Source of the DNA: Chitinophagaceae bacterium
GTDB taxonomy: Bacteria; Bacteroidota; Bacteroidia; Chitinophagales; Chitinophagaceae
Assembly (NCBI GenBank): GCA_022843585.1
Contig: JALHNJ010000006.1
Coordinates: 1 to 64,000 of the forward strand
Direction: 5' to 3'
Length of the DNA: 64,000 nucleotides
Position 1 is the stretch's first letter; each line of letters starts with the position of its first letter. The position numbers were made by a program, and so were the translations under genes. Below are positions 1-64,000 of this stretch, in pieces. The notes under the pieces were generated by a model. That model was not told where the DNA came from. It did no database searches and saw only the letters and a list, made by a program, of their open reading frames with translations.

Positions 1-138
1 CGGGAACTTATCCTTAAAGCAAAAACGAAATAAACTGGAGTTGAAAAAAAGTGTGAGGTAGCTTAAATGATTGCCTGATAAGATAAACCCCTTATCGTTG
101 ATAAAAAACGAGCCTTTATTTTCTACTTTTATTGGAAA

Positions 139-732
139 ATGATTTACGCATATATCAGAGTTAGTACAGAAAAGCAAACAATCGAAAATCAGCGGTACGA
201 AATTTTACAATTTGCTGGAGCAAAGGATTTAATAATCAACAAATGGTTTGAAGAAACTATAAGTGCATCTAAAAAAATTGAAGAAAGAACTTTCAGTACT
301 GTGCTAAAGAAATTAAAGGCAGATGATATACTTATTGTTTCAGAAATATCAAGAATGGGAAGGAATTTAATGCAGATTATGAGTATCCTTCATCTTTGCA
401 TGGAACGAAAAGCAATAGTGTATGCAGTAAAAGAAGGGTATGAACTGGGTGATAATATCAACTCTAAGGTATTGGCATTTGCATTCGGATTATCTGCTGA
501 AATTGAAAGAAATCTTATTTCCCAAAGAACAAAAGAAGCCTTGGCAAGATTGAAAGCTGAAGGTAAAAAATTAGGAAGGCCATGCGGTAGTAGGAAAAAG
601 AATCCCAAGCTTCTGTCGCATAGCGAATTTATACGTAACAAAGTTTCCGAGGGAGCAAAGCAGATTGAAATAGCTAATGCATTAAAAGTGCACCGGCACA
701 CTGTTAAAAAGTGGATTGCAGAATACATTTGA
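139..732 (+). CDS. Small serine recombinase (resolvase/invertase family)
   Basis: Small serine recombinases cut DNA with a serine nucleophile for inversion or resolution. The 197-residue length and layout fit the resolvase/invertase class: the N-terminus reads IYAYIRVSTEKQ, placing the nucleophile at Ser9. A long helix with AEIERNLISQRTKEAL follows, then the GRP linker, and a C-terminal helix-turn-helix near GAKQIEIANALKVHRHTVKKW. It resembles the Bacteroides Mpi-type DNA invertases. It is probably not the element's integrase, because large serine integrases are much longer and the element end lies in a tRNA gene, which suggests a tyrosine recombinase outside the window. A short GATAAG/CTTATC inverted repeat lies upstream at 77-96. 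Its target (invertible promoter or resolution site) is not evident in the window. Confidence 0.9.
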   Translation: MIYAYIRVSTEKQTIENQRYEILQFAGAKDLIINKWFEETISASKKIEERTFSTVLKKLKADDILIVSEISRMGRNLMQIMSILHLCMERKAIVYAVKEGYELGDNINSKVLAFAFGLSAEIERNLISQRTKEALARLKAEGKKLGRPCGSRKKNPKLLSHSEFIRNKVSEGAKQIEIANALKVHRHTVKKWIAEYI

Positions 733-794
733 ACTTTTTATTTTGAACTTTGTATTTCAAGCAATAACTTATGCCGTACTAAAATAAATATAGT

Positions 795-1649
795 ATGAAA
801 TGTATTTTTTGTAAAAACATATCTGACAATTGTGTTAGTATTGAACACATAATTCCTGAATCGCTTGGGAATAAAGAACATGTTTTGCCTAAAGGTGTTG
901 TATGCGATACCTGCAATAATTACTTTGCTGTTAAAATTGAAAAGCCACTTTTCGAACTACCTTATTTTAGAAGTGTCCGATTTAGAAATGATATTGAGAA
1001 TAAGAAAGGTCGGCCAACTTTAGATAAGGGTATTATAGGTGGAATTGTTTCTGTAGGAAAAGATGAGCAAGGCTTACATATAATTGCCGAGAACTCCGGA
1101 GTAGCAAAAGGTATAATAGATGGCAGTATTAAGCACATGATTTTACCGTTTAATTCAGAGCCAGACAGCAACGATATTAATGTATCGAAATTTCTCTGTA
1201 AGGCAGCATTAGAATCATTAATATATCGGGTTGGGCCTGTTCAGGAATGGTTAGATGAAATTACCGAGCATCCGCAGCTTGACACAATAAGAAATTATGT
1301 AAGGTATGGAAGTAAACCGTCATTTTGGGAATATCATCAACGAAGAATTTATCAAGAAGGGGATGAGTTTTTTAATGAAAAAGTTTCTTCTGAAACATAT
1401 GAAATACTTCATGAATTTGATTTTTTTTATTCCGATGAAGGCGAACTATTTTATGTCTTAGTTATTATGGGGATTGAGTTTACAGTAAGCCTGTCTTCTG
1501 AAGAAATAAGTGGTTACCGAAGATGGTTAATTCAAAATGCAGAGAAAGGTCCATTGCAAACCCATGACGAAATGAGAGTAAGAAGTAATCCGAAGGATGT
1601 TAATTCATTGATAGGCAAGAGAATCTCATTTTATACACCTGAAATTTAA
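795..1649 (+). CDS. HNH endonuclease-like protein
   Basis: The N-terminus has the zinc-ribbon plus HNH arrangement: CxxC at residues 3-6, then SIEHIIPESLGN, then VCDTCNNYFA with the second CxxC. This matches HNH nucleases that use paired Cys to hold a zinc and the EHIIP histidine for metal-dependent phosphodiester cleavage. The remaining 230 or so residues match no family I can name. It sits 36 bases upstream of a Panacea-DUF488 gene and its coupled partner, all on the same strand, so it may belong with them as a cargo module of the mobile element. HNH assignment is firm; role (restriction, homing or other) is inference. Confidence 0.75.
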   Translation: MKCIFCKNISDNCVSIEHIIPESLGNKEHVLPKGVVCDTCNNYFAVKIEKPLFELPYFRSVRFRNDIENKKGRPTLDKGIIGGIVSVGKDEQGLHIIAENSGVAKGIIDGSIKHMILPFNSEPDSNDINVSKFLCKAALESLIYRVGPVQEWLDEITEHPQLDTIRNYVRYGSKPSFWEYHQRRIYQEGDEFFNEKVSSETYEILHEFDFFYSDEGELFYVLVIMGIEFTVSLSSEEISGYRRWLIQNAEKGPLQTHDEMRVRSNPKDVNSLIGKRISFYTPEI

Positions 1650-1685
1650 CTGACACAAAAACTATTCTTAAAGTATCTTTACTTC

Positions 1686-2570
1686 ATGTTTTATCGCAGA
1701 AAAATTATATTGGCCTTGTTACAGGTATTTGGTGGCAGATTGGAAAAAATCAACCTGCAGAAATTGCTGTTCCTGGTATGCCAAAAACAAAAGGAGCCGG
1801 AGTACGATTTTATACCCTATTTGTACGGTTGTTATTCCCATTCGGCCAAGGCAGATTTATTTACAATGGTGAAAAAAGATTTTTTAACCGATGATGATAC
1901 CGGCTATATACTAAAAGACAGAAAAAACTATTTAGCATTATTGGATGAAGAAGATAAAAAGCTGGTGAACCAGGCGTATGTTCTTTATAATAAAATGGAC
2001 GGCGATGGATTAATGAAACACACTTACACAAACTTTCCTTACTACGCTATCAATAGCAGTACTGCAGAAAGACTTTTAACAAGTGAACAATTAGGTAAGG
2101 TAGAAACTTGTCGGCCTGATTTAACCAATACAACGCTTTACACAATAGGCTACGAAGGCATATCGCTTGAAGCCTATTTAAACAAACTGATTAAGCACGA
2201 TATTAGAGTGTTGGTGGATGTTCGCAATAATCCATTGAGCCAAAAATTTGGTTTTTCAAAAAGCCAGTTAAAACGTTACTGCGAAGGCTTAAATATTGAA
2301 TACATACATTTTGGAGAGGTAGGTATCCAATCCGAATACCGGCAGGAATTAAAAGAACAAAGTGATTACGATAATCTTTTTAAAAGTTATAAAAAGAAAA
2401 CACTTCCCAACACTATTTCTACACAGGAAAAAATACTTGCTTTACTGAACGATAAAAAGCGAATTGCATTAACCTGTTTTGAGGCAGATATTTGCCAATG
2501 TCACCGCAAACATTTGGCTGAGGCAATCGCCCAATTGCCTGAATGGAATTATGAACTAAAGCATATTTAG
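1686..2570 (+). CDS. Panacea-like domain fused to DUF488
   Basis: The C-terminal half, from about residue 150, is a clear DUF488 domain: LYTIGYEGISLEAYL, then VLVDVRNNPLSQKFGFSK, and near residue 262 the conserved TCFEADICQCHR. The first 130 residues resemble the Panacea/SocA-like (DUF4065) fold, with KINLQKLLFLV followed by YDFIPYLYGCYSH, a domain known in antitoxin-type chaperones. DUF488 is of unknown biochemical function and recurs next to DNA-related genes. The stop codon is followed after one base by the ATG of the next gene, so the two are translationally coupled. The fusion suggests a toxin-antitoxin or defence role, which is inference. Confidence 0.7.
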   Translation: MFYRRKIILALLQVFGGRLEKINLQKLLFLVCQKQKEPEYDFIPYLYGCYSHSAKADLFTMVKKDFLTDDDTGYILKDRKNYLALLDEEDKKLVNQAYVLYNKMDGDGLMKHTYTNFPYYAINSSTAERLLTSEQLGKVETCRPDLTNTTLYTIGYEGISLEAYLNKLIKHDIRVLVDVRNNPLSQKFGFSKSQLKRYCEGLNIEYIHFGEVGIQSEYRQELKEQSDYDNLFKSYKKKTLPNTISTQEKILALLNDKKRIALTCFEADICQCHRKHLAEAIAQLPEWNYELKHI

Positions 2571-2571
2571 A

Positions 2572-3420
2572 ATGGCCCTGACCAAAGTATTAATTGCAGT
2601 AAAAACTTATCCCACACTTTCCGCCCAATATGACGAATTGGTTTGCACCGCCGGATTCCTGGAAGATGGCAATTGGGTGAGGATTTATCCTATCCCTTTT
2701 CGAAAATTAGAATATGAAAAGCGTTACAGCAAATACGATTGGGTGGAAATTGATTTGGTAAAAAATGGGAAAGATTTCAGGCCGGAAAGTCATAAGCCCT
2801 GGTCTATTGAATCGGACTTTAATGTAGTGGGTCATATAGATACAGTTAATAATTGGCAGGAAAGAAAGAATATAGTTTTAAAAAAAGTTTATACTAATAT
2901 TACTCAACTGATTGCTGAGGCAAAAGACAAAAAAATAGCTACTTCTTTGGCTACATTTAAACCAACCGAAATACTTGATTTTACTATTGAAGAAGTTGAA
3001 CGGGGATGGGACAAAGAAAAGTTGGCTACTCTAAAAGCTAAAGCCCAACAATTGCATTTGTTTCAGAATGCAGAGAATCCTTTTGAGGTGGTAAACAAAT
3101 TGCCTTATAAGTTTTCGTACAGATTTAAGGATGATGAAGGAACTATCTCAAAATTGATGATAGAAGATTGGGAGATTGGTGCATTGTACTGGAATAGCTT
3201 AAAACGCCACGAAGGCCATGACCGGGAAGCTAAAGCCTGTGAAGATGTAAGGAAAAAATATTGGGATGATTTTACCTTAACAAAAGACCTTTATTTATTT
3301 TTAGGAACTATTTATGAGAGCCATGCAAAAAACTATCCTTACCCATTTGTTATTATCGGAACATTTCATCCAACTTTTCCAAAACCAGTAAAAGAACAAC
3401 CGCAATTAAAGTTGTTTTAA
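2572..3420 (+). CDS. Unknown protein with C-terminal beta-clamp-like motif, partner of DUF488 gene
   Basis: I do not recognise a named family. The protein is 282 residues, begins MALTKVLIAVKTYPTLSAQY, has no signal peptide or membrane segment, and contains a compact N-terminal region (GNWVRIYPIPFRKLEYEKRY) and a second conserved-looking stretch (LKRHEGHDREAKACEDVRKK). It ends in QPQLKLF; the last five residues QLKLF fit the QLxLF consensus of peptides that bind the DNA polymerase sliding clamp. The ATG overlaps the upstream stop region with a one-base gap, so the product is made with the Panacea-DUF488 protein and probably works with it. A DNA-replication- or repair-linked role is inference from that tail. 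Confidence 0.6.
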   Translation: MALTKVLIAVKTYPTLSAQYDELVCTAGFLEDGNWVRIYPIPFRKLEYEKRYSKYDWVEIDLVKNGKDFRPESHKPWSIESDFNVVGHIDTVNNWQERKNIVLKKVYTNITQLIAEAKDKKIATSLATFKPTEILDFTIEEVERGWDKEKLATLKAKAQQLHLFQNAENPFEVVNKLPYKFSYRFKDDEGTISKLMIEDWEIGALYWNSLKRHEGHDREAKACEDVRKKYWDDFTLTKDLYLFLGTIYESHAKNYPYPFVIIGTFHPTFPKPVKEQPQLKLF

Positions 3421-3470
3421 AAAAACTCTATTTAGCAATGCTGAGGAAAGAAATCATTTTTATTTCTTTA

Positions 3471-3767
3471 TCAAACTTTCACCATTCCATCATTATCAAT
3501 CGCTAATTTTAAAGCTCTCAAAATACTATTATTGGCAGTAGGATTTACCTCTTCCATATTATACCAATTACCCTCTTTTGTCTTGTATAATTTGCAGGAG
3601 AATTGTCCATTATTATCGCCCTCTTTTGTGAAATTATATTCTTGTAAAACAGCAATAATATTGCCCAGCACGTTGGTTAATTCATAAGGCTTTATTGTGT
3701 AATAAAACTGGCTGTTATCTTCTAAAGTAATCTGTTTGCTATAAAGGTTCTTTAGGGCATCTCTCAT
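3471..3767 (-). CDS. Small hypothetical protein, 98 aa
   Basis: A 98-residue soluble protein (starts MRDALKNLYSKQITLEDN) with no recognisable domain, signal peptide or membrane segment. It is convergent with the beta-clamp-motif gene, ending 50 bases after it, and is followed upstream by another small minus-strand gene. Acidic and amide-rich composition and clean reading frame suggest a real gene of the mobile element, but function cannot be assigned. Confidence 0.5.
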   Translation of the reverse strand: MRDALKNLYSKQITLEDNSQFYYTIKPYELTNVLGNIIAVLQEYNFTKEGDNNGQFSCKLYKTKEGNWYNMEEVNPTANNSILRALKLAIDNDGMVKV

Positions 3768-3842
3768 ATTACAATAATAAATTAATTGGTAGTGGCTGCA
3801 AAACGAACTTACTAACAGGATTAAAATTTGTCAGGTGACTTC

Positions 3843-4130
3843 TTATTTACTATCCAGCTCCTTTAACTTGTCATTTAAATCAGCCAATCCTGCTTTTTTT
3901 AAGCACTCAACAGAAAATGCACCTAAATCTTGTAAAGATTCTTTTGGAAAGATATCCATCAAACTTCCCCCCTTGTCACTGTCTTTACCGGAAATGCCAT
4001 GTTCAATAATTCGTGTTAGCAGAAGTACATTCTTCCGGCTGATTTGAATATTCAGTTTGACAAGTTCGTTCATTCCCGGAATACTTAGTAGCGTATCATA
4101 GAATTTTGCTACATCATTTTTTGCAAGCAT
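3843..4130 (-). CDS. Small hypothetical protein of the mobile element
   Basis: A short, helical, soluble protein beginning MLAKNDVAKFYDTLLSIPGM and ending in KELDSK. An in-frame GTG at 4151 would add seven residues, but ATG at 4130 is the more likely start. It lies immediately before the mobilization block and is divergent from the primase-like gene. No domain or motif is recognised. Small genes in this position are common in Bacteroidota mobilizable elements, which is the only clue to role. Confidence 0.5.
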   Translation of the reverse strand: MLAKNDVAKFYDTLLSIPGMNELVKLNIQISRKNVLLLTRIIEHGISGKDSDKGGSLMDIFPKESLQDLGAFSVECLKKAGLADLNDKLKELDSK

Positions 4131-4221
4131 ATAATTATTTGTTTTGTTCACAATTTAATTTTCACCTATCAAAAATATATTGAGTTGCTGGATTCATCCC
4201 CTATCAAATTTACAGGGGATG

Positions 4222-4251
4222 TTGCGGGGTCTTTGACAGTTGATAATTTTG
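4222..4251 (+). promoter_or_regulatory. Candidate promoter of the mobilization block
   Basis: A perfect Bacteroidota -7 box TAATTTTG lies at 4244-4251, with TTG 19 bases upstream at 4222-4224 as -33 element. Transcription would start near 4256, leaving a leader of about 30 bases before the primase-like ATG at 4289. A small inverted repeat ATCCCCT (4196-4202) / AGGGGAT (4214-4220) sits just upstream and could be an operator. Confidence 0.5.
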
Positions 4252-4288
4252 TATCGTTCTTAATTAGTGAGTTTGAAAATCGTGTTGT

Positions 4289-5155
4289 ATGAATATCGGG
4301 CAGGCAAAGCAAATTGATCTGGTGGATTACCTGGCTTCACTGGGTTATAATCCGGCTAAAATAACAAGGGAAGAATACTGGTATCTTTCTCCGCTCCGGG
4401 AGGAAAGGACGGCTTCTTTTAAAGTTGATCGCAGACTTAATGTCTGGTATGATCACGGACTGGGCAAGGGAGGAAACCTGGTTGATTTTGGAACACTGTA
4501 TCATAATTGTCCAGTGAAAGATTTATTGAAGCGACTACACAGCAATCTTTCTTTTCACCAGCCGCCTGCTCCGGCCTTAGTTCCTGCTGAATCACTGGTT
4601 AAAATAATCTCCGAACGAAACCTGGTATCCCTTTCATTGCTACGCTATATTAAGCAGCGCCGGGTAGCGGAAGAGGTCGCCAAAAAATACTGCCGGGAGA
4701 TTACTTTTTCACTCCATGAAAAAAAGTACTCAGCCATTGGGTTTAAAAATAATGAAGGTGGTTTTGAATTACGCAATCAATGGTTCAAAGGAAGCAGTTC
4801 GCCGAAGGCCATTACGAGCTTCGAAAATGGATCAAAAGAACTGTCCGTTTTTGAAGGATTTTTCAACTTCTTATCTCATCAGACAATTCAGCAAAATCAA
4901 TTCCTTCCTGTTTCCAATTATTTGGTGTTGAACTCTGCATCTTTTTTTGAAAAAAGCAAAGCATTAATGGAGCAATATGATGGCATTCGCCTTTTTTTAG
5001 ACAGGGATAAGACCGGCCAAAACTGTACATCGCAGGCTTTGTCCTGGGGTAAGAAATTTCAGGATGAAAGTCATTTGTATAAAGGCTACAATGATTTTAA
5101 TGAATGGATGCAGCAAATCGGAAAATCGCAGAAGAAGGGTTTACGCCAGCTGTAG
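4289..5155 (+). CDS. CHC2/Toprim primase-like mobilization protein
   Basis: The N-terminus has the CHC2-type primase layout (IDLVDYLASLGYNPAK, then SPLREERTASFKVD, then WYDHGLGKGGNLVDF), but the usual zinc-binding cysteines are missing, so the zinc finger is degenerate. The C-terminal part is Toprim-like, with an acidic FEGFFNFLSH motif and a second motif LFLDRDKTGQ supplying the DxD pair. At 288 residues it is a short primase-like protein of the type found next to relaxase genes in Bacteroidota conjugative and mobilizable elements. It is likely to prime or process the transferred strand, which is inference from context. It precedes the relaxosome genes by about 110 bases that hold a large dyad. 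Confidence 0.75.
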   Translation: MNIGQAKQIDLVDYLASLGYNPAKITREEYWYLSPLREERTASFKVDRRLNVWYDHGLGKGGNLVDFGTLYHNCPVKDLLKRLHSNLSFHQPPAPALVPAESLVKIISERNLVSLSLLRYIKQRRVAEEVAKKYCREITFSLHEKKYSAIGFKNNEGGFELRNQWFKGSSSPKAITSFENGSKELSVFEGFFNFLSHQTIQQNQFLPVSNYLVLNSASFFEKSKALMEQYDGIRLFLDRDKTGQNCTSQALSWGKKFQDESHLYKGYNDFNEWMQQIGKSQKKGLRQL

Positions 5156-5158
5156 CAA

Positions 5159-5232
5159 GGAGTATAATGCCCGTCTGACGGCATGGTAAAATGTACGTTT
5201 GTCGGACAAACGGAATTTTACCCTTTCACTCC
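5159..5232. repeat. Nested dyad, candidate oriT
   Basis: Between the primase-like and relaxosome genes lies a nested dyad. The outer arms are GGAGT (5159-5163) and ACTCC (5228-5232). Inside are CCGTC/GACGG (5171-5175 and 5177-5181) and a long hairpin: GGTAAAAT (5185-5192) pairs with ATTTTACC (5215-5222), and CGTTTGTC (5196-5203) pairs with GACAAACG (5205-5212). Origins of transfer typically carry such inverted repeats beside the relaxase gene. An attenuator or operator for the mob genes is the alternative. No nick consensus is identifiable by eye. Confidence 0.45.
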
Positions 5233-5270
5233 GGGGTCGTTACGGGGAATTGAAAAGATAATGTGAGGAT

Positions 5271-5663
5271 ATGAATGCAGAGAAATCAAATCTTACCAGG
5301 AAGGTGACGATACGTTTTAAGCCGGAGGAATACACTAAGGTTAGTGTTTCTTTTAAGACTACCACCAAAAAGAAACTTAGCGAATACATCCGATATGTGT
5401 TGCTGGAAAAACCAGTGACGGTTTATACCCGTGACCAGTCTGTGGATGAATTGATGGCAGAACTGGTACTGCTTCGGAAAGAACTATCTGCTATTGGTAG
5501 CAACTTCAATCAACTCGTAAAAAGACTGCATACGGCAAGCCATTTTCAGGAAATCAAATCACTGGTTTTACAAACTGAAAACGATCAGAAAAAGTTTCTT
5601 GAAAAGACGGGCGAAATCAATTTAAAAATAAGTGAATTGTCAGGCCAATGGTTGCAAGAATAA
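5271..5663 (+). CDS. mobA: Relaxosome accessory (mobilization) protein
   Basis: A 130-residue protein whose N-terminus (LTRKVTIRFKPEEY) looks like a ribbon-helix-helix DNA-binding segment, followed by a helical region typical of MobC/MobA-type plasmid mobilization proteins (ELVLLRKELSAIGSNFNQL, the conserved GxNxNQ-like signature). Such proteins bind oriT and help the relaxase open the strands. Its 3' end overlaps the relaxase start by 16 bases, indicating translational coupling. The symbol follows Bacteroidota element usage and naming varies between elements. Confidence 0.8.
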   Translation: MNAEKSNLTRKVTIRFKPEEYTKVSVSFKTTTKKKLSEYIRYVLLEKPVTVYTRDQSVDELMAELVLLRKELSAIGSNFNQLVKRLHTASHFQEIKSLVLQTENDQKKFLEKTGEINLKISELSGQWLQE

Positions 5664-6910
5664 ATACCGGAAAAAGTATCAGCAAGGCACTTAACTATAA
5701 CGAAAAAAAAGTGCAACAGGGCACAGCAGAAATACTGTCAGCCATTAATTTTTTAAAGGATGCGGATAAAATGAATTTTTATGAAAAGCTGGGGATGTTT
5801 GAAAAACTCACTACGTTGAATGAACGAACCACCACTAATACCCTGCATGTGTCGCTCAATTTTGATCCTTCCGAAATTCTTGCAAACGAAAAATTGATTG
5901 CTGTTGCAGAAAGTTATATGAAACGGATTGGTTTTGGCGACCAGCCTTTTTTGGTGTACCGGCATTTTGATACAGGACATCCGCATATCCATATCGTCAG
6001 CACCAATATTCAGCGGGATGGTAACCGTATCTCCATGCACAATATGGGACGCAATCAATCTGAAGTTGCCCGAAAAGAAATTGAGGTTGAATTCGGGCTG
6101 GTAAAAGCAGAGAGTAAAAAGCTAATGGCGGGTGCTGTTTTAAAACCCATCAGTGTACAGAAAATAAATCCTGGCAGGAGGTCAACCAAAGCCGCCATCT
6201 CCAATATACTGGGCCTCGTTATTCCGCAGTATAAATATTGTTCGCTGGCGGAACTCAATGCTGTTTTAAAATTATACAATGTGGTGGCCGACAGGTGCGG
6301 GGAAGATTCTCATACCTACAAACACAATGGTTTATTGTACCGGGTGCTGGATGAAAAAGGAAATAAGGTTGGCACTCCTATTAAGGCGAGTTTGTTTTAT
6401 ATGAAACCAACGCTCAAAAATCTAGGGCAGCGGTTTGCTGAAAATGAACATTTAAAACAACCTTATGCCAAAAGGTTGAAGACGGCGATTGATTATGTGT
6501 TGCTTAAAAAACCCGGTGCTGGTTTATCGCAATTGGTAAACGAGTTGAATAAGGAAAGAATCAGTTTGGTTTTACGGCAGAACAAGGAAGGGATTATTTA
6601 CGGTATCACGTATGTGGATCATCAAACCAAAACCGTGTTCAACGGAAGCGATTTGGGTAAAGCGTACAGTGCTAAAATGATACTGGAGCGTACACATCCC
6701 GGTGCTGCGGGAGTCAGCATTGATTTGGCTGGTGAAAAGAAAAATTCCCGGCAATCCGAAGATGTTGCACAGGCGGCAGGAGTTGCTAAAGTGCAGCCCG
6801 GTGAATTAAATATACCGGACATACTTCATTCAACCGCTGGGGCAAATAATCCCATTCCTTTTCAACTGAAGAAAAGAAAACGTAAAAGAAAAAAACAATT
6901 AAAATTTTAA
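5648..6910 (+). CDS. mobB: Relaxase (MOBP-type mobilization nuclease)
   Basis: The relaxase nicks oriT and stays covalently bound to the transferred strand. The N-terminus (ARINTGKSISKALNYNEKKV) carries the conserved tyrosine at about residue 17, and near residues 104-115 the three-histidine metal site reads RHFDTGHPHIHIVSTN. Both are signatures of the Bacteroidota relaxase/mobilization nuclease family (PF03432). The 420-residue length is normal. The C-terminus is strongly basic (KKRKRKRKKQ), suited to DNA binding. It overlaps the accessory gene upstream and abuts the coupling-protein gene downstream, so the three form one operon. Confidence 0.92.
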   Translation: MVARINTGKSISKALNYNEKKVQQGTAEILSAINFLKDADKMNFYEKLGMFEKLTTLNERTTTNTLHVSLNFDPSEILANEKLIAVAESYMKRIGFGDQPFLVYRHFDTGHPHIHIVSTNIQRDGNRISMHNMGRNQSEVARKEIEVEFGLVKAESKKLMAGAVLKPISVQKINPGRRSTKAAISNILGLVIPQYKYCSLAELNAVLKLYNVVADRCGEDSHTYKHNGLLYRVLDEKGNKVGTPIKASLFYMKPTLKNLGQRFAENEHLKQPYAKRLKTAIDYVLLKKPGAGLSQLVNELNKERISLVLRQNKEGIIYGITYVDHQTKTVFNGSDLGKAYSAKMILERTHPGAAGVSIDLAGEKKNSRQSEDVAQAAGVAKVQPGELNIPDILHSTAGANNPIPFQLKKRKRKRKKQLKF

Positions 6911-6913
6911 GTG

Positions 6914-8899
6914 ATGAATACTGGTGAGAATGAACAGGGGTTGAGAAAGATTACAGACATGACAAGGCTGATGAGCATTGTTGTACTGGCCTTGCATTTT
7001 TATTACTACTGTTACCAGGTGTTTAAGCAGTGGGAACTGACCGCAGAAATTTCTGACCGGTTGCTGAGTAACATTCAAAATACAGGATTGTTCCGCCAAT
7101 TCAATAATTCAAAATTGATTGCACTGGCACTGCTCATTATATCGTTATTCGGTGCCAGGGGAAAGAAAGATGAAAATATCAATCATAAAACTGCGTTCGC
7201 CTATATCATTACAGGCACACTCCTTTATTTTTTAAGCTATTTCAGTTTACATTTTCCGTCGGCATTGCAGACCCGTGCCATTACTTATATGTTGATCACC
7301 GCTATAGGTTATATACTCATACTTACCGGCGGCAACCTGATATCACGGGTTATCCGGCAAAAACTAAACAACAAAGATATTTTCAATAAGGAAAATGAAA
7401 CCTTTCCGCAGGAAGAGCGGTTGCTGCAGAATGAATACTCCATTAACCTGCCGGCCGAGTATCATCTGAAAGGAAAGGTGCGTAAAAGCTGGATTAATAT
7501 TATCAATCCCTTTCGTTCATTGTTAGTACTTGGTTCGCCCGGTGCCGGTAAGTCTTATTTTGTTATACGGCATGTTATCACGCAGCATATCCGCAAAGGC
7601 TTTTGCATGTTTGTATATGATTTTAAATTCGATGATCTTTCCATCATTGCTTATAACCATTATTTAAAATGCCGCCATCTTTATAAAACTCCTCCGCAGT
7701 TTTATGTCATCAATTTTGAAGACCTCTCCCGGACACATCGTTGTAATCCGCTGGATAAGGAAAACATGTTGGACATTACCGATGCGTCTGAATCTGCCCG
7801 TACCATACTGATGGGTCTTAACAGGGAATGGATTAAACGTCAGGGTGATTTTTTTGTGGAGTCGCCTATTAATTTTCTGACAGCCATTATCTGGTTTCTC
7901 CGTCGCTACAATGATGGAGAGTTTTGTACGTTGCCGCATGTCATTGAACTGATGCAGGTAGAGTATGATAAATTGTTCACCATCCTGAAGACTGAAAAAG
8001 AAATCGAAGCCCTGATCAATCCTTTTGTATCGGCTTATATGAATGATGTGATGGAACAACTGGAAGGACAAATTGCAGCTGCTAAAGTGGCGATGGCGAG
8101 ACTGTCATCACCCCAACTTTATTATGTGCTCTCGGGGAATGATTTTACACTTGATATCAATAACCCTAATGAGCCAAAGATTGTATGCATGGGCAATAAC
8201 CCGCAGAAGATACAGGTATATGGAGCTGTCCTTTCTTTGTACGTGTCCCGGCTGATCAAAATGGTGAATAAAAAGGGGATGCTGAAATCAAGCCTTGTCT
8301 TTGATGAATTTCCAACGATTTACCTCAACAATATGGACAGCCTGATAGCCACTGCCCGGAGCAATAAGGTTGCCACTACACTGGGTGTCCAGGATTTCAG
8401 CCAGTTGAAGAAAGATTACGGGAAAGACCAGGCCGATGTTATTATGAATATTACCGGGAATATTATTTCCGGGCAGGTAACCGGCGAAACCGCCAAACAG
8501 CTTTCCGAAAGGTTCGGTAAGATCATGCAGGACCGTACCAGTCTTTCCATTAACCGGACGGATACTTCGGTCAGTAAATCCAAGCAATTAGATACCGCCA
8601 TCCCTGCCTCCAAAATAGCGGCTTTAAGTTCAGGGGAGTTCGTAGGTATGGTAGCAGACGATCCGGGCCAGAAAATCGATCTGAAAGCCTTTCACGGGGC
8701 TATTTTGAACGACCACGAAGCCCTGAAGAAGGAACAGGATCAGTATAAGCGAGTGCCGGTAGTCCGGCAGGTTACTCCGGCCATTGTCCAGCTTAATTAT
8801 GGCCAGATAAAACAGGAAATCGAGGACTTGGTGAATGCGGAAATGGAAAGGATTATGAACGATCCGGGGATGGCCGGAACGGTGCTGAGAAAGAATTAG
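6914..8899 (+). CDS. mobC: Type IV coupling protein (TraG/VirD4-like)
   Basis: This is the ATPase that links the relaxase-DNA complex to the mating channel. Four hydrophobic segments fill residues 20-145, then the Walker A motif GSPGAGKS lies at about 208-215 and the Walker B motif LVFDEFPTIY near 463. The later region (TGETAKQLSERFGK, then ALSSGEFVGMVADDP) matches TraD/TraG-type coupling proteins of Bacteroidota elements. The start is ATG 6914; a GTG directly before it at 6911 is in frame. It follows the relaxase stop codon without a gap. No tra (mating-pore) genes are present in the window, so transfer would need genes to the left or a helper. Confidence 0.9.
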   Translation: MNTGENEQGLRKITDMTRLMSIVVLALHFYYYCYQVFKQWELTAEISDRLLSNIQNTGLFRQFNNSKLIALALLIISLFGARGKKDENINHKTAFAYIITGTLLYFLSYFSLHFPSALQTRAITYMLITAIGYILILTGGNLISRVIRQKLNNKDIFNKENETFPQEERLLQNEYSINLPAEYHLKGKVRKSWINIINPFRSLLVLGSPGAGKSYFVIRHVITQHIRKGFCMFVYDFKFDDLSIIAYNHYLKCRHLYKTPPQFYVINFEDLSRTHRCNPLDKENMLDITDASESARTILMGLNREWIKRQGDFFVESPINFLTAIIWFLRRYNDGEFCTLPHVIELMQVEYDKLFTILKTEKEIEALINPFVSAYMNDVMEQLEGQIAAAKVAMARLSSPQLYYVLSGNDFTLDINNPNEPKIVCMGNNPQKIQVYGAVLSLYVSRLIKMVNKKGMLKSSLVFDEFPTIYLNNMDSLIATARSNKVATTLGVQDFSQLKKDYGKDQADVIMNITGNIISGQVTGETAKQLSERFGKIMQDRTSLSINRTDTSVSKSKQLDTAIPASKIAALSSGEFVGMVADDPGQKIDLKAFHGAILNDHEALKKEQDQYKRVPVVRQVTPAIVQLNYGQIKQEIEDLVNAEMERIMNDPGMAGTVLRKN

Positions 8900-9023
8900 G
8901 CCTTTGTGGCTGGAGGATGTAATTATTCCCAGCCATAAATAGGTAAAAAAGTATAGTTATGGCTCCGGATAACGGCATTATTGACAGCCATAAGTCAGCT
9001 AAAAGAAAAAATTGATGTTTCAT

Positions 9024-9058
9024 ATCTGTTCAGGGACTTTAAAAGTCCCTGAACAGAT
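9024..9058. terminator. 35-base palindrome after the mob operon
   Basis: Arms of 17 bases, ATCTGTTCAGGGACTTT (9024-9040) and its exact complement (9042-9058), flank a single central base. It lies 125 bases after the coupling-protein stop. It could form a terminator or RNA-stabilising hairpin, although no T-run follows. A recombination or protein-binding site is possible. Confidence 0.4.
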
Positions 9059-9267
9059 TCTGGATATATGTTTTATATCCCGTTTGTGAGTTTATAGCTC
9101 ACATTCCGGGTACAAAATATAACATCATAATGGAAAATATTCAGTAAATAATGATATTTAATAGAATTATTTCTCATTTTATGCTCATAGGAAAATTATG
9201 GTAGAAAAATATCCCTGTATAATATAAAATATTAGACATAAATGATACTTATAATAGAAAATATTCT

Positions 9268-9289
9268 TAAATTTGATTCTAAACAGGAG
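9268..9289 (+). promoter_or_regulatory. fic promoter -7 box and ribosome binding site
   Basis: TAAATTTG (9268-9275) is a perfect -7 box, giving a start near 9280. AGGAG at 9285-9289 is an unusually good Shine-Dalgarno for this phylum and sits five bases before ATG 9295. It therefore favours ATG 9295 over the in-frame GTG at 9289. Confidence 0.55.
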
Positions 9290-9294
9290 TGTTA

Positions 9295-10779
9295 ATGGAA
9301 AAAAATCAATCAGTACACTTACAAGAGATTCTATTTGGATCCTCCGATAAAGCGGAATCGAGAAAAATCAGTCAATTAGTAAAAGAAAAGGCCGCAAAAA
9401 AGATTGCGCCGAAATTATACACGACCAATTTTACAGATACCCCGGAAAGTATAATTAAAAGGAATTGGTTCCGGATTCTGGCAGCTCAATACCCGAAATC
9501 TTTATTGAGTCACAGAAGTGCACTGGAGTGCAAACCTACTCCCGGCGGCCATATTTATATGACTTATTCCTACACGAAAAATATATCCTTGCCCGGCTTA
9601 ACCATCCATTTTCAGCAAGGACAGGAGCCAATTGAAGGAGACATGCCTTTTTTTGACGAACTCTACCTTTCCGGGCAAGCCAGAGCATTTCTTGAAAACC
9701 TGCAGCAAACGAGAAAAGCCGGGGAGGAATCAAAAACGCTTTCAAGGGAACAATTGGAAGAAAGACTGGAAAATGTAATCAGGTTAAAAGGTGAAGCTGG
9801 GTTAAATGAAATAAGAGATGACGCCAAAAAGATTTCAGCCATATTAGGGATGGAAAAAGAATTTGAAAATCTCAATAAAATAATCGGGGCATTGCTGGCA
9901 ACTAAAACTTCAAAGATACTTTCCTCTTCTGTTGCCAAAGCCCGGGCACTCGGAGAGCCGTTTGATTCCGGAAGAATAACGCTGCTGGAAAAATTATATG
10001 AGTCCTTATCGGGCCATGATTATCCTGAATTTGCGGAAAAAAATGTAAACCTTAAAGCGTACCACAATTTTGCATTTTTCGAAAGTTACTTTTCCAACTA
10101 TATCGAAGGAACCGTTTTTGAAATAGATGAAGCTAAACAAATCATATTGACAGAAACACCTTTACCGGCAAGAAATGAAGATTCTCATGACGTGCTTGGA
10201 ACTTATAAGATAGCCTCCAATAAAAAAGAAATGTCGGTATGTCCCCGGACGGCAGAAGAACTGATCGGGATATTGCTGAACAGACATGCGATACTTATGT
10301 CTGCAAGAAAGGACAAAAACCCTGGTCAGTTCAAGGACAAGAATAACAGGGCGGGGAATACAGAATTTGTAGAATGGCCTTTGGTAATGGGAACATTGAA
10401 AAAAGGATTTGAATGGTACAGTGTATTGCGTCACCCGTTTGCTAAAGCTGCCTACATAATGTTTTTAATCAGCGAAGTCCATCCTTTCATTGATGGCAAC
10501 GGGAGAATAGCCAGGATCATGATGAATGCAGAATTATCCTCCCAAAACCTTTCTAAAATTATTGTTCCGACAGTATACCGGGAAGATTACATGGGAGCAT
10601 TAAGAAAACTAACACGGCAAAATGATACAGAGACGTATATCAGAATGTTATTAAAAATATTTGAATTTAGCTCGACTGTGTATGGGGAAGATATTGATTC
10701 AATGGAAAAGTATCTTCAATCATGTGATGCATTTATGGAACCAAAGTATGGCAGACTAAAGTATAATAAGGAGCAATAA
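9295..10779 (+). CDS. Fic-domain protein, class II (self-inhibited AMPylase-like)
   Basis: Fic proteins transfer AMP or related groups to target hydroxyls. The catalytic signature HPFIDGNGRIARIMMN, near residue 395, matches HxFx(D/E)GNGRxxR completely. A class II inhibitory helix motif (S/T)xxxE(G/N) is visible as SNYIEG near residue 270, N-terminal to the Fic core, so the enzyme is predicted to be self-inhibited. The first 250 residues form an extra N-terminal region with a coiled-coil-like Glu/Lys-rich part. A short C-terminal region follows the core. It stands alone behind its own promoter, before the nuclease-like trio. It may be element cargo for host manipulation or defence; the target is unknown. 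Confidence 0.88.
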   Translation: MEKNQSVHLQEILFGSSDKAESRKISQLVKEKAAKKIAPKLYTTNFTDTPESIIKRNWFRILAAQYPKSLLSHRSALECKPTPGGHIYMTYSYTKNISLPGLTIHFQQGQEPIEGDMPFFDELYLSGQARAFLENLQQTRKAGEESKTLSREQLEERLENVIRLKGEAGLNEIRDDAKKISAILGMEKEFENLNKIIGALLATKTSKILSSSVAKARALGEPFDSGRITLLEKLYESLSGHDYPEFAEKNVNLKAYHNFAFFESYFSNYIEGTVFEIDEAKQIILTETPLPARNEDSHDVLGTYKIASNKKEMSVCPRTAEELIGILLNRHAILMSARKDKNPGQFKDKNNRAGNTEFVEWPLVMGTLKKGFEWYSVLRHPFAKAAYIMFLISEVHPFIDGNGRIARIMMNAELSSQNLSKIIVPTVYREDYMGALRKLTRQNDTETYIRMLLKIFEFSSTVYGEDIDSMEKYLQSCDAFMEPKYGRLKYNKEQ

Positions 10780-10944
10780 TAATTGCGTACACATAGTATT
10801 TCACGACCAAATAATTAAACGTTTGCTATTGAGGTATGAAATAATCTATATTTAATTTTAAGAAAAAGAATTTCTCAAAGCGATCCAAGGATGTTGATTT
10901 ACTGGTACCGTCGAAAATGGATTGATCTAAACTAATTGCTGACC

Positions 10945-12687
10945 ATGATTACTTATCTCACCATTAATTATTCGGACATCTATCCTGGTGAAAAGCCAAC
11001 GGTTACAGAACTTTTAGCTGGTATAAGTTCAAAGATTATCGTTGTGGTGATGGCAATGATTAATGCCGAATTATCCGATGAGAAAGATACAGAAGAAGTT
11101 CAAAAAAGATTAACGCTTTGGGTCGTAAACCAATTTCCCAGGCATGAGGCGGAGTTCGTTTTTAGAAAATTAAAAGCATTTGAGAGCAGAACAAATTCTC
11201 CCGTGGCGCTATGGGGCAAACGTTATGCCCTTCAAATGATGAAGAATGAATTTCTGAATTACAGAGACTTTGCGAAAACAACTAACACCCCAGAAGAATC
11301 TGTTCGTATATTCAAAGCATATCTTCTTACGGCTGAGGAATTAAATGAAAAAGATTCGGAGGAGTTAAAGGCGATTACTGGTGGGGAAGTGGTAGAAAAT
11401 GACCCCTATTTCTTTGAAAAACTAGTATGGCCTTTTTTATTAAAACAATTTGATACTAATAACAGGGTGAATCCCGTATCGCAAATGTTTAAGCTTTTTG
11501 CTTTAATAAAGTATTCGATCTCCCACCCGGAACTGCTTCAATCGTGGAAGACCTTTATTAGTATGAATGGATTTGAAACGCTGCGATCTTACCTTGGGAG
11601 CGTTAATTTTTTGGTTGGCATAGCGCAAATAAGAAACCCTGAAAAAGACTTAAGAGTGTTCTCGTGGATTAACGCCGATCACACAGCACCTCATCTCCAT
11701 AATCTTGCATTTGATCGAAATGAATTTGTTGCCAATCCGGCAAAGCAAGTTGATTTTCTGGGAATCAGAGAGCGGCCGTTATTGCAAACGGATACGAAAG
11801 AATTTGTCGCATTGGATTTGGATTTTCTAACGAATAAAGCCTACAACGGTCCTCTGTTTGATATGTATAGTCAAACCGATATGGCTAATACAACTTCTTT
11901 TAAAACCTTTCCTGATTTTAAAGGTCATATCGCTACTGAAGTAAGCGAGAAAATTGTTTTTAAGGGAATTCTTACTAAGCTGTTTCAAAAGAAATATGTT
12001 CAGCTGCATTTTGATGATGAAGGAAAAGATAATTATCCAGACTGTTATATTCGAATAGGAAAAAAGGTGTTTCTTATAGAGTTTAAAGATTACCTATTCC
12101 CAGGTAAATTGGTGGATCAGTATTCATTTGAGGAAATTAAAAAGCATATTGATTTAAAGTTTGTCAAAAATCAAAACGGAAAGAACAAAGGCATCAGCCA
12201 GATTATCGAACACCTGAAAATCCTATCTAAAGGGGGATTCGAGTTTGATAAGTTCAATGGAACCAAGATTGAAATTTACCCGATAATCGTTCATACCAAT
12301 TTTACTTATCAAATGCCGGGTATAAACTATTACCTAAATAAGCAGTTTGGAGATTTGGTACAACAAAATGCTAACCTAAAGAACCTTTCTATTGAACCGC
12401 TGGTATTATTTGATCTTGACAGTTTGTTTGAGTTTTTACAAATTGAACATATGGATTTGAAAATGCTGGAAGGTTTCATAACACGTTACCATCATATTCT
12501 GGAAAACAGATTGAAACGTTTTCAGCAAAGAGCATCGCAGGATAACTTCGTCAGGGCTCGGGCAAGTTTTGATGAAATTTTTTCAACTATTATGGAAAGT
12601 GAATTAAAATATCTCCCTGTACCCCGGCGAGTGGATGTTTTTCTAAGCAGTATAGGAATGACAAACGAGACCCTTGATGCTTTTTAG
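10945..12687 (+). CDS. Large protein with PD-(D/E)XK nuclease-like core
   Basis: A soluble protein of about 580 residues without a family I can name. Near residues 364-381 it contains PDCYIRIGKKVFLIEFKD, the D...ExK pattern of PD-(D/E)XK nucleases (Asp, then EFK). An upstream helix (KIVFKGILTKLFQKKY) could provide the preceding acidic/helical element. The flanking N-terminal 350 residues are helical and may be a sensor or binding region. ATG 10945 is preferred to an in-frame TTG at 10936. It is the first of three successive plus-strand genes with nuclease-like motifs, which suggests an uncharacterised defence module. Confidence 0.65.
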   Translation: MITYLTINYSDIYPGEKPTVTELLAGISSKIIVVVMAMINAELSDEKDTEEVQKRLTLWVVNQFPRHEAEFVFRKLKAFESRTNSPVALWGKRYALQMMKNEFLNYRDFAKTTNTPEESVRIFKAYLLTAEELNEKDSEELKAITGGEVVENDPYFFEKLVWPFLLKQFDTNNRVNPVSQMFKLFALIKYSISHPELLQSWKTFISMNGFETLRSYLGSVNFLVGIAQIRNPEKDLRVFSWINADHTAPHLHNLAFDRNEFVANPAKQVDFLGIRERPLLQTDTKEFVALDLDFLTNKAYNGPLFDMYSQTDMANTTSFKTFPDFKGHIATEVSEKIVFKGILTKLFQKKYVQLHFDDEGKDNYPDCYIRIGKKVFLIEFKDYLFPGKLVDQYSFEEIKKHIDLKFVKNQNGKNKGISQIIEHLKILSKGGFEFDKFNGTKIEIYPIIVHTNFTYQMPGINYYLNKQFGDLVQQNANLKNLSIEPLVLFDLDSLFEFLQIEHMDLKMLEGFITRYHHILENRLKRFQQRASQDNFVRARASFDEIFSTIMESELKYLPVPRRVDVFLSSIGMTNETLDAF

Positions 12688-12779
12688 AGCTAAATTACTG
12701 ACGTGCAATTTTTTATAACTTGTGCACTATCAAAGTAATATATATTTTTTTTTGCCGAATGCAGGTGTCGCACGATTTG

Positions 12780-12787
12780 TACCTTTG
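12780..12787 (+). promoter_or_regulatory. -7 box giving a near-leaderless transcript
   Basis: TACCTTTG is a perfect Bacteroidota -7 box ending only five bases before the ATG at 12793. If the box starts near -12, transcription would begin at or next to the start codon, so the mRNA would be leaderless or nearly so. Confidence 0.45.
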
Positions 12788-12792
12788 CGGAC

Positions 12793-13509
12793 ATGAAGCA
12801 GGTAACTATAGCTGATGAATTTTTTGAAAACAAGCCTGAGCTTTTAAACGAAATTCACTCGTTTGAAAGAAGGAGAAAATTGCAGTTAATGGATAAATTG
12901 CAAAAGGAAGAAGATGCTGTTAACTTCTTCTCTACACTCGCTGAGATCCGCACTGGATTGTTCTTTGATCCTTTATGCAGTGCCCTGCGCTATAATGTCC
13001 CGCTGAACGGCAAGCGACCTGACTGGCTACTTACGCTAACCGGTCAGAACATTCTTTGTGAAGTGCTGCGGCTCAATACGCCGGAAGAGGAAAACAAAGC
13101 CAGCATGGAACGAAACCGTGAACTCGCCAGATTCCAGCAGCAAAACCCTGGTGTGCCGATCATGGAGTATAGTGGAGCAAAGGTCATAGAGACAGAATTT
13201 CTTTGCGGAGCGCAGTGGAAACTGCAAGTAAAGGAAGAAAAGTATCGCGGCATCATCACACGTCATAAACTGCCGTATATCATTTGCGTAAACCCCTCCC
13301 TACAAACCTATATAAACAAAACCGATCTGTCTGATTTTCTAACGGGTCGGCATGGATTTTTTGCCACCGATGACAATTTCGGGCGCAACATCACCGGTGT
13401 GCTGCTGCAAGGATATTTTGCTGGGCATTGGAGTTATTTTCCGAATAAACGAGCGGAGTATAAGCTGACGGATGAAAATGAAAAGGTGATGGGGGAGTGG
13501 AGAAGTTGA
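12793..13509 (+). CDS. Hypothetical protein with degenerate PD-(D/E)XK-like motif
   Basis: A 238-residue protein beginning MKQVTIADEFFENKPE. The stretch KRPDWLLTLTGQNILCEVLRLN at about residues 73-94 has the beta-hairpin spacing of a PD-(D/E)XK core (PD, then E), but the lysine of ExK is replaced (EVL), so it may be inactive or a variant. A long helical N-terminus precedes it. It is coupled to the next gene, overlapping its GTG start by 13 bases. Probably a subunit of the same complex or system; function unknown. Confidence 0.6.
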   Translation: MKQVTIADEFFENKPELLNEIHSFERRRKLQLMDKLQKEEDAVNFFSTLAEIRTGLFFDPLCSALRYNVPLNGKRPDWLLTLTGQNILCEVLRLNTPEEENKASMERNRELARFQQQNPGVPIMEYSGAKVIETEFLCGAQWKLQVKEEKYRGIITRHKLPYIICVNPSLQTYINKTDLSDFLTGRHGFFATDDNFGRNITGVLLQGYFAGHWSYFPNKRAEYKLTDENEKVMGEWRS

Positions 13510-15233
13510 AAGTGTTTACTATTACTGATGCAATTACCGTTCTAAGAGGTGAAAAGGACGCGGAACCAAAATACCGGACTGAAGTTTCAGCGCGTATTGT
13601 CCATGAATACGGTAAAGGTCCTTATGATCCGGAGGTACAGAAAAAAGTATTTACATCCTTCCAGCAATATTTCATAGATAAATTTGAAAAAGTTTGCGAA
13701 GCAGAAACATCTTTTACATTTTACTGTGAAATTTTTATCTTAAATGAACAAGCTACTGACTTGCGCCGGTCAGAACTTTACCATAGTTTACCGACAGGTA
13801 TTGACCAACAGTATGTATCTGTTTACCGCCGGGTATTGAAAATGATCCTGGAAAAAGGATGTGATATTGAAATGAAGCGAGGGGAAAAGAAAGGCCTTGC
13901 ATTCATCAAAAGAATTCAACCTATCCTGAATGATCTGCTGTATCTCGGTGAAATGATCTTTGATTTTACTGAATCCTTCGCAGAGTTTTCCATGGTTGAA
14001 GGAATTTCGAAGATAATATTTGACGAGAATGATTTGTATAAACAAGTAAGGGAACCGCATCTAGATTATGTGTTTCATAACATCGCGACGGATATGCAAA
14101 AAAACCGTGACGAGTACATCATCGATCCCTCCGGTTCTGAAGACTTCAAAGCAGCCATCCAGCAAAGTTTCGGAATTGATTATGGTAATATTGAACTCTT
14201 AATAGCGGCTTTATATCATAAATTTAAGCTGGAGCCACCCGATTGCTTATCTGCTGACGCAGACAATTTTTTTACTGACGCTGCAAACATCTGTGATGTC
14301 GGGCGGGAGTCCATCAAGAAATTTTTATCAGGTCTTATATTGACCCGGAGCAATAAGATGGCCTTAGCAGAGCTGGTGCGCAAACCCTATTCGATGAACC
14401 GGTTCCTGTATCGTCCATTTCTTGAATGGAGCATAAATGAGGTGCCGTATTTCATATGCGGCATTTACAGCCTCGATGAAGCCAAGAACAGCCTCATCCT
14501 TAACGCAATACCTTGGGGCAAGTATCCGCAAGAATGGAAAGATGTTCCTGGAATCAAAGCCTATGTCCACCGAAAGCATAAGGAACATGACGATTGGTTG
14601 GATGACCAAGTAGAGAAAATAATACTTGGGTGCGGGTTACTGTATGAGCGAGGCGTTGAAAAAATTCATACAAAGGAGAAATCATATTCACTTATGGAAA
14701 AGTCGCTTGGGGAAATTGATTTTCTGAGCATCAGCCCGGCAACTAAAAAACTTCTTGTCACCGAATGCAAGCACCTGCTGGGAAGATATGATATGGTGAA
14801 CTGGAAACAGGATCATGATCATTTTACGGTTGACGGCTCAAAACCCGGTTACAATACTAGGCTTGCTGCCAAAGTCCAATGGATCAGGGAGCACATTAAG
14901 CAGGTTGAAGAACATTTCCGGATAAAGTATAAGGATGACTCCATCAGTCTTGACGACTATCTTGTAGAAGGAGTATTCGTGATTAATACACCTACCTTTT
15001 ATATGTTTAACGCACATCACCGGATTTATACCTACCATGACCTTGAAGATGTATTAACCGGTCACCATATTGATCCTGTTTATACACTTGTTGATGAAAC
15101 GGAAGATTCTATTGCAACCTATTGGGTCAAGTACCCTTATTTCGCCAAGCGTGAATTGATGTATTTTGACGCTGGTGATGATGACGATGGAGAAGTGGAT
15201 AAATATGGCTTCCCGATCAAGAAAAGCGAGTGA
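13497..15233 (+). CDS. Large protein with NERD/Mrr-like nuclease motif
   Basis: A 578-residue soluble protein starting at a GTG that overlaps the preceding gene by 13 bases. Near residues 405-425 it reads GEIDFLSI followed by LLVTECKHL, the classical GEIDxL...ECK arrangement of the PD-(D/E)XK superfamily as in NERD and Mrr-type nucleases. The first 400 residues are unlike anything I recognise. The C-terminus is acidic (DAGDDDDGE). With the two genes before it, this forms a three-gene set with nuclease-like cores of decreasing to increasing quality. A role in restriction of foreign DNA is inference. Confidence 0.65.
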   Translation: MEKLKVFTITDAITVLRGEKDAEPKYRTEVSARIVHEYGKGPYDPEVQKKVFTSFQQYFIDKFEKVCEAETSFTFYCEIFILNEQATDLRRSELYHSLPTGIDQQYVSVYRRVLKMILEKGCDIEMKRGEKKGLAFIKRIQPILNDLLYLGEMIFDFTESFAEFSMVEGISKIIFDENDLYKQVREPHLDYVFHNIATDMQKNRDEYIIDPSGSEDFKAAIQQSFGIDYGNIELLIAALYHKFKLEPPDCLSADADNFFTDAANICDVGRESIKKFLSGLILTRSNKMALAELVRKPYSMNRFLYRPFLEWSINEVPYFICGIYSLDEAKNSLILNAIPWGKYPQEWKDVPGIKAYVHRKHKEHDDWLDDQVEKIILGCGLLYERGVEKIHTKEKSYSLMEKSLGEIDFLSISPATKKLLVTECKHLLGRYDMVNWKQDHDHFTVDGSKPGYNTRLAAKVQWIREHIKQVEEHFRIKYKDDSISLDDYLVEGVFVINTPTFYMFNAHHRIYTYHDLEDVLTGHHIDPVYTLVDETEDSIATYWVKYPYFAKRELMYFDAGDDDDGEVDKYGFPIKKSE

Positions 15234-15262
15234 GATTTTGTCAGAAAATGTTTAATTCATCT

Positions 15263-16057
15263 TCAATTTTCCATTTCTGAATTCAATTCCTTATCAGCTA
15301 ATAAATCAAACGGGTTTATCCGGCCAGTATACTCAGAATTAACTGTAAAGGGAGAAAACCCCTCTTTTTCAAATCTCTCGAAGAATGAAGGCATGGCCTG
15401 CTTATAGGTTTCATATACGACAGAATGTTTCTGTTTAACACGTTCATTCGGATGATTTTGTTTGAGGAATTCAATTTCACGAAAAAAACGAAGATCTTCA
15501 TCTATTCTGTGATAAGTATCCGTTTCTTCCAGCATACTCAAGGGAATCGGAAGTTTGCCGGCAGTATCGTTATAAAGATTTCTCAACGATTGGGTCAGTA
15601 AAACAAAATCATATTTTTCAGTAAAGGGAACTTTATCAAATACTACGATATCGTTTGATAAACGTTTATCTACATATAAGCCAAAGCCTTCCATCAGTGA
15701 TTCATCATGATAGGCATCTATTAGCGCCAAGCCATAGTAGGCCTGAATCCTTTGCAATTCAGAGAAATTAAATTCGCCAAAAGTGAGTATTCCCTTAAAA
15801 TATACATTAATCAAGGAAAGTCTGTAAAAAAGTTCTTGTGCGTATTCAATAAGGAAAGTGCAATAGTAATGTGTTGGGCGGCTATCGTCTTTGTTGAATA
15901 TCAAAATTGTATCCGAAAAGACCACAGTTTGCAGCGCGAAATGTTTGAAGACTTTCAGGGTGTCAAAGATTGTAAATATGTTATCGACTTTCGATGGATT
16001 GGTTCTGACGAGATGTTCAAACCCCAGAATATCGATATATAGAAATGCACGTTTCAA
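15263..16057 (-). CDS. Class III nucleotidyl-cyclase-like protein
   Basis: The 264-residue protein shows the layout of class III nucleotide cyclase folds: YIDILGF at residues 7-13 with Asp9, then FSDTILIF with Asp49 (the two metal-binding aspartates), then FKGILTFGEF and YYGLALIDAYHDES, which match the strand and the helix that carry the Asn/Arg of active cyclases. Those Asn and Arg positions appear substituted, so catalysis is uncertain. It is the last gene of a minus-strand operon headed by the SIR2-Argonaute gene. A signalling-nucleotide role, as in Pycsar-type defence, is a hypothesis. The only direct evidence is the motif pattern. Confidence 0.55.
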   Translation of the reverse strand: MKRAFLYIDILGFEHLVRTNPSKVDNIFTIFDTLKVFKHFALQTVVFSDTILIFNKDDSRPTHYYCTFLIEYAQELFYRLSLINVYFKGILTFGEFNFSELQRIQAYYGLALIDAYHDESLMEGFGLYVDKRLSNDIVVFDKVPFTEKYDFVLLTQSLRNLYNDTAGKLPIPLSMLEETDTYHRIDEDLRFFREIEFLKQNHPNERVKQKHSVVYETYKQAMPSFFERFEKEGFSPFTVNSEYTGRINPFDLLADKELNSEMEN

Positions 16058-16116
16058 TATGTCCTGCTATTAACTTGAAATACAAATTCTAATAAATCTT
16101 TTAGCCCATTGTTACA

Positions 16117-16686
16117 TTAGTTTAACCAAACCGTGATTGTAACTTTAACGAAAATTGGTTTGCTCGCATCGATGTCATCAAGTTTTAGATTATTTACATC
16201 AAAGCCTTCTCCACCACCGTTCTGAAGCATCTTTGCAAAATAGTCGTATGCTTCTTTTCCATGATTGAGATCTACGACAGGAAAGATATATTCTGTTCCC
16301 TGGATCATTCTGTTTATTTCCCCATTGTTTGTTAATCGGATATTGGCTTCATAACCTTTTACACCGTTCCCGATCTCTGGCTTTACCTGTACGTCAGTCC
16401 AAGGCGTACCTTTTCGTTTCTGATCTTCTTTGATGACATTGTACATAAATTCAAACGGCAAATATTCTGACTCAGGGTTCAGGTTCCTGGATGTAGCATA
16501 TTTTAACAATTGGTGGAATTCTCTTTCAGCAAATCTATACGCTTTCTGTGCTTTAAAATATTCCCCTAATTCGGTCGCGTCGCCAAATCCATTTGTAAAA
16601 GAAATCTTTTGCGTCGCATCATGCATAACTTTTGTTGCCTGTTCATACGCTTTATAAATCTCTGTATATTTTTCTTGATAAGTCAT
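16117..16686 (-). CDS. Hypothetical protein in the SIR2-Argonaute operon
   Basis: A 189-residue soluble protein with a helical, charged N-terminus (YQEKYTEIYKAYEQATKVM) and a beta-rich C-terminus (ANIRLTNNGEINRMIQG). No family is recognised. It begins 39 bases after the SIR2-APAZ-Argonaute stop codon and ends 59 bases before the cyclase-like start, all on the minus strand, so the three are probably cotranscribed. It could be an accessory or regulatory subunit. Confidence 0.55.
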   Translation of the reverse strand: MTYQEKYTEIYKAYEQATKVMHDATQKISFTNGFGDATELGEYFKAQKAYRFAEREFHQLLKYATSRNLNPESEYLPFEFMYNVIKEDQKRKGTPWTDVQVKPEIGNGVKGYEANIRLTNNGEINRMIQGTEYIFPVVDLNHGKEAYDYFAKMLQNGGGEGFDVNNLKLDDIDASKPIFVKVTITVWLN

Positions 16687-16725
16687 GATATAAAGTTTAT
16701 GTAAATAAAATTGTTGTAATTGTGA

Positions 16726-19700
16726 TTAAATAAAATACCGATAATCGTAGGTTACGCCTTCCTTTTTATTCAGGAGTCTGCCAATACGAGCAATAACGTT
16801 TGAAGAGTTCACAGTCGCAGGCAACTGACTATAGAGATCGAATGAATTCCAATTCATTTTCGTAAGACCAAGGATTTCAGTCGCAATCAAACCGAGATCA
16901 CCTTTCCCAAAATGTTTTTTGATCCGTAATGGTCCAGGTATAAATCTTCCTCCCAGATAAAATTTGAAGTATTGATTCTCTACTGATGGTACCACTCCAT
17001 GTGTCCAGAGCAATGCTTCGGTTGTATTTAACAAAATGCATGTTCCCCGGGGTAACGCATAATTATCTATATCGGGAGTACCATCCGGTTTCAGTTTAGA
17101 GGCAACATACCTCATATCCTCTTCAAACGTGACTTCAATCAAATCTATATCCTTTATAGAGTCATTCCCAAGCAAACTATCTTTTAGTCCGGCAATCTCA
17201 TCTTTTGTGAAAAATGTTCTTTTATGAATAACGACTCGTTTCGGAAATTCATCCATCGTTCGGTAAAACATATCAATGATAGAGGTTCCAAATTTGTAGG
17301 CGTCGTTGTATGAAAGATGAGGATGTTTCTGCCGATCCCAGAAAAGCTGATCCTCTACTTTTGAGAGGCGGTATTTCAGACCTTGTCCCCTTGAGTTATA
17401 AATATGGCTACACCCAAGGACGATTTCCGATTGATCTCCCTTTCCGGCAACACTGTACCCAATGCCGGCGAATGCTGTGTCCTTGTCCAATGAATCCAAT
17501 ACCCATGGTGTTCGCAAACTCTTGACGTAATAAGACAGTGAAAGCCACCAGTTGATCTGGCACTGCAAAGGATCATCCAATGTATCTTCTTTAATAAACT
17601 GAGTGGCAATTCCTTTTTCTGCGCAATATGCTTTGATGAAGTCATGCAAATCGTAATGCTCATTGTCAATGTCATAGGAAGTGTACTCCAACCAGCGAAG
17701 GGGGATATAGATGACAAGAACCTTATGAACTCCTTTCGCAACCTGCTGATCAATCGCTGCCATTAACTGGATTCTTAAATCAGTTGAAGCTGTCTTAATG
17801 CTCTCCAACTGTGTTGGATCGTTCATGTATGACCAGTTTTCGGTTCCGGGATCAGGAATGATTAAACGTGTTGCAAATGCTTCCTGAAAACCTGGGAATG
17901 ATAACAGATAGGCTTTGTTGACGCCTTTTGAATCCACTGCGCTAAGATGGCGCGACAGAAACGTTTTAAATTTTGGTGAATCAGCTGCCGGGCAAATAAC
18001 TCCCAGGTTTACTGAACCACTTTCAAAAAGACTATTTCCAAATGAAAAATCATACGGTTTATTGGTAGATACACCTCTCATCGGATGGAAATCACGCGGA
18101 GGCTGTTTCATCCCGGCAATTTTGGGTGAAAATATCAGTTCAGGTTCCGGGTACTGAATACCTCTGTGCTGAATCCATTTCCTGTTAAATTTATCACTCA
18201 GTTCAATATTGGATTGGCGTTGCGTCATAATGCCCGCAAATGCGTTATCCCTGTCAATTTTAAATATAAGCCCTGAACCAGACCGGAAAGGGTACTCTAT
18301 TTCTATCATTCCACCTCCTGTAGAAAACAGAAGTGCCCGCCATTCTTTTATGTAGTCGTTGAATTTACTATTCCATATTTTTTCAAAGTATGTTCGTCCA
18401 ATTTCCTGGAAGATTTCTTTTTCAATTTTCCCTTCTCCGGTTTCCCTGGTTACTTTAAAGTCCGGGTTAAGTGACAAGAAATAGCTCTGTCCATCGCTCG
18501 AAAGCGAAAGTTTAATTGCGGGATGGGTTTGATATATTACATCATTGATTCTTTTTTGTGTGGCTGTTTCCTTTTTCCAAATAAGATCCCTTTTATCGCT
18601 CTCTAAATTTGACGCACTTGCGAGTAAATCAGTAATGCCGGATAAAAGCAGACTATGGAATGCAGTATCTTTTTGCAGATTAAATCCTGTTAAAGGGATT
18701 CTTGTTATTTTGCCTTTCATTCTTGCTGAAAAAATCCTATTAATATCTGTCAGTGTTCCGATAGCGTATATCATCCCCTTATGTGGTACAGCAATAATTC
18801 TTTCTTTTGCTGTAAGGCCACGCAATGTTGACCAGGGCTTTTCACCTTCTATGAATGGATATTCAAACTGAAATACTTCCTGCGGAAATCCTACCCTGAA
18901 AGAATTGCTTTTTATGACTGTGTCCAATCTTGTTTGGGAAATGGTGAATGGTGTGGTGTCTATACCGTCGGTAGTAACGCTTATGAGCTCGCGATAGCGG
19001 TCCGAAAAGGATTGCTGAGCTTTTGAACATGCGCTTGTAAGTGACACAAACAATTTATCAAAACCGTCGGTTGGAATATAATATGCTGTTCTTCCATTTG
19101 CCCTGGCCACTTCAATCAATTTTGCTACTGAAGATGGTATGTTGCGGCCGTACCCGCACCAGTACAGTCTACCAGCCCCTTGTTGCTGATAAGTAGCGGT
19201 TAGCGCTTCCATAATAGATTCATCTCTTCCACCAAATCCTGACACAATAAGGTGTTTGTCCTTTAAATAGGTGATCATTTGCTGGCGGAATGTTGCATCC
19301 TGTGTGGCGAGTTCGCCTGTCGTGTTTTTTAAGGGACCGTATTTATAGTCTCCATGAAGTTTTATAAATAGCAGTTCTTTGCTATTCTGTACGCGGAAAA
19401 TTCTTTCAATCGTATCTAGTGTTATATCAATGGGGAGTAAGTTCGCTGTTATTGCAGCATTCAACCCAAGATCATCAAAATTTGTTGTCCATACTGATTG
19501 GATCAACCCCATCTCATGAAGCAAGCACAATAATTTATATCCAATTGAAGGTTGTTTTTTTTCACAAATGCGTTGAAAAAATTTTCTTCTGTCGTCTTCG
19601 ATGGGATAGCATTCTTCCGCATAGAAGGAATATTCCTGGCTCGAATTTTCTGTCGGGTACGAGCCTTCTGTATCTAACCATTTTTGAATTTGTGCTTTTA

Positions 19701-19908
19701 CCTGATCGGATTTTATGTCTAACTTTTGCGCACTGTGACTATGCTTGGATGTATATAGATTTTTTTTCCAGTCCCAAATACAGTCGGCTGCTGAAGGTAT
19801 TCCTGAAGTAATCGAAGCACCTGCTCCTAACAGGACGGAAAAGACATCATTTTTACTTATTTCTACAGAGCGGATAAACTGGTCCTGTTCTAAAATTAAA
19901 TTACTCAT
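16726..19908 (-). CDS. Single-chain SIR2-APAZ-short Argonaute (fused SPARSA)
   Basis: This 1,060-residue protein joins parts normally encoded by two genes. Residues 20-300 are a SIR2 domain: VLLGAGASITSGIPSA (GAGAS at 28-32), WTTNFDDL, IKLHGDYKYG and SGFGGRDESI supply the NAD-site glycines, Asn and His. Residues of about 330-600 resemble APAZ (FQFEYPFIEGEKPW onward). From about 600 it reads as a short Argonaute: PEPELIFSPK, a MID-like stretch with QINWWLSLSYYVKS, and a PIWI region ending ILGLTKMNWNSFDLY. The PIWI catalytic acids look absent (AFAGIGYSV and VVIHKRTFF), as expected for short Argonautes. Known SPARSA systems sense invading DNA with a guide and deplete NAD. Single-chain versions are known. 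Confidence 0.85.
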   Translation of the reverse strand: MSNLILEQDQFIRSVEISKNDVFSVLLGAGASITSGIPSAADCIWDWKKNLYTSKHSHSAQKLDIKSDQVKAQIQKWLDTEGSYPTENSSQEYSFYAEECYPIEDDRRKFFQRICEKKQPSIGYKLLCLLHEMGLIQSVWTTNFDDLGLNAAITANLLPIDITLDTIERIFRVQNSKELLFIKLHGDYKYGPLKNTTGELATQDATFRQQMITYLKDKHLIVSGFGGRDESIMEALTATYQQQGAGRLYWCGYGRNIPSSVAKLIEVARANGRTAYYIPTDGFDKLFVSLTSACSKAQQSFSDRYRELISVTTDGIDTTPFTISQTRLDTVIKSNSFRVGFPQEVFQFEYPFIEGEKPWSTLRGLTAKERIIAVPHKGMIYAIGTLTDINRIFSARMKGKITRIPLTGFNLQKDTAFHSLLLSGITDLLASASNLESDKRDLIWKKETATQKRINDVIYQTHPAIKLSLSSDGQSYFLSLNPDFKVTRETGEGKIEKEIFQEIGRTYFEKIWNSKFNDYIKEWRALLFSTGGGMIEIEYPFRSGSGLIFKIDRDNAFAGIMTQRQSNIELSDKFNRKWIQHRGIQYPEPELIFSPKIAGMKQPPRDFHPMRGVSTNKPYDFSFGNSLFESGSVNLGVICPAADSPKFKTFLSRHLSAVDSKGVNKAYLLSFPGFQEAFATRLIIPDPGTENWSYMNDPTQLESIKTASTDLRIQLMAAIDQQVAKGVHKVLVIYIPLRWLEYTSYDIDNEHYDLHDFIKAYCAEKGIATQFIKEDTLDDPLQCQINWWLSLSYYVKSLRTPWVLDSLDKDTAFAGIGYSVAGKGDQSEIVLGCSHIYNSRGQGLKYRLSKVEDQLFWDRQKHPHLSYNDAYKFGTSIIDMFYRTMDEFPKRVVIHKRTFFTKDEIAGLKDSLLGNDSIKDIDLIEVTFEEDMRYVASKLKPDGTPDIDNYALPRGTCILLNTTEALLWTHGVVPSVENQYFKFYLGGRFIPGPLRIKKHFGKGDLGLIATEILGLTKMNWNSFDLYSQLPATVNSSNVIARIGRLLNKKEGVTYDYRYFI

Positions 19909-19965
19909 TAGCAGTCGCTTTGTTATAAGCGATTAAAGGTATGATCACAATGGATGCCAAGCCGG

Positions 19966-20211
19966 AAAATGGCCATTTTTTGGGTGGTTTTGGCAGGTTG
20001 TTATCATACCTGTTGGGGTGTGCGCCGTTTTGTCTTATTCGCTGTGTTTAATTAGTTTTATAAGTACCTTCTTTTCGAAATTTTATGTCTAAGGCCTTGG
20101 TATTTATGGATTAATGAAAAGTCTTTTAGTCTGGCCATATATATTATTATAGCTGGCCAAAATTGCTATATGTTGTAATAAAATGGCCAAGTATAAAATT
20201 ATAACTGGCCA
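19966..20211. repeat. Five TGGCCA palindromes, operator-like array
   Basis: TGGCCA occurs at 19970-19975 (within the perfect 14-base palindrome AAAATGGCCATTTT), 20132-20137, 20154-20159, 20184-20189 and 20206-20211. The last four are spaced 22, 30 and 22 bases apart. The last is centred about 30 bases before the predicted ATPase transcription start, and the first about 43 bases before that of the Argonaute operon. This suggests a shared operator bound by a dimer that contacts successive helical faces. Regulator unknown. Confidence 0.55.
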
Positions 20212-20226
20212 AAATAGTGTATTTCG

Positions 20227-20234
20227 TATATTTG
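20227..20234 (+). promoter_or_regulatory. AAA+ ATPase promoter -7 box
   Basis: TATATTTG matches TAnnTTTG fully. Start of transcription is expected near 20239, leaving a leader of about 14 bases to the ATG at 20253. The nearest TGGCCA overlaps where the -33 element should be, so binding there would repress. Confidence 0.5.
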
Positions 20235-20252
20235 CTTGAAATGAAGTGAGTT

Positions 20253-21692
20253 ATGAATACCATAATCGGGCGGGCAGAAGAGCAAAAAATCCTCCATTTA
20301 AAAAAGGCCTCCAATAAAGCAGAATTAATAGCGGTTCTGGGGCGCCGGCGGGTTGGCAAAACCTACCTCATCCGGAACTATTTCGCAAAGGAAATAGCCT
20401 TCGAACTAACAGGGATGCATGATACAACGCTCAAGACGCAACTTCAGAATTTTGCCCTTGCCATGCAAAAAGCTACTAAAAATCCAGTACAGGCGGCTGC
20501 ACCTGCGACTTGGCTGGAAGCTTTTACGATTTTAGATTCTTACATTGATACACTACCGACCACCCAGCCTGTTGTTATCTTTCTGGATGAGTTCCCCTGG
20601 CTACACACTGCCAAATCCAATTTCCTGGAAGCATTTGATCATTGGTGGAACAGTTCGGCTTCCACCAGAAATCATTTAAAAGTAGTGATCTGCGGATCTG
20701 CTGCGTCCTGGATGATCGATAAAGTGGTGGAAGCAAAAGGAGGATTACATAACCGTGTGACGCAGACGCTCCGCCTGATGCCATTCAATCTTAACGAAAC
20801 GGAAGATTATCTGAAGAGCCAGGGTGTCATACTCGATCGTTACGCAATACTACAGTTGTACATGGCTATGGGAGGAATACCGCATTATCTCCAGCATATC
20901 GCTCCCGGAGAAAGTGCAGCCCAATGTATCGACCGGATGTGTTTCACCAAAGACGGGGCGCTCACGAAAGAATTTACCTTTTTATATGACTCCCTGTTTG
21001 ATCATTCCTCGCAGCATGAATTGGTCATACGGGCACTGGCAGATAACGGAGCGGGACTGACGAGGCAGGAAATTATACAGGCAACAAAACTTAGTTCCGG
21101 TGGTGGTATCACCCGGGTACTGAAAGAACTGGAAGAATCCGGTTTTATTAAGCCCTATATTCCGTTTCAAAAAACAGCTAACGAAACGATTTACAAACTA
21201 TCGGATGAATACTCCCTGTTTTATTTGAAGTTTATTGCAGGAGCTACAGCCATGGGTCCCGGCACCTGGCTTTCTCAATTCATGACACAATCCTACAAAA
21301 GCTGGAGTGGATTCGCCTTTGAATCGGTTTGCCAGAAACATACGGACCAGATAAAAGAGGCACTGAAAATAGGAGGTGTGCAAACAGGCATTTCTACCTG
21401 GAGACATGTACCACCTAAAGGAAGTAAGATGAAAGGGGCACAAGTCGATCTGCTGCTCGACCGAAAAGATAATATCATCAACCTTTGTGAAATGAAATTT
21501 TACAAAGACGAGTACACGATCGATAAAGAATATGCGGACGACATCGATAGAAAGGTGCAGATCTTTAAAAAGGAAACAAAAATAAAGAGTACGATTTTTC
21601 CAACTATGATCACCACCTACGGCGTAAAAAAAAATAGTTATTACACTGGCCGGATACAAAATGAAGTTGTCATGGATGACTTGTTTAAATAA
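20253..21692 (+). CDS. AAA+ ATPase with DUF234/PD-(D/E)XK-like C-terminus
   Basis: A member of the widespread archaeal-type AAA+ ATPase family. Walker A is LGRRRVGKTYLIRNY at about residues 29-43 and Walker B is VVIFLDEFPWL. A winged-helix segment follows (LTRQEIIQATKLSSGGGITRVLKELEE, shown in part). The C-terminus (GAQVDLLLDRKDNIINLCEMK) carries the D...ExK pattern of the DUF234 nuclease-like domain, and the end ITTYGVKKNSYY...DDLF is typical. Members are often toxin- or defence-associated but biochemically poorly characterised. It is the last gene of the element before the tRNA remnant. Confidence 0.8.
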   Translation: MNTIIGRAEEQKILHLKKASNKAELIAVLGRRRVGKTYLIRNYFAKEIAFELTGMHDTTLKTQLQNFALAMQKATKNPVQAAAPATWLEAFTILDSYIDTLPTTQPVVIFLDEFPWLHTAKSNFLEAFDHWWNSSASTRNHLKVVICGSAASWMIDKVVEAKGGLHNRVTQTLRLMPFNLNETEDYLKSQGVILDRYAILQLYMAMGGIPHYLQHIAPGESAAQCIDRMCFTKDGALTKEFTFLYDSLFDHSSQHELVIRALADNGAGLTRQEIIQATKLSSGGGITRVLKELEESGFIKPYIPFQKTANETIYKLSDEYSLFYLKFIAGATAMGPGTWLSQFMTQSYKSWSGFAFESVCQKHTDQIKEALKIGGVQTGISTWRHVPPKGSKMKGAQVDLLLDRKDNIINLCEMKFYKDEYTIDKEYADDIDRKVQIFKKETKIKSTIFPTMITTYGVKKNSYYTGRIQNEVVMDDLFK

Positions 21693-22160
21693 GCTTTCGC
21701 ATCCTTATTTCTATTGAATGCCTTCTGCTTATTGCTGTATAAAAGCAGCAAACTCTTTTGGATCAACTGAAAATCCTGTTCGGGTAAACACCAAAAATTT
21801 GGCCGGAACCGGATTGAATTCAACTTTTACCTTTTTATCTGTCGCAGGACGGAGATAAAGGAACTATATCGCCCTTACTGATATAAAAAACTACATATTG
21901 CATACAATGAATTCGTAATTTTTTTGATATCGGTGATTTCAGATTGTTCGTGTACAATTGTACAGAAATTTCGTTATTTCTTCTCTTTGATATTTCTTTA
22001 CTAAAGAATAGAAATATTTTAAAATTGTCCGACAAATATCGACATAGTTAGGAATATCTTTTTTAGCTTTGTATTGCTCTTTTACTTTGTTAGTTGAGTA
22101 TTTCGGTGAGTATGATATTTTCAGAATTATAGACTATTGATTAATAATTGGGTACGCCAG

Positions 22161-22185
22161 GTGTTCGAATCCTGTCTTCCCGACT
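22161..22185 (+). other. attR: 3' fragment of a tRNA gene, probably tRNA-Pro
   Basis: TTCGAATCCTGTCTTCCCGA (22164-22183) is a T-loop, 3' T-stem strand, acceptor strand and discriminator base. The bases before it (22141-22163) do not form the 5' T-stem partner or a cloverleaf, so the tRNA is incomplete. The acceptor strand CTTCCCG predicts a tRNA starting CGGGAAG, which I associate with Bacteroidota tRNA-Pro. Integration at a tRNA 3' end leaves exactly this duplication at the distal end, so the intact tRNA should lie on the plus strand left of the window. Confidence 0.7.
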
Positions 22186-22222
22186 AAAAGCTGTAAGTCA
22201 TTGACTTGCAGCTTTTGTTTTT
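22186..22222 (+). terminator. Intrinsic terminator after the tRNA remnant
   Basis: AAAAGCTGTAAGTCA (22186-22200) pairs with TGACTTGCAGCTTTT (22202-22216), with one G-T wobble, and is followed by GTTTTTT. This was probably the tRNA terminator, separated from its tRNA by the element. Confidence 0.7.
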
Positions 22223-22249
22223 TATAAAATAGCAAAATATTCCTTTCTT

Positions 22250-22897
22250 TTAAAATCCTTTATAAACACCAGTAGGGGCAACATTTTGCTTGCTGATTAT
22301 CTTCTCAGCTATCATTCTCACAATAATATTGCGAGACAACCATGTTGCCTCGTTTTGTTTCTTTAAGGAAGATAACGGTTTTACTTGCAGCACACTTTGT
22401 TGTTCAAGAGAGGGTAAGTCGAACATAATACATTCCCAAATTGCTGAATTGCTATTTTTATTAACTGGAGCAGTCTTCAAATTCCGGTAATCCCAAATAT
22501 GATTGTAGTAAAAACTAGCCGGATACCTTGTTCGGGTACCTTTTTTTAAAGAGATGGTTAGTGAGGGGTCTACTTTGGCTAAAGTCAGTACAGCATCAAT
22601 CCCTTTTTCGCAAAGTGCAAAATATGCAGCTTCCTGGGTAAAGCGGCTCATTTCATACACACTAAACCCATTGCTATAAGATACTGCATCATATCCGTAT
22701 GATTTAAGTTCTTGTACTGTGGCTTTTTCGATTGCTTCCTGTAATGAATCATTATTGCCAGGTACTATCGCCACTACAAGTATTTTTTTATGTTGATATG
22801 GTAAAGGATATTGTGCTTTCCATATAGTTTCTACCCTTGGTGTAACACAGCCATGTAACAACGACAATAAAAATATTGATAATGCAAGCTTACGCAT
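22250..22897 (-). CDS. Lipoprotein of unknown function
   Basis: The 215-residue product begins MRKLALSIFLLSLLHGC, a lipoprotein signal peptide with the acylated cysteine at about residue 17. The mature part (KKILVVAIVPGNNDSLQEA, then ELKSYGYDA) resembles periplasmic proteins with a repeated alpha/beta unit of the DUF4136-like kind, but I cannot name it with confidence. It is the first chromosomal gene after the attachment site and stands apart from the cytochrome oxidase operon by about 85 bases. Confidence 0.65.
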   Translation of the reverse strand: MRKLALSIFLLSLLHGCVTPRVETIWKAQYPLPYQHKKILVVAIVPGNNDSLQEAIEKATVQELKSYGYDAVSYSNGFSVYEMSRFTQEAAYFALCEKGIDAVLTLAKVDPSLTISLKKGTRTRYPASFYYNHIWDYRNLKTAPVNKNSNSAIWECIMFDLPSLEQQSVLQVKPLSSLKKQNEATWLSRNIIVRMIAEKIISKQNVAPTGVYKGF

Positions 22898-22983
22898 AGT
22901 ATAATTATTCTATTACAAAATAGAAGAATCCAGGCAGGCTGGCTATGAGAACCGTTACTTGTAGAAGTGATTATTATCAGATA

Positions 22984-23697
22984 CTAAGGGTGACAAATAA
23001 GTTGATCAACTGGTGATTGTTGTAATTCAGGACTTATAAAAGGAATTCCCAGATTCATTCCTCTTAATACCAGTAATATACCCATGGCAGTTATGAATAC
23101 CGGCACCAGCTTTTGCAGGGAGATTCTCCAACCAGGCTTTATCATTTGCCCGGCATAGCCTGCTAACATCATAGCAGGCAATGTGCCTGCACCAAACATG
23201 GCCATAAAACCTACGCTCTGAAAAACTTCTGTAAACGAAAGTGTAGCAGCAAGAGCGATATAAATCATACCACAGGGAAGTAAACCATTGGCCATTCCCA
23301 TTAATAAAAAACCAGAAGGCCGGATAGCAGATTTTAATAAAGTTGCTATTTGACGCTGAACAAAGAAATAAAATCGATTAAGAAATTTTAAATGAATTGT
23401 TTTATGCCGGAGAAAATACAGAATTGAAAGCCCAATTATAAGTGCTCCCATAATAATTGAAAAGTATTGCTGATAGCCAGCGATGTAAATTCTTCTTCCC
23501 GCCAAACCGAATACTAAACCGATGGCTGAATAGGTAATGATTCTACCAAACTGGTATAGCAATAACGAAAAAAACTTCTTTGCTCTAGATAAATGTTGAA
23601 TTGGCAAGGCCAGGCTTAATGGGCCACACATGCCTATACAGTGGAGGCTGCCTGCAGAACCCAATACAAATCCGGATATCAATACAGGCCATAGCAT
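22984..23697 (-). CDS. UreH/TauE-like membrane protein of the cbb3 operon
   Basis: A 237-residue integral membrane protein with about six helices, starting in a sequence typical for the family: GSAGSLHCIGMCGPLSLALP, including the HCIGMCGP motif of the UreH/SafE-like DsbD-type group. A second copy of the pattern (MGMANGLLPCGMIYIALA) forms the inverted repeat. In Bacteroidota and proteobacterial clusters this protein follows CcoH and is thought to act in metal (copper) or redox handling for oxidase assembly. Its start overlaps the fixH stop, and it is the last gene of the ccoS-NO-Q-P-G-H operon. Confidence 0.8.
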   Translation of the reverse strand: MLWPVLISGFVLGSAGSLHCIGMCGPLSLALPIQHLSRAKKFFSLLLYQFGRIITYSAIGLVFGLAGRRIYIAGYQQYFSIIMGALIIGLSILYFLRHKTIHLKFLNRFYFFVQRQIATLLKSAIRPSGFLLMGMANGLLPCGMIYIALAATLSFTEVFQSVGFMAMFGAGTLPAMMLAGYAGQMIKPGWRISLQKLVPVFITAMGILLVLRGMNLGIPFISPELQQSPVDQLICHP

Positions 23698-24134
23698 TAT
23701 ATAACGGTTAATAATTTTTCAGCGTAAAAATTTTTACCCTCGCTTATCCAGTTAATTTTCACGGTGTATTTACCCGGCGTAATAAAATCTGATTGAAACT
23801 GCTGTGCTGCATTGCCATCAAGTTGCAAAGCAAGTCGTTTGTCTTTTTTTTCATCGTAAGAACAGTAAAACCAAATATTACCATTTATAGATTTGTTTTT
23901 CATTTCATCTGGTAATTGTAAGAGTATTCCATCATTAGTTTGCTCCAGCGTTACAATTGAGGCAAGTTCATTTACATTCATAGTGCCATCAATAACTTGC
24001 TGATAGCGGAGTTCGCTTTTGTAGTATTCTTTTTCTACCAGTTCAAAGTTTACATTCATGGAGCGGTAAACGAGATATCCCATTCCCGAAGCAAATACAA
24101 TAAAAGTGAGCAGTAACTTATTTCCCCAATTCAT
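23697..24134 (-). CDS. ccoH: FixH/CcoH family oxidase assembly protein
   Basis: A 145-residue protein with one N-terminal membrane helix (LLLTFIVFASGMGYLVYRSM) and a periplasmic beta-rich domain containing the family's VEKEYYKSELRYQQVID stretch. FixH is needed for assembly of cbb3 oxidase, probably with the CcoI copper pump. It sits between ccoG (17-base gap) and the UreH-like gene (overlap) in the operon. Confidence 0.88.
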   Translation of the reverse strand: MNWGNKLLLTFIVFASGMGYLVYRSMNVNFELVEKEYYKSELRYQQVIDGTMNVNELASIVTLEQTNDGILLQLPDEMKNKSINGNIWFYCSYDEKKDKRLALQLDGNAAQQFQSDFITPGKYTVKINWISEGKNFYAEKLLTVI

Positions 24135-24151
24135 ACTATTAGTTTTTTATA

Positions 24152-25582
24152 TTAAAGCCGGTTGAATGGCCCCATAAAGTTTGTTTTGATACTCGTAATT
24201 CTTTTATCACCCTGGTATAATCCTACCCGAACACTTATTTTTCTTTTGCTGACAAAATTTTTGGGTAATACGATAAAGAATGAACCTTTTCCCTGTCCTT
24301 CTTTTTGTACCAAAATATCTTTCCCATCTGCCTCGATGATACGACCAGGTGCATTTTCCAGCCGAAGTGTAAGCGGAATATCGTTGATTGTTTTGTTGAT
24401 TACTTTAATGGTGTACAAATTTGACAAGCTGTCCATTCCTCTTTCCTGAAATAATTGCCCCTTGGCTCTTACGATTGTTCCGCCTACATCTTTTCTGGTA
24501 ACAAGCAACACTGTAAGTACACCCGTTAATAATATAAGAATAGCTGTATAGAATTTCATACGACCTGTGTACCGTAATTTTTTTCCTTCCGCTATTCCAT
24601 TTTCTGACGCATAGCGTATCAGGCCAAGTGGCTTGTTAATGGCTTGCATCATTTTGTTACAGGCATCTATACAAGCGGTACAACCCACACACTCCATTTG
24701 TGTACCATTACGAATATCAATGGCCGTGGGACAAACTTTTACGCATTGAAAGCAGTCAATACAATCGCCGGTTATTTTTTCCTGTACTACTGCTTTTTTA
24801 AATTTCCCCCTTGGCTCGCCTCGCTGATAATCATACGCTACAACCATTGAGTTCTTATCCAATAGCACACTTTGTAATCTACCATATGGACAAACTACAG
24901 TGCAAACCTGCTCCCTGAAAAAAGCATACACACCATAGAATATGGTTGCAAACCCCACTATAGACAAAAAACCGCCGATATGATTGCCTAAAGGCTCACT
25001 AATGATTTTTTTAAGATCATCCATTCCAATGATGTAGGCCAAAAAGAAATTAGCAATAATAAATGCCAATAGATAAAAGAGAATATGCTTGATTACTTTT
25101 TTCGCAATCTTAGTACTTGTCCAGGGTGAGCTGTTCAATATTTTCTGTTGCGCTGCATCTCCTTCTATCAAATATTCAACTTTACGAAAAAGCATTTCCA
25201 TGAATATTGTTTGCGGACAAACCCATCCACAAAACAATCTTCCAAAGGCAGCTGTAAAAAGAACGATAAAAATGATAAACGTAACCATCGTTAACCCAAA
25301 GATGAAAAAATCCTGGGCCCAGAATATTTTTCCGAAAATGATGAACTTTGTTTCGGTAATGTCAAAAAGAAATAGTGGCCTGTCATTTACTTTGATAAAA
25401 GGTAAGGCGAAAAACAAAGCAAAGAATCCCCAGCTTACCCAAGAGCGGATATTATAAAACCGACCTTGGGGTTTTTGAGCATACACCCATTTTCGTTTTC
25501 CCTTTTCATCTACCGTTGCTATTCTGTCACGGAAGGATTCTTTTTCCACAGGCGAAGTGGTATCAGTTTCTACGTTACTCAT
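24152..25582 (-). CDS. ccoG: CcoG, cbb3 oxidase accessory iron-sulfur protein
   Basis: CcoG (RdxA/FixG) is a membrane ferredoxin-like protein that reduces copper for cbb3 assembly. The 476-residue sequence shows the expected cysteine motifs in order: CGWVCPQTIF, CTVVCPYGR, then two 4Fe-4S ferredoxin clusters (CIDCFQCVKVCPTAID and CVGCTACIDACNKMM), five or so membrane helices, and a C-terminal immunoglobulin-like periplasmic domain. Length and order are standard. The start ATG follows the ccoP stop by about 30 bases. Confidence 0.95.
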   Translation of the reverse strand: MSNVETDTTSPVEKESFRDRIATVDEKGKRKWVYAQKPQGRFYNIRSWVSWGFFALFFALPFIKVNDRPLFLFDITETKFIIFGKIFWAQDFFIFGLTMVTFIIFIVLFTAAFGRLFCGWVCPQTIFMEMLFRKVEYLIEGDAAQQKILNSSPWTSTKIAKKVIKHILFYLLAFIIANFFLAYIIGMDDLKKIISEPLGNHIGGFLSIVGFATIFYGVYAFFREQVCTVVCPYGRLQSVLLDKNSMVVAYDYQRGEPRGKFKKAVVQEKITGDCIDCFQCVKVCPTAIDIRNGTQMECVGCTACIDACNKMMQAINKPLGLIRYASENGIAEGKKLRYTGRMKFYTAILILLTGVLTVLLVTRKDVGGTIVRAKGQLFQERGMDSLSNLYTIKVINKTINDIPLTLRLENAPGRIIEADGKDILVQKEGQGKGSFFIVLPKNFVSKRKISVRVGLYQGDKRITSIKTNFMGPFNRL

Positions 25583-25609
25583 AATTTCACAGCTTTCAAA
25601 TATCCTTTC

Positions 25610-26770
25610 CTATTTTATCGCTTTTATAACAGCAGAGTCGGCAGCAGCATTTGCAGTTGGTGCTTCATCTTTCATTTCAGTTCCCTGTGGTGCTTTTCCA
25701 TTAGGAGGGTTTGTTCCTACTAACGTTTTGATATAGCTGGTTACTTGCGCCAGTTGCTTATTAGAGTATGTATTTTGCCATTGTGGCATCGCATTTATAC
25801 CATACCGAATGGTTTTGAAAACACTTTTCACATCATTTCCATGTATCCAATAATTATCCGTTAGATTTGGACCTACATTACCTGCACCTGATTCAGTATG
25901 GCAAGAAGCACATGATTTCATATATATAACTTTACCAGCAGCCATGTCTTCTGCACTTGTTAAAAGTGTCACAGTATTTTCATCTACGGCATCCCCTTTT
26001 GCCTTCAGGTATTCTTGTATTTTTATTTCTGCTTTAGCTACCGACATTTCATACTCCTGTTGGCTTGATGGCCCCGTGTGAGATACATGAAATCTCCATA
26101 GGTAAACAACTGCAAAAACGATAGAAAGATAAAATCCATACAACCACCATGGTGGAAGCTTATTGTTTAGTTCCCGGATGCCATCATATTCATGGCCAAG
26201 GTCAAGTTCTGCTTCCTGGCTTACAGGGCGAAGCTTATTCATCCTATCCCACCAGCTTAATTTATTTTTCTTTGCTTCAATTGCTTCGGCCTCTTCCAGC
26301 ACTACCAATTTTTGCTTTTCATTTTTTAACAGGAACCTGATATTGATAAGCATTGCTATGATAAGCCCAAGCTCCAGAAATATAACTGTTGCCATTACAT
26401 AAAAAGTAGAAGCAGGCATACCGCCAATGGTTTTGGCAACCGCTACTGTAGTTGTTTCAGCCGGAACTTCTTGTGCAAATAAAGATGTTCCAGTAAGCAA
26501 AAGGAAAATCAATAGTACGGATGTAACGGCAACTCCTTTTTCGTTTTTTCTTTTCTTCAACTTCACATCAGCTGCGCCGACTAGTATTCCGGCAAGTATG
26601 GCTATTATGATCAATAATAAAATCATGAGAATGATTAGTATTAGTGCCAGCGGATTGCTAAACAGCGATGGCGCAGGCGGACCAGCAGCCCAGGCCGGCT
26701 GAAATGATATAAGAAAAGCAACAATCAGTACCAGGATATATTTTGTTTTTTTGGTCGTTGATAAAAACAT
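25610..26770 (-). CDS. ccoP: CcoP-like cbb3 oxidase subunit with one haem c
   Basis: The CcoP subunit passes electrons from cytochrome c to the catalytic subunit. This 386-residue version has hydrophobic segments at the N-terminus (a signal-like segment and two or three membrane helices), the CcoP-typical NNKLPPWWLYGFYLSIVFAV helix, and a single haem-binding motif CASCHTESG in the C-terminal domain with a distal Met in AMPQW. Canonical proteobacterial CcoP has two haem c sites, so this is a mono-haem form. The N-terminal 130 residues look like extra membrane/signal segments before the CcoP core. It follows ccoQ by 11 bases. Confidence 0.88.
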   Translation of the reverse strand: MFLSTTKKTKYILVLIVAFLISFQPAWAAGPPAPSLFSNPLALILIILMILLLIIIAILAGILVGAADVKLKKRKNEKGVAVTSVLLIFLLLTGTSLFAQEVPAETTTVAVAKTIGGMPASTFYVMATVIFLELGLIIAMLINIRFLLKNEKQKLVVLEEAEAIEAKKNKLSWWDRMNKLRPVSQEAELDLGHEYDGIRELNNKLPPWWLYGFYLSIVFAVVYLWRFHVSHTGPSSQQEYEMSVAKAEIKIQEYLKAKGDAVDENTVTLLTSAEDMAAGKVIYMKSCASCHTESGAGNVGPNLTDNYWIHGNDVKSVFKTIRYGINAMPQWQNTYSNKQLAQVTSYIKTLVGTNPPNGKAPQGTEMKDEAPTANAAADSAVIKAIK

Positions 26771-26781
26771 GGCAGTTGATT

Positions 26782-26943
26782 TTAATTATCTAATGGAATA
26801 CGGCTGATATCAGTAAAGGTTTTTTTCTTGGTTTTAAAAACCCAGGTCAGCATAACTGTAAAGAAGAGTACGAAAATGAGTAGCGAAGCCAGACCGTATA
26901 TATCTATGCCGCTTACTTTTTCTATATAATGGATGAATTTCAT
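26782..26943 (-). CDS. ccoQ: CcoQ-like small oxidase subunit, 53 aa
   Basis: A small gene of 53 codons between ccoNO and ccoP. Its product begins MKFIHYIEKVSGIDIYG, has one membrane helix (LASLLIFVLFFTVMLTWVF) and a polar tail ending IPLDN. This is the size, position and topology of CcoQ (FixQ), which stabilises cbb3 oxidase. The start lies five bases after the ccoNO stop. Confidence 0.85.
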   Translation of the reverse strand: MKFIHYIEKVSGIDIYGLASLLIFVLFFTVMLTWVFKTKKKTFTDISRIPLDN

Positions 26944-26948
26944 AACGT

Positions 26949-29105
26949 TTATTTAATTGTTTCAGTAATGGGTTGTTTAGGTGCTGTTTTTATATCTGTA
27001 CCTAATCGTTGCAGGTATGCAATCAGTGCAATGATCTCTTTATCCGGTGCGGTTTCAATCTTATCTGCTTTCAGATTTGCTGCAATTTTTCTTGCCTGCT
27101 GCATCAAATCAATATTCGCCAGCTTATCATATCCATTTGGATAAGGAACACCCAGTGTAATCATAGCTCTAATTTTTGCTGGTGTAGAAGCGGTGTCAAT
27201 TTTATCATCCAACAACCATACGTATTGCGGCATTAAAGAACCGGGTGACATTGAACGGGGATCATACATGTGATTGTAATGCCAGCTATCAGAAAACTTA
27301 CCGCCTTCTCTTGCTAAGTCTGGCCCTGTTCTTTTGCTTCCCCATTGAAAGGGGTGATCATACACAAATTCACCTGCTTTTGAATATTCTCCATACCTGG
27401 CCACTTCATCCCGGAATGGTCGTATCATTTGTGAGTGACAGGTATAACATCCTTCCCGCACATAAATATCCCGTCCCTGTAATTCAAGCGGAGTGTAAGG
27501 TTTTACACTGGCAATAGTTGGCACATTCGATTTAACAAGGAAAGTTGGAATAATTTCAATCAATCCTCCAAGTGCAACTAAAATAAGGCTCAGCACAAGC
27601 ATCATAGTTGGTTTTCTTTCTATCACTCTGTGCCAGTATTCTTTTTTCTTGCTTACTTCTTTTACAATTGGTGGTGCTTCAGCCGCTTCATTCGCTATGA
27701 ATTTTCCTTTCGCAATTGTTTTATATAAGTTATAGGTCATTAGTATGGCACCAACCAGGTACAATGCACCGCCAATGCTGCGGCTCACATACATACCTTT
27801 AATATTATTAACTGTTTCCATGAAGTCGAACTTCAGTTGTCCTTCCGGAGTAAAGGCTTTCCAGTTAAGGCTTTGTTCAAACCCAGCCCAATAAAGAGGA
27901 ACTGCATAAAGAATAATACCGATCGTTCCTAACCAAAAGTGATTGGCCGCCAATTTTTTTGAATACAAACTTGTTCCCCACATTTTTGGAATCATATAAT
28001 ATAGAATAGCAAAAGCAAGGAAGCCATTCCAACCCAATCCGCCAATGTGTACGTGGGCTATAGTCCAGTCACTAAAATGTGAAATAGCATTTACGCTTTT
28101 CAAACTAAGCAAAGGGCCTTCAAGTGTAGCCATGCCATAACAAGTAATGGCTACCACCATAAATTTTAAAACAGGATCTTCTCTTACCTTATCCCAGGCA
28201 CCACGGAGCGTAAATAATCCATTCAGCATACCTCCCCAACTGGGAGCAATCAACATGATAGAAAAAACAACACCGAGTGACTGTGCCCAATCGGGTAATG
28301 CGGTATATAATAAGTGGTGAGGACCTGCCCAGATATAAATAAATATTAATGCCCAGAAGTGAATGATAGAAAGCCGATAAGAATAAACCGGCCGGTTAGC
28401 CGCTTTGGGTAAAAAATAATACATCAACCCAAGTACCGGTGTAGTCAAAAAGAATGCCACCGCATTATGTCCGTACCACCATTGCACCAACGCATCCTGT
28501 ACACCTGCAAACCAACTGTAACTTCCAGTTGCAGAGTAAGGCAATTCAATAGATCGAACGATATGCAACAAGGCAACTGTTACCCAGGTAGCAATGTAAA
28601 ACCAAATAGCAACATACAAATGCTTTTCTCTTCTTTTAATTATGGTACCAAACATATTGATACCAAATATTACCCATACTAACGTAATAGCGATGTCTAT
28701 CGGCCAAATTAATTCTGCATATTCAGCTCCTGTTGTTAAACCAAGAGGTAATGTGATAGCGGCTGCAACAATAATTAATTGCCATCCCCAAAAATGTATC
28801 CAGCTCAGTTTATCACTAAACATTCTTGCTTTGCACAATCGCTGCAAGGAATAATAAATACCTGCAAACGAGGCATTGCCTACAAAAGCAAAGATGATCG
28901 CATTGGTATGCAATGGACGAAGACGGCCAAACGTAGTGGCAGGAAAATTTAAACTGCTTTCGGGGTAATAAATTTGAATAGCTGCCCAAAGTCCGGCTAT
29001 CATCCCAACCAGTCCGAAAACGATAGTAGCATAGCCAAATGCTTTTACAATTTTATTGTCGTAATAAAATTTTTCAACTTGTATCGGTTGATTTGTTTCT
29101 TGCAT
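26949..29105 (-). CDS. ccoN: Fused CcoN-CcoO cbb3 oxidase subunit
   Basis: The catalytic subunit I and the mono-haem subunit II are one 718-residue chain. The CcoN part (to about residue 480) has the haem/copper histidines in order: RLRPLHTNAI, WWYGHNAVAFF, WAGPHHLLYT, and IAHVHIGGLGWNG. The CcoO part begins after a membrane anchor (PTMMLVLSLILVALGGLIEI) and contains the haem motif EGCYTCHSQM near residue 552 and the CcoO-typical RTGPDLAREG. Such CcoN-CcoO fusions are usual in Bacteroidota. It is the main gene of the microaerobic terminal oxidase operon and follows ccoS by 11 bases. Confidence 0.95.
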   Translation of the reverse strand: MQETNQPIQVEKFYYDNKIVKAFGYATIVFGLVGMIAGLWAAIQIYYPESSLNFPATTFGRLRPLHTNAIIFAFVGNASFAGIYYSLQRLCKARMFSDKLSWIHFWGWQLIIVAAAITLPLGLTTGAEYAELIWPIDIAITLVWVIFGINMFGTIIKRREKHLYVAIWFYIATWVTVALLHIVRSIELPYSATGSYSWFAGVQDALVQWWYGHNAVAFFLTTPVLGLMYYFLPKAANRPVYSYRLSIIHFWALIFIYIWAGPHHLLYTALPDWAQSLGVVFSIMLIAPSWGGMLNGLFTLRGAWDKVREDPVLKFMVVAITCYGMATLEGPLLSLKSVNAISHFSDWTIAHVHIGGLGWNGFLAFAILYYMIPKMWGTSLYSKKLAANHFWLGTIGIILYAVPLYWAGFEQSLNWKAFTPEGQLKFDFMETVNNIKGMYVSRSIGGALYLVGAILMTYNLYKTIAKGKFIANEAAEAPPIVKEVSKKKEYWHRVIERKPTMMLVLSLILVALGGLIEIIPTFLVKSNVPTIASVKPYTPLELQGRDIYVREGCYTCHSQMIRPFRDEVARYGEYSKAGEFVYDHPFQWGSKRTGPDLAREGGKFSDSWHYNHMYDPRSMSPGSLMPQYVWLLDDKIDTASTPAKIRAMITLGVPYPNGYDKLANIDLMQQARKIAANLKADKIETAPDKEIIALIAYLQRLGTDIKTAPKQPITETIK

Positions 29106-29116
29106 ACCTGAAGTAT

Positions 29117-29281
29117 TTATTTTGTTTTGGTTTTTGTAGTTGGCTTGTCATCAAATAGTATCCGGGAAGAAGGCGAGAAATCATCTTCAAACTGCCCTGA
29201 TTTTACACTCCATAAAAAGGCGATCAGGAATAATGCGGCTACAGTAATGCTGGCAATCAGGAGAATAATAATGACACTCAT
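29117..29281 (-). CDS. ccoS: CcoS, cbb3 oxidase maturation protein
   Basis: A 54-residue protein starting MSVIIILLIASITVAALFLI, a single helix, then FLWSVKSGQFEDDFSPSSRILFDD; the SGQFEDD segment is the CcoS signature. The open frame extends further upstream, but ATG 29281 gives the family's normal start and length and fits the promoter. CcoS is needed for cofactor insertion into cbb3 oxidase. It heads the operon, ahead of ccoNO. Confidence 0.9.
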   Translation of the reverse strand: MSVIIILLIASITVAALFLIAFLWSVKSGQFEDDFSPSSRILFDDKPTTKTKTK

Positions 29282-29300
29282 GTTCTTTTTTAAGGTGGCG

Positions 29301-29366
29301 TAAAAGTAAAATCCAGTATAACGACAATACATAACAGGTGTCAACAAGAAAACTGATTTTTATCAT
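29301..29366 (-). promoter_or_regulatory. Crp/Fnr-type site and -7 box of the ccoS-NO-Q-P-G-H operon
   Basis: A dyad CTGA-N6-TCAT occupies 29353-29366 (centre 29359.5). On the minus strand the -7 box TACTTTTA (7 of 8 matches) begins at 29308, exactly 51.5 bases from the centre. Predicted start near 29296 leaves a leader of about 15 bases. The spacing suits a class I activator. Confidence 0.6.
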
Positions 29367-29390
29367 CTAAAAAAATGATACAAAACAAGA

Positions 29391-31787
29391 TTACAGGTTC
29401 ATGCGGCGGGCAAGTAAGCTGCTGCTGCCAAATGTGATCAATAAAATACTGAGAGAACTGGTTGGCATCAGGATAGCAGCAATAAGTGGAGATAGGTTTC
29501 CCTGCACAGCAAAGAATAATCCGATTACATTATACACAATGGATAGTACAAAGCTTGCTACCACAATATTTTTATTAGCATGGCAAAGCCGTATAAATTT
29601 GGGAAGCAGGGCCAATTGTTTTGCCTCAATGATACCATCGCTGGAAGGAGTAAAATTATTTGTTTGCTCTGCGACAGCTATACCAATATTACTTTGTTTC
29701 AATGCCCCGGCATCATTCAGACCATCGCCGATCATCATCACTTTTTCCCCCTGATCTTGCAGGTGTTTAATATAGCGTAGCTTGTCTTCTGGTTTTTGAT
29801 GAAAGCGAAGGGTAGCTTTTTTTCCCAATAGATGTTGCAGGTTGTTTCTCTCGGTATCATTATCACCTGATAAAACAGAAAGCTGGTAATCCTTTTTTAA
29901 TTTGTGCAGTAATCCCGAAATTTCACCCCGGTAATGGTTGCTGAAATGAAAAAACCCTTGTAATCTATTTTCGATACTAATAAATATGGCTGTCCCGGTT
30001 TGCCGGCTTGCCAACCCGGTTACGAAATGATAAGAACCCAGCTTAAATAAATCATTTTGCACAAAACCTTCAATACCCTCTCCTATTGTTTCCTTAAACC
30101 CGGCAACTGCTGGTTGCTTTCCCTGTGCAAGATGTTTTGCAAGTGCCTTACTGAGTGGATGAGAAGAACAGGCAGCCAATGCGGCTACCTGTTGCAGTTG
30201 ATAAGCAGTGAGCCTGGCTCCTTCATAAGTAATATGTTGATGTTGGGTGGAAGTAAGTGTTCCGGTTTTATCAAAAACAATATGGGTTACTTTGGCAACT
30301 TCTTCAATAGTTTGTGCATTGCGCAGGTAGAAATGATTACGTCCCAGAATCTGCAAAATATTTCCATTGGTAAAACTGTTGGATAATAATAATGCGCATG
30401 GACAGGCAATGATGAATATAGCAGTTACAGCAGGCCACAATTTGGAAGGTTCACTTATTTGCCAGTAAATGGCAGCTGAAATAGCAATAGCGAAAACGAT
30501 ATAGGTAAAGTAGCGGCTTAGCAAGTGAACAAAGGAAAGTTTTTTATCGCTGTCATTTTTTTTGAATTCATCCCTGTTCCAAAGCTTGGTAAGATAACTC
30601 TGCGCCACTTCTTTTACTACCAGTATTTCAATATTCCCTTCCTTTTGTTTGCCACCGGCATATACCAATTCTCCTACTTCTTTTAATACGGGCAGCGACT
30701 CGCCTGTTACAAAACTGTAGTCAATAAATGCTTTTCCTTTTGTTAGAATACCATCGGCCGGAATCAATTCTTCATTATGAATAAGCAAAGTATCTCCCGG
30801 TTTAATATCGGGTAATGCAGTTGGCATTTCTTGGTCATCTTTAGTTACAGAAACAGCAATCGGGAAGTAAGATGTATAATCTCTTTCAAAAGAAAGCTGC
30901 CGATAGGTTTTGTCCTGCAGAATTCTACCGGCAAGCATAAAGAACACAATACCTGTCATAGAATCAAAATATCCACCACCGGTACCACTCATCACTTCAT
31001 AAGCACTGCGGATAAATGTAATAATTATAGCGAGGGCAATCGGTGCATCAATATTCAGGAATTTATGCTTTAAACTTTTGAGCGAAGAAATATAAAAAGG
31101 AAGCGCCGAGTACAGCAAAACAGGAACGGCTAAACCAAAATTCAGCCAACGAAAAATAGTCCTGAGCCCTACTTCAGTAGTATCAATACCCAGGTATTCC
31201 GGAAAACTCATTAGCATAATATTACCAAAGCAAAACCCTGCTATGCCTAACTGCAGTACCATGCTTTTATTGATGGCAGGTCTTTTTTCCTTCAGATCAT
31301 TCAGGCTGATGTAAGGTTCATATCCAATGCTAGTTAGTGTTTCGGCTACTTTTCGCAATGTGGTTTTATTAACCAATAAAACAATATCAACTTCTTTTCG
31401 TGTAAAATTTACTTTGCTGGAAATAATGCCTTCATCAATACGATGAAGATTCTCTAATAAATAAAGACAGGAGCTGCAATGCATTTGCGGCAGATAGAGT
31501 GTTACATGCACTTGTTTGTCGTTCCTGAAACTAATGAGTTTGTTCTGTATTTTCTCATCCTCCAAAAATGCAAATTTGTCCTTCCGCACTTTAATACGTT
31601 GACTAATACCCGGATTTTTATTCATATCATAGTAATCGCAAAGATCACTTTGGTTTAAAATCTGGTACACCATTTTGCAGCCTTCGCAGCAAAAATTCTT
31701 TTCCTGGATATTAATTTTATCGTTGGTACATGATTCGCCGCAATGGTAGCATTGTATTTTATTGTCGGTAAAATTTGATCCGGTCAT
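29391..31787 (-). CDS. ccoI: CcoI/FixI copper-transporting P-type ATPase
   Basis: CcoI exports copper for cbb3 oxidase assembly. The protein has an N-terminal cysteine-rich segment (CYHCGESCTND, FCCEGCKMVY), a metal-binding domain with MHCSSCLYLLEN, several membrane helices, the ion-channel motif ACPCALLLS, the phosphorylation site FDKTGTLT and the hinge MIGDGLNDAGALKQS, in the family order. An upstream in-frame ATG at 31799 adds MDIA. The ATG at 31787 is preferred because the predicted transcript start near 31804 would then give a leader of about 17 bases. It has its own promoter, separate from the ccoS operon downstream. Confidence 0.93.
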   Translation of the reverse strand: MTGSNFTDNKIQCYHCGESCTNDKINIQEKNFCCEGCKMVYQILNQSDLCDYYDMNKNPGISQRIKVRKDKFAFLEDEKIQNKLISFRNDKQVHVTLYLPQMHCSSCLYLLENLHRIDEGIISSKVNFTRKEVDIVLLVNKTTLRKVAETLTSIGYEPYISLNDLKEKRPAINKSMVLQLGIAGFCFGNIMLMSFPEYLGIDTTEVGLRTIFRWLNFGLAVPVLLYSALPFYISSLKSLKHKFLNIDAPIALAIIITFIRSAYEVMSGTGGGYFDSMTGIVFFMLAGRILQDKTYRQLSFERDYTSYFPIAVSVTKDDQEMPTALPDIKPGDTLLIHNEELIPADGILTKGKAFIDYSFVTGESLPVLKEVGELVYAGGKQKEGNIEILVVKEVAQSYLTKLWNRDEFKKNDSDKKLSFVHLLSRYFTYIVFAIAISAAIYWQISEPSKLWPAVTAIFIIACPCALLLSNSFTNGNILQILGRNHFYLRNAQTIEEVAKVTHIVFDKTGTLTSTQHQHITYEGARLTAYQLQQVAALAACSSHPLSKALAKHLAQGKQPAVAGFKETIGEGIEGFVQNDLFKLGSYHFVTGLASRQTGTAIFISIENRLQGFFHFSNHYRGEISGLLHKLKKDYQLSVLSGDNDTERNNLQHLLGKKATLRFHQKPEDKLRYIKHLQDQGEKVMMIGDGLNDAGALKQSNIGIAVAEQTNNFTPSSDGIIEAKQLALLPKFIRLCHANKNIVVASFVLSIVYNVIGLFFAVQGNLSPLIAAILMPTSSLSILLITFGSSSLLARRMNL

Positions 31788-31808
31788 AGCTATATCCAAG
31801 ATAGGAGG

Positions 31809-31874
31809 CTAAAATACGGGGCTAGTATTTTTTAGGGAGTGAGCAAGTTCAAAGATGCAACTGATTTTTGTCAG
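31809..31874 (-). promoter_or_regulatory. Crp/Fnr-type site and -7 box of ccoI
   Basis: A perfect dyad CTGATTTTTGTCAG occupies 31861-31874 (centre 31867.5). The minus-strand -7 box TATTTTAG (7 of 8) begins at 31816, again 51.5 bases from the centre, the same distance as at ccoS, hsp20 and the hemerythrin gene. Confidence 0.6.
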
Positions 31875-31943
31875 GTATAGCAGAAAATGAACTGGCTGAG
31901 CTTTATCGGAAATAAAAACCCAGCCAGTAAAGAAAACAATTCC

Positions 31944-32681
31944 TTAGTTCAGCGAACTATGATTAGGGTGTTCAAACATTTTTAGTGCTTTTGGAAAAAG
32001 CATATTGTTCTCTAAATGTACATGCTGATGCAAATCCAGCTCAAATGCCTGTAATGCTGCTAAGCATAACCGATAAGTAGTACAGCCATCAGCTGGCGGG
32101 TTATAATCTCTGGTGAGTTTCCTTATTTCTGCTAGTAGTGTACCTGCATGGTCATGCTCCTGTTCCATTATACTGATTGGAGAGCCCAGAAATGAATTGC
32201 TAATGATCAGTTCTTTGCCCTCATTCAACTGTTTTTCTATTTCTTTAATTCTGGGAAATAGAATAAGCTCTTCTTTTTGCATATGCTCTTCCATTTCTTC
32301 CTTCACAGCAGTAAATAGTTGAAGCACTTTTATCATCTCTGGGTGACTTTCGCCATGTTTGGAAGCTACTTTTTGTAAATATCCGAGTATAGCAGGCATT
32401 TCTTTTTTTACATAGCTGTGGTGGGTGGTAACAATATACTCTGCTAATTGTTCCAGGGACATTTTTGCATAGTTAACCGATAAGGAACCTGTAATGGATT
32501 GTTCAGCATTTTCCAGGTCGGCAACTACATCGGCCAGTTGTAATTCACCTTCTGTACAAGCTTGTTCCAACGTACGCTTTCCTTTACAACAAAAGTCGAG
32601 ATGATATTTTTCAAATACCGGTGCAGCCCGATGATTTCCGTTTACAATTTGTGCCAGGCTCATTGTTACTAATTCGCTCAT
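31944..32681 (-). CDS. ric: RIC di-iron iron-sulfur repair protein (YtfE/ScdA family)
   Basis: RIC proteins repair iron-sulfur centres damaged by nitric oxide or oxidants. The 245-residue protein has the N-terminal ScdA/DUF542 motif VFEKYHLDFCCKGKRTLEQAC and a hemerythrin-like domain with HHSYVKKEMP, LQLFTAVKEEMEEHMQKEE and MEQEHDHAG, which supply the His/Glu iron ligands. It is the last gene of the nos operon, starting 30 bases after nosY, and so is made with the nitrous oxide reductase. A second family member lies at 40463-41212. Confidence 0.92.
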   Translation of the reverse strand: MSELVTMSLAQIVNGNHRAAPVFEKYHLDFCCKGKRTLEQACTEGELQLADVVADLENAEQSITGSLSVNYAKMSLEQLAEYIVTTHHSYVKKEMPAILGYLQKVASKHGESHPEMIKVLQLFTAVKEEMEEHMQKEELILFPRIKEIEKQLNEGKELIISNSFLGSPISIMEQEHDHAGTLLAEIRKLTRDYNPPADGCTTYRLCLAALQAFELDLHQHVHLENNMLFPKALKMFEHPNHSSLN

Positions 32682-32711
32682 GATAATTTATTTAATAGTC
32701 ATTAAAATTGT

Positions 32712-33479
32712 TTATAAATCCTTTTTTCGAAATTTTCTTACGGCCAACCAAAGTGGAAGGATGATCCACAAAAGCATAATGCCGGTGGTAAAAAGAATAC
32801 CAGTGCCGCTACCGAAAAAGTCTTTGTATAAAGCCCCCGTATATCCCATTAATGCACTGATATCCATTTTAAGCATAATGAAAATGCGGCCCAGGTCGAT
32901 GGGATTAAGGGCAGAAAGCAATAGTGTAATTTTTTCAAGCGGATAATCACTAAAAGAAAAAAGTATGAGTAATACAAGGCTATCGTAGATAAGTGCAAAA
33001 TAAAACCAGAGTAATAAGGCAAACCCGATACCTCTTGCTTTATCCCGGGCTACTACAGCAGCATAAAATGCAATTGATGTGAATACAAGAGTTAATGAAA
33101 CGCCGGAAAATAGCAAAGCAAAACCAATTTCATTGGGAGCAAATAATAAAACAGGAATACCAACGCCAATAAAAAAGGCACTAAGTAGTGAAATGGCAAC
33201 ACCAGCGTATTCACTTAATAGTATTCTTGTACGGCTCATTGGTTGAGACGACATGAGTTCGATAAACTCATAGGAATTATAGTAATGAATAGTGGTAAAG
33301 ACAAGACTTACCAGAGGCAAAACGATCAGTACAATATTCAAAAGGCTTAACATCGCTTTACTACTATTGTCTTCCATTTGGAACATACTGAGTGAAACCA
33401 CAAAAAGGAAAATGGTATAGGCGATCACAATCTTGCTTCGTAGAATATCGTAGAGCACATATCGGGATAGCTTTAGCAT
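32712..33479 (-). CDS. nosY: NosY, ABC permease for NosZ maturation
   Basis: A 255-residue integral membrane protein with about six helices, beginning MLKLSRYVLYDILRSKIVIAY and of ABC-2 permease type. NosY works with NosF and the periplasmic NosD to deliver sulfide or copper for the CuZ centre of NosZ. It follows nosF directly (9-base gap) in the order nosL-nosD-nosF-nosY, which fixes the identification. Confidence 0.9.
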   Translation of the reverse strand: MLKLSRYVLYDILRSKIVIAYTIFLFVVSLSMFQMEDNSSKAMLSLLNIVLIVLPLVSLVFTTIHYYNSYEFIELMSSQPMSRTRILLSEYAGVAISLLSAFFIGVGIPVLLFAPNEIGFALLFSGVSLTLVFTSIAFYAAVVARDKARGIGFALLLWFYFALIYDSLVLLILFSFSDYPLEKITLLLSALNPIDLGRIFIMLKMDISALMGYTGALYKDFFGSGTGILFTTGIMLLWIILPLWLAVRKFRKKDL

Positions 33480-33488
33480 ATAAACAGT

Positions 33489-34256
33489 TTAATAGATTTT
33501 TTCGTCATTTTTCGGCTCAAACATTTTATCGATCCATTCAGAGTTTATTATATCCCCCTTCATTATCCTGGCAATGGCCTTTCCCAGCCTCAGCTCTCCA
33601 GTTTCCTCCTGCAGTGTACCCATGTCTTTGATGAACTGCATTTTACCTTCCTGCATATACATGACATGAGTAGTTATTTCATCGAGATCACTAAGTATAT
33701 GCGAGGTAATTAAAATCAGTTTGTTCTTTTTCTTTTCAGCAATGATTTTTTCTTTTAATATTTCGGAAGCTAATGGATCGAGACCTGCTGTTGGCTCGTC
33801 AAGTATAAGAATAGCAGGGTCGAATAGAAAAGCGATAGCGGCACTTACTTTTTGCCGGGTACCGCCACTAAGGGTACGCATGGGTTTTTCAAAAATTTTT
33901 TCCAGCTCAAATTTTTTGATAAGCTCTTCATCCGTTTGACTAGTTTCTGTTTTTCGAATTTGCTTTAGCATGCTGAATAACTGCCCTATTTTCATATTAT
34001 CCGGGTAGCGGCCAATCTGTGGCATATAGCCAATTATTTTTCTATAGCCAGGGTCGTTGTCAATAATCTGCTCATTCACAAAAATTTTACCGGTATTGGG
34101 TTTTACCATTCCCAGGATGGATTTTATCAGGGTTGTTTTACCCGAACCATTAGGCCCTATCAGGGAGATCACCTGACCTTTTTCAAACACAACTGAGATA
34201 TTATCGAGTACCTGTAATTTTTTAAATCGTTTGCTGATATGGTCTATCCGAATCAT
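33489..34256 (-). CDS. nosF: NosF, ABC ATPase for NosZ maturation
   Basis: A 255-residue ABC ATPase with Walker A IGPNGSGKTTLIKS, signature LSGGTRQKVSAA and Walker B AILILDEPTAGLDPLA. The start overlaps the nosD stop by four bases (ATGA-type coupling). It energises the NosDFY complex that matures the copper-sulfide site of nitrous oxide reductase. Confidence 0.93.
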   Translation of the reverse strand: MIRIDHISKRFKKLQVLDNISVVFEKGQVISLIGPNGSGKTTLIKSILGMVKPNTGKIFVNEQIIDNDPGYRKIIGYMPQIGRYPDNMKIGQLFSMLKQIRKTETSQTDEELIKKFELEKIFEKPMRTLSGGTRQKVSAAIAFLFDPAILILDEPTAGLDPLASEILKEKIIAEKKKNKLILITSHILSDLDEITTHVMYMQEGKMQFIKDMGTLQEETGELRLGKAIARIMKGDIINSEWIDKMFEPKNDEKIY

Positions 34257-35485
34257 AATTTATTTGGTTTCATCATTGGTTGATTATCTACCAGGTTTGC
34301 AGGAGTAAGACCCGGAATTGCTTTTTCAGCTTTATCCAATAGGGAAATAGTAAAACTTCTCATTAATAATAATGCATGTGGATTTTGTTCTACGATCATC
34401 GAGTACATGCTTACTGGATGATACGGTATATCACCAGTTCCGTCCTTATTTATATCATACCCTTCATACTTATCCCAGTAGTTACTGGAAAAATAATTCA
34501 ACATCATGGAGCCATTGGTTGCCAAATCGAAAGAATTCCCATAGAAATTATTGAAGCGAAAATTATTTTCATCACAACTGGACTGCACTTTAATTCCCCA
34601 TCCGTTCTCCTTGAAAATATTTTTCTCGATTTGTATCCGACTACTCCCTTCCATATGGATGGCAATAGTATTTTTAAAAAAAGTATTGTACTGAATACGG
34701 CTATCTGTAATATCTTTTAACAGAATACCATAAGCAGAAGCCCCCCAGTTTTGCTCAAAATGATTGTTGAGCATGATTACCTTTTTGGAATACATAACAG
34801 CTACTCCGGCCCCGTTATTTCTAAACGTATTACTGAGATAGGAGTTGTCACTGGAAAACATAAAATGTAATCCATACCGGATATTCTTTTCACTCCAATT
34901 TTTCCTGATCGTTGAATGGCTTACAAATTCCAGGTAGATGCCATCCCGGTGTCCTTGCAGCATATTGTTTTCAATAAGCATCCTACTACATTTCCATAGG
35001 TGAATTCCATTGCCGGACGAATGTTCTGATTTATTAGTGCCTTTGATCGAATTATTGCGGATAGTACAATGCATAGAATTAGCAATATGAATGGCAAATG
35101 AAGTGTTGCTGAATATATTTTTTTCAATTAGAATATTAGTTGCATCAATGATCTTAAGACCAGCAAAGTCGTTCATTGAAGAGTAGCCAGCATTGGCAAA
35201 GTGAATACCGCTGATAAAAATATTTTTACCAGTTAAGGTTAGTATCTCGTTTTTGCTTTCCCCATCTAATATGGGTGTATTTACACCGATCAGGTGAATG
35301 GATTTATCAACAATGATATTGCCTTCTTTATATGTTCCTGCATTTAATAAGATAGTATCACCGGTTTTTGCAATCTTTATCGCTTGCTTTAAACTGGTTA
35401 TGACCTTATCTTTTCCCACTATTATTGTGCTGGCAAAAGAGGTATTCAACGCAAAAAATAATACTATTGAAATCAGGCACTTCAT
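34253..35485 (-). CDS. nosD: NosD, periplasmic copper-site assembly protein
   Basis: A 410-residue secreted protein with an N-terminal signal peptide (MKCLISIVLFFALNTSFAS) and a repetitive right-handed beta-helix of the CASH/NosD type: successive turns such as NILIEKNIF, CTIRNNSIKG, RMLIENNMLQGHRDG and STIRKNWSEKN. NosD forms a complex with the NosFY transporter and is required for the CuZ site. It overlaps both neighbours by four bases, so nosL, nosD and nosF are translationally coupled. Confidence 0.93.
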   Translation of the reverse strand: MKCLISIVLFFALNTSFASTIIVGKDKVITSLKQAIKIAKTGDTILLNAGTYKEGNIIVDKSIHLIGVNTPILDGESKNEILTLTGKNIFISGIHFANAGYSSMNDFAGLKIIDATNILIEKNIFSNTSFAIHIANSMHCTIRNNSIKGTNKSEHSSGNGIHLWKCSRMLIENNMLQGHRDGIYLEFVSHSTIRKNWSEKNIRYGLHFMFSSDNSYLSNTFRNNGAGVAVMYSKKVIMLNNHFEQNWGASAYGILLKDITDSRIQYNTFFKNTIAIHMEGSSRIQIEKNIFKENGWGIKVQSSCDENNFRFNNFYGNSFDLATNGSMMLNYFSSNYWDKYEGYDINKDGTGDIPYHPVSMYSMIVEQNPHALLLMRSFTISLLDKAEKAIPGLTPANLVDNQPMMKPNKL

Positions 35486-36522
35486 TTAATAAGTATATTA
35501 TAGAGAGTTGCCCAATTAGTGATCCTGCTGCCTTCAATCTCATCGGCTTTCTTTTGTGCAGCGGCTTTATTTTTAAACGCAGCTGCATTGCCACCCATCG
35601 GACTTTTTAACTGACTGCTTACCACAAACTCTGCCGTTTTTACTTCAATAAAATCACCATTGTTATAATCAACAAATAATGTTTTTGAAATACTATTGAG
35701 TTCTACACCGCGGCGTTTTAAAAAAGTTGCAACACAGTGGGAGTCATCAAACTTATACACTTTGCCTTTTTTTGTTACGATCTCAGCACCAAATTTGGTA
35801 TCCATGATCGTCATTTTGCATTCTGCACAGTTGTCCTTGCCAAAATTTATTTTTTCTGGCTTTGGGTTACAGCTTCCTAGGAAAAGACCAATTGCTAACA
35901 GTGAAACGATGGTGGGCATTTTGTTAATCGATGTCATGTTGTTTTGTTTTTTATATTTCCGCCATTCAAAAAACCATATTATGAAAAAGATGAAGGTTAC
36001 GGCTACTATTACCCATCCACCTGTATCAGGATAAGAATAGGAATCAAAATTCAATAATTTTTTATGCCCGATCAAAGGTGGTTGATAGGATAAACCGGGA
36101 ACCTGTATAGCAGCAGTAGGATCAAGATTATGTCCATAATCATAACCCCACAGGTAAAAATCTACCATTGCGGCTATGCCACCCAATACAGAAAGTATAA
36201 GATAGATAAATAATAGTCTGCGACTTCCTATAATAGCAATCGCCAATCCGAATAACACAAAAAAGCCCAAAATATAGATAAGGAAATCAAATTCAGGAAA
36301 CATACTGGCTTCAATATGCTTCATACCTATATAATGATTCAGGCCATTAATTATCTCTACCTGCCCGGTTATTTTATATAGCCATATTTGCATCGAAAGG
36401 CCTTCGGGATATTGCGGTGCTATCAGGTAAATAGACCATGCTGGTACAAAAAACATGATACACATTGCCAGCGAACCGATAAAAACAATAATCCTTGATG
36501 TATTGCTTAGTTTTCTTTTCAT
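35482..36522 (-). CDS. nosL: NosL copper chaperone fused to an N-terminal membrane domain
   Basis: Residues of about 195-346 are NosL: NCAECKMTIMDTKFGAEIV (CxxCKM copper site), KVYKFDDSHCVATFLK and SPMGGNAAAF. NosL is a copper chaperone for NosZ. The first 190 residues are a separate four-helix membrane domain with WSIYLIAPQYPEGL. Where the two meet, an internal MTSINKMPTIVSLLAIGLFL followed by GSC looks like a complete lipoprotein signal peptide, as if two genes had fused. An internal start there would release a classical lipoprotein NosL. The reading frame is uninterrupted. Confidence 0.88.
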   Translation of the reverse strand: MKRKLSNTSRIIVFIGSLAMCIMFFVPAWSIYLIAPQYPEGLSMQIWLYKITGQVEIINGLNHYIGMKHIEASMFPEFDFLIYILGFFVLFGLAIAIIGSRRLLFIYLILSVLGGIAAMVDFYLWGYDYGHNLDPTAAIQVPGLSYQPPLIGHKKLLNFDSYSYPDTGGWVIVAVTFIFFIIWFFEWRKYKKQNNMTSINKMPTIVSLLAIGLFLGSCNPKPEKINFGKDNCAECKMTIMDTKFGAEIVTKKGKVYKFDDSHCVATFLKRRGVELNSISKTLFVDYNNGDFIEVKTAEFVVSSQLKSPMGGNAAAFKNKAAAQKKADEIEGSRITNWATLYNILIK

Positions 36523-36573
36523 AAGATATCTAATTCGTTTAAGAAAATCCAGGTATGCACAAAAAGAAAACTT

Positions 36574-37143
36574 TTATTTGTTTGCAGGAGGTAACAACAC
36601 TCCGTCAATTACATGGATAATGCCATTTGAAGCAGGTATAGAAGTTATTACAGTTGCGGAATTATTGACCATTACTTTGCCATCTTTTTTAGTGATAGTA
36701 ATATTTCCACCATTTACCTGGTTGAAGGTTTGTCCATCTTCCATCATTTCTATTTTCAGGCTTCCTACATATACATGGTATTGTAAGATGTCTTGCAGCT
36801 GCGATTTATTTTTATCTTTCATCAGGTCGTCCAATGTTTCTTTTGGAACTTTATCAAATGCAGCATTAGTTGGTGCAAAAACCGTAAAGGGGCCAGCATT
36901 GGATAGGGAGTTAACAAGGTCTGCTTGTTTTAAAGCAGCTACCAGAGTACTATGATCTGCAGAGCCCACTGCTATTTTTACCACATCTTTTGCAGACTCA
37001 TCATCTTTTACAGCAGACTGCCCCCCGCCAAGGATAGTTTCTGTTTCTGCAGTAGTTGTTTCGTTGGTTTCCTCTGGCGCATCATTGCAGGAAAAAAAGA
37101 GAAAAGCGGATAGTACTATTGCAGTACCAAGTATCTTTTTCAT
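36574..37143 (-). CDS. Fasciclin-domain lipoprotein within the nos operon
   Basis: A 189-residue lipoprotein (MKKILGTAIVLSAFLFFSC) with one fasciclin (FAS1) domain: STLVAALKQADLV, the hallmark GPFTVFAPTNAAFDKVP, QDILQYHVYVG and the end SNGIIHVIDGVLLP. FAS1 domains mediate protein or surface interaction. It lies between nosZ and nosL on the same strand, so it is probably cotranscribed, and may be a periplasmic or membrane-anchored accessory of the nos system. No direct evidence for that role is visible. Confidence 0.9.
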   Translation of the reverse strand: MKKILGTAIVLSAFLFFSCNDAPEETNETTTAETETILGGGQSAVKDDESAKDVVKIAVGSADHSTLVAALKQADLVNSLSNAGPFTVFAPTNAAFDKVPKETLDDLMKDKNKSQLQDILQYHVYVGSLKIEMMEDGQTFNQVNGGNITITKKDGKVMVNNSATVITSIPASNGIIHVIDGVLLPPANK

Positions 37144-37167
37144 AAAAAATATTTTATTGTTTAAAGT

Positions 37168-37192
37168 GAGCAGACTTACTTTAAGTCTGCTC
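37168..37192 (-). repeat. Hairpin between nosZ and the fasciclin gene
   Basis: GAGCAGACTTA (37168-37178) pairs with TAAGTCTGCTC (37182-37192) around a three-base loop. No T-run follows on the minus strand, so it is more likely an RNA processing or stability element that separates nosZ from downstream expression than a full terminator. Confidence 0.5.
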
Positions 37193-37202
37193 GCTTCGAT
37201 AA

Positions 37203-39206
37203 TTATTTTTTTGTAGTATCTGTAGCTGTTACAGCTGGCTTATTGGTGCCAGTACTGAAAAGAAGCGGAACATTTGAACCTGCTGGTGAAACTCTCAGGT
37301 AGCCTTGCATTTCCTGGTGTAATGCTGAACAAAAGTCTGTGCAATAGAACGGCACGATACCTGTTTTTTCTGCCACCCATTTTAATGTTTGGGTTTCACC
37401 AGGCATGATGAGTATTTCAGCAGTATTAGCACCCTTAATTGCAAAGCCGTGCGGCACATCCCAATCCTGTTCAAGATTCGTAACATGGAAATACACTTCA
37501 TCTCCTACTTTTATTCCTTCAATATTATCAGGAGTAAGGTGAGAACGGATCGCCGTCATCCATACATGCACCTGGTTCCCTTTACGTTCCACCTTTGATT
37601 GCCCTTCGCCTTTCGCAACATACGGATGTGTATTCTCTTCAATTTTATAGATCTTTCGTTGCTTATTCATGAGCAGGCTGGCAGGTATTGCTTCTGCATA
37701 GTGCGGCTCCCCGGTTGTAGGAAAGTCAAGTATCAACTTCATCTTATCTCCACTAATATCATAGAGCTGAGCACTTTGTGTTAACTCTGGACCGGTTGGT
37801 AAATAACGATCTTTTGTAATTTTATTATAAGCAATTAAATATTTGCCGTGGGGCTTTGCGGTAGGTCCACCTGGTATTGACAAGTGTCCAATGGAATAGT
37901 AAGTAGGAACTCTGTCTAATACTTTCAAATCACTGATGCTCCATTTTACTACTTCAGATGAAACGAACATGGATGTGTAAGCATTTCCTTTTCCATCAAA
38001 CTCTGTATGTAAAGGTCCAAGACCTGGCTTGGCAACTTCTCCATGCAAGGCAGCCTCGTATTTAATAACAGGAATACCATCGTATTCACCATCAAAAGCT
38101 TTATCGGCAATTGCTTTTTGCAATTTTGTGAAAGAAAAAACCGGAATGCTGGCTGCTAATTTTCCAGATGCAACAATATATTCTCCTGTAGGGTCAACAT
38201 CGGTTCCGTGTGGTGATTTAGGACATGGTATCAGGTACAACATATCCGGGCAATCTGCAGGGTCAAGAACCAGTACTTCAGTTTTAATAGTGGAAGTAGC
38301 GGTATGTGTATTCTCATCATAAACATTGTGTGCATATCTAACGGATTGCTTTTTTGCTTTACCAGCTTTTAGGTATTCTTCTGCTTTCTTCCAGTTTACG
38401 GCCATCACAAAGTCTTTATCTTTTTGTGAAGCATTTACTTCCAACAAAGTATTTGCTTTCTCTGAGTTATAACAACTGAAAAAGAACCAGCCATGTGATT
38501 TGCCTTTTCCGGCCCGGGAAAGATCAAAGTTTACACCAGGAGTACGTATCTGAAAAGAAATATTCATTTCGCCAGAAGTAGGATTTACCGAAACAAAACT
38601 TATTGAACCTTTGAAATTTTGTTTGTAGGTATTGATGGGAACGTCTCCATTCTGGTCATCCAGCGGCACACTAAAACGGGTAGCGGCTACAATATATTCC
38701 GAATTCTCGGTTATAAAAGGTGATGCATGGTTACCAGCACTGTTAGGTATTTCCAAAATCTCCGAAGTACGGAAAGTGGTAAGATCTATTCTTGCCAGTC
38801 GGGGGGTATTGTTGCCATTTGCAAAAGCCCACCGGCCATCATGCTCTCCTTTGGTTTGAGATAATGCAATGTGGTGTTGATCATCCCATGGCACAAAACC
38901 ATGCGAAGTGTTTAACATCGGTTTAGTTTCTTCGCTAAAACCATAACCGCTTTCGGCAGCTTGTGAGAAAACGGGGATGATGCGGAATAAACGACCCGAT
39001 GGAATACCATAAACAGCCACCTGGCCATTAAAGCCACCAGATACGATATTGTAAAATTCATCGTACTTGCCGGGAGCAACGTACGATTTAGAGGCATCAC
39101 CAGTAGCAGCCGATTGCGCCGTCTTTGGCTTGCAACTTTGTAGAAATAAAAGGCAAGCAGAGGTCAGTATCAAAACCGCAAGGGTTTTGAAGGAATTGCG
39201 TTTCAT
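37203..39206 (-). CDS. nosZ: NosZ, nitrous oxide reductase (clade II, Sec-exported)
   Basis: NosZ reduces nitrous oxide to nitrogen in the periplasm. The 667-residue protein starts with a Sec/lipoprotein signal (AVLILTSACLLFLQSC) rather than a twin-arginine signal, a clade II trait. Copper-site motifs include DDQHHIALSQTKGEHDGRW and SPHGTDVDPTGEYIV. The C-terminal cupredoxin CuA domain carries FYCTDFCSALHQEMQGYLRV, with the Cys-x3-Cys-x3-His-x2-Met ligands, and HVTNLEQDWDVPHGF. It follows the cytochrome c gene that probably donates electrons and heads the nos maturation genes. Confidence 0.96.
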   Translation of the reverse strand: MKRNSFKTLAVLILTSACLLFLQSCKPKTAQSAATGDASKSYVAPGKYDEFYNIVSGGFNGQVAVYGIPSGRLFRIIPVFSQAAESGYGFSEETKPMLNTSHGFVPWDDQHHIALSQTKGEHDGRWAFANGNNTPRLARIDLTTFRTSEILEIPNSAGNHASPFITENSEYIVAATRFSVPLDDQNGDVPINTYKQNFKGSISFVSVNPTSGEMNISFQIRTPGVNFDLSRAGKGKSHGWFFFSCYNSEKANTLLEVNASQKDKDFVMAVNWKKAEEYLKAGKAKKQSVRYAHNVYDENTHTATSTIKTEVLVLDPADCPDMLYLIPCPKSPHGTDVDPTGEYIVASGKLAASIPVFSFTKLQKAIADKAFDGEYDGIPVIKYEAALHGEVAKPGLGPLHTEFDGKGNAYTSMFVSSEVVKWSISDLKVLDRVPTYYSIGHLSIPGGPTAKPHGKYLIAYNKITKDRYLPTGPELTQSAQLYDISGDKMKLILDFPTTGEPHYAEAIPASLLMNKQRKIYKIEENTHPYVAKGEGQSKVERKGNQVHVWMTAIRSHLTPDNIEGIKVGDEVYFHVTNLEQDWDVPHGFAIKGANTAEILIMPGETQTLKWVAEKTGIVPFYCTDFCSALHQEMQGYLRVSPAGSNVPLLFSTGTNKPAVTATDTTKK

Positions 39207-39247
39207 ATTATTTGTTTATTTAAATGAAGGGAATAATTGCTGATTTT

Positions 39248-39733
39248 TTATTTAACCCCATCGTTTGAACGCATAAACTCTAACAGCTGTCGGGATTCAT
39301 CTTTTGATATATTCTGGTTTGGCATGCGTACCAAACATTGCTCTAATAATTTTTGTGCTTCAGGGTCTGTCTCCAGCATCATTTCTACATTGGTAATCAT
39401 ATTCATTACCCAATGTGGCTCTCTTTTTTGCGTTACCCCTTTCCAGCCCGGTCCTACTAACCGCTCATCAGTTAATTTATGGCAAGACTGGCACTTCAAT
39501 TCATAAATACCTTTTCCTGCAGTTACCCAATCGGCATTGAGTGGAGTGGTAAGAGTAACATCTTCAGGCTTAACTTCTGTACCATGAGCTTCAGCTTGCT
39601 CTTTGGGTTGTGCTTCTATTACCGGGGAGTTATCTTTTTTTTCTTCGCTACCACCACAGGAGCTGATAACTAAAGCGGATGAAAAAAATGCAATGACGAT
39701 AGTACTTGAAAGAAGAAGGTTAATGCGTTTCAT
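39248..39733 (-). CDS. Mono-haem cytochrome c lipoprotein, likely NosZ electron donor
   Basis: A 161-residue exported protein with a lipoprotein signal (VIAFFSSALVISSC) and one haem motif CQSCHKLTDERLVGPGWKG, with a distal Met in MNMITN or MPNQN. The size and position first in the nos operon suggest it reduces NosZ; clade II clusters commonly carry such a cytochrome. Its promoter holds a large palindrome and a -7 box. Confidence 0.88.
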   Translation of the reverse strand: MKRINLLLSSTIVIAFFSSALVISSCGGSEEKKDNSPVIEAQPKEQAEAHGTEVKPEDVTLTTPLNADWVTAGKGIYELKCQSCHKLTDERLVGPGWKGVTQKREPHWVMNMITNVEMMLETDPEAQKLLEQCLVRMPNQNISKDESRQLLEFMRSNDGVK

Positions 39734-39776
39734 GTTGAATTTATTTTGTGAGGAATCAATGAAATAATTGACATCC

Positions 39777-39812
39777 TAAATTTACTTCAAAAAAGACATT
39801 AATGTCTTTTTT
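39777..39812 (-). promoter_or_regulatory. nos operon promoter with 24-base palindrome, likely Rrf2 operator
   Basis: A perfect 24-base palindrome occupies 39789-39812, with core GACATTAATGTC flanked by six A and six T. The minus-strand -7 box TAAATTTA (7 of 8) begins at 39784, so the palindrome covers roughly -17 to -40, over the -33 element. This is a repressor-like position. The divergent Rrf2-family gene is the obvious candidate binder. Confidence 0.65.
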
Positions 39813-39871
39813 AGTTGTACAAATGTATTCGTGTAAATTTCTTCCCAAAATGAGGTTTGTCAACTTGTTTT

Positions 39872-39914
39872 GTGATATTCATCAGCTAATCTTAAAGTCT
39901 GGTTTGTATCTTCA
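39872..39914 (+). promoter_or_regulatory. Crp/Fnr-type site upstream of the Rrf2 gene
   Basis: GTGA-N6-TCAG occupies 39872-39885 (centre 39878.5). A weak -7 box TATCTTCA begins at 39907, 28.5 bases from the centre, giving a class II-like position and a leader of about 16 bases. Confidence 0.45.
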
Positions 39915-39934
39915 CCGTTTTAATCCAAAACGAG

Positions 39935-40375
39935 ATGTTTCTTTCAAAATCATTTGGTTATGCCCTGAGAGGAGTTTTGTACGTGGCCCTGCTGGAACCT
40001 AAAGGAAAAAAGATCAAAATAGAGCAGATAGCGGACAAACTAGCTGTGCCTCGTCATTTCCTGGCCAAAATCATGAAAAAAATGGTACAGGAAAATATTC
40101 TCACTTCTACAAAGGGTCCTTATGGCGGGTTTTCATTATCTCCGATAACATTACAAACTAAACTCCTTCACCTGGTAAAAATTACAGACGGAATGGAACA
40201 GTTTAATACCTGTGTATTAAGCTTGCGAAAATGTAATAGCAAAAACCCTTGCCCACTCCATTTCCAAATGCTCCAGATACGAGATGGCATGCTGGCCGAA
40301 TTTTCTAAAACTTCCATTGGAGATTTATTGGACAAAAAAAACCCTGACTTTATTAAAAGTATTTCTGTTATTTAA
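39935..40375 (+). CDS. Rrf2-family transcriptional regulator (NsrR-like)
   Basis: A 146-residue Rrf2 protein with the family's winged-helix start (FLSKSFGYALRGVLYVAL, IADKLAVPRHFLAKIMKKM, then GPYGGFSL). Three cysteines lie in CVLSLRKCNSKNPCPLH, the spacing used by NsrR/IscR-type regulators to hold an iron-sulfur cluster that senses nitric oxide or cluster status. It is divergent from the cytochrome c-nosZ operon, whose promoter holds a 24-base palindrome, so it probably represses nos until the cluster is modified. Its own promoter has a Crp/Fnr-type site. Confidence 0.88.
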   Translation: MFLSKSFGYALRGVLYVALLEPKGKKIKIEQIADKLAVPRHFLAKIMKKMVQENILTSTKGPYGGFSLSPITLQTKLLHLVKITDGMEQFNTCVLSLRKCNSKNPCPLHFQMLQIRDGMLAEFSKTSIGDLLDKKNPDFIKSISVI

Positions 40376-40401
40376 ACTATTTGTAGTTCATTTCCGGCTA
40401 A

Positions 40402-40444
40402 CTGACTTAAATCATATATATAGATAAATCATCCATTTAATTTG
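40402..40444 (+). promoter_or_regulatory. Crp/Fnr-type site upstream of the second RIC gene
   Basis: CTGA-N6-TCAT occupies 40402-40415 (centre 40408.5). The -7-like box TTAATTTG (7 of 8) begins at 40437, 28.5 bases from the centre, leaving a leader of about 14 bases to ATG 40463. Confidence 0.5.
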
Positions 40445-40462
40445 CCGCCTGGATTTATCATT

Positions 40463-41212
40463 ATGTATTTACAACCTTTTGAAATTGACCGCCAATCCTC
40501 GGCTGCTGATATTGTTGCAAAAGATTACCGTACTGCTGTTGTATTTAGGAAACACGGTATTGGTTATTGTTGTGGCGGCAAGTGGCCGATGGAAATGACT
40601 TGTGAACTACAGGGCATTGATGCAGATATACTTCAACAAGAACTGGAAGCAGCCATTCGTACCATACCGGTTTCAAACCAGCTTGATTTCTCCAACTGGA
40701 GTATTGATTTTCTTATTGATTACATTATTAATATACATCACCAATATTTACGGCAATCGTTTCCCGAAACAATGCAAATATTGAATGATTTTATAAAAGA
40801 GCATATCAAAAAATTTTCCTGGCTCGCTGAACTTGAAACTAAATTTGGTTTATTGATAGAGCAGCTTCATCCATCTATGAGGCGGGAGGAAGAAGTGCTA
40901 TTTCCCTACATCCGGCAGATCGCACATGCACACAAAGACAAAGAGCCCTATGCTGTACTACTAATTAAAACACTCCGTAAGCCTGTGGAAGATACCATGT
41001 TCAACGGGCATGAAACAATGACCGATATTATTAAATCAATCCGGACAATTACAAATCAATACAGTATTCCTTCCAATGTTTGTACTAACCATAAAGTAGT
41101 TATGGCAAAACTTAAAGAATTGGACAATGATCTTATGCATCATTTATACCTGGAGCAATCGATTCTTTTCCCAAAAGCTATGGCCATAGAAAAAGAAGTT
41201 TTGTCTATATAA
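40463..41212 (+). CDS. Second RIC/hemerythrin-like iron-sulfur repair protein
   Basis: This 249-residue protein repeats the YtfE/ScdA layout: a DUF542 motif (TAVVFRKHGIGYCCGGKW) followed by a hemerythrin-like domain with INIHHQYLRQSFP, EQLHPSMRREEEVLFPYI and HETMTDI, supplying di-iron ligands. The start is ATG 40463; a TTG at 40442 is in frame but would leave the predicted promoter inside the gene. It repairs or protects iron-sulfur proteins under nitrosative stress, like the copy at the end of the nos operon. It follows the Rrf2 gene but has its own promoter. Confidence 0.88.
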   Translation: MYLQPFEIDRQSSAADIVAKDYRTAVVFRKHGIGYCCGGKWPMEMTCELQGIDADILQQELEAAIRTIPVSNQLDFSNWSIDFLIDYIINIHHQYLRQSFPETMQILNDFIKEHIKKFSWLAELETKFGLLIEQLHPSMRREEEVLFPYIRQIAHAHKDKEPYAVLLIKTLRKPVEDTMFNGHETMTDIIKSIRTITNQYSIPSNVCTNHKVVMAKLKELDNDLMHHLYLEQSILFPKAMAIEKEVLSI

Positions 41213-41236
41213 GTATTTTTTTTACAATGCTCCCTT

Positions 41237-42064
41237 TTATTCGTGCAGGCACAATACCGGAATACGAGACTGGAAAATCAACTGTTTCGTACTACTGGGT
41301 TTAAAAATGCCATCCAATAGTTTATGTTTTTGTGGTATTGCAATTATCAAGTCAAGGTGATTAGCCTCTGCAAATTCATGAATTCCATCTTCCACATCCG
41401 GATTGTTGATAAAATGATAATCGGGATTTACATCTTTAAATAATTCATTGAGCAAATACATTTGCGAAGGTGTTTCGCTATCAAAATGCTTATTACCATG
41501 GTCTACATTGAGTATGTGCAACGTAGCGTTCAGTTCGCCAACTATATCTTTTATTCTCTGAACTGGAGTTGTTTTTTTTATTTGCCTGAAATCACAAGCA
41601 AAGCCTATTTTTTTAATCCCTGTTCCATATTCTTTTCCGGCCGGTATGCAAATCACTGGCCACTCAAGGTGTCTAATAGCAGTAAGTGCAACACTTCCAA
41701 ACACTATATTTTCAATATTAGATTTCCCTTTCGCTCCAATAACTACAGCAAACGGCTTGACTTCCTTACAAATGATTTCCATCTCATCTACCGTGTTCCC
41801 TAACCTGGCTTCTGTTGCTATTGTTATGCCGGCAGGTAAGATCTGCTGCAAACTGTCCTTCAAGTCTGCAAGCTTCTTTTCACTTTCTTGCTTTAATTCT
41901 TCTACCGAAACCAATACAAGCGGTACATCTGAATAGGTTACCGGAATGCTATAAACATGGAATAATAATATATTGGCTTTGATGGCAACAGCCATATCCG
42001 CTGCAAAATTTACAGCGTTAAGTGATACGGGTGAAAAATCGGTTGATGCTATTATTGTTTTCAT
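41237..42064 (-). CDS. Tandem-domain universal stress protein
   Basis: Two UspA domains in one 275-residue chain. The first begins KTIIASTDFSPVSLNAVNFA and ends with the ATP-binding VVIGAKGKSNIENIVFGSVA. The second runs from about residue 155 (IKKIGFACDFRQIKK) and is more diverged (LDLIIAIPQKHKLLDGIF). Tandem Usp proteins are common in Bacteroidota and often induced on oxygen limitation. Its promoter carries one of the best Crp/Fnr-type sites in the window. Confidence 0.9.
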   Translation of the reverse strand: MKTIIASTDFSPVSLNAVNFAADMAVAIKANILLFHVYSIPVTYSDVPLVLVSVEELKQESEKKLADLKDSLQQILPAGITIATEARLGNTVDEMEIICKEVKPFAVVIGAKGKSNIENIVFGSVALTAIRHLEWPVICIPAGKEYGTGIKKIGFACDFRQIKKTTPVQRIKDIVGELNATLHILNVDHGNKHFDSETPSQMYLLNELFKDVNPDYHFINNPDVEDGIHEFAEANHLDLIIAIPQKHKLLDGIFKPSSTKQLIFQSRIPVLCLHE

Positions 42065-42080
42065 TTTTTTAGCTTATAGT

Positions 42081-42124
42081 TAAAGTTAAAAGTGATTACT
42101 CCTTATTTAACTGATTTTTGTCAG
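42081..42124 (-). promoter_or_regulatory. Crp/Fnr-type site and -7 box of the universal stress gene
   Basis: The 16-base perfect-arm dyad ACTGATTTTTGTCAGT (42110-42125) contains CTGA-N6-TCAG with centre 42117.5. The minus-strand -7 box TAACTTTA (7 of 8) begins at 42088, 29.5 bases from the centre, which equals about -41.5 relative to a start near 42076, a class II activator position. Confidence 0.65.
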
Positions 42125-42178
42125 TGCAGCAGTTGATTTCTAAAATCTTTAAATTTTTTGCGCAAATCATTCGGGGGC

Positions 42179-42222
42179 CTGATTACAGTCAGTTAAACTC
42201 CGGTCTATACAACCTAAGTTTG
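42179..42222 (+). promoter_or_regulatory. Crp/Fnr-type site and -7 box of the DUF2892 gene
   Basis: CTGATTACAGTCAG occupies 42179-42192 (centre 42185.5). A perfect -7 box TAAGTTTG begins at 42215, 29.5 bases from the centre, matching the divergent universal stress promoter. Predicted start is near 42227 with a 16-base leader. Confidence 0.65.
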
Positions 42223-42242
42223 ATTCATAAAACTATAATTAC

Positions 42243-42455
42243 ATGAAACAGAATATGGGAAATACTGACCGTATTGTCAGAATACTGGCAGCTATTGTAA
42301 TAGCAGTTCTTTACTTTACAAATACCATTACCGGTACGCTTGGTTATGTGCTATTGGGTGTTGCCAGTATTTTCTTACTAACAAGTCTTATAAGTTTCTG
42401 CCCTTTGTACTCCTTGTTGGGAATGAACACCTGCCAGGTAAAGAAAAAAGTATAA
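42243..42455 (+). CDS. DUF2892 small membrane protein
   Basis: A 70-residue inner-membrane protein (MKQNMGNTDRIVRILAAIVI, then GYVLLGVASIFLLTSLISFCPLYSLLG) with two helices. It fits the DUF2892/YgaP-like family that often accompanies rhodanese or stress genes. The cysteines in FCPLYSLLGMNTC are conserved in the family. It heads a plus-strand run of redox and membrane genes and is preceded by a strong Crp/Fnr-type promoter. Confidence 0.85.
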   Translation: MKQNMGNTDRIVRILAAIVIAVLYFTNTITGTLGYVLLGVASIFLLTSLISFCPLYSLLGMNTCQVKKKV

Positions 42456-42496
42456 TTTTTTTTTTAAGCTGAGAATCAGTATCAAATGGTAAGGCT

Positions 42497-42973
42497 ATGA
42501 AAGGGCTAGAAAATCCTTCTTATCTGTTTATGTTAATTGCTTTTAATGTGCTGGCATTGATTTTTTTGTTGGCAGCAGTTAAATGGCCACGAATAAGCAG
42601 GCTCTTGTTTTTCTTCTTATTCAGCTGGGCATGTTGGATGAATTGGACCACATCACAACGTTCGCCTGCTGATTACCTTCAATATGCTGATTTGAATTTA
42701 AGTAGCTGGTACAGGAATTTTATTAACGGTTGGTTTAGTAAGCACATTCCCTTGGTTGTTGGTTTTATTGCAACTTGTCAGGGACTGATAGCAATATCCA
42801 TGTTGTTAAAAGGCTGGATCTATAAAATTGGATGTTTAGGAGGAATTGTTTTCCTGTTGGCAATAGCACCATTTGGTGTTGGTTCCGGCTTCCCTTGCAC
42901 CATCACATTTGCAATAGCACTTGCCGTATTATTTAAAAAAGGCAAATCGTATTGGTGGAAAACAGGAAATTGA
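42497..42973 (+). CDS. Four-helix membrane protein of unknown function
   Basis: A 158-residue integral membrane protein with four hydrophobic segments (including YLFMLIAFNVLALIFLLAAV and HIPLVVGFIATCQGLIAISM) and a loop rich in aromatic residues (ADLNLSSWYRNFINGWFSKH). It resembles DoxX-type small membrane proteins in topology but lacks a signature I recognise. It sits between DUF2892 and flavodoxin genes, 41 and 29 bases away, so it is probably in their operon. Confidence 0.65.
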   Translation: MKGLENPSYLFMLIAFNVLALIFLLAAVKWPRISRLLFFFLFSWACWMNWTTSQRSPADYLQYADLNLSSWYRNFINGWFSKHIPLVVGFIATCQGLIAISMLLKGWIYKIGCLGGIVFLLAIAPFGVGSGFPCTITFAIALAVLFKKGKSYWWKTGN

Positions 42974-43002
42974 ATGGGCATTACCAGTCTAAATAATTAT
43001 AT

Positions 43003-43515
43003 ATGCAAGGTGTAATAATATATAAAGGAAAATACGGCGCTACCCAACAGTATTCAGAATGGCTGGGAGAGAAGTTGAATTTACCAGTTATACATGCAGC
43101 AAACATAAATGGGGAAGCGTTAAAAAAATATGACTTCCTTGTTATTGGAACCAGCGTTTATATTGGTAAGCTGCAAATGGAAAGTTGGCTCAGGAATAAT
43201 CTTTCTTTTATAAAGCAGAAGAAAATATTTTTTTTCCAGGTAGCAGCCACTCCAGTTGAGCAAAAGAAAAAAAGACAAGCCTATAATAGTGCAGGAATCC
43301 CCAAAGAATTACAACCAAATTGCGACTACTATTATTTACCTGGAAAAATGACAATGAAAGATCTTACCTGGAAGGATAAGTTTATGCTGAGAATGGGGGC
43401 TATGCTTGCCAAGAGTACTGAAGAAAAAAAGACCATGCTTACAGACTATGATAGTGTTGCTACAATACATATTAAAGAAATACTTGAAGCGGTAAGGAAT
43501 CATACAAAAAACTAA
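43003..43515 (+). CDS. Flavodoxin-domain protein (HemG-like)
   Basis: A 170-residue soluble protein with a flavodoxin fold start (GVIIYKGKYGATQQYSEWLG), in which the phosphate loop follows the first strand, and FLVIGTSVYIGKLQMESWLRNN. This layout is that of menaquinone-dependent protoporphyrinogen oxidase (HemG) and related flavodoxins. Whether it acts in haem synthesis or as an anaerobic electron carrier is not evident, but the location beside haem-copper oxidase genes is suggestive. Confidence 0.8.
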   Translation: MQGVIIYKGKYGATQQYSEWLGEKLNLPVIHAANINGEALKKYDFLVIGTSVYIGKLQMESWLRNNLSFIKQKKIFFFQVAATPVEQKKKRQAYNSAGIPKELQPNCDYYYLPGKMTMKDLTWKDKFMLRMGAMLAKSTEEKKTMLTDYDSVATIHIKEILEAVRNHTKN

Positions 43516-43633
43516 GCCATCGCTGTTTATTAGATGTATTCCTTAATTTACTACGGCATATTGTCGTTCAGAGAATATCTTTTCACTTTCCCTACTATTT
43601 GCTATTTTGGATAAGAATAAACCCATCACCCGT

Positions 43634-44863
43634 ATGCTGGATCAGGTACACATGACATCATTGTTTGAAAATGCAACAGAAGGAATCATTCTCACAAACG
43701 GACAAGGAAATATTGTTATGGCCAATCCTGCTGTAGAGAAGATGTTTGGCTATAATAGCGAAGAACTGATAGGCAATCCAATAGAAATATTAATACCTGA
43801 CAAATTCCGGCCGCATCATCACCAACTAAGAGAAGGATTTTATAACAAACCATCAAACAGATCAATGGGGCATGGCCGGGATTTACATGGAAGAAAAAGA
43901 GATGGCTCCGAGTTGCCGGTCGAAGTTAGTTTGAGTCATTATAAACGGGACGATGAATTGTTTGTGATCGCTTTTATTGTGAATATTACCCAGCGAAAAG
44001 AAATTGAAATAAGTATGCTCAAACAGAAAGCAGAGTTAGAAAAGATCACCGACAAGATTCGCCAGCTAAATGCAGATCTTGAAATAAAAGTAGAAGAACG
44101 TACCTTGATCTTACGGGAGGCACTGCAAAAACTGGAACAGTCACAACAAGAACTTAGCGAAGCGTTGGATAAAGAAAGACAATTGAATGAGATCAAAAGC
44201 AGGTTTGTCTCAATGGCATCCCATGAGTTTCGTACGCCCCTTACTACAGTGCTTTCCTCGGCAAGTCTTTTGTCTAAATATACAGCTGCCGAAGAACAGG
44301 AAAAAAGAGATAAGCATATACAGCGGATAAAAAATTCTGTCAACAACCTGAATGATATACTGGAAGATTTCCTTTCACTAGGAAAACTAAATGAAGGAAG
44401 AGTGGACAAAAAATTGGAAGAGGTGAATGTGAAAGATATACTAACGGAAACAGTGGATGAAATGAAAAACCAGTTAAAGAGCAATCAACATTTTGTAGTG
44501 AACTGCAATGAGAATTGCCATTCTATAACGGATAAAAAGCTTCTTCGAAATATATTGATCAACCTGATTAGTAATGCTATTAAATTTTCGGAAGAAGGGA
44601 AAAATATTACGATAGATGCCAAAACTGCAAATAACAGGATTGTGATGGCGGTTTCCGATGAAGGAATTGGAATCGGTAAGGATGATCAAGAGCACCTGTT
44701 TACCAGTTTTTTCAGAGCTTCCAATGCTGTGAATATACAGGGAACCGGTTTAGGTTTGCACATTGTAAAACGTTATATAGATTTGTTGGGCGGTGAGCTA
44801 AAATTGGAAAGTGAACTAAATAAAGGAACAACCATTACTTTTAGTATTCCAATAAATGAATAG
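43634..44863 (+). CDS. PAS sensor histidine kinase, FixL-like
   Basis: A soluble hybrid-free kinase with one PAS domain (FENATEGIILTNGQGNIV to FVIAFIVNITQRKE), a coiled-coil linker, the phosphoacceptor segment MASHEFRTPLTTVLSS, and ATP-binding N and G boxes (NLISNAIKFSEEGKN, DEGIGIG, GTGLGLHIVK). The PAS stretch IPDKFRPHHHQLREGF has a histidine in the R-x-x-H position of the FixL haem ligand, and GHGRDLHGRKRDGS matches the FixL pattern, although many non-haem PAS domains look similar. ATG 43634 is chosen over an in-frame TTG at 43607. It overlaps the receiver-Crp gene and is its likely partner. Confidence 0.88.
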   Translation: MLDQVHMTSLFENATEGIILTNGQGNIVMANPAVEKMFGYNSEELIGNPIEILIPDKFRPHHHQLREGFYNKPSNRSMGHGRDLHGRKRDGSELPVEVSLSHYKRDDELFVIAFIVNITQRKEIEISMLKQKAELEKITDKIRQLNADLEIKVEERTLILREALQKLEQSQQELSEALDKERQLNEIKSRFVSMASHEFRTPLTTVLSSASLLSKYTAAEEQEKRDKHIQRIKNSVNNLNDILEDFLSLGKLNEGRVDKKLEEVNVKDILTETVDEMKNQLKSNQHFVVNCNENCHSITDKKLLRNILINLISNAIKFSEEGKNITIDAKTANNRIVMAVSDEGIGIGKDDQEHLFTSFFRASNAVNIQGTGLGLHIVKRYIDLLGGELKLESELNKGTTITFSIPINE

Positions 44864-45923
44864 TATTATGAAATCAGTTTTAGTTATTGATGATAACCAG
44901 GATATTCGGGAAAACACCGCCGAAATTTTAGAATTAGCAGGCTATAAAACATTTACCGCCGAGAATGGGAAAAAAGGAGTGGAAGCTGCACAGCGGGAAA
45001 AACCTGATGTAATTGTTTGCGATATTATGATGCCTGAACTGGACGGCTACGGCGTACTTCATCTTTTGCGTAAGAATACAGAAACACAACATATCCCATT
45101 TGTTTTTCTTACGGCTAAAACTGAACGAAGTGATTTTCGCAAAGGAATGGAAATGGGTGCCGACGATTATATTACTAAACCCTTTGAAGATATTGAGCTT
45201 TTGAACGCCATCGAGATCCGGCTTAAGAAGGCTGAAGTGTTGAATAATAAATATGCACCTTCTAAGCAAGGTATCAACCAATTTATTAAAGATGTAAAGA
45301 ATGCAGGTCTGGTAAGTCAGCTATCCGAACAATATAATACAGACAATTATGCAAAAAAACAAGTGCTTTACCAAGAGGGCAAGCGACCAAGAGTCTTGTT
45401 TTATTTAGTAAAAGGAAAAGTAAAGGCCGTTAAATCGCATGAAGATGGGAAAGAATATATTACGGATCTGTTTACTGATGGAGATTTTATAGGGTATACT
45501 GCTTTGATTGAAGATAAAAACTATGACGATTCTGCTATAATACTGGAGGAAGCAGAAATCTTACAGTTGCCACGGGAAGATTTTATGCAAATGATCTATG
45601 GCAATATGGACGTAGCAGCTAAGTTTATTCAAATTATTACCCAAAACGTAAAAGAGAAAGAAGACAGGTTACTAAGTCTTGCTTATAGTTCGCTTCGCAA
45701 AAGGGTGGCTAAGGCACTTGTTGACATACAATCAAAATTTAATGCGGAGAGTCCCGATAAACCTATTGAAATTTCAAGGGAAGATTTTGCACATTATGTT
45801 GGCACAGCGACCGAATCCTTAATACGGACACTCAGTGATTTTAAGGCTGAGAAATTAATAGAAATAAAAGAAGGAAAAATTTCTATTGTTAACCTGGAAA
45901 AATTAAAAAATCTTCTTTACTAA
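44856..45923 (+). CDS. Response regulator with receiver fused to a Crp/Fnr-type effector
   Basis: A 355-residue fusion. Residues 1-125 are a receiver domain (VLVIDDNQDIRENT, phosphoacceptor in VIVCDIMMPELDGYG, FLTAKTERSDF, YITKPF). About 150-270 is a cyclic-nucleotide-binding-type barrel (VLFYLVKGKVKAVKSHEDG). The C-terminus is a Crp winged helix, SREDFAHYVGTATESLIRTL. Against Crp, whose recognition helix has R180-E181-x3-R185, this has T-E-x3-R: the Glu and Arg that read the TGA core are kept and R180 is replaced. It overlaps the kinase gene by eight bases. It is the probable regulator of the TGA-N6-TCA sites in the window. Confidence 0.9.
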   Translation: MNSIMKSVLVIDDNQDIRENTAEILELAGYKTFTAENGKKGVEAAQREKPDVIVCDIMMPELDGYGVLHLLRKNTETQHIPFVFLTAKTERSDFRKGMEMGADDYITKPFEDIELLNAIEIRLKKAEVLNNKYAPSKQGINQFIKDVKNAGLVSQLSEQYNTDNYAKKQVLYQEGKRPRVLFYLVKGKVKAVKSHEDGKEYITDLFTDGDFIGYTALIEDKNYDDSAIILEEAEILQLPREDFMQMIYGNMDVAAKFIQIITQNVKEKEDRLLSLAYSSLRKRVAKALVDIQSKFNAESPDKPIEISREDFAHYVGTATESLIRTLSDFKAEKLIEIKEGKISIVNLEKLKNLLY

Positions 45924-46048
45924 AAGTGATACCTGTGTTTTGATAAGATGCCTTCTAAAGGCCGGCTATCCTTTACACTTCTTTTTAGTACTCCGAAGTT
46001 AGCTAAAATTTTAGCCCGTTTTTCATAGTTCAATACTCACACTAAATA

Positions 46049-46489
46049 TTAATGGTCAGCATCCCGGTTTAAATCATAATCGTCAACAAAATTGCTCCCA
46101 CCTTTGTCGGTAGACAATTCTCTGCCATGGTTGTTTTGCTGCAGTAAAGTCCAGTTGTCTGTCATGGTTGTTTCTAACCAAAGATTACCCGATTTACGGA
46201 ATACCTGCACGGCTAGTTTGAACTTATCCTTAAATAATTTTTCGAGATCACTAACTTTCATGTCCTCAGAAACTTCCACGGCTGCTTCCGGTATTGACAA
46301 TTTACTATCCCCAATTTTTCTATTCGCTGGAATTATTTGGTTCACAGAAAAATCAGATCGGGAAAAAGACCGGTTATTAAAAAACTCCAACTTTAGAAAA
46401 GGAAATGCACTATTGAATTCCTTTTGAATATCACTGATAAGGCGGTTAGACGAAATATGTAAGTGCATAGAATTAATGTTAATAGACAT
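46049..46489 (-). CDS. Hypothetical protein coupled to hsp20
   Basis: A 146-residue soluble protein (MSININSMHLHISSNRLISD onward) with a central AAVEVSEDMKVSDLEKLFKDKF. It ends in acidic residues. I do not recognise it. Its start overlaps the end of the hsp20 gene by 11 bases, so it is cotranscribed with the heat shock protein under the same Crp/Fnr-type promoter. Confidence 0.6.
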   Translation of the reverse strand: MSININSMHLHISSNRLISDIQKEFNSAFPFLKLEFFNNRSFSRSDFSVNQIIPANRKIGDSKLSIPEAAVEVSEDMKVSDLEKLFKDKFKLAVQVFRKSGNLWLETTMTDNWTLLQQNNHGRELSTDKGGSNFVDDYDLNRDADH

Positions 46490-46910
46490 ATACAGTTACC
46501 TTTTCCTTGTTTTCACTGGTATTACCACGGGGAATACGAATAATTAATTCTCCGTTGCTATAGTTAGCATGTGCAAGCACCACATCTGCATCTTCCGGCA
46601 AAGCAAATGCCCTCGTCCACTCAGTATAATTATATTCGCAACGGTCGCTTACACTACTGGCTTCTGTATTTTTTTCGGATTTTGCCGAAATAGAAATTAC
46701 AGATTGCTCTATTTCGATATTAAAATCTTCCCGGTGCATTCCCGGAGAAGCAATTTCCAAAAGATATTCTGTTGCTGTTTCTATTATATTAACAGCAGGA
46801 ATAGAAAGAGCTTCAGATGCACTAGTACTGCTATCATCCTCCTGCTTAAAGGGTAGAACTGGAGTTATCCCTTTTTTGATTTCTTTGTTTGTTGCTGATC
46901 CTGGATACAT
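46479..46910 (-). CDS. Small heat shock protein (Hsp20/alpha-crystallin)
   Basis: A 143-residue protein with the alpha-crystallin domain in its middle: ATEYLLEIASPGMHREDFNI, SVISISAKSEKN and YNYTEWTRAFALPEDADVV, followed by YSNGELIIRIPRGN. These chaperones hold unfolded proteins. The size is standard and the start ATG at 46910 is the only plausible one. It is divergent from the hemerythrin gene and linked to it by paired Crp/Fnr-type sites. Confidence 0.93.
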   Translation of the reverse strand: MYPGSATNKEIKKGITPVLPFKQEDDSSTSASEALSIPAVNIIETATEYLLEIASPGMHREDFNIEIEQSVISISAKSEKNTEASSVSDRCEYNYTEWTRAFALPEDADVVLAHANYSNGELIIRIPRGNTSENKEKVTVYVY

Positions 46911-46928
46911 AATGATAATTTTATTTTA

Positions 46929-46994
46929 CGAAAATAAAGCTGTGTTTACGCCTCAGGAATGATGTGCCGCAGAAGTTATTATGATTAATATCAG
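46929..46994 (-). promoter_or_regulatory. Crp/Fnr-type site and -7 box of hsp20
   Basis: ATGA-N6-TCAG occupies 46981-46994 (centre 46987.5). The minus-strand -7 box TATTTTCG (7 of 8) begins at 46936, 51.5 bases away, the same distance as at ccoS and ccoI. Predicted leader is about 14 bases. Confidence 0.55.
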
Positions 46995-47004
46995 TTGGGG
47001 AGAA

Positions 47005-47070
47005 GTGAGGAAAATCAGTTGGTAGAATGCTGGTTGTCATAATCAGGGGGCGTTAACAGGCGTAGTTTTA
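47005..47070 (+). promoter_or_regulatory. Crp/Fnr-type site and -7 box of the hemerythrin gene
   Basis: GTGA-N6-TCAG occupies 47005-47018 (centre 47011.5). The -7 box TAGTTTTA (7 of 8) begins at 47063, 51.5 bases away. The ATG lies only five bases after the box, so the transcript would be nearly leaderless. Confidence 0.55.
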
Positions 47071-47074
47071 GAAT

Positions 47075-47569
47075 ATGGAAGAAATAAAACCTCTAAAGAG
47101 AAGCTTGCAATTGCAACCACTAAGCCGGGAGCATCATGACGGTTTGTTATTTGTATGGAAAATAAGACAGGGACTTAATAACAAGACAGATTCTTATAAG
47201 CTCCGCCAATTTGTAGGCTGGTTTTGGGAAAACCATATGCGACCCCATTTTTTCCAGGAGGAAAAAATTTTGATGCCGTATTTGCCTGATTTACATCCGC
47301 TGGCTGGTAAGCTAAAATCTGATCATAATGAAATCAGAGAACTGGTTATCTCCATCGACAGAGAAGTTGACCGATACGATTTAAAGGATTTGGCCAACTT
47401 GGTTGAAGCTCATATTCGGTGGGAAGAAAGAGAATTTTTTCAATTCCTGGAATCAACTCTTTCTTTAAAGGATTTGGAGGATGTTTCTGAGCAAATAAAT
47501 AATCACCCTGTTATTTGCGAGGTAGACTGGACGGATGAGTTTTGGGTACAAGCTGGCAATGTTAAATAA
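47075..47569 (+). CDS. Hemerythrin-domain protein
   Basis: A 164-residue soluble helical protein with a hemerythrin-like domain: LSREHHDGLLFVWKIRQGL, ENHMRPHFFQEEKILMPYL, LKSDHNEIREL and VEAHIRWEEREFFQFLE give the His/Glu iron ligands. Such proteins bind oxygen, nitric oxide or iron. It is the third hemerythrin-type protein in the window and shares a regulatory region with hsp20. Confidence 0.9.
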   Translation: MEEIKPLKRSLQLQPLSREHHDGLLFVWKIRQGLNNKTDSYKLRQFVGWFWENHMRPHFFQEEKILMPYLPDLHPLAGKLKSDHNEIRELVISIDREVDRYDLKDLANLVEAHIRWEEREFFQFLESTLSLKDLEDVSEQINNHPVICEVDWTDEFWVQAGNVK

Positions 47570-47667
47570 GTTGTGAGGCCCAATAAAATCAATCGTTTAT
47601 CTCAGGTAGTTTTACAGAAAATATTTCATATCCAATAGTTAGCTAATGAAAGATTATTCCGATCTTC

Positions 47668-47705
47668 AAAAAGAGAAGCTCCGAATAATCAGAGCTTCTC
47701 TTTTT
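47668..47705. terminator. Bidirectional terminator between hemerythrin and astacin genes
   Basis: AAAAAGAGAAGCTC (47668-47681) pairs perfectly with GAGCTTCTCTTTTT (47692-47705) around a ten-base loop. T-runs on either strand serve the convergent genes. Confidence 0.8.
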
Positions 47706-47725
47706 GCAATAGCTATTTAATTTAT

Positions 47726-49027
47726 TTAATGCGTTATGCTCAGCGGATTCGTAGTTGAAAAGTACATCAACTTATCCATTTGTTTATTCGCCACATCATC
47801 GAGGTAAACAGCAAAAACAACCATTACTTTCTTTCCATTTACATCAGGAATCTGATCAAATGGAATAAAAATTTCAAGATTTTTCTTAGTTCCTTTATTA
47901 TAGCTCACTTTTGAGTTTGGCAATAAATTCATTTTAAGATAACCTGCTGCTGTCCCACCCCAATTGTAATAGGTATTATTTGTTCTGATATAATATCCGT
48001 CTTCATCAGCCAACCGGGCTACAAAATATACTTCTCCAAGTTTAGAATTTGTCTTCAAATCAAAAGTTGGTTGAATAACTATGCCATTGCGGGTTGTGCT
48101 TGTCACCACATTTAACTTACCAAAGTTTGAAATATCCACTTTAGGTACAACATGCACAGAGGTTTTTAAATTTTTGGGATATAATGCTGCAATAATAGCT
48201 TTATCTCCTGCAGAAAGTTCAAAGTTGTTTTTTACTGAATAACCATCTGTTGTTTCCCATGGCTGAATTGAATAATGCATGATCGACTTTGGATCGTAAG
48301 TGGTGCCATTGGTATAAAACTGATTGGATACTTCGAATACATTAAAATCAACTTTTGCTTTATCCCAGCCCTGGGTTTCTTTATAATATTTATAAACAGA
48401 ATCTGTTTTTTTCCAATTAACAGCTCCGGGGTAGCTCTGCTCATGTAACAGACCTAAGGCATGTCCAACCTCATGCATAACTACCCTGCGTAGTTCAGCA
48501 TTATTCCATCTGTTAGGATCAGCTTTCATTTCAGCCATTAGCTGATTAAGATTGTATGGAGGCTGAATTCCCTTTCTTTTAAGACTAGCGATATAGTAGT
48601 CAGCATCGGCAAAATACAAGGTATCAAAATTCATTGTTTGTGTGGTTTGCGATCTGAATTTAGCTTCAGTTCCCACTGCTGAGTTGTGGCCTAAGCCTTT
48701 TCCAAGCTTAATTCGAATATCTGTGTTCTTGGTAGTATCAGGCACAAACTTAAACGTAATGTTTGCATATTTCTGCCACTCCTTTGCGTTTTGCATTACC
48801 TTATCCCGAAGAACCTTACTTCCACCGGGCATAAATTTAACCAGGAGCACTTTCCCATTCTCCCAGGTATGATAATTATCCGACACGCCTCTTGGCTTTG
48901 TTGTATCTACTTCTGCAAACATGGCTTCACCAAGCATTGTAGTACAGTTGGGCTTTGGAAAATGTTGTGCCTGCACATTACTGCCTACATAAAACAAACC
49001 GATTGCTAAAATCATTAACTTTTTCAT
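47726..49027 (-). CDS. Secreted astacin-like (M12A) zinc metalloprotease
   Basis: A 433-residue secreted protein with signal peptide MKKLMILAIGLFYVGSNVQA. The zinc site VVMHEVGHALGLLHEQSYP matches HExxHxxGxxHE of astacins, and KSIMHYSIQPW gives the Met-turn. The C-terminal half is beta-rich and probably substrate-binding or a carbohydrate- or matrix-associated domain. It stands alone between convergent neighbours and may serve extracellular protein turnover. Confidence 0.88.
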   Translation of the reverse strand: MKKLMILAIGLFYVGSNVQAQHFPKPNCTTMLGEAMFAEVDTTKPRGVSDNYHTWENGKVLLVKFMPGGSKVLRDKVMQNAKEWQKYANITFKFVPDTTKNTDIRIKLGKGLGHNSAVGTEAKFRSQTTQTMNFDTLYFADADYYIASLKRKGIQPPYNLNQLMAEMKADPNRWNNAELRRVVMHEVGHALGLLHEQSYPGAVNWKKTDSVYKYYKETQGWDKAKVDFNVFEVSNQFYTNGTTYDPKSIMHYSIQPWETTDGYSVKNNFELSAGDKAIIAALYPKNLKTSVHVVPKVDISNFGKLNVVTSTTRNGIVIQPTFDLKTNSKLGEVYFVARLADEDGYYIRTNNTYYNWGGTAAGYLKMNLLPNSKVSYNKGTKKNLEIFIPFDQIPDVNGKKVMVVFAVYLDDVANKQMDKLMYFSTTNPLSITH

Positions 49028-49198
49028 ATTGTTCCTTTTAAATTATGCCCGAATATAATGCGCTTTCTTTACTTGGCTAATACCCGGCATACGGTATATG
49101 TAATTTTTTTGTAATTATTACTGCCAACAGAGGGATAATGCAGCTAAAGCGTTGCAATTATTATGAAGAGATTTTTAATTGCTTGCTGAAAATTACTA

Positions 49199-50251
49199 TT
49201 AACGGGTAAAGTCTTTCCAGAATGGCTCTTTTTCAACAAAGCGATCCAGTAATGTGGTCTGATTGGCTGCCCTTACCAAGTTGTGCCCGGGGTAATCTGC
49301 CCTGTAATATTTATCATTATTTAAATAATCTGTCAAAAAGCGAATGGCCTGCATATAAATCATAAACTTACCTGCATAAAAGAAATATTTTTTTTCGCTG
49401 GGGGTTAATTCCTCCTTCATCTCATCAAAATAGCCCTGTACAATTGATTTATAAAATTCTGCTCTCACTTCTATCTTGCTGCAATCCTTTTCATCTTCTG
49501 TAACAGGACATAAATAAGTACGCATCATATCCCCTACATCACTAATAAAATAACCAGCCATTACTGTATCAAGATCAATCACACATAAACCTTTTTCTTC
49601 TGCATTAAATAATACATTGCTGATTTTGGTATCATGATGCGTTACTCTCAATTTAAATTCTGGGTTCGTTTTTATATTCTCAAATTCAATTACAATACCT
49701 GTATGTTTTTTAAGGGCTTTTAATAGGCTTTCGGCCTCAAAAATTCGTTCCCTATTTCCATTTTTTTGTGCATTTAAAAAATCCTGATATCTCAGTGTCA
49801 AATCATGAAAAGAAGGAATGGTGGTTCTTAAACGACTCACGTCAAAATCTCCAAGCAGCCGTGTAAATCTTCCAAACTGTTTGGCAGCTTCGTATGCCTG
49901 TTCCGGAGATTTCACCACATTTTTGGAGTGTGATAATGTTACAAAAGGAAAAAGCCGAAAATAACCCTCCCCTTCCCTGTACATCATTTCTTCGCCATTT
50001 TTTGTAACAACCGGAGCAACAAATTTATAGTCTGGATGAAATTGTTGCAGATATTTTGTAATTAAACTAATATTAGTGGCAATATCAACTGGCTGTTTAA
50101 AGACAGCACTATTAATCCGTTGAAGAATATAATCCCTTTCGGGTGTTATTACCTTCCAGGTATTATTAATTAGCCCGGTACCAAATGCTTCCACCTGGAA
50201 TGAATTACCTGATAACCCATATTCAAATAAAACAGAGGACAGCATATACAA
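49199..50251 (-). CDS. Aminoglycoside-phosphotransferase-fold kinase, N-acetylhexosamine kinase-like
   Basis: A 350-residue kinase of the APH fold: the catalytic loop reads LRVTHHDTKISNVLF and the metal-binding segment CVIDLDTVMAGYFISDVGDMM. These are close to N-acetylhexosamine 1-kinase (NahK), which phosphorylates GlcNAc/GalNAc at C1. It directly follows a GH109-like gene (one base between them), whose reaction would supply free GalNAc, so a GalNAc salvage role is a reasonable inference. Other APH-fold sugar kinases are possible. Confidence 0.75.
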   Translation of the reverse strand: MYMLSSVLFEYGLSGNSFQVEAFGTGLINNTWKVITPERDYILQRINSAVFKQPVDIATNISLITKYLQQFHPDYKFVAPVVTKNGEEMMYREGEGYFRLFPFVTLSHSKNVVKSPEQAYEAAKQFGRFTRLLGDFDVSRLRTTIPSFHDLTLRYQDFLNAQKNGNRERIFEAESLLKALKKHTGIVIEFENIKTNPEFKLRVTHHDTKISNVLFNAEEKGLCVIDLDTVMAGYFISDVGDMMRTYLCPVTEDEKDCSKIEVRAEFYKSIVQGYFDEMKEELTPSEKKYFFYAGKFMIYMQAIRFLTDYLNNDKYYRADYPGHNLVRAANQTTLLDRFVEKEPFWKDFTR

Positions 50252-51607
50252 TTAATAATCGTCGTTCAATGCAAAAACTGGTTTACGATACATCCATTGA
50301 CCACCTGTAAAATCAGGAAATTCTATTGTTTCATTTCCTTTTTCAACAGATAGTTCGCTCAAGGGTGTTACGGCACTCCATGCCGCAGCATCATATACAT
50401 CCATCGGAGTTGGCAATTTTCGTTTTACGGACTCAATAAAAGAATGAATAACAAAAAAATCCATTCCTCCATGTCCGGCACCTTGCGCATCGGCACCATA
50501 TTTTTTCCAAAGCGGATGATCGTACTGTTCCAGCCATTCTTTTGCACTATCCCACTGATGTGGCTTAGGTGATTTTCCTTCTATATAAATGCTTTTGTTT
50601 ACATCCATCCACAAACCATCAGTGCCCTGCACCCTAAAGCCAAGGGAATAAGGTCGTGGCAGGTTTGTATCATGTTGAAGTAAAATAGTTTCCCCGTTGG
50701 CACATCCAATTGAAGTAGTTACAACATCACCAAGTTTAAAATTGATTTTTGCATTAGGATGATCTGGACCGCATTTCTTTACAATATGATTATGCAAACC
50801 TCTTGCTTTAGATGAAAAAGAAGAAATATTGACAAAGCGGTTGCCCCTGTTAATATTTATATAATGAGCAATAGGCCCGATACCATGTGTAGGATAAAGG
50901 TCGCCGTTGCGATGAACGGAATGATGTGTTCTCCAACGGGCTTCGGTCCATGCTTTGTCTCCGAACTCACAACCATTTCCGTATGCATCAATTCCGTTAT
51001 TAAATTTCACATCCCGTAAATCATGCTGATAACCTCCCTGTAAATGTACTAACTCTCCAAATATCCCCTGACGAGCCATATTTAATACTGCCATTACATC
51101 ACGCCGATAACAAACGTTCTCCAGCATCATAACATGTGCTTTGTATTTTTCTGCCGCTTTAACTACATCCCAATGATCTTGCAGCGTAATTCCCAGCATT
51201 ACTTCGGTTCCTACATATTTTATTCCTGCCTCCAATGAAACAATAATCATTTCCTTATGCCATTCCCACGGAGTGGAAATTATTACGGTATCAATTCCTT
51301 TTGCCTCCAGCATTTTTTTCCAGCTATACAAATCACCAGTAAATACCTGTGGCATTTTTTTTCCGTTCTTGTTAATCATTTCTTTCGACCTGGTTAACAT
51401 TCTATCATCAATGTCACAAATAGCCACCACTTCCACGTCTTCTCTTCTGAGCAATAGGTTAAGATGATTTTGTCCCCGTAGCCCTACACCAATTAAAGCC
51501 ACTTTTACTTTAGCATCAGCATCATTAGCAAACAGCTTTGAAGTTGGTAATACGGCTATTGACGCCACGGCCATACCTGTTGCTTTTACAAAATCTTTCC
51601 GGTTCAT
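50252..51607 (-). CDS. Gfo/Idh/MocA-family protein, GH109-like alpha-N-acetylgalactosaminidase
   Basis: GH109 enzymes are NAD-dependent glycosidases that release terminal GalNAc. The protein has an N-terminal export signal (MNRKDFVKATGMAVASIAVL), the Rossmann motif ALIGVGLRGQNHLNLL, and the GH109-like segments STPWEWHKEM, GTEVMLGITLQDHW and GGYQHDLRDVK. Length is typical for the family. Members of the wider oxidoreductase family look similar, so GH109 is likely rather than proven. It is coupled to the NahK-like kinase gene. Confidence 0.8.
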   Translation of the reverse strand: MNRKDFVKATGMAVASIAVLPTSKLFANDADAKVKVALIGVGLRGQNHLNLLLRREDVEVVAICDIDDRMLTRSKEMINKNGKKMPQVFTGDLYSWKKMLEAKGIDTVIISTPWEWHKEMIIVSLEAGIKYVGTEVMLGITLQDHWDVVKAAEKYKAHVMMLENVCYRRDVMAVLNMARQGIFGELVHLQGGYQHDLRDVKFNNGIDAYGNGCEFGDKAWTEARWRTHHSVHRNGDLYPTHGIGPIAHYININRGNRFVNISSFSSKARGLHNHIVKKCGPDHPNAKINFKLGDVVTTSIGCANGETILLQHDTNLPRPYSLGFRVQGTDGLWMDVNKSIYIEGKSPKPHQWDSAKEWLEQYDHPLWKKYGADAQGAGHGGMDFFVIHSFIESVKRKLPTPMDVYDAAAWSAVTPLSELSVEKGNETIEFPDFTGGQWMYRKPVFALNDDY

Positions 51608-51750
51608 ATTAGCTTTTTAAAGTTGTATTATTATGAATGTCCAGTAATGAAAATAACTGAATAAAAAGTACATTATCAATGCAAACGAGTGCACAATATT
51701 TTAATAGCTAGTAACCAAGAAGTTTTGACAGTTAAATACTTTATTAAACA

Positions 51751-52878
51751 CTATTTAGCTGCAGCGTTATCAATATCCTTAACACAACGGAAACCGGTAT
51801 TTTCCAGGCCTGTATCAGGGCTACTTTTCATTCTACGAGCCACTCTGTACCCGCTGCAATAGCTATCATTACATAAAAAACTACCTCCTCGCAGTACTCT
51901 TTTAGTTGTGTACGGCTCTGCAGGGTCATTGCTTTTTGCAGGACCTTGGGGGTTTAATGTTGTCGTATTTTTCAACGTTTCATAATAGGCTGCATCATAG
52001 AAATCAGCACACCACTCCCAAACATTTCCTGCCATATCATATAGGCCGTAACCGTTAGGTGCATATCGTTTAGCCGGAGCGGCTGTAATAAAACCATCTT
52101 TCTTTTCATTATTGTAAGGAAAATTTCCTTCCCAACTATTCGTTTTTGCTTTTCCTTCATTCACATGTTCATTACCCCAAGGGTAATTATTATTGATTAG
52201 CCCACCCCTTGCGGCAAACTCCCACTCAGCTTCTGTTGGTAACCGCTTACCAGCCCATTTGCAATATGCCATGGCATCAAACCAACTTATATGCACAACC
52301 GGATAGTTTTCTTTTCCTTTAATATTGCTTGCCTTTCCTTGGGGATGTTTCCAATCAGCTCCGGGTTCCCACACCCACCATTGGCTTACGTCAGTAAGTG
52401 TTACAGGCCCACTTGTTTGTTTAAATACTAAGGATGCGGCTACTAATACACTATCAGGAGGCTTGAGAGTTCCCGGTTCAACTTGTTTTTTTAATTCTTC
52501 CCAATCCGGTTTCTTTTCAGCAGTAGAAATATAACCTGTGGCTTCAACAAATTTTTGATATTGTGCATTGGTTACTTCATTTACATCCATCCAGAAAGAT
52601 TTTATTTGTACCACATGCTTAGGCAACTCATCAGCGTATGCCTGATCATTATCTCCCCCCATCATAAAGCTACCACCAGAGATGTAAACCATACCAATAG
52701 TTGAGGTATCGCCTGAAGGAATAATTACTAAGCTATCTGCGGTTGGTGGCCTTACAGTAATATTAATGCAAGTATGAACCGTATCTGTATCAGTAATATT
52801 TTTCGTATCATATTGTTTGCCAACACAGGAAACAAAAAGACAAAAAATTACAAAGCTGTATAAACAGGACAAATGCAT
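51751..52878 (-). CDS. Formylglycine-generating-enzyme-like lipoprotein (SUMF1 family)
   Basis: FGE oxidises a cysteine of sulfatases to formylglycine. This 375-residue lipoprotein (signal ends in VSC) has the family's order: GGSFMMGGDN, HISWFDAMAYCKWAGKRLP, EAEWEFAARGG, MAGNVWEWCADFY and the C-terminal LRGGSFLCNDSYCSGYRVAR. Both copper-site cysteines (336 and 341) of the catalytic pair are present, unlike many SUMF1-domain proteins of other function. No sulfatase gene lies in the window. A gliding-motility GldK-type protein is the alternative, but the cysteine pair favours a true FGE. Confidence 0.85.
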   Translation of the reverse strand: MHLSCLYSFVIFCLFVSCVGKQYDTKNITDTDTVHTCINITVRPPTADSLVIIPSGDTSTIGMVYISGGSFMMGGDNDQAYADELPKHVVQIKSFWMDVNEVTNAQYQKFVEATGYISTAEKKPDWEELKKQVEPGTLKPPDSVLVAASLVFKQTSGPVTLTDVSQWWVWEPGADWKHPQGKASNIKGKENYPVVHISWFDAMAYCKWAGKRLPTEAEWEFAARGGLINNNYPWGNEHVNEGKAKTNSWEGNFPYNNEKKDGFITAAPAKRYAPNGYGLYDMAGNVWEWCADFYDAAYYETLKNTTTLNPQGPAKSNDPAEPYTTKRVLRGGSFLCNDSYCSGYRVARRMKSSPDTGLENTGFRCVKDIDNAAAK

Positions 52879-52900
52879 TACGTAAAGTTAACCGTTTACG

Positions 52901-53557
52901 CTATTTAGAAAAATTGTTACCGGCGCTAAAAGCCAACTCGCCAAAATACTGTGGCTGATGAAAATCCGGTTCTGCAGTTACGATTGGAGACCAAACTATA
53001 TAATGTGGTTGCAAAAGTTTATCACCACATTTATAAAAATTAGCCCGGCATTGCCTGCTTCTGATGTCAACAATCTGATGATGCATAAAAGTTTCAACTG
53101 GTATTAATACGGTTAATTCCCATATGTAAAAATCATCCTTAATATACTTAATAAATGTTTCTGTCACTATTTTTTCAATCGCAGACAAAGGAAGAAATTT
53201 TCTAAGCTCTCTACTCTTTCCAAACTCTGCCAGTTTAGTTCCAATACAGTTAAACTCAAAATTATAATATCCAATATCATCAAAAGCGATAAAAAATTCT
53301 ACGCAGCTATCTTCATACACAGGAGAGTTTATGACTGTATTTATAGCTCGGATATTTTTTTCCCTTACTTTGAATTTTAATAACACATGTTTATCTGATC
53401 CTGCTATCGAAAAGCAGACAGACACTTTACTTTTATATGCCGGCCAGGGAAAACAATCAATTGTGTGTGCTGGCAATTGATCTAACTGCAAAGAAATTAC
53501 AGAAATGTCATTGCCAGAGGAAGAAGTGGCCAGAAATGGTGCTACTAACGATTTCAT
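52901..53557 (-). CDS. CBM9-like carbohydrate-binding protein
   Basis: A 218-residue protein without signal peptide. The beta-sandwich pattern (LLKFKVREKNIRAINT, VYEDSCVEFFIAFD, YYNFEFNCIGTKLAEFGK, YIWELTVLIPVETF) resembles CBM9-type domains found in xylan-linked proteins. It precedes the FGE-like gene by 22 bases on the same strand and follows the symporter gene after a 212-base gap. A role in binding a sugar or glycan is inference. Confidence 0.65.
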   Translation of the reverse strand: MKSLVAPFLATSSSGNDISVISLQLDQLPAHTIDCFPWPAYKSKVSVCFSIAGSDKHVLLKFKVREKNIRAINTVINSPVYEDSCVEFFIAFDDIGYYNFEFNCIGTKLAEFGKSRELRKFLPLSAIEKIVTETFIKYIKDDFYIWELTVLIPVETFMHHQIVDIRSRQCRANFYKCGDKLLQPHYIVWSPIVTAEPDFHQPQYFGELAFSAGNNFSK

Positions 53558-53769
53558 TAATAGCTAAGCTATGAAATTAGCAGGAATGAATATTTTTCAA
53601 TCACCTATTGTTTTTTTGGTAGCTATACCTAATTGCGAGAAGTAAATAAATAAGCCGCACTCCAGACCATAATATCTTTCTCCCTTGTGGATATAATGAT
53701 GTGAATCATTAGGTTTAAACCAAGGAATTGTTTTATGCTTCGACTTTTATAATGTTTACTTAAGCTACC

Positions 53770-55407
53770 CTATCCTCTAAAATAAATTAAAACACCAATT
53801 ACAATAGCTGCCAGTAATACAGATACAACAACATCCCATTTACTGTAACTGTTTCTTGCTTCTGCTTTTTGCGCTGGCGATAGGGTTCCCCACGTCAATC
53901 CTTTAATTTTTTCAAAATCCGGCTTGTCGGTAGCGAGACTTACAACAGAACAAACCACCACACAGGCGATGAACATATAAATAGCCATATGTGCAAAGTT
54001 GATAATGGCTAGTTGAGCAAACGGGCCAGAAGCTCCATCAATCAACACTCCTCCATTCGTGTACATTAACTCACAAACTATTCTTATAGTAGCCATCAGC
54101 AAACCAAAGAGCAGAGTTGCGATGGCACCTTTCGCATTTATCCGTTTCCATAAAATTCCTAATAAGAATACAGCGGTAATCGGTGGTGCTATGTATGCCT
54201 GCACACTTTGCAGGTATTGATATAAAACACCTCCGCCAATCTTTTGCATAATAGGAATCCATAACATTCCCAGCACAACGACAATACCCGTAGCGATGCG
54301 ACCGGTGCGGACCAGTTTTGCTTCCGGTGTATCAGGATACATTTTCTTGAAAATATCAACTGTAAATAATGTGGAAGCTGAATTAAAAACAGATGCTAAT
54401 GAACTCATTAATGCAGCCATCAACCCTCCAGCAACCAGTCCTTTTAAGCCTGCGGGTAAAAGATATTTTACTAATGTTGGAAAAACTTCATCACTTTTTC
54501 CAAAGGTGATTAATCCCTTTTTCTTTAATGCAAAGGCGATAATGCCAGGTATTAAAAAAATGAAAATTGGAGCAAGTTTTAAATAGGCACCGAAAATAGC
54601 ACCTCTTCTTCCAATTTTAATATTATTGGCGGCCAGTGTACGTTGAACAATGTACTGATCCGTACACCAATACCAGATACCGACAATGGTACCGCCAATA
54701 AGCATTCCTGTCCATGGAAATTGTTTGTCTGATGAAGGCCGCCACATATTAAAATGATCACTACCCGCTGTAGCTTTTAATTCGCTCCACCCACCCACAG
54801 CATTTAAACCCATTATTGTAATAATCATCGCTCCCAACAACAGAATTATTGTTTGGAACGCTTCTGTATAAACAACAGCCCTCATGCCCCCAATAATAGT
54901 GTAGGCACCGGTAACAACAACTATACCTATTGCTCCTTCCAAAAACCCGATTCCTAATAATTGAGAAACAACTATTCCACCTGCGTAAATGGTAACAGAT
55001 ACTTTTGTCAATACATAACCCGCAATAGAAAACAACGATAAAAACCATCTTGATCTTCCATCAAATCTTTTTTCTAAAAATTCCGGCATTGTAAAAACAC
55101 CACTCCGCATATAAAAAGGAAGAAAGAACCACCCTAATAATAATACAATCCATGCATGTAATTCATAATGGGCCATCGGCATTCCTGATTCTGCACCAGT
55201 TCCGGCAAGTCCCACTACATGTTCTGAGCCGATATTTGAAGCAAAAATAGATGCGCCTATAACAAACCAACCTACATTTCTTCCTGCCAGAAAATACTCT
55301 TCCGTAGTATTATTTTTTTGGCGGGTTACCCACCAGGCAATACCAAGAAGAATTGCAAAATATCCACCAAGTACGATCCAGTCAAGCAGTTGAAGTGAAT
55401 TACTCAT
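53770..55407 (-). CDS. Sodium/sugar symporter (SGLT/SSS family)
   Basis: A 545-residue transporter with about 13-14 helices. SSS family features: VLGGYFAILLGIAWWVTRQK, EYFLAGRNVGWFVIGASIFASNI and GLMAALMSSLASVFNSASTL with the conserved sodium-site GLMAALMSSL. Its position after xylA and galM makes xylose (or a xylo-oligosaccharide) the likely substrate. It follows galM by 11 bases. Confidence 0.93.
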   Translation of the reverse strand: MSNSLQLLDWIVLGGYFAILLGIAWWVTRQKNNTTEEYFLAGRNVGWFVIGASIFASNIGSEHVVGLAGTGAESGMPMAHYELHAWIVLLLGWFFLPFYMRSGVFTMPEFLEKRFDGRSRWFLSLFSIAGYVLTKVSVTIYAGGIVVSQLLGIGFLEGAIGIVVVTGAYTIIGGMRAVVYTEAFQTIILLLGAMIITIMGLNAVGGWSELKATAGSDHFNMWRPSSDKQFPWTGMLIGGTIVGIWYWCTDQYIVQRTLAANNIKIGRRGAIFGAYLKLAPIFIFLIPGIIAFALKKKGLITFGKSDEVFPTLVKYLLPAGLKGLVAGGLMAALMSSLASVFNSASTLFTVDIFKKMYPDTPEAKLVRTGRIATGIVVVLGMLWIPIMQKIGGGVLYQYLQSVQAYIAPPITAVFLLGILWKRINAKGAIATLLFGLLMATIRIVCELMYTNGGVLIDGASGPFAQLAIINFAHMAIYMFIACVVVCSVVSLATDKPDFEKIKGLTWGTLSPAQKAEARNSYSKWDVVVSVLLAAIVIGVLIYFRG

Positions 55408-55418
55408 TTGCTATTGCT

Positions 55419-56456
55419 TTAATTTTTGTTTAAGTGCTCAAAGCTATAAATCGTTTTATGATTGTAGACTTCTCCCGGAGCTAGAACTGTATTAGGGAAA
55501 TTAGAATGATTGGGGCTATCCGGGAAATGCTGGGCTTCCAGGCAAAGACCTGCATATTGCTGATAGTCTTTACCCTTTTTAGTTCCGGGATAATTACCCT
55601 TTAAATGGTAGCCATTGTAAAAATGAATACCTGGCTTTGTTGTCAGCACTGTCATTTCTCTTCCACTTTTACTATGAAATAATTTTGCAGCTTCCATCAA
55701 TTTACCATTATTATTTTTTAAGACCCAGGTCTGGTCATAGCCATTCAAATTACTACTAAGTTTCTTTGTTTCTCTGAAATCCAGTTGCGTATTTAATACT
55801 TCAACCAGGTTTCCTGTAGGAATATTGTCGGTACCTACTTCTACAAAATAATCTGCATTCAAACTTAACTCATGTTCTTTTATATTTAAGTCATCGCTGC
55901 CTGACAGATTAAAATAACAATGGCTGGTAAGATTAACAGGGGTAGCTTTATCAGTAGTTGCAGTATATTCAATATGCAATGCATTTCTAACTAAACGATA
56001 GCTCACTGCTACTTTCATATTGCCGGGAAACCCTTCTTCCCCATCTTTACTATTATACATAAATGTTACGCCGTTTCCGTCTGAAAGGATTTCGGCATCC
56101 CAATATACTTTATCAAACCCTTTAAACCCACCATGCAAGCAACTAATTCCATTATTACCCGCCAGTTTATACTCACTCCCGTTAATCATGAAACTGGCAT
56201 TGGCAATTCGATTGGCATAGCGGCCGCAGACGCCACCAAAATAATAGTCCCCGGCATTAATATATCCACTTAATGATTCAAAGCCTAAAACAATATCTGC
56301 TAATGAACCATTTTTATCGGGAATAATAATATTGGTGATTGTAGCCCCATAATTTATTACACCCACTTGCATACCCGAATCCCCGGTAATGGTGTACTTA
56401 TTTACTTGCTTTCCTTCATATTCACCAAATGGTTGTACAGTTATTTTTACTGCCAT
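55419..56456 (-). CDS. galM: Aldose 1-epimerase (mutarotase)
   Basis: A 345-residue GalM-family enzyme that interconverts alpha and beta aldoses. Visible motifs: VINYGATITNIIIPDKNG, GGVCGRYANRIANASF, NLTSHCYFNLSG (catalytic His) and LCLEAQHFPDSPNHSNFP (catalytic Glu). The gene abuts xylA by overlapping a single base, so it feeds the beta/alpha xylose needed by the isomerase. Confidence 0.95.
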   Translation of the reverse strand: MAVKITVQPFGEYEGKQVNKYTITGDSGMQVGVINYGATITNIIIPDKNGSLADIVLGFESLSGYINAGDYYFGGVCGRYANRIANASFMINGSEYKLAGNNGISCLHGGFKGFDKVYWDAEILSDGNGVTFMYNSKDGEEGFPGNMKVAVSYRLVRNALHIEYTATTDKATPVNLTSHCYFNLSGSDDLNIKEHELSLNADYFVEVGTDNIPTGNLVEVLNTQLDFRETKKLSSNLNGYDQTWVLKNNNGKLMEAAKLFHSKSGREMTVLTTKPGIHFYNGYHLKGNYPGTKKGKDYQQYAGLCLEAQHFPDSPNHSNFPNTVLAPGEVYNHKTIYSFEHLNKN

Positions 56457-57784
56457 CAGATAAACCGGTTAATAATATTCTCTAAATGCTCCTGCTTGCC
56501 ACTTTTTACAGCTGGTTCGCCATTTTCAATTGCATAGGCTCTCAAATCTTCTAACGACAATTTTCCATTTTCAAAGTCCTTTCCTTTGCCGCTATCAAAA
56601 CTTGCATACCGTTCGGATCGTATTTTTTTATAATCAGATTGTTGCAAAATATTATCAGCCGTAATCAATCCTCTGGCAAATGTGTCAATGCCCCCAATAT
56701 GTGCATGAAACAGATCTTCCATATCTGTGGAATTACGTCGAATTTTTGCATCGAAATTAATTCCACCACCTTTGAAACCACCGGCTTCTAATATTACTAA
56801 CATCGCCTCAGTTATTTCATTCAGATCATTAGGGAACTGGTCAGTGTCCCAGCCATTTTGGTAATCGCCCCGGTTGGCATCAATACTTCCTAATAAACCG
56901 GTATCAGCAGCCACTTGTAATTCATGGGTAAACGTATGACCTGCTAAGGTGGCATGGTTAACTTCTATGTTCAGACTAAAATCATTCAACAGATCATGCT
57001 GACGTAAAAAGCCGATCACTGTCTCACAATCATAATCATACTGATGTTTGGAAGGTTCACATGGTTTAGGTTCGATAAAGAATTGTCCTTTGAAACCATT
57101 TTTTCTTGCATAATCTTTTGCCGTATGCAGGAACCTGGCCAAATGCTCTTTCTCTCTTTTCATATTGGTGTTCAGCAAACTCATGTACCCTTCTCTTCCA
57201 CCCCAGAATACATAGTTTTCACCACCCAATGCTATCGTTGCATCCAATGCAGCTTTTACCTGTGCCGCACCATGTGCAAGCACATGAAAGTCGGGATTGG
57301 TAGAAGCACCATTCATGTATCGCCTGTTTGAAAATAAGTTGGCCGTACCCCACAGCAATTTTACGCCGCTAGCAGCTTGCTTCTCACCCAGGTATTTTGT
57401 AATGGCTTGTAATCTTCTTTCATTTTCATTGATATCATTTGTATAATCAACAGCATCTACATCATGAAAACAATAATAGGGCAATCCCAACTTCGTAATA
57501 AATTCAAACGCAGCATCCGCTTTATCTTTTGCTCTTTCTACGGCATCCTTTTTTTCATCCCATGGAAAAATATGCGTTGGCTCACCAAATGGATCACCTC
57601 CATTTCCACAGAAGCTATGCCAGTACGCACAAGCGAAACGCAACCACTCCTTCATGGATTTGCCTGCCACCAATTTGTTTTCTTCATACCAGCGATACGC
57701 TAATGGATTATCTGTATCCTTACCTTCATACTTAATTGCAGGTATTCCTTTAAAAAATTCTTTTTGTCCAAGAGTAATTGCCAT
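56456..57784 (-). CDS. xylA: Xylose isomerase
   Basis: A 442-residue enzyme converting xylose to xylulose. Active-site motifs are present in order: [12 protein letters not shown] (catalytic His/Asp), [18 protein letters not shown] (metal-binding Glu and Lys) and [15 protein letters not shown]. Size is typical for class II xylose isomerases. It follows xylB by 27 bases and precedes galM. Confidence 0.97.
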
Positions 57785-57811
57785 TTTTTTGTTTTAAATG
57801 TGGTTAAATAA

Positions 57812-59329
57812 TCAGGATAAACTCAATGACAAAGCATTCGTCTTATCTATTTTCTCCAGTTGATCTTTCAAAAGCAATTTCCATGCTTCATAAAGGTCTT
57901 CATATTTACTATTTTTAGCAGGAAGCACTGTTCCCGATGACTTCCTTTTTTTTGCTGCTTCAGCTGCGCTGGAATAATAACCGGCACCAATACCGGCACC
58001 GATACCGGCACCATAACTGCCATCGCCTTCATAAAATTCTACGGCCAGATTATTGACGGCGGCAAATGCATTAGTAAAGACATCACTCAAAAATAAATTT
58101 GCCTTACCGGCTCTTACTACCGAAGGGTTAATTCCATTGTCCCGCATAATATCAAGTCCGTACCGAAATGAAAAAGCTATTCCTTCCTGCACCGCTCTTA
58201 CCAAATGTGCGGAGGTATGAATATTAAAATCAAGATTGTGAATATGAGAACCAATAATATGATTATTAAAAACTCGTTCTGAACCATTACCAAATGGCAA
58301 GGTCATTAGTCCATCCGAACCTATAGGAATGTTTGCAGCAGCATCATTAAGCCCTGCATATGTTGTGTTCATTCCGGTTAAATTTTTAATCCACCGATTG
58401 AAAATTCCAGTTCCATTTATACATAGCAATACGCCGATCCTTCTTTGCTGTTCACTATAATTTACATGTGCAAAACTGTTGATTCGGGATTGCTGATCAT
58501 AACACAGCTCATCGCTCACTCCATAAATAACTCCCGATGTACCGGCAGTAGTGGCGACCTCTCCTGGCTCCAATACATTTAATGAAAGTGCGTTATTAGG
58601 TTGGTCACCGGCTTTATACGAAACAGGTATTCCTTTTTTCAACGATAACCGGGAAGCAACTGTGTCTTTTAAATATCCATGCGAAGCAAACAACGGATGA
58701 ATGGCAGGAAATAATTTTTTGTCAAATCCAAAATAGTTTAGCACATCTGCTGACAAGCTATTGGTTTTAAAATCCCAGAAAATCCCTTCTGACAACGCAG
58801 AAATAGTAGTAGTAACATCTCCGGTCATTTTCATAGCAATGAAATCGCCGGGCAGCATTGCTTTATCTATTTTTTTATAAACAGCCGGCTCATTTTCTTT
58901 TACCCAGGCTAATTTACTTGCCGTAAAATTTCCGGGAGAATTCAATAAATGAGCTAATGATTTTTCTTCGCCAATTTCATGAAAGGCTTTATCACCAATT
59001 TCCACAGCCCTGCTATCACACCAAATGATTGAATTACGCAACACATGCTGATCTTTATCTATCAACACCAAACCGTGCATTTGATAGGCAATGCCTATCG
59101 CCCCAATACCAAGTGGGTCATATTTTTCGGTGGAATGACATTTTAAGATCGCCTGCTTCACATTTTCCCACCATTGATCGGGACTTTGCTCGGCCCAACC
59201 ATGATGTGCAGAAATGATCTCAGCTTCTGTCTCCGGATAATGAGCAGCTGCCACCGTAGTCTGGGTAACTGCGTCTACCACAGAAACCTTAACTGAAGAT
59301 GTTCCAAGATCAATTCCCAATAGTAGCAT
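57812..59329 (-). CDS. xylB: Xylulokinase
   Basis: A 505-residue FGGY-family kinase that phosphorylates xylulose. It shows the phosphate-1 motif LGIDLGTSSVKVSVVD, QMHGLVLIDKD, substrate/ATP site features including GDQPNNALSLNV and GTSGVIYG. It is first in the xylB-xylA-galM-symporter operon on the minus strand, with about 120 bases to the xylanase gene upstream. Confidence 0.95.
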   Translation of the reverse strand: MLLLGIDLGTSSVKVSVVDAVTQTTVAAAHYPETEAEIISAHHGWAEQSPDQWWENVKQAILKCHSTEKYDPLGIGAIGIAYQMHGLVLIDKDQHVLRNSIIWCDSRAVEIGDKAFHEIGEEKSLAHLLNSPGNFTASKLAWVKENEPAVYKKIDKAMLPGDFIAMKMTGDVTTTISALSEGIFWDFKTNSLSADVLNYFGFDKKLFPAIHPLFASHGYLKDTVASRLSLKKGIPVSYKAGDQPNNALSLNVLEPGEVATTAGTSGVIYGVSDELCYDQQSRINSFAHVNYSEQQRRIGVLLCINGTGIFNRWIKNLTGMNTTYAGLNDAAANIPIGSDGLMTLPFGNGSERVFNNHIIGSHIHNLDFNIHTSAHLVRAVQEGIAFSFRYGLDIMRDNGINPSVVRAGKANLFLSDVFTNAFAAVNNLAVEFYEGDGSYGAGIGAGIGAGYYSSAAEAAKKRKSSGTVLPAKNSKYEDLYEAWKLLLKDQLEKIDKTNALSLSLS

Positions 59330-59372
59330 TTATAAATAAAATTTTTATCGAATTTAATGTAAAGTTTAAAAG

Positions 59373-59400
59373 AGGAAAGGTGAAAGAATTCACCCTTCCT
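59373..59400 (-). terminator. Terminator-like hairpin after the xylanase gene
   Basis: AGGAA and GGTGAA (59373-59384) pair with TTCACC and TTCCT (59389-59400), with a bulged base on each side. On the minus strand CTTTTAAA follows. It probably ends the xylanase transcript before xylB. Confidence 0.5.
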
Positions 59401-59449
59401 TTCGATTGCTATACGAACTGCTCTGCGAGAAAAATTGTAAATAATAAGA

Positions 59450-60565
59450 TCATAGCTTTAATCCACTAACAAAAAGGTTAAATGCCGGTTTCTTATTATA
59501 ATCAGCATCAAACAAACAGGGAAAATCATTCTGTCCCATGCTGGTAACTATCCAACTGTCAGCATCAGTCACATTCCATACAGTAATCCCATAGCGTTGT
59601 GCTACGGGTACGTTATTTCTATACGACTGAGCTACATATTTATATTTTTGTGCTTGCTGCTCCAATAATGCCGGAGTTATAGTAAACGGACTGACGTTTC
59701 CCGGATTAATCCTGACATCCAACTCCGATACATGCACCTGCAATCCTGTGGCAGCAAGTTGAGCAAACATATTATCAATATTGGTGTCAGGCGTATTAAT
59801 ACTGATATGCATTTGCGTGGCAATTCCATGTAACGGTACGGCAGCAGCCTTTAGCTGGTTTACCAATGCAATAGTTGCACTTAGTTTTGCAGGGCTCGAT
59901 TCAAGATTATAATCATTGATAAATAATACAGCAGTAGGATCTGCAGCATGGGCATAATTGAATGCATCCGCTATGTAGGAAGAGCCCAATACCGAGTACC
60001 AATAAAAAGCATCGTTAGTGCTGGTTCCTGTTCTAAAATTACCAGTTTCGTCAACCACTTCATTTACCACATCCCATGCCTTTATTTTTCCTTTATATCT
60101 CGTAACTACTGTAGTGATCCAATCCTGCATGGCATTTTTTACCAATACAGGATTTAAAGCACTTCCTGAAGATGTCAATGATCGTAAATAGTTTCCATTA
60201 TTATTTTGGTGCCATACCAATGTGTGCCCATATACTTCAAGACCTGCAGCCTGGGCAATGCTCACCAATTCATCGGAATTAGTAAAATTATACATTCCAT
60301 TGTTCTGCACATTAGCAGCATGTTTCATTTGATATTCAAATGTTACTCTGTCAAAATGTTTTTTAACAACTTTTGAGTAGGTCAAATTATTTTTCATGAG
60401 GTTGTAGTTGATAGCTACACCTGTTGTAAATGAAGTAGATTCTTTTATAGTGGTATTATCCGGTGGTGGGGGTGGAAAATCTGACGAATCGCTTTTTTTG
60501 CAAGAAGCGATAACAATCACTACTGCAAAAAAAACAAACCACTTATAATTAATTACTCCCCGCAT
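59450..60565 (-). CDS. GH10 endo-beta-1,4-xylanase lipoprotein
   Basis: A 371-residue lipoprotein (signal ends in VIASC, then a Pro-rich linker) of glycoside hydrolase family 10. Visible are YGHTLVWHQNN, the acid/base Glu in KAWDVVNEVVDE (about residue 168) and the nucleophile in HVSELDVRINPG (about residue 280), plus GITVWNVTDADSW. It cuts the xylan backbone on the cell surface, releasing fragments for the SusCD transporter. It stands between SusD and xylB. Confidence 0.94.
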   Translation of the reverse strand: MRGVINYKWFVFFAVVIVIASCKKSDSSDFPPPPPDNTTIKESTSFTTGVAINYNLMKNNLTYSKVVKKHFDRVTFEYQMKHAANVQNNGMYNFTNSDELVSIAQAAGLEVYGHTLVWHQNNNGNYLRSLTSSGSALNPVLVKNAMQDWITTVVTRYKGKIKAWDVVNEVVDETGNFRTGTSTNDAFYWYSVLGSSYIADAFNYAHAADPTAVLFINDYNLESSPAKLSATIALVNQLKAAAVPLHGIATQMHISINTPDTNIDNMFAQLAATGLQVHVSELDVRINPGNVSPFTITPALLEQQAQKYKYVAQSYRNNVPVAQRYGITVWNVTDADSWIVTSMGQNDFPCLFDADYNKKPAFNLFVSGLKL

Positions 60566-60625
60566 TCAAAAAATGTTACCTCATTAGTATATTAATCAAG
60601 CATTATTCCTTTCCATAGAAATTTA

Positions 60626-60663
60626 AAAAACCGGGAATAATTGAAAACTTATTCCCGGTTTTT
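60626..60663. terminator. Strong bidirectional terminator after susD
   Basis: AAAAACCGGGAATAA (60626-60640) pairs perfectly with TTATTCCCGGTTTTT (60649-60663) around an eight-base loop. It separates the SusCD pair from the xylanase gene, which should therefore have its own promoter or be attenuated. Confidence 0.8.
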
Positions 60664-60697
60664 ATTTTAACCATATAACCTTAGGAATGTTTATTTT

Positions 60698-62680
60698 CTA
60701 TTGATAATTTGGATTTTGATAAGCAGCTTTTTCCTCAGGCGTTGCATCCATTCCATCAAGTTGCCCTTGTGGAATAGGACGGAGATAATGATATGGTTGA
60801 ATAGTACGTGTAAACGTTTGTGGTGTATGACTTCCATAAGTTGCTGCACCAATTTCGTATGTACCTGCAAGCTCATTCCATTTTTGAGTACGAACTAAAT
60901 CAAACCAACGGTGTCCTTCCCCAAAATATTCACGGGAACGTTCCGCCAAAATATAATTGATATCAATATTGACAGGAGTAGCAGCCACCATAGCAGCACT
61001 GTTGTCTGCAACAAATGCAGCATTGTTCTTATTGGAAAATTTCCATTTCCCTGCCCTTGCACGGATTACATTAATAAGATCCCTTGCACTTTTACCGGCC
61101 ACTGTGGTTGCACCTTTTACGGCTGCTTCAGCAGCTACAAAATATAGTTCTGAGAATTTAGCAATTTTAAATGGACGAGTACTGGTAGCGTTTGGCTGAC
61201 CGAGTCCTGTACCATTATCAGTACGATAAACTCCCAACTTCCAAAGACCCGGATAAACAATCCGACTTATACCACGGGGGTTAATAACAAAATCGGCTCT
61301 GCCGGGCAATCTACCAGCGCCAACATTATTGGATGTTTTTCCCGGAAAATTAGCTCCGGAAGGATAAACAATATTGGGTGTTTCTGATTCATCCTCCAGA
61401 AAACTCAACACAGGTTGACCCGGGGTGATCGGCAGATCATTAGCATTATATAGAACCGGATTAGGCGTTCCTCCTTTAGGCCAGTTGCCCCTATAAACAG
61501 TTGTAAATGTACCATCGTAACGGGCATCCAATGTTTTTTCTGCAAATGTATTTGTGAAAACTCCAATAGGAGGTGCCATACGAGTATAAGGACGGCCTAA
61601 TGCCTGTACAGCTTCCCGTTGAACGGAACTAACCGCACTACCAGTTCCATCAGGGTTTGGAGCACTTCTGATTACAGTATAATTCCAGTTAACCATCCAA
61701 AAAGCTCCGTTGCGGCCATTGCCAGATTCACTGTCAAAGCAATTAAGACAAGCACCATTATAAGTTTCATTTTCCTGCGTATGATCGGCATATAACATCA
61801 TTTCTTTATTGCGATCATTACCTCCTACATGTAAATCATAAAATGTATTTTCTAAACCAAAAGAACCTGGATTGTCTATGCCTTGCACAGCTATATCATA
61901 AGCCTTTTGAAAATAGAAAGCTGCAGTCTGACCATCAGGATCAGTTCTTGCCGATGCCGGGTATGTAGGAATGTTATTAGGATTTTGTAACCACCAGGCG
62001 TAGGTTAAATAAGCTTTCGCCAGATATAGACGTGCCAGCGTTTTAGTTGCTCCCCCTGTAACCCTACCGGTAACTGGCAAATCGTTTATTGCTATCAGTA
62101 AGTCGGGAAATATTGCTTTGGTGTAAACTTCAGGGACTGTGTTCCGTACAGATTTTCTTGACGCAGTAGTATTGAATTTAAGTTCTCCAGCACCTAAATC
62201 TAAGGGTACACCACCAAATGTTTGTACTAATAAAAAGTAATCAAAAGCACGGAAAAACCTTGCTTCAGCTATTAATGATGCAGGAATAGAACTCACAGCA
62301 GCTGCATTTTCTATAATACCGCTTGCTGTATTAATATTGGAAAACGCAGTCCCCCATAAAGCATCAGAACGGCTACTGGCTGCAGTTAGGTTGCCTACAC
62401 CTGTATAATCCATATCCCTGAAGTTAGCATCCGCACTTTGTGCCCATGTATATTCATCGGTACCAGTTTCTAAAGAATTGTAATAATAAGGTTGCCCATA
62501 AATAAAGCGTAAGTGACCATACATTGATGTAACACCTCCCTGAACACCCTTTTCAGTTTTGAAAAATTCCGGTGTATAAGTGCTGCGGGGCTGCTCATCC
62601 AAAATTTTCTTACAACCTGAAGAAAAAATCAGCATAAACAGGGCCGTAGCAATAAAAGATTTTATTTGTATATGTTTCAT
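60698..62680 (-). CDS. susD: SusD/RagB-family glycan-binding lipoprotein
   Basis: A 660-residue SusD-like outer-membrane lipoprotein: signal ending in SSGC, then KKILDEQPRSTYTPEFFKTEKG, the TPR-type helices (ARFFRAFDYFLLVQTFGGVPL) and the C-terminal ILAERSREYFGEGHRWFDLVR typical of RagB/SusD. It caps the SusC barrel and binds glycan. Located just before the xylanase gene, it probably binds xylan oligosaccharides. Confidence 0.95.
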   Translation of the reverse strand: MKHIQIKSFIATALFMLIFSSGCKKILDEQPRSTYTPEFFKTEKGVQGGVTSMYGHLRFIYGQPYYYNSLETGTDEYTWAQSADANFRDMDYTGVGNLTAASSRSDALWGTAFSNINTASGIIENAAAVSSIPASLIAEARFFRAFDYFLLVQTFGGVPLDLGAGELKFNTTASRKSVRNTVPEVYTKAIFPDLLIAINDLPVTGRVTGGATKTLARLYLAKAYLTYAWWLQNPNNIPTYPASARTDPDGQTAAFYFQKAYDIAVQGIDNPGSFGLENTFYDLHVGGNDRNKEMMLYADHTQENETYNGACLNCFDSESGNGRNGAFWMVNWNYTVIRSAPNPDGTGSAVSSVQREAVQALGRPYTRMAPPIGVFTNTFAEKTLDARYDGTFTTVYRGNWPKGGTPNPVLYNANDLPITPGQPVLSFLEDESETPNIVYPSGANFPGKTSNNVGAGRLPGRADFVINPRGISRIVYPGLWKLGVYRTDNGTGLGQPNATSTRPFKIAKFSELYFVAAEAAVKGATTVAGKSARDLINVIRARAGKWKFSNKNNAAFVADNSAAMVAATPVNIDINYILAERSREYFGEGHRWFDLVRTQKWNELAGTYEIGAATYGSHTPQTFTRTIQPYHYLRPIPQGQLDGMDATPEEKAAYQNPNYQ

Positions 62681-62691
62681 ATTCGTTTGTT

Positions 62692-64000
62692 TTAAAATGT
62701 CAAATTAACACCAACAATAAAATTGCGGGTTGATGGAGTATTGTAACCTACTGTTAGGATACGCCTCAAATTTTGACTAAGATTAACTGACGCATTTTCG
62801 TTTCCGAATGAGTTAGTCTCAGGATCTAATCCCGATTCTTTATGAAATTCGGAGAACATTACAAATGGATTTTGAGCAGTAACATACATCCTCATTTTAA
62901 GATCAGGATTTTTTATAAGGCTTCTGCTAAAGTCGTACCCAAGTGTAATAGTGCGGATTTTTAAGAACCCACCATCGAAGTAGCTAAGTGTGCTGGCATA
63001 TTTTGGATTATCGTTACTTATGATACCGCCTGGTTTCGGATATTTAGCATCGGTATTATCAGGTGTCCAGTAATCAACATTGATATTGTTTCTACGTCCG
63101 CTCAATAAATTTAGATAACCGTTTGATCCATGAATGGTGCTAAATAGTATACCGCCATTTCTATAAAAACCAACAATGCCCAAATCAAATCCTTTATAAG
63201 CTACACGGGTATTAAAGCCTCCTTGAAATTTAGGATCTACATTGAAAATCTGTCTGTCTGCAGTTCCGATTGCTCTTACTGGTGAGCCATCAGGATTGTA
63301 AGCACCTGTGTATTCCACTTTTATTGAACCTATTATCTGTTGGTCTGTGCCTGGTTCAAGAATATTGCGATAAGGGTCTTTATCCTGCCATAAACCAATA
63401 CGCTTATAATCGAAAATAGCATTGATATTATATCCAACAAACCACCAGTTTCCTTCATCTCTTGTTTGTCCGGAGGCAAGTGATACCAATTTGTTTTTAT
63501 TGGTATAGAAGTTAAAACCAGCTTCCCATGTCCAACCATTTTTATTGTCGATGATTGTACCATTTAATGCAAGCTCAAACCCTTTGTTTTGAGTAGCACC
63601 GATATTAGACGCAATACTTCCCACACCTGATGTAGGAGGTAAACCAAGACCTAAAAGAATATCTTCTGTCTTTGTAACATAATACTCGATAGTACCAGAC
63701 AAACGATTTTTTAAGATAGCAAAGTCAATACCGAAGTTTACTGTTTTAGAGAACTCCCATCCTAGTTCAGGATTGGGTAGTGCTGAAACAAAAAAGCCAG
63801 TTGCATAATTCGTAGGACCAAAATTATAAGGTCTTGTGCTTAATTGTCCAAGTGTAGAATATGGAGCAATCGACTGGTTAGAGGTTTGTCCAAACCCTGC
63901 ACGCAATTTTAAACTATTTATGAAAGTGATATTTTTCATAAATGCTTCATTAGCGATATTCCATCCTACAGAAACAGCAGGATAGGTATTCCATTGTTTT
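62692..64000 (-). CDS. susC: SusC/RagA-family TonB-dependent receptor (3' part)
   Basis: The C-terminal part of a SusC-type outer-membrane receptor. It shows the barrel strands NLKLRAGFGQTSNQSIAPYS and GTIEYYVTKTEDILLGLGLP and the end STRNFIVGVNLTF with the terminal Phe of barrel proteins. The reading frame stays open to the right edge (upstream codons read KQWNTYPAVSVGWNIANEAF), so the true start is beyond the window and the ATG at 63939 is internal. It precedes SusD by 11 bases, forming the glycan uptake pair. Confidence 0.93.
   Translation of the reverse strand, partial: KQWNTYPAVSVGWNIANEAFMKNITFINSLKLRAGFGQTSNQSIAPYSTLGQLSTRPYNFGPTNYATGFFVSALPNPELGWEFSKTVNFGIDFAILKNRLSGTIEYYVTKTEDILLGLGLPPTSGVGSIASNIGATQNKGFELALNGTIIDNKNGWTWEAGFNFYTNKNKLVSLASGQTRDEGNWWFVGYNINAIFDYKRIGLWQDKDPYRNILEPGTDQQIIGSIKVEYTGAYNPDGSPVRAIGTADRQIFNVDPKFQGGFNTRVAYKGFDLGIVGFYRNGGILFSTIHGSNGYLNLLSGRRNNINVDYWTPDNTDAKYPKPGGIISNDNPKYASTLSYFDGGFLKIRTITLGYDFSRSLIKNPDLKMRMYVTAQNPFVMFSEFHKESGLDPETNSFGNENASVNLSQNLRRILTVGYNTPSTRNFIVGVNLTF

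What the first reader, a model, noticed from the sequence alone, without database searches (positions are those of the whole stretch)
16726..19908. Single-chain SIR2-APAZ-short Argonaute (fused SPARSA) in a Bacteroidota mobile element
Sequence shows SIR2 motifs, an APAZ-like middle and a short Argonaute end with an inactivated PIWI site in one 1,060-residue chain. Established knowledge: most SPARSA systems use separate Sir2-APAZ and Ago subunits, and fused forms are a minority. Here the fused form sits on a conjugative or mobilizable element, which would spread it between hosts.
Basis: partly seen in the sequence, partly recalled or inferred. Interest (0 to 1): 0.85.

Follow-up and report, generated by a model that had tools for sequence, protein, structure and literature searches.

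The report
Single-chain SIR2-APAZ-Argonaute defence protein
A bacterial conjugative element carries an intact gene for a known type of immune protein that is thought to use a small guide to spot invading DNA and then destroy the cell's NAD; it is a good but fairly ordinary member of a family already described.

Summary
Window 16726-19908 (-) is one intact 1,060-aa frame. Residues 7-530 align with split SIR2-APAZ subunits, and 590-1054 with the Geobacter SPARSA Argonaute of the PDB. Most NADase residues checked are kept (one is Lys for Arg), the MID pocket is of the short-pAgo HK type, and PIWI lacks catalytic acids. The architecture is not new: PADLOC holds a full-length model (1,380 bits, residues 3-1060), and a 2018 survey reports 106 single-chain APAZ short pAgos on one branch, 102 with SIR2 (passages). 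One scan gave 31 related loci. The 31 fused rows of a 46-row tree group together, next to split SPARSA. No fixed neighbour gene was found. The mobile-element claim is confirmed: the window holds attR (22163-22185, tRNA-Pro 3' end); a matching tRNA-Pro junction beside an integrase and Tra genes lies on another contig of the genome, and a congener has the empty site. Mob/Tra relatives also lie in the flanks of 8 of 31 related loci.

The parts
16726..19908 (-). Single-chain SIR2-APAZ-short Argonaute (fused SPARSA), 1,060 aa: SIR2 about residues 1-300, APAZ about 320-555, MID-PIWI about 585-1060
   Evidence: domain borders are approximate, judged from the alignments
22163..22185 (+). attR: 23 nt shared with the intact tRNA-Pro(TGG) junction; right end of the integrated element
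   Evidence: the same 23 nt stand at the 3' end of tRNA-Pro on own contig C11, and window 22163-22218 equals 56 nt of the empty site of congener G058; intact tRNA-Pro in G058 and on C11
5271..5663 (+). MobC_2/NikA-like mobilization protein (MobA position in the module)
5648..6910 (+). Relaxase, Bacteroidota MobB-like
   Evidence: PF03432 above cut-off; NF041325 MobB over 1-416 at 301 bits, under its curated cut-off of 400
6911..8899 (+). Bacteroidota MobC (TraG/VirD4-type coupling protein)
   Evidence: NF041326, 1,176 bits against a cut-off of 900
139..732 (+). Serine recombinase (resolvase family) inside the element
16117..16686 (-). 189-aa ORF, 39 nt downstream of the Argonaute gene, same strand; probably co-transcribed cargo, not part of the conserved system
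   Evidence: no relative in the 31 homologous loci at E 1e-3 and none in 394 other genomes of the phylum sampled
15263..16057 (-). 264-aa ORF (TTG start as listed), next gene downstream, same strand; cargo, not part of the conserved system
   Evidence: no relative in the 31 loci at E 1e-3; 1 of 394 other genomes sampled has one

Best explanation
This is an intact single-chain SPARSA: a short prokaryotic Argonaute whose effector subunit (SIR2-APAZ) and guide-binding subunit (MID-PIWI) are one polypeptide. By homology with Geobacter SPARSA, the MID domain holds the 5' end of a small guide RNA, and the inactive PIWI domain with APAZ (which stands in for the N-L domains of long Argonautes) pairs the guide with invading single-stranded DNA. 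Pairing then opens the SIR2 pocket, which hydrolyses NAD+, so the cell dies or stops growing before the phage or plasmid can spread. The gene probably works without a partner gene. It is cargo of a Bacteroidota integrative and conjugative element sitting in tRNA-Pro. Shown here: the domains by profile, the kept pocket residues, the grouping of fused forms, the lack of a fixed neighbour, and the element's attR. Inferred: RNA guide, DNA target, NAD+ loss, abortive defence, and that the two contig halves are one element.
For: The full-length PADLOC pAgo model (PDLC02384) matches residues 3-1060 at 1,380 bits and matches 29 of 29 aligned members. Profile-profile comparison aligns residues 7-530 with 2-555 of 591 of split SIR2-APAZ, probability 99.9%, E 1.8e-36 with two split proteins and 1.8e-37 with three. 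Geobacter SPARSA Ago aligns with 590-1054. Reading the alignment, Y93, N143 and H185 stand where GsSir2 has Y89, N142 and H186; each is invariant in 29 of 29 members. N142A, H186A and the Y89A/R190A double change remove the NADase activity of GsSir2 (PMC10781750: passages, section 13). MID H755 and K759 (the HK type that PMC6299218 gives to short pAgos), Q770 and K796 are invariant. 31 fused rows lie on one side of a branch (support 99/95) next to 4 split Agos in a 46-row tree. No neighbour family keeps a fixed place beside the gene in 30 loci, window included.
Against: Nothing here tests function. R190, one of the two GsSir2 residues of the double change, is K189 here and K in 28 of 29 members; whether Lys serves is untested. 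PMC10781750 itself argues from simulations that the Asn-His dyad acts on water access, not directly. Promoter- and terminator-like sites occur at the shuffled rate. Two ORFs follow on the same strand with gaps of 39 and 59 nt and could belong to the operon. The tree has long branches (G300 1.77, L020 1.24) and a midpoint root. The element is seen in two halves on separate contigs.
Confidence: 0.92

Rival explanations
1. A three-gene variant: the fused Argonaute works only with the downstream 189-aa and 264-aa proteins, as regulator or second effector.
For: Same strand, gaps of 39 and 59 nt, so co-transcription is likely. The 189-aa protein has a sub-threshold PAZ match (E 0.012, 16 bits against a cut-off of 28.8).
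Against: No relative of either protein in the 31 homologous loci at E 1e-3. The 264-aa protein is found in 1 and the 189-aa protein in 0 of 394 other genomes sampled; on plasmids a weak 264-aa relative sits on 1 record and no 189-aa relative on any. No fixed neighbour within 6 kb in 30 loci.
Confidence: 0.06
2. The protein is a relic or a regulator that no longer acts as an NADase.
For: No functional data; the gene is absent from the 34 congeners searched; GsSir2 R190 is Lys here.
Against: Full length without stops, Y93, N143, H185 and the MID pocket residues kept; the Lys is shared by 28 of 29 members.
Confidence: 0.03
3. It is a long-B Argonaute with an N-terminal SIR2 domain rather than a short Argonaute.
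For: Long-B Argonautes also have inactive PIWI and may use SIR2 effectors (PMC10954474 passages). A profile comparison with 15 Bacteroidota Argonautes of 632-814 aa is significant, as for any Argonaute.
Against: Best PDB matches are short pAgos (170 bits for GsSPARSA Ago against 25 bits for the long 1yvu). The first half aligns with SIR2-APAZ of split SPARSA. The tree joins it to split SPARSA, though long Argonautes were not in that tree. The MID pocket is HK type.
Confidence: 0.01

Closest known systems
Single-chain SIR2-APAZ short pAgos (most of group Ia of Ryazansky et al. 2018, PMC6299218; PADLOC PDLC02384)
   Same: Same three-part order in one chain, inactive PIWI, HK-type MID; full-length model match of 1,380 bits
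   Different: Nothing essential found; 39-57% identity to the 28 relatives aligned, and cargo of a particular element
GsSPARSA (Geobacter sulfurreducens Sir2-APAZ/Ago; PDB 8in8, 8jkz, 8k87)
   Same: Both subunits align along the one chain; pocket residues matched
   Different: Two polypeptides in an operon there, one polypeptide here; R190 there, K189 here
PgAgo and JomAgo, named in PMC10954474 (passages)
   Same: That passage says that some short pAgos form single functional polypeptides with the upstream APAZ-effector, cites these two as examples of short pAgos in the split/single-chain discussion, and supposes no functional difference between forms
   Different: Not compared by sequence here, and the passage does not say which of the two is fused. 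The SPARSA paper (doi 10.1038/s41564-022-01239-0) is not held; that it tested a fused Paraburkholderia protein is recalled only
Bacteroidota conjugative transposons of the CTnDOT kind
   Same: TraG, CtnDOT_TraJ, TraM, DUF4138 and tyrosine integrase at the attL end; relaxase and MobC at the attR end
   Different: Sits in tRNA-Pro and carries the fused Argonaute; not compared with CTnDOT itself

Membership tests
Single-chain SPARSA (SIR2-APAZ-short pAgo) | SIR2 domain with NADase residues | tested here: met
   PF13289 SIR2_2 34.1 bits against cut-off 24.5; GAG28-30, Y93, N143, H185, G186, D187 invariant in 29 of 29; match to GsSir2 Y89/N142/H186 read; R190 is K189
Single-chain SPARSA (SIR2-APAZ-short pAgo) | APAZ domain between SIR2 and MID | tested here: met
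   Residues 7-530 align with 2-555 of 591 of split SIR2-APAZ, E 1.8e-36 and 1.8e-37; PADLOC SIR2-PNTD1-PNTD2 models
Single-chain SPARSA (SIR2-APAZ-short pAgo) | MID-PIWI of the short pAgo clade, without PAZ | tested here: met
   no PAZ match in the chain at E up to 1
Single-chain SPARSA (SIR2-APAZ-short pAgo) | PIWI catalytic tetrad lost | tested here: met
   At the place of the first Asp (G-I-D) the chain has G815-I816-G817 and at the R-D-G place K896-R897; G817, K896 and R897 are the same in 29 of 29. The other two places were not pinned down. Canonical motifs are recalled; the 15 yardstick Argonautes also lack these acids, so they give register, not an active control.
Single-chain SPARSA (SIR2-APAZ-short pAgo) | One polypeptide | tested here: met
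   One frame without stops; 28 of 31 related loci alike
Single-chain SPARSA (SIR2-APAZ-short pAgo) | Predicted three-dimensional fold | not testable with these tools
Single-chain SPARSA (SIR2-APAZ-short pAgo) | Guide-RNA and target-DNA dependent NAD+ loss and defence | not testable with these tools
   Needs bench work
Integrative and conjugative element of Bacteroidota | Tyrosine integrase, Tra genes, relaxase and coupling protein, att direct repeat at a tRNA | tested here: met
   the halves lie on contigs C11 and C6
Integrative and conjugative element of Bacteroidota | One continuous element that excises as a circle | not testable with these tools
   Contig break between C11 and C6; no reads

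The most novel reading that the evidence does not exclude
The fused SPARSA is the element's own weapon: a one-gene suicide switch carried by an ICE to guard its host against rival plasmids and ICEs, with the two downstream ORFs as element-specific modulators that keep it quiet during the ICE's own single-stranded transfer.
Probability: 0.1. Interest if true: 0.55.

Novelty: new member of a known kind. Interest (0 to 1): 0.2.

Why it matters
Single-chain SPARSA is one gene, so it is easy to move and express and could help the study of how the two halves signal to each other. The locus adds a clear case of the family on a conjugative element with a defined attachment site, and it raises a testable question: how an element that transfers as single-stranded DNA tolerates a defence that is triggered by single-stranded DNA.

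Tried and rejected
Two literature searches (pAgo, ICE, defence-island and Bacteroid terms; SPARSA, Argonaute, single-chain) listed 12 of 14 and 1 of 1 papers; from titles and abstract beginnings none is about this locus, and I opened none of them for it.

Considered and rejected: a frameshifted or chimeric ORF (relatives have the same length); a conserved partner gene; active PIWI; a PAZ domain in the 189-aa neighbour (below Pfam's cut-off). The shikimate-kinase Pfam match and the enterotoxin, coronavirus-spike and antibody PDB matches (E 0.011 or worse) I take as chance.

Rows dropped and slips: of the 31 loci, L023 (cut by the contig end, 913 aa), L029 (18 stops inside the frame) and L031 (109 aa) were left out of the 29-row alignment; in that alignment the 28 relatives lack their last residue, because I cut one codon too many (seen). 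One search left out L029 and L031. The tree used the 31 fused rows and 15 split rows: all 14 Argonaute-part matches and L037; L038 (E 1.4e-4) was left out; L073 and L008 are almost the same sequence. One search used two split SIR2-APAZ proteins because my filter dropped the third; one search repeats it with three. One search used 15 of the 19 Piwi matches.

Full report
The thing itself. A 1,060-aa frame starts at ATG and runs over window 16726-19908 on the minus strand. Pfam sees SIR2_2 above its cut-off and Piwi below it. PADLOC sees a full-length pAgo model over residues 3-1060 at 1,380 bits, and a SIR2-PNTD1-PNTD2 model over 5-1060 at 645 bits. In the PDB the best sequence matches are the two chains of Geobacter SPARSA: Ago at residues 601-1060 (E 4.4e-49) and Sir2-APAZ at 24-289 (E 1.2e-35). 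With a profile of 29 family members these matches grow to 590-1054 and 19-470.

Domains. Profile-profile comparison with split SIR2-APAZ proteins from other genomes of the phylum aligns residues 7-530 with 2-555 of 591, probability 99.9%; E is 1.8e-36 with two split proteins and 1.8e-37 with three. So the middle is APAZ, and the order is that of the split operon; in G152 the SIR2-APAZ stop and the Argonaute start overlap by 8 bases. The fused chain is in effect the split operon read as one protein.

Active sites. From the printed alignment, Y93, N143 and H185 fall on GsSir2 Y89, N142 and H186. PMC10781750 reports that N142A and H186A lose NADase activity and that the Y89A/R190A double change abolishes it (passages; section 13); the same section argues that the dyad acts on water access and not directly. 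Y93, N143 and H185 are invariant in 29 of 29 aligned members, as are GAG 28-30 and HGD 185-187. R190 is K189 here and in 28 of 29 members, a difference whose effect is untested. In MID, H755, K759, Q770 and K796 are invariant, which is the HK type that PMC6299218 assigns to short pAgos. In PIWI two of the catalytic-acid places hold G817 and R897, the same in 29 of 29; I did not pin down the other two. The canonical motifs are recalled. The 15 Argonautes of 632-814 aa that I aligned lack the acids at these two places as well, so they give register but not an active control. PMC6299218 states that all short pAgos lack the tetrad.

Relatives. One scan of genome contigs gave 31 loci; by record title 22 are Bacteroidota, and the others are Lachnospiraceae or Clostridia, Rhizobium, and MAGs named Sulfuricurvum, Lentisphaeria, Caldilineaceae and Betaproteobacteria. 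28 of the 31 are single frames of 1,032-1,062 aa; the other three are cut, broken or partial. In 395 genomes sampled from the phylum, 25 had a match at E up to 1e-10: 3 are single-chain (the own genome, G075, G300), 14 match by the Argonaute part in frames of 475-551 aa (3 of these with a SIR2 match next door), and 8 match by the SIR2 part only. In a 46-row MID-PIWI tree the 31 fused rows form one side of a branch with support 99/95, next to four split rows, three of which are the ones with a SIR2 neighbour. The tree is midpoint-rooted and has long branches. The result agrees with the single monophyletic branch of APAZ-bearing short pAgos in PMC6299218. None of the 34 congeners searched has the gene, which fits acquisition by transfer.

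Neighbours. The two ORFs downstream on the same strand (189 and 264 aa) have no relative in the 31 homologous loci at E 1e-3. They are rare in the phylum: 0 and 1 of 394 other genomes sampled. Comparing neighbour ORFs of 80 aa or more within 6 kb of the gene in 30 loci, window included, gave no family at a constant place (25 clusters listed). The most widespread clusters cover 4 loci: by position one coincides with the MobB relatives and one with the integrase relatives, and one is the Argonaute itself with an earlier start codon. So the family behaves as a one-gene system.

The mobile element. Among the stretches of congeners that I fetched, similarity to the window begins only right of 22163 (G058) or 22280 (G059). 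In G058 an intact tRNA-Pro(TGG) stands at that place, and window 22163-22218 equals 56 nt of its 3' end and downstream flank. On contig C11 of the own genome an intact tRNA-Pro, identical over 75 nt to that of G058, shares the 23 nt GTTCGAATCCTGTCTTCCCGACT with window 22163-22185 and then continues differently. Beside it on C11 lie a tyrosine integrase and an operon with TraG, TraJ, TraM and DUF4138 proteins (ten ORFs were scanned). The window's left part holds a MobC_2/NikA-like protein, a MobB-like relaxase, a MobC coupling protein and a serine recombinase. Together these look like the two ends of an ICE in tRNA-Pro, with the Argonaute near attR. The two contigs are not joined, so size and continuity are inferred; this genome has four TraM genes, so another pairing cannot be excluded. 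G059 has other genes at the same place, similar to DNA on own contigs C13 and C11, so the site may be an insertion hotspot. Among the 31 related loci, 8 (L001, L002, L005, L006, L007, L009, L012, L013) hold MobB, MobC or TraG/TraM relatives within the fetched flanks of up to 10 kb. On plasmids, at E up to 1e-20, 9 records match at 24-32% identity, 7 of them predicted conjugative; the four that cover both halves carry two annotated genes.

Known or new. PMC6299218 (passages) reports 102 of 106 APAZ-bearing short pAgos with SIR2 in the same protein. PMC10954474 (passages) says that some short pAgos are single functional polypeptides and supposes no functional difference from split ones. The family has a PADLOC full-length model. 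This locus is therefore a new member of a known kind. The mechanism given above is carried over from GsSPARSA (PMC10781750, and abstract and passages of PMC10474274: target ssDNA binding unleashes the NADase without higher-order assembly); it was not tested here.

Noticed in passing
window 20132-20215: Two 32-nt direct repeats (84% alike, 52 nt start to start), each holding two TGGCCA sites 22 nt start to start, lie just upstream of the AAA ATPase ORF at 20253; four of the window's 20 TGGCCA sites fall in these 84 bases. Could be an operator array for that gene.
   Followed up: partly
window 20253-21692 (+): ATPase of PADLOC's candidate defence family PDC-S27 (667 bits, residues 1-478 of 479), divergent from the Argonaute gene and close to attR.
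   Followed up: no
window 10936-15233 (+): Three adjacent ORFs (583, 238, 578 aa) without a Pfam match over cut-off, a PADLOC match at E 0.1 or an NCBIfam match at E 0.01; by eye each has a PD-(D/E)XK-like stretch, which no call tested. A relative of the 583-aa protein (24% identity, E 7e-31) lies 74 nt downstream of the fused Argonaute in L027.
   Followed up: partly
window 9289-10779 (+): Fic-domain protein with a SoFic match (72 bits) and a weak AbiEi-like N-terminal match: further defence-like cargo.
   Followed up: no
G000 contigs C2, C11, C13: Four TraM genes in one genome, so this host probably carries several conjugative elements.
   Followed up: no
L051 7851 onwards (G059): A second congener carries different DNA at the same chromosomal place, similar to own C13 and C11 (on C11 near an AcrB-type gene), with a decayed att-like sequence seen by eye: possible tRNA-Pro hotspot.
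   Followed up: partly
MT837260.1 (H11): An unannotated 7.3-kb phage-labelled record from human stool encodes a relative of residues 3-619 at 40% identity, running almost to its end.
   Followed up: no
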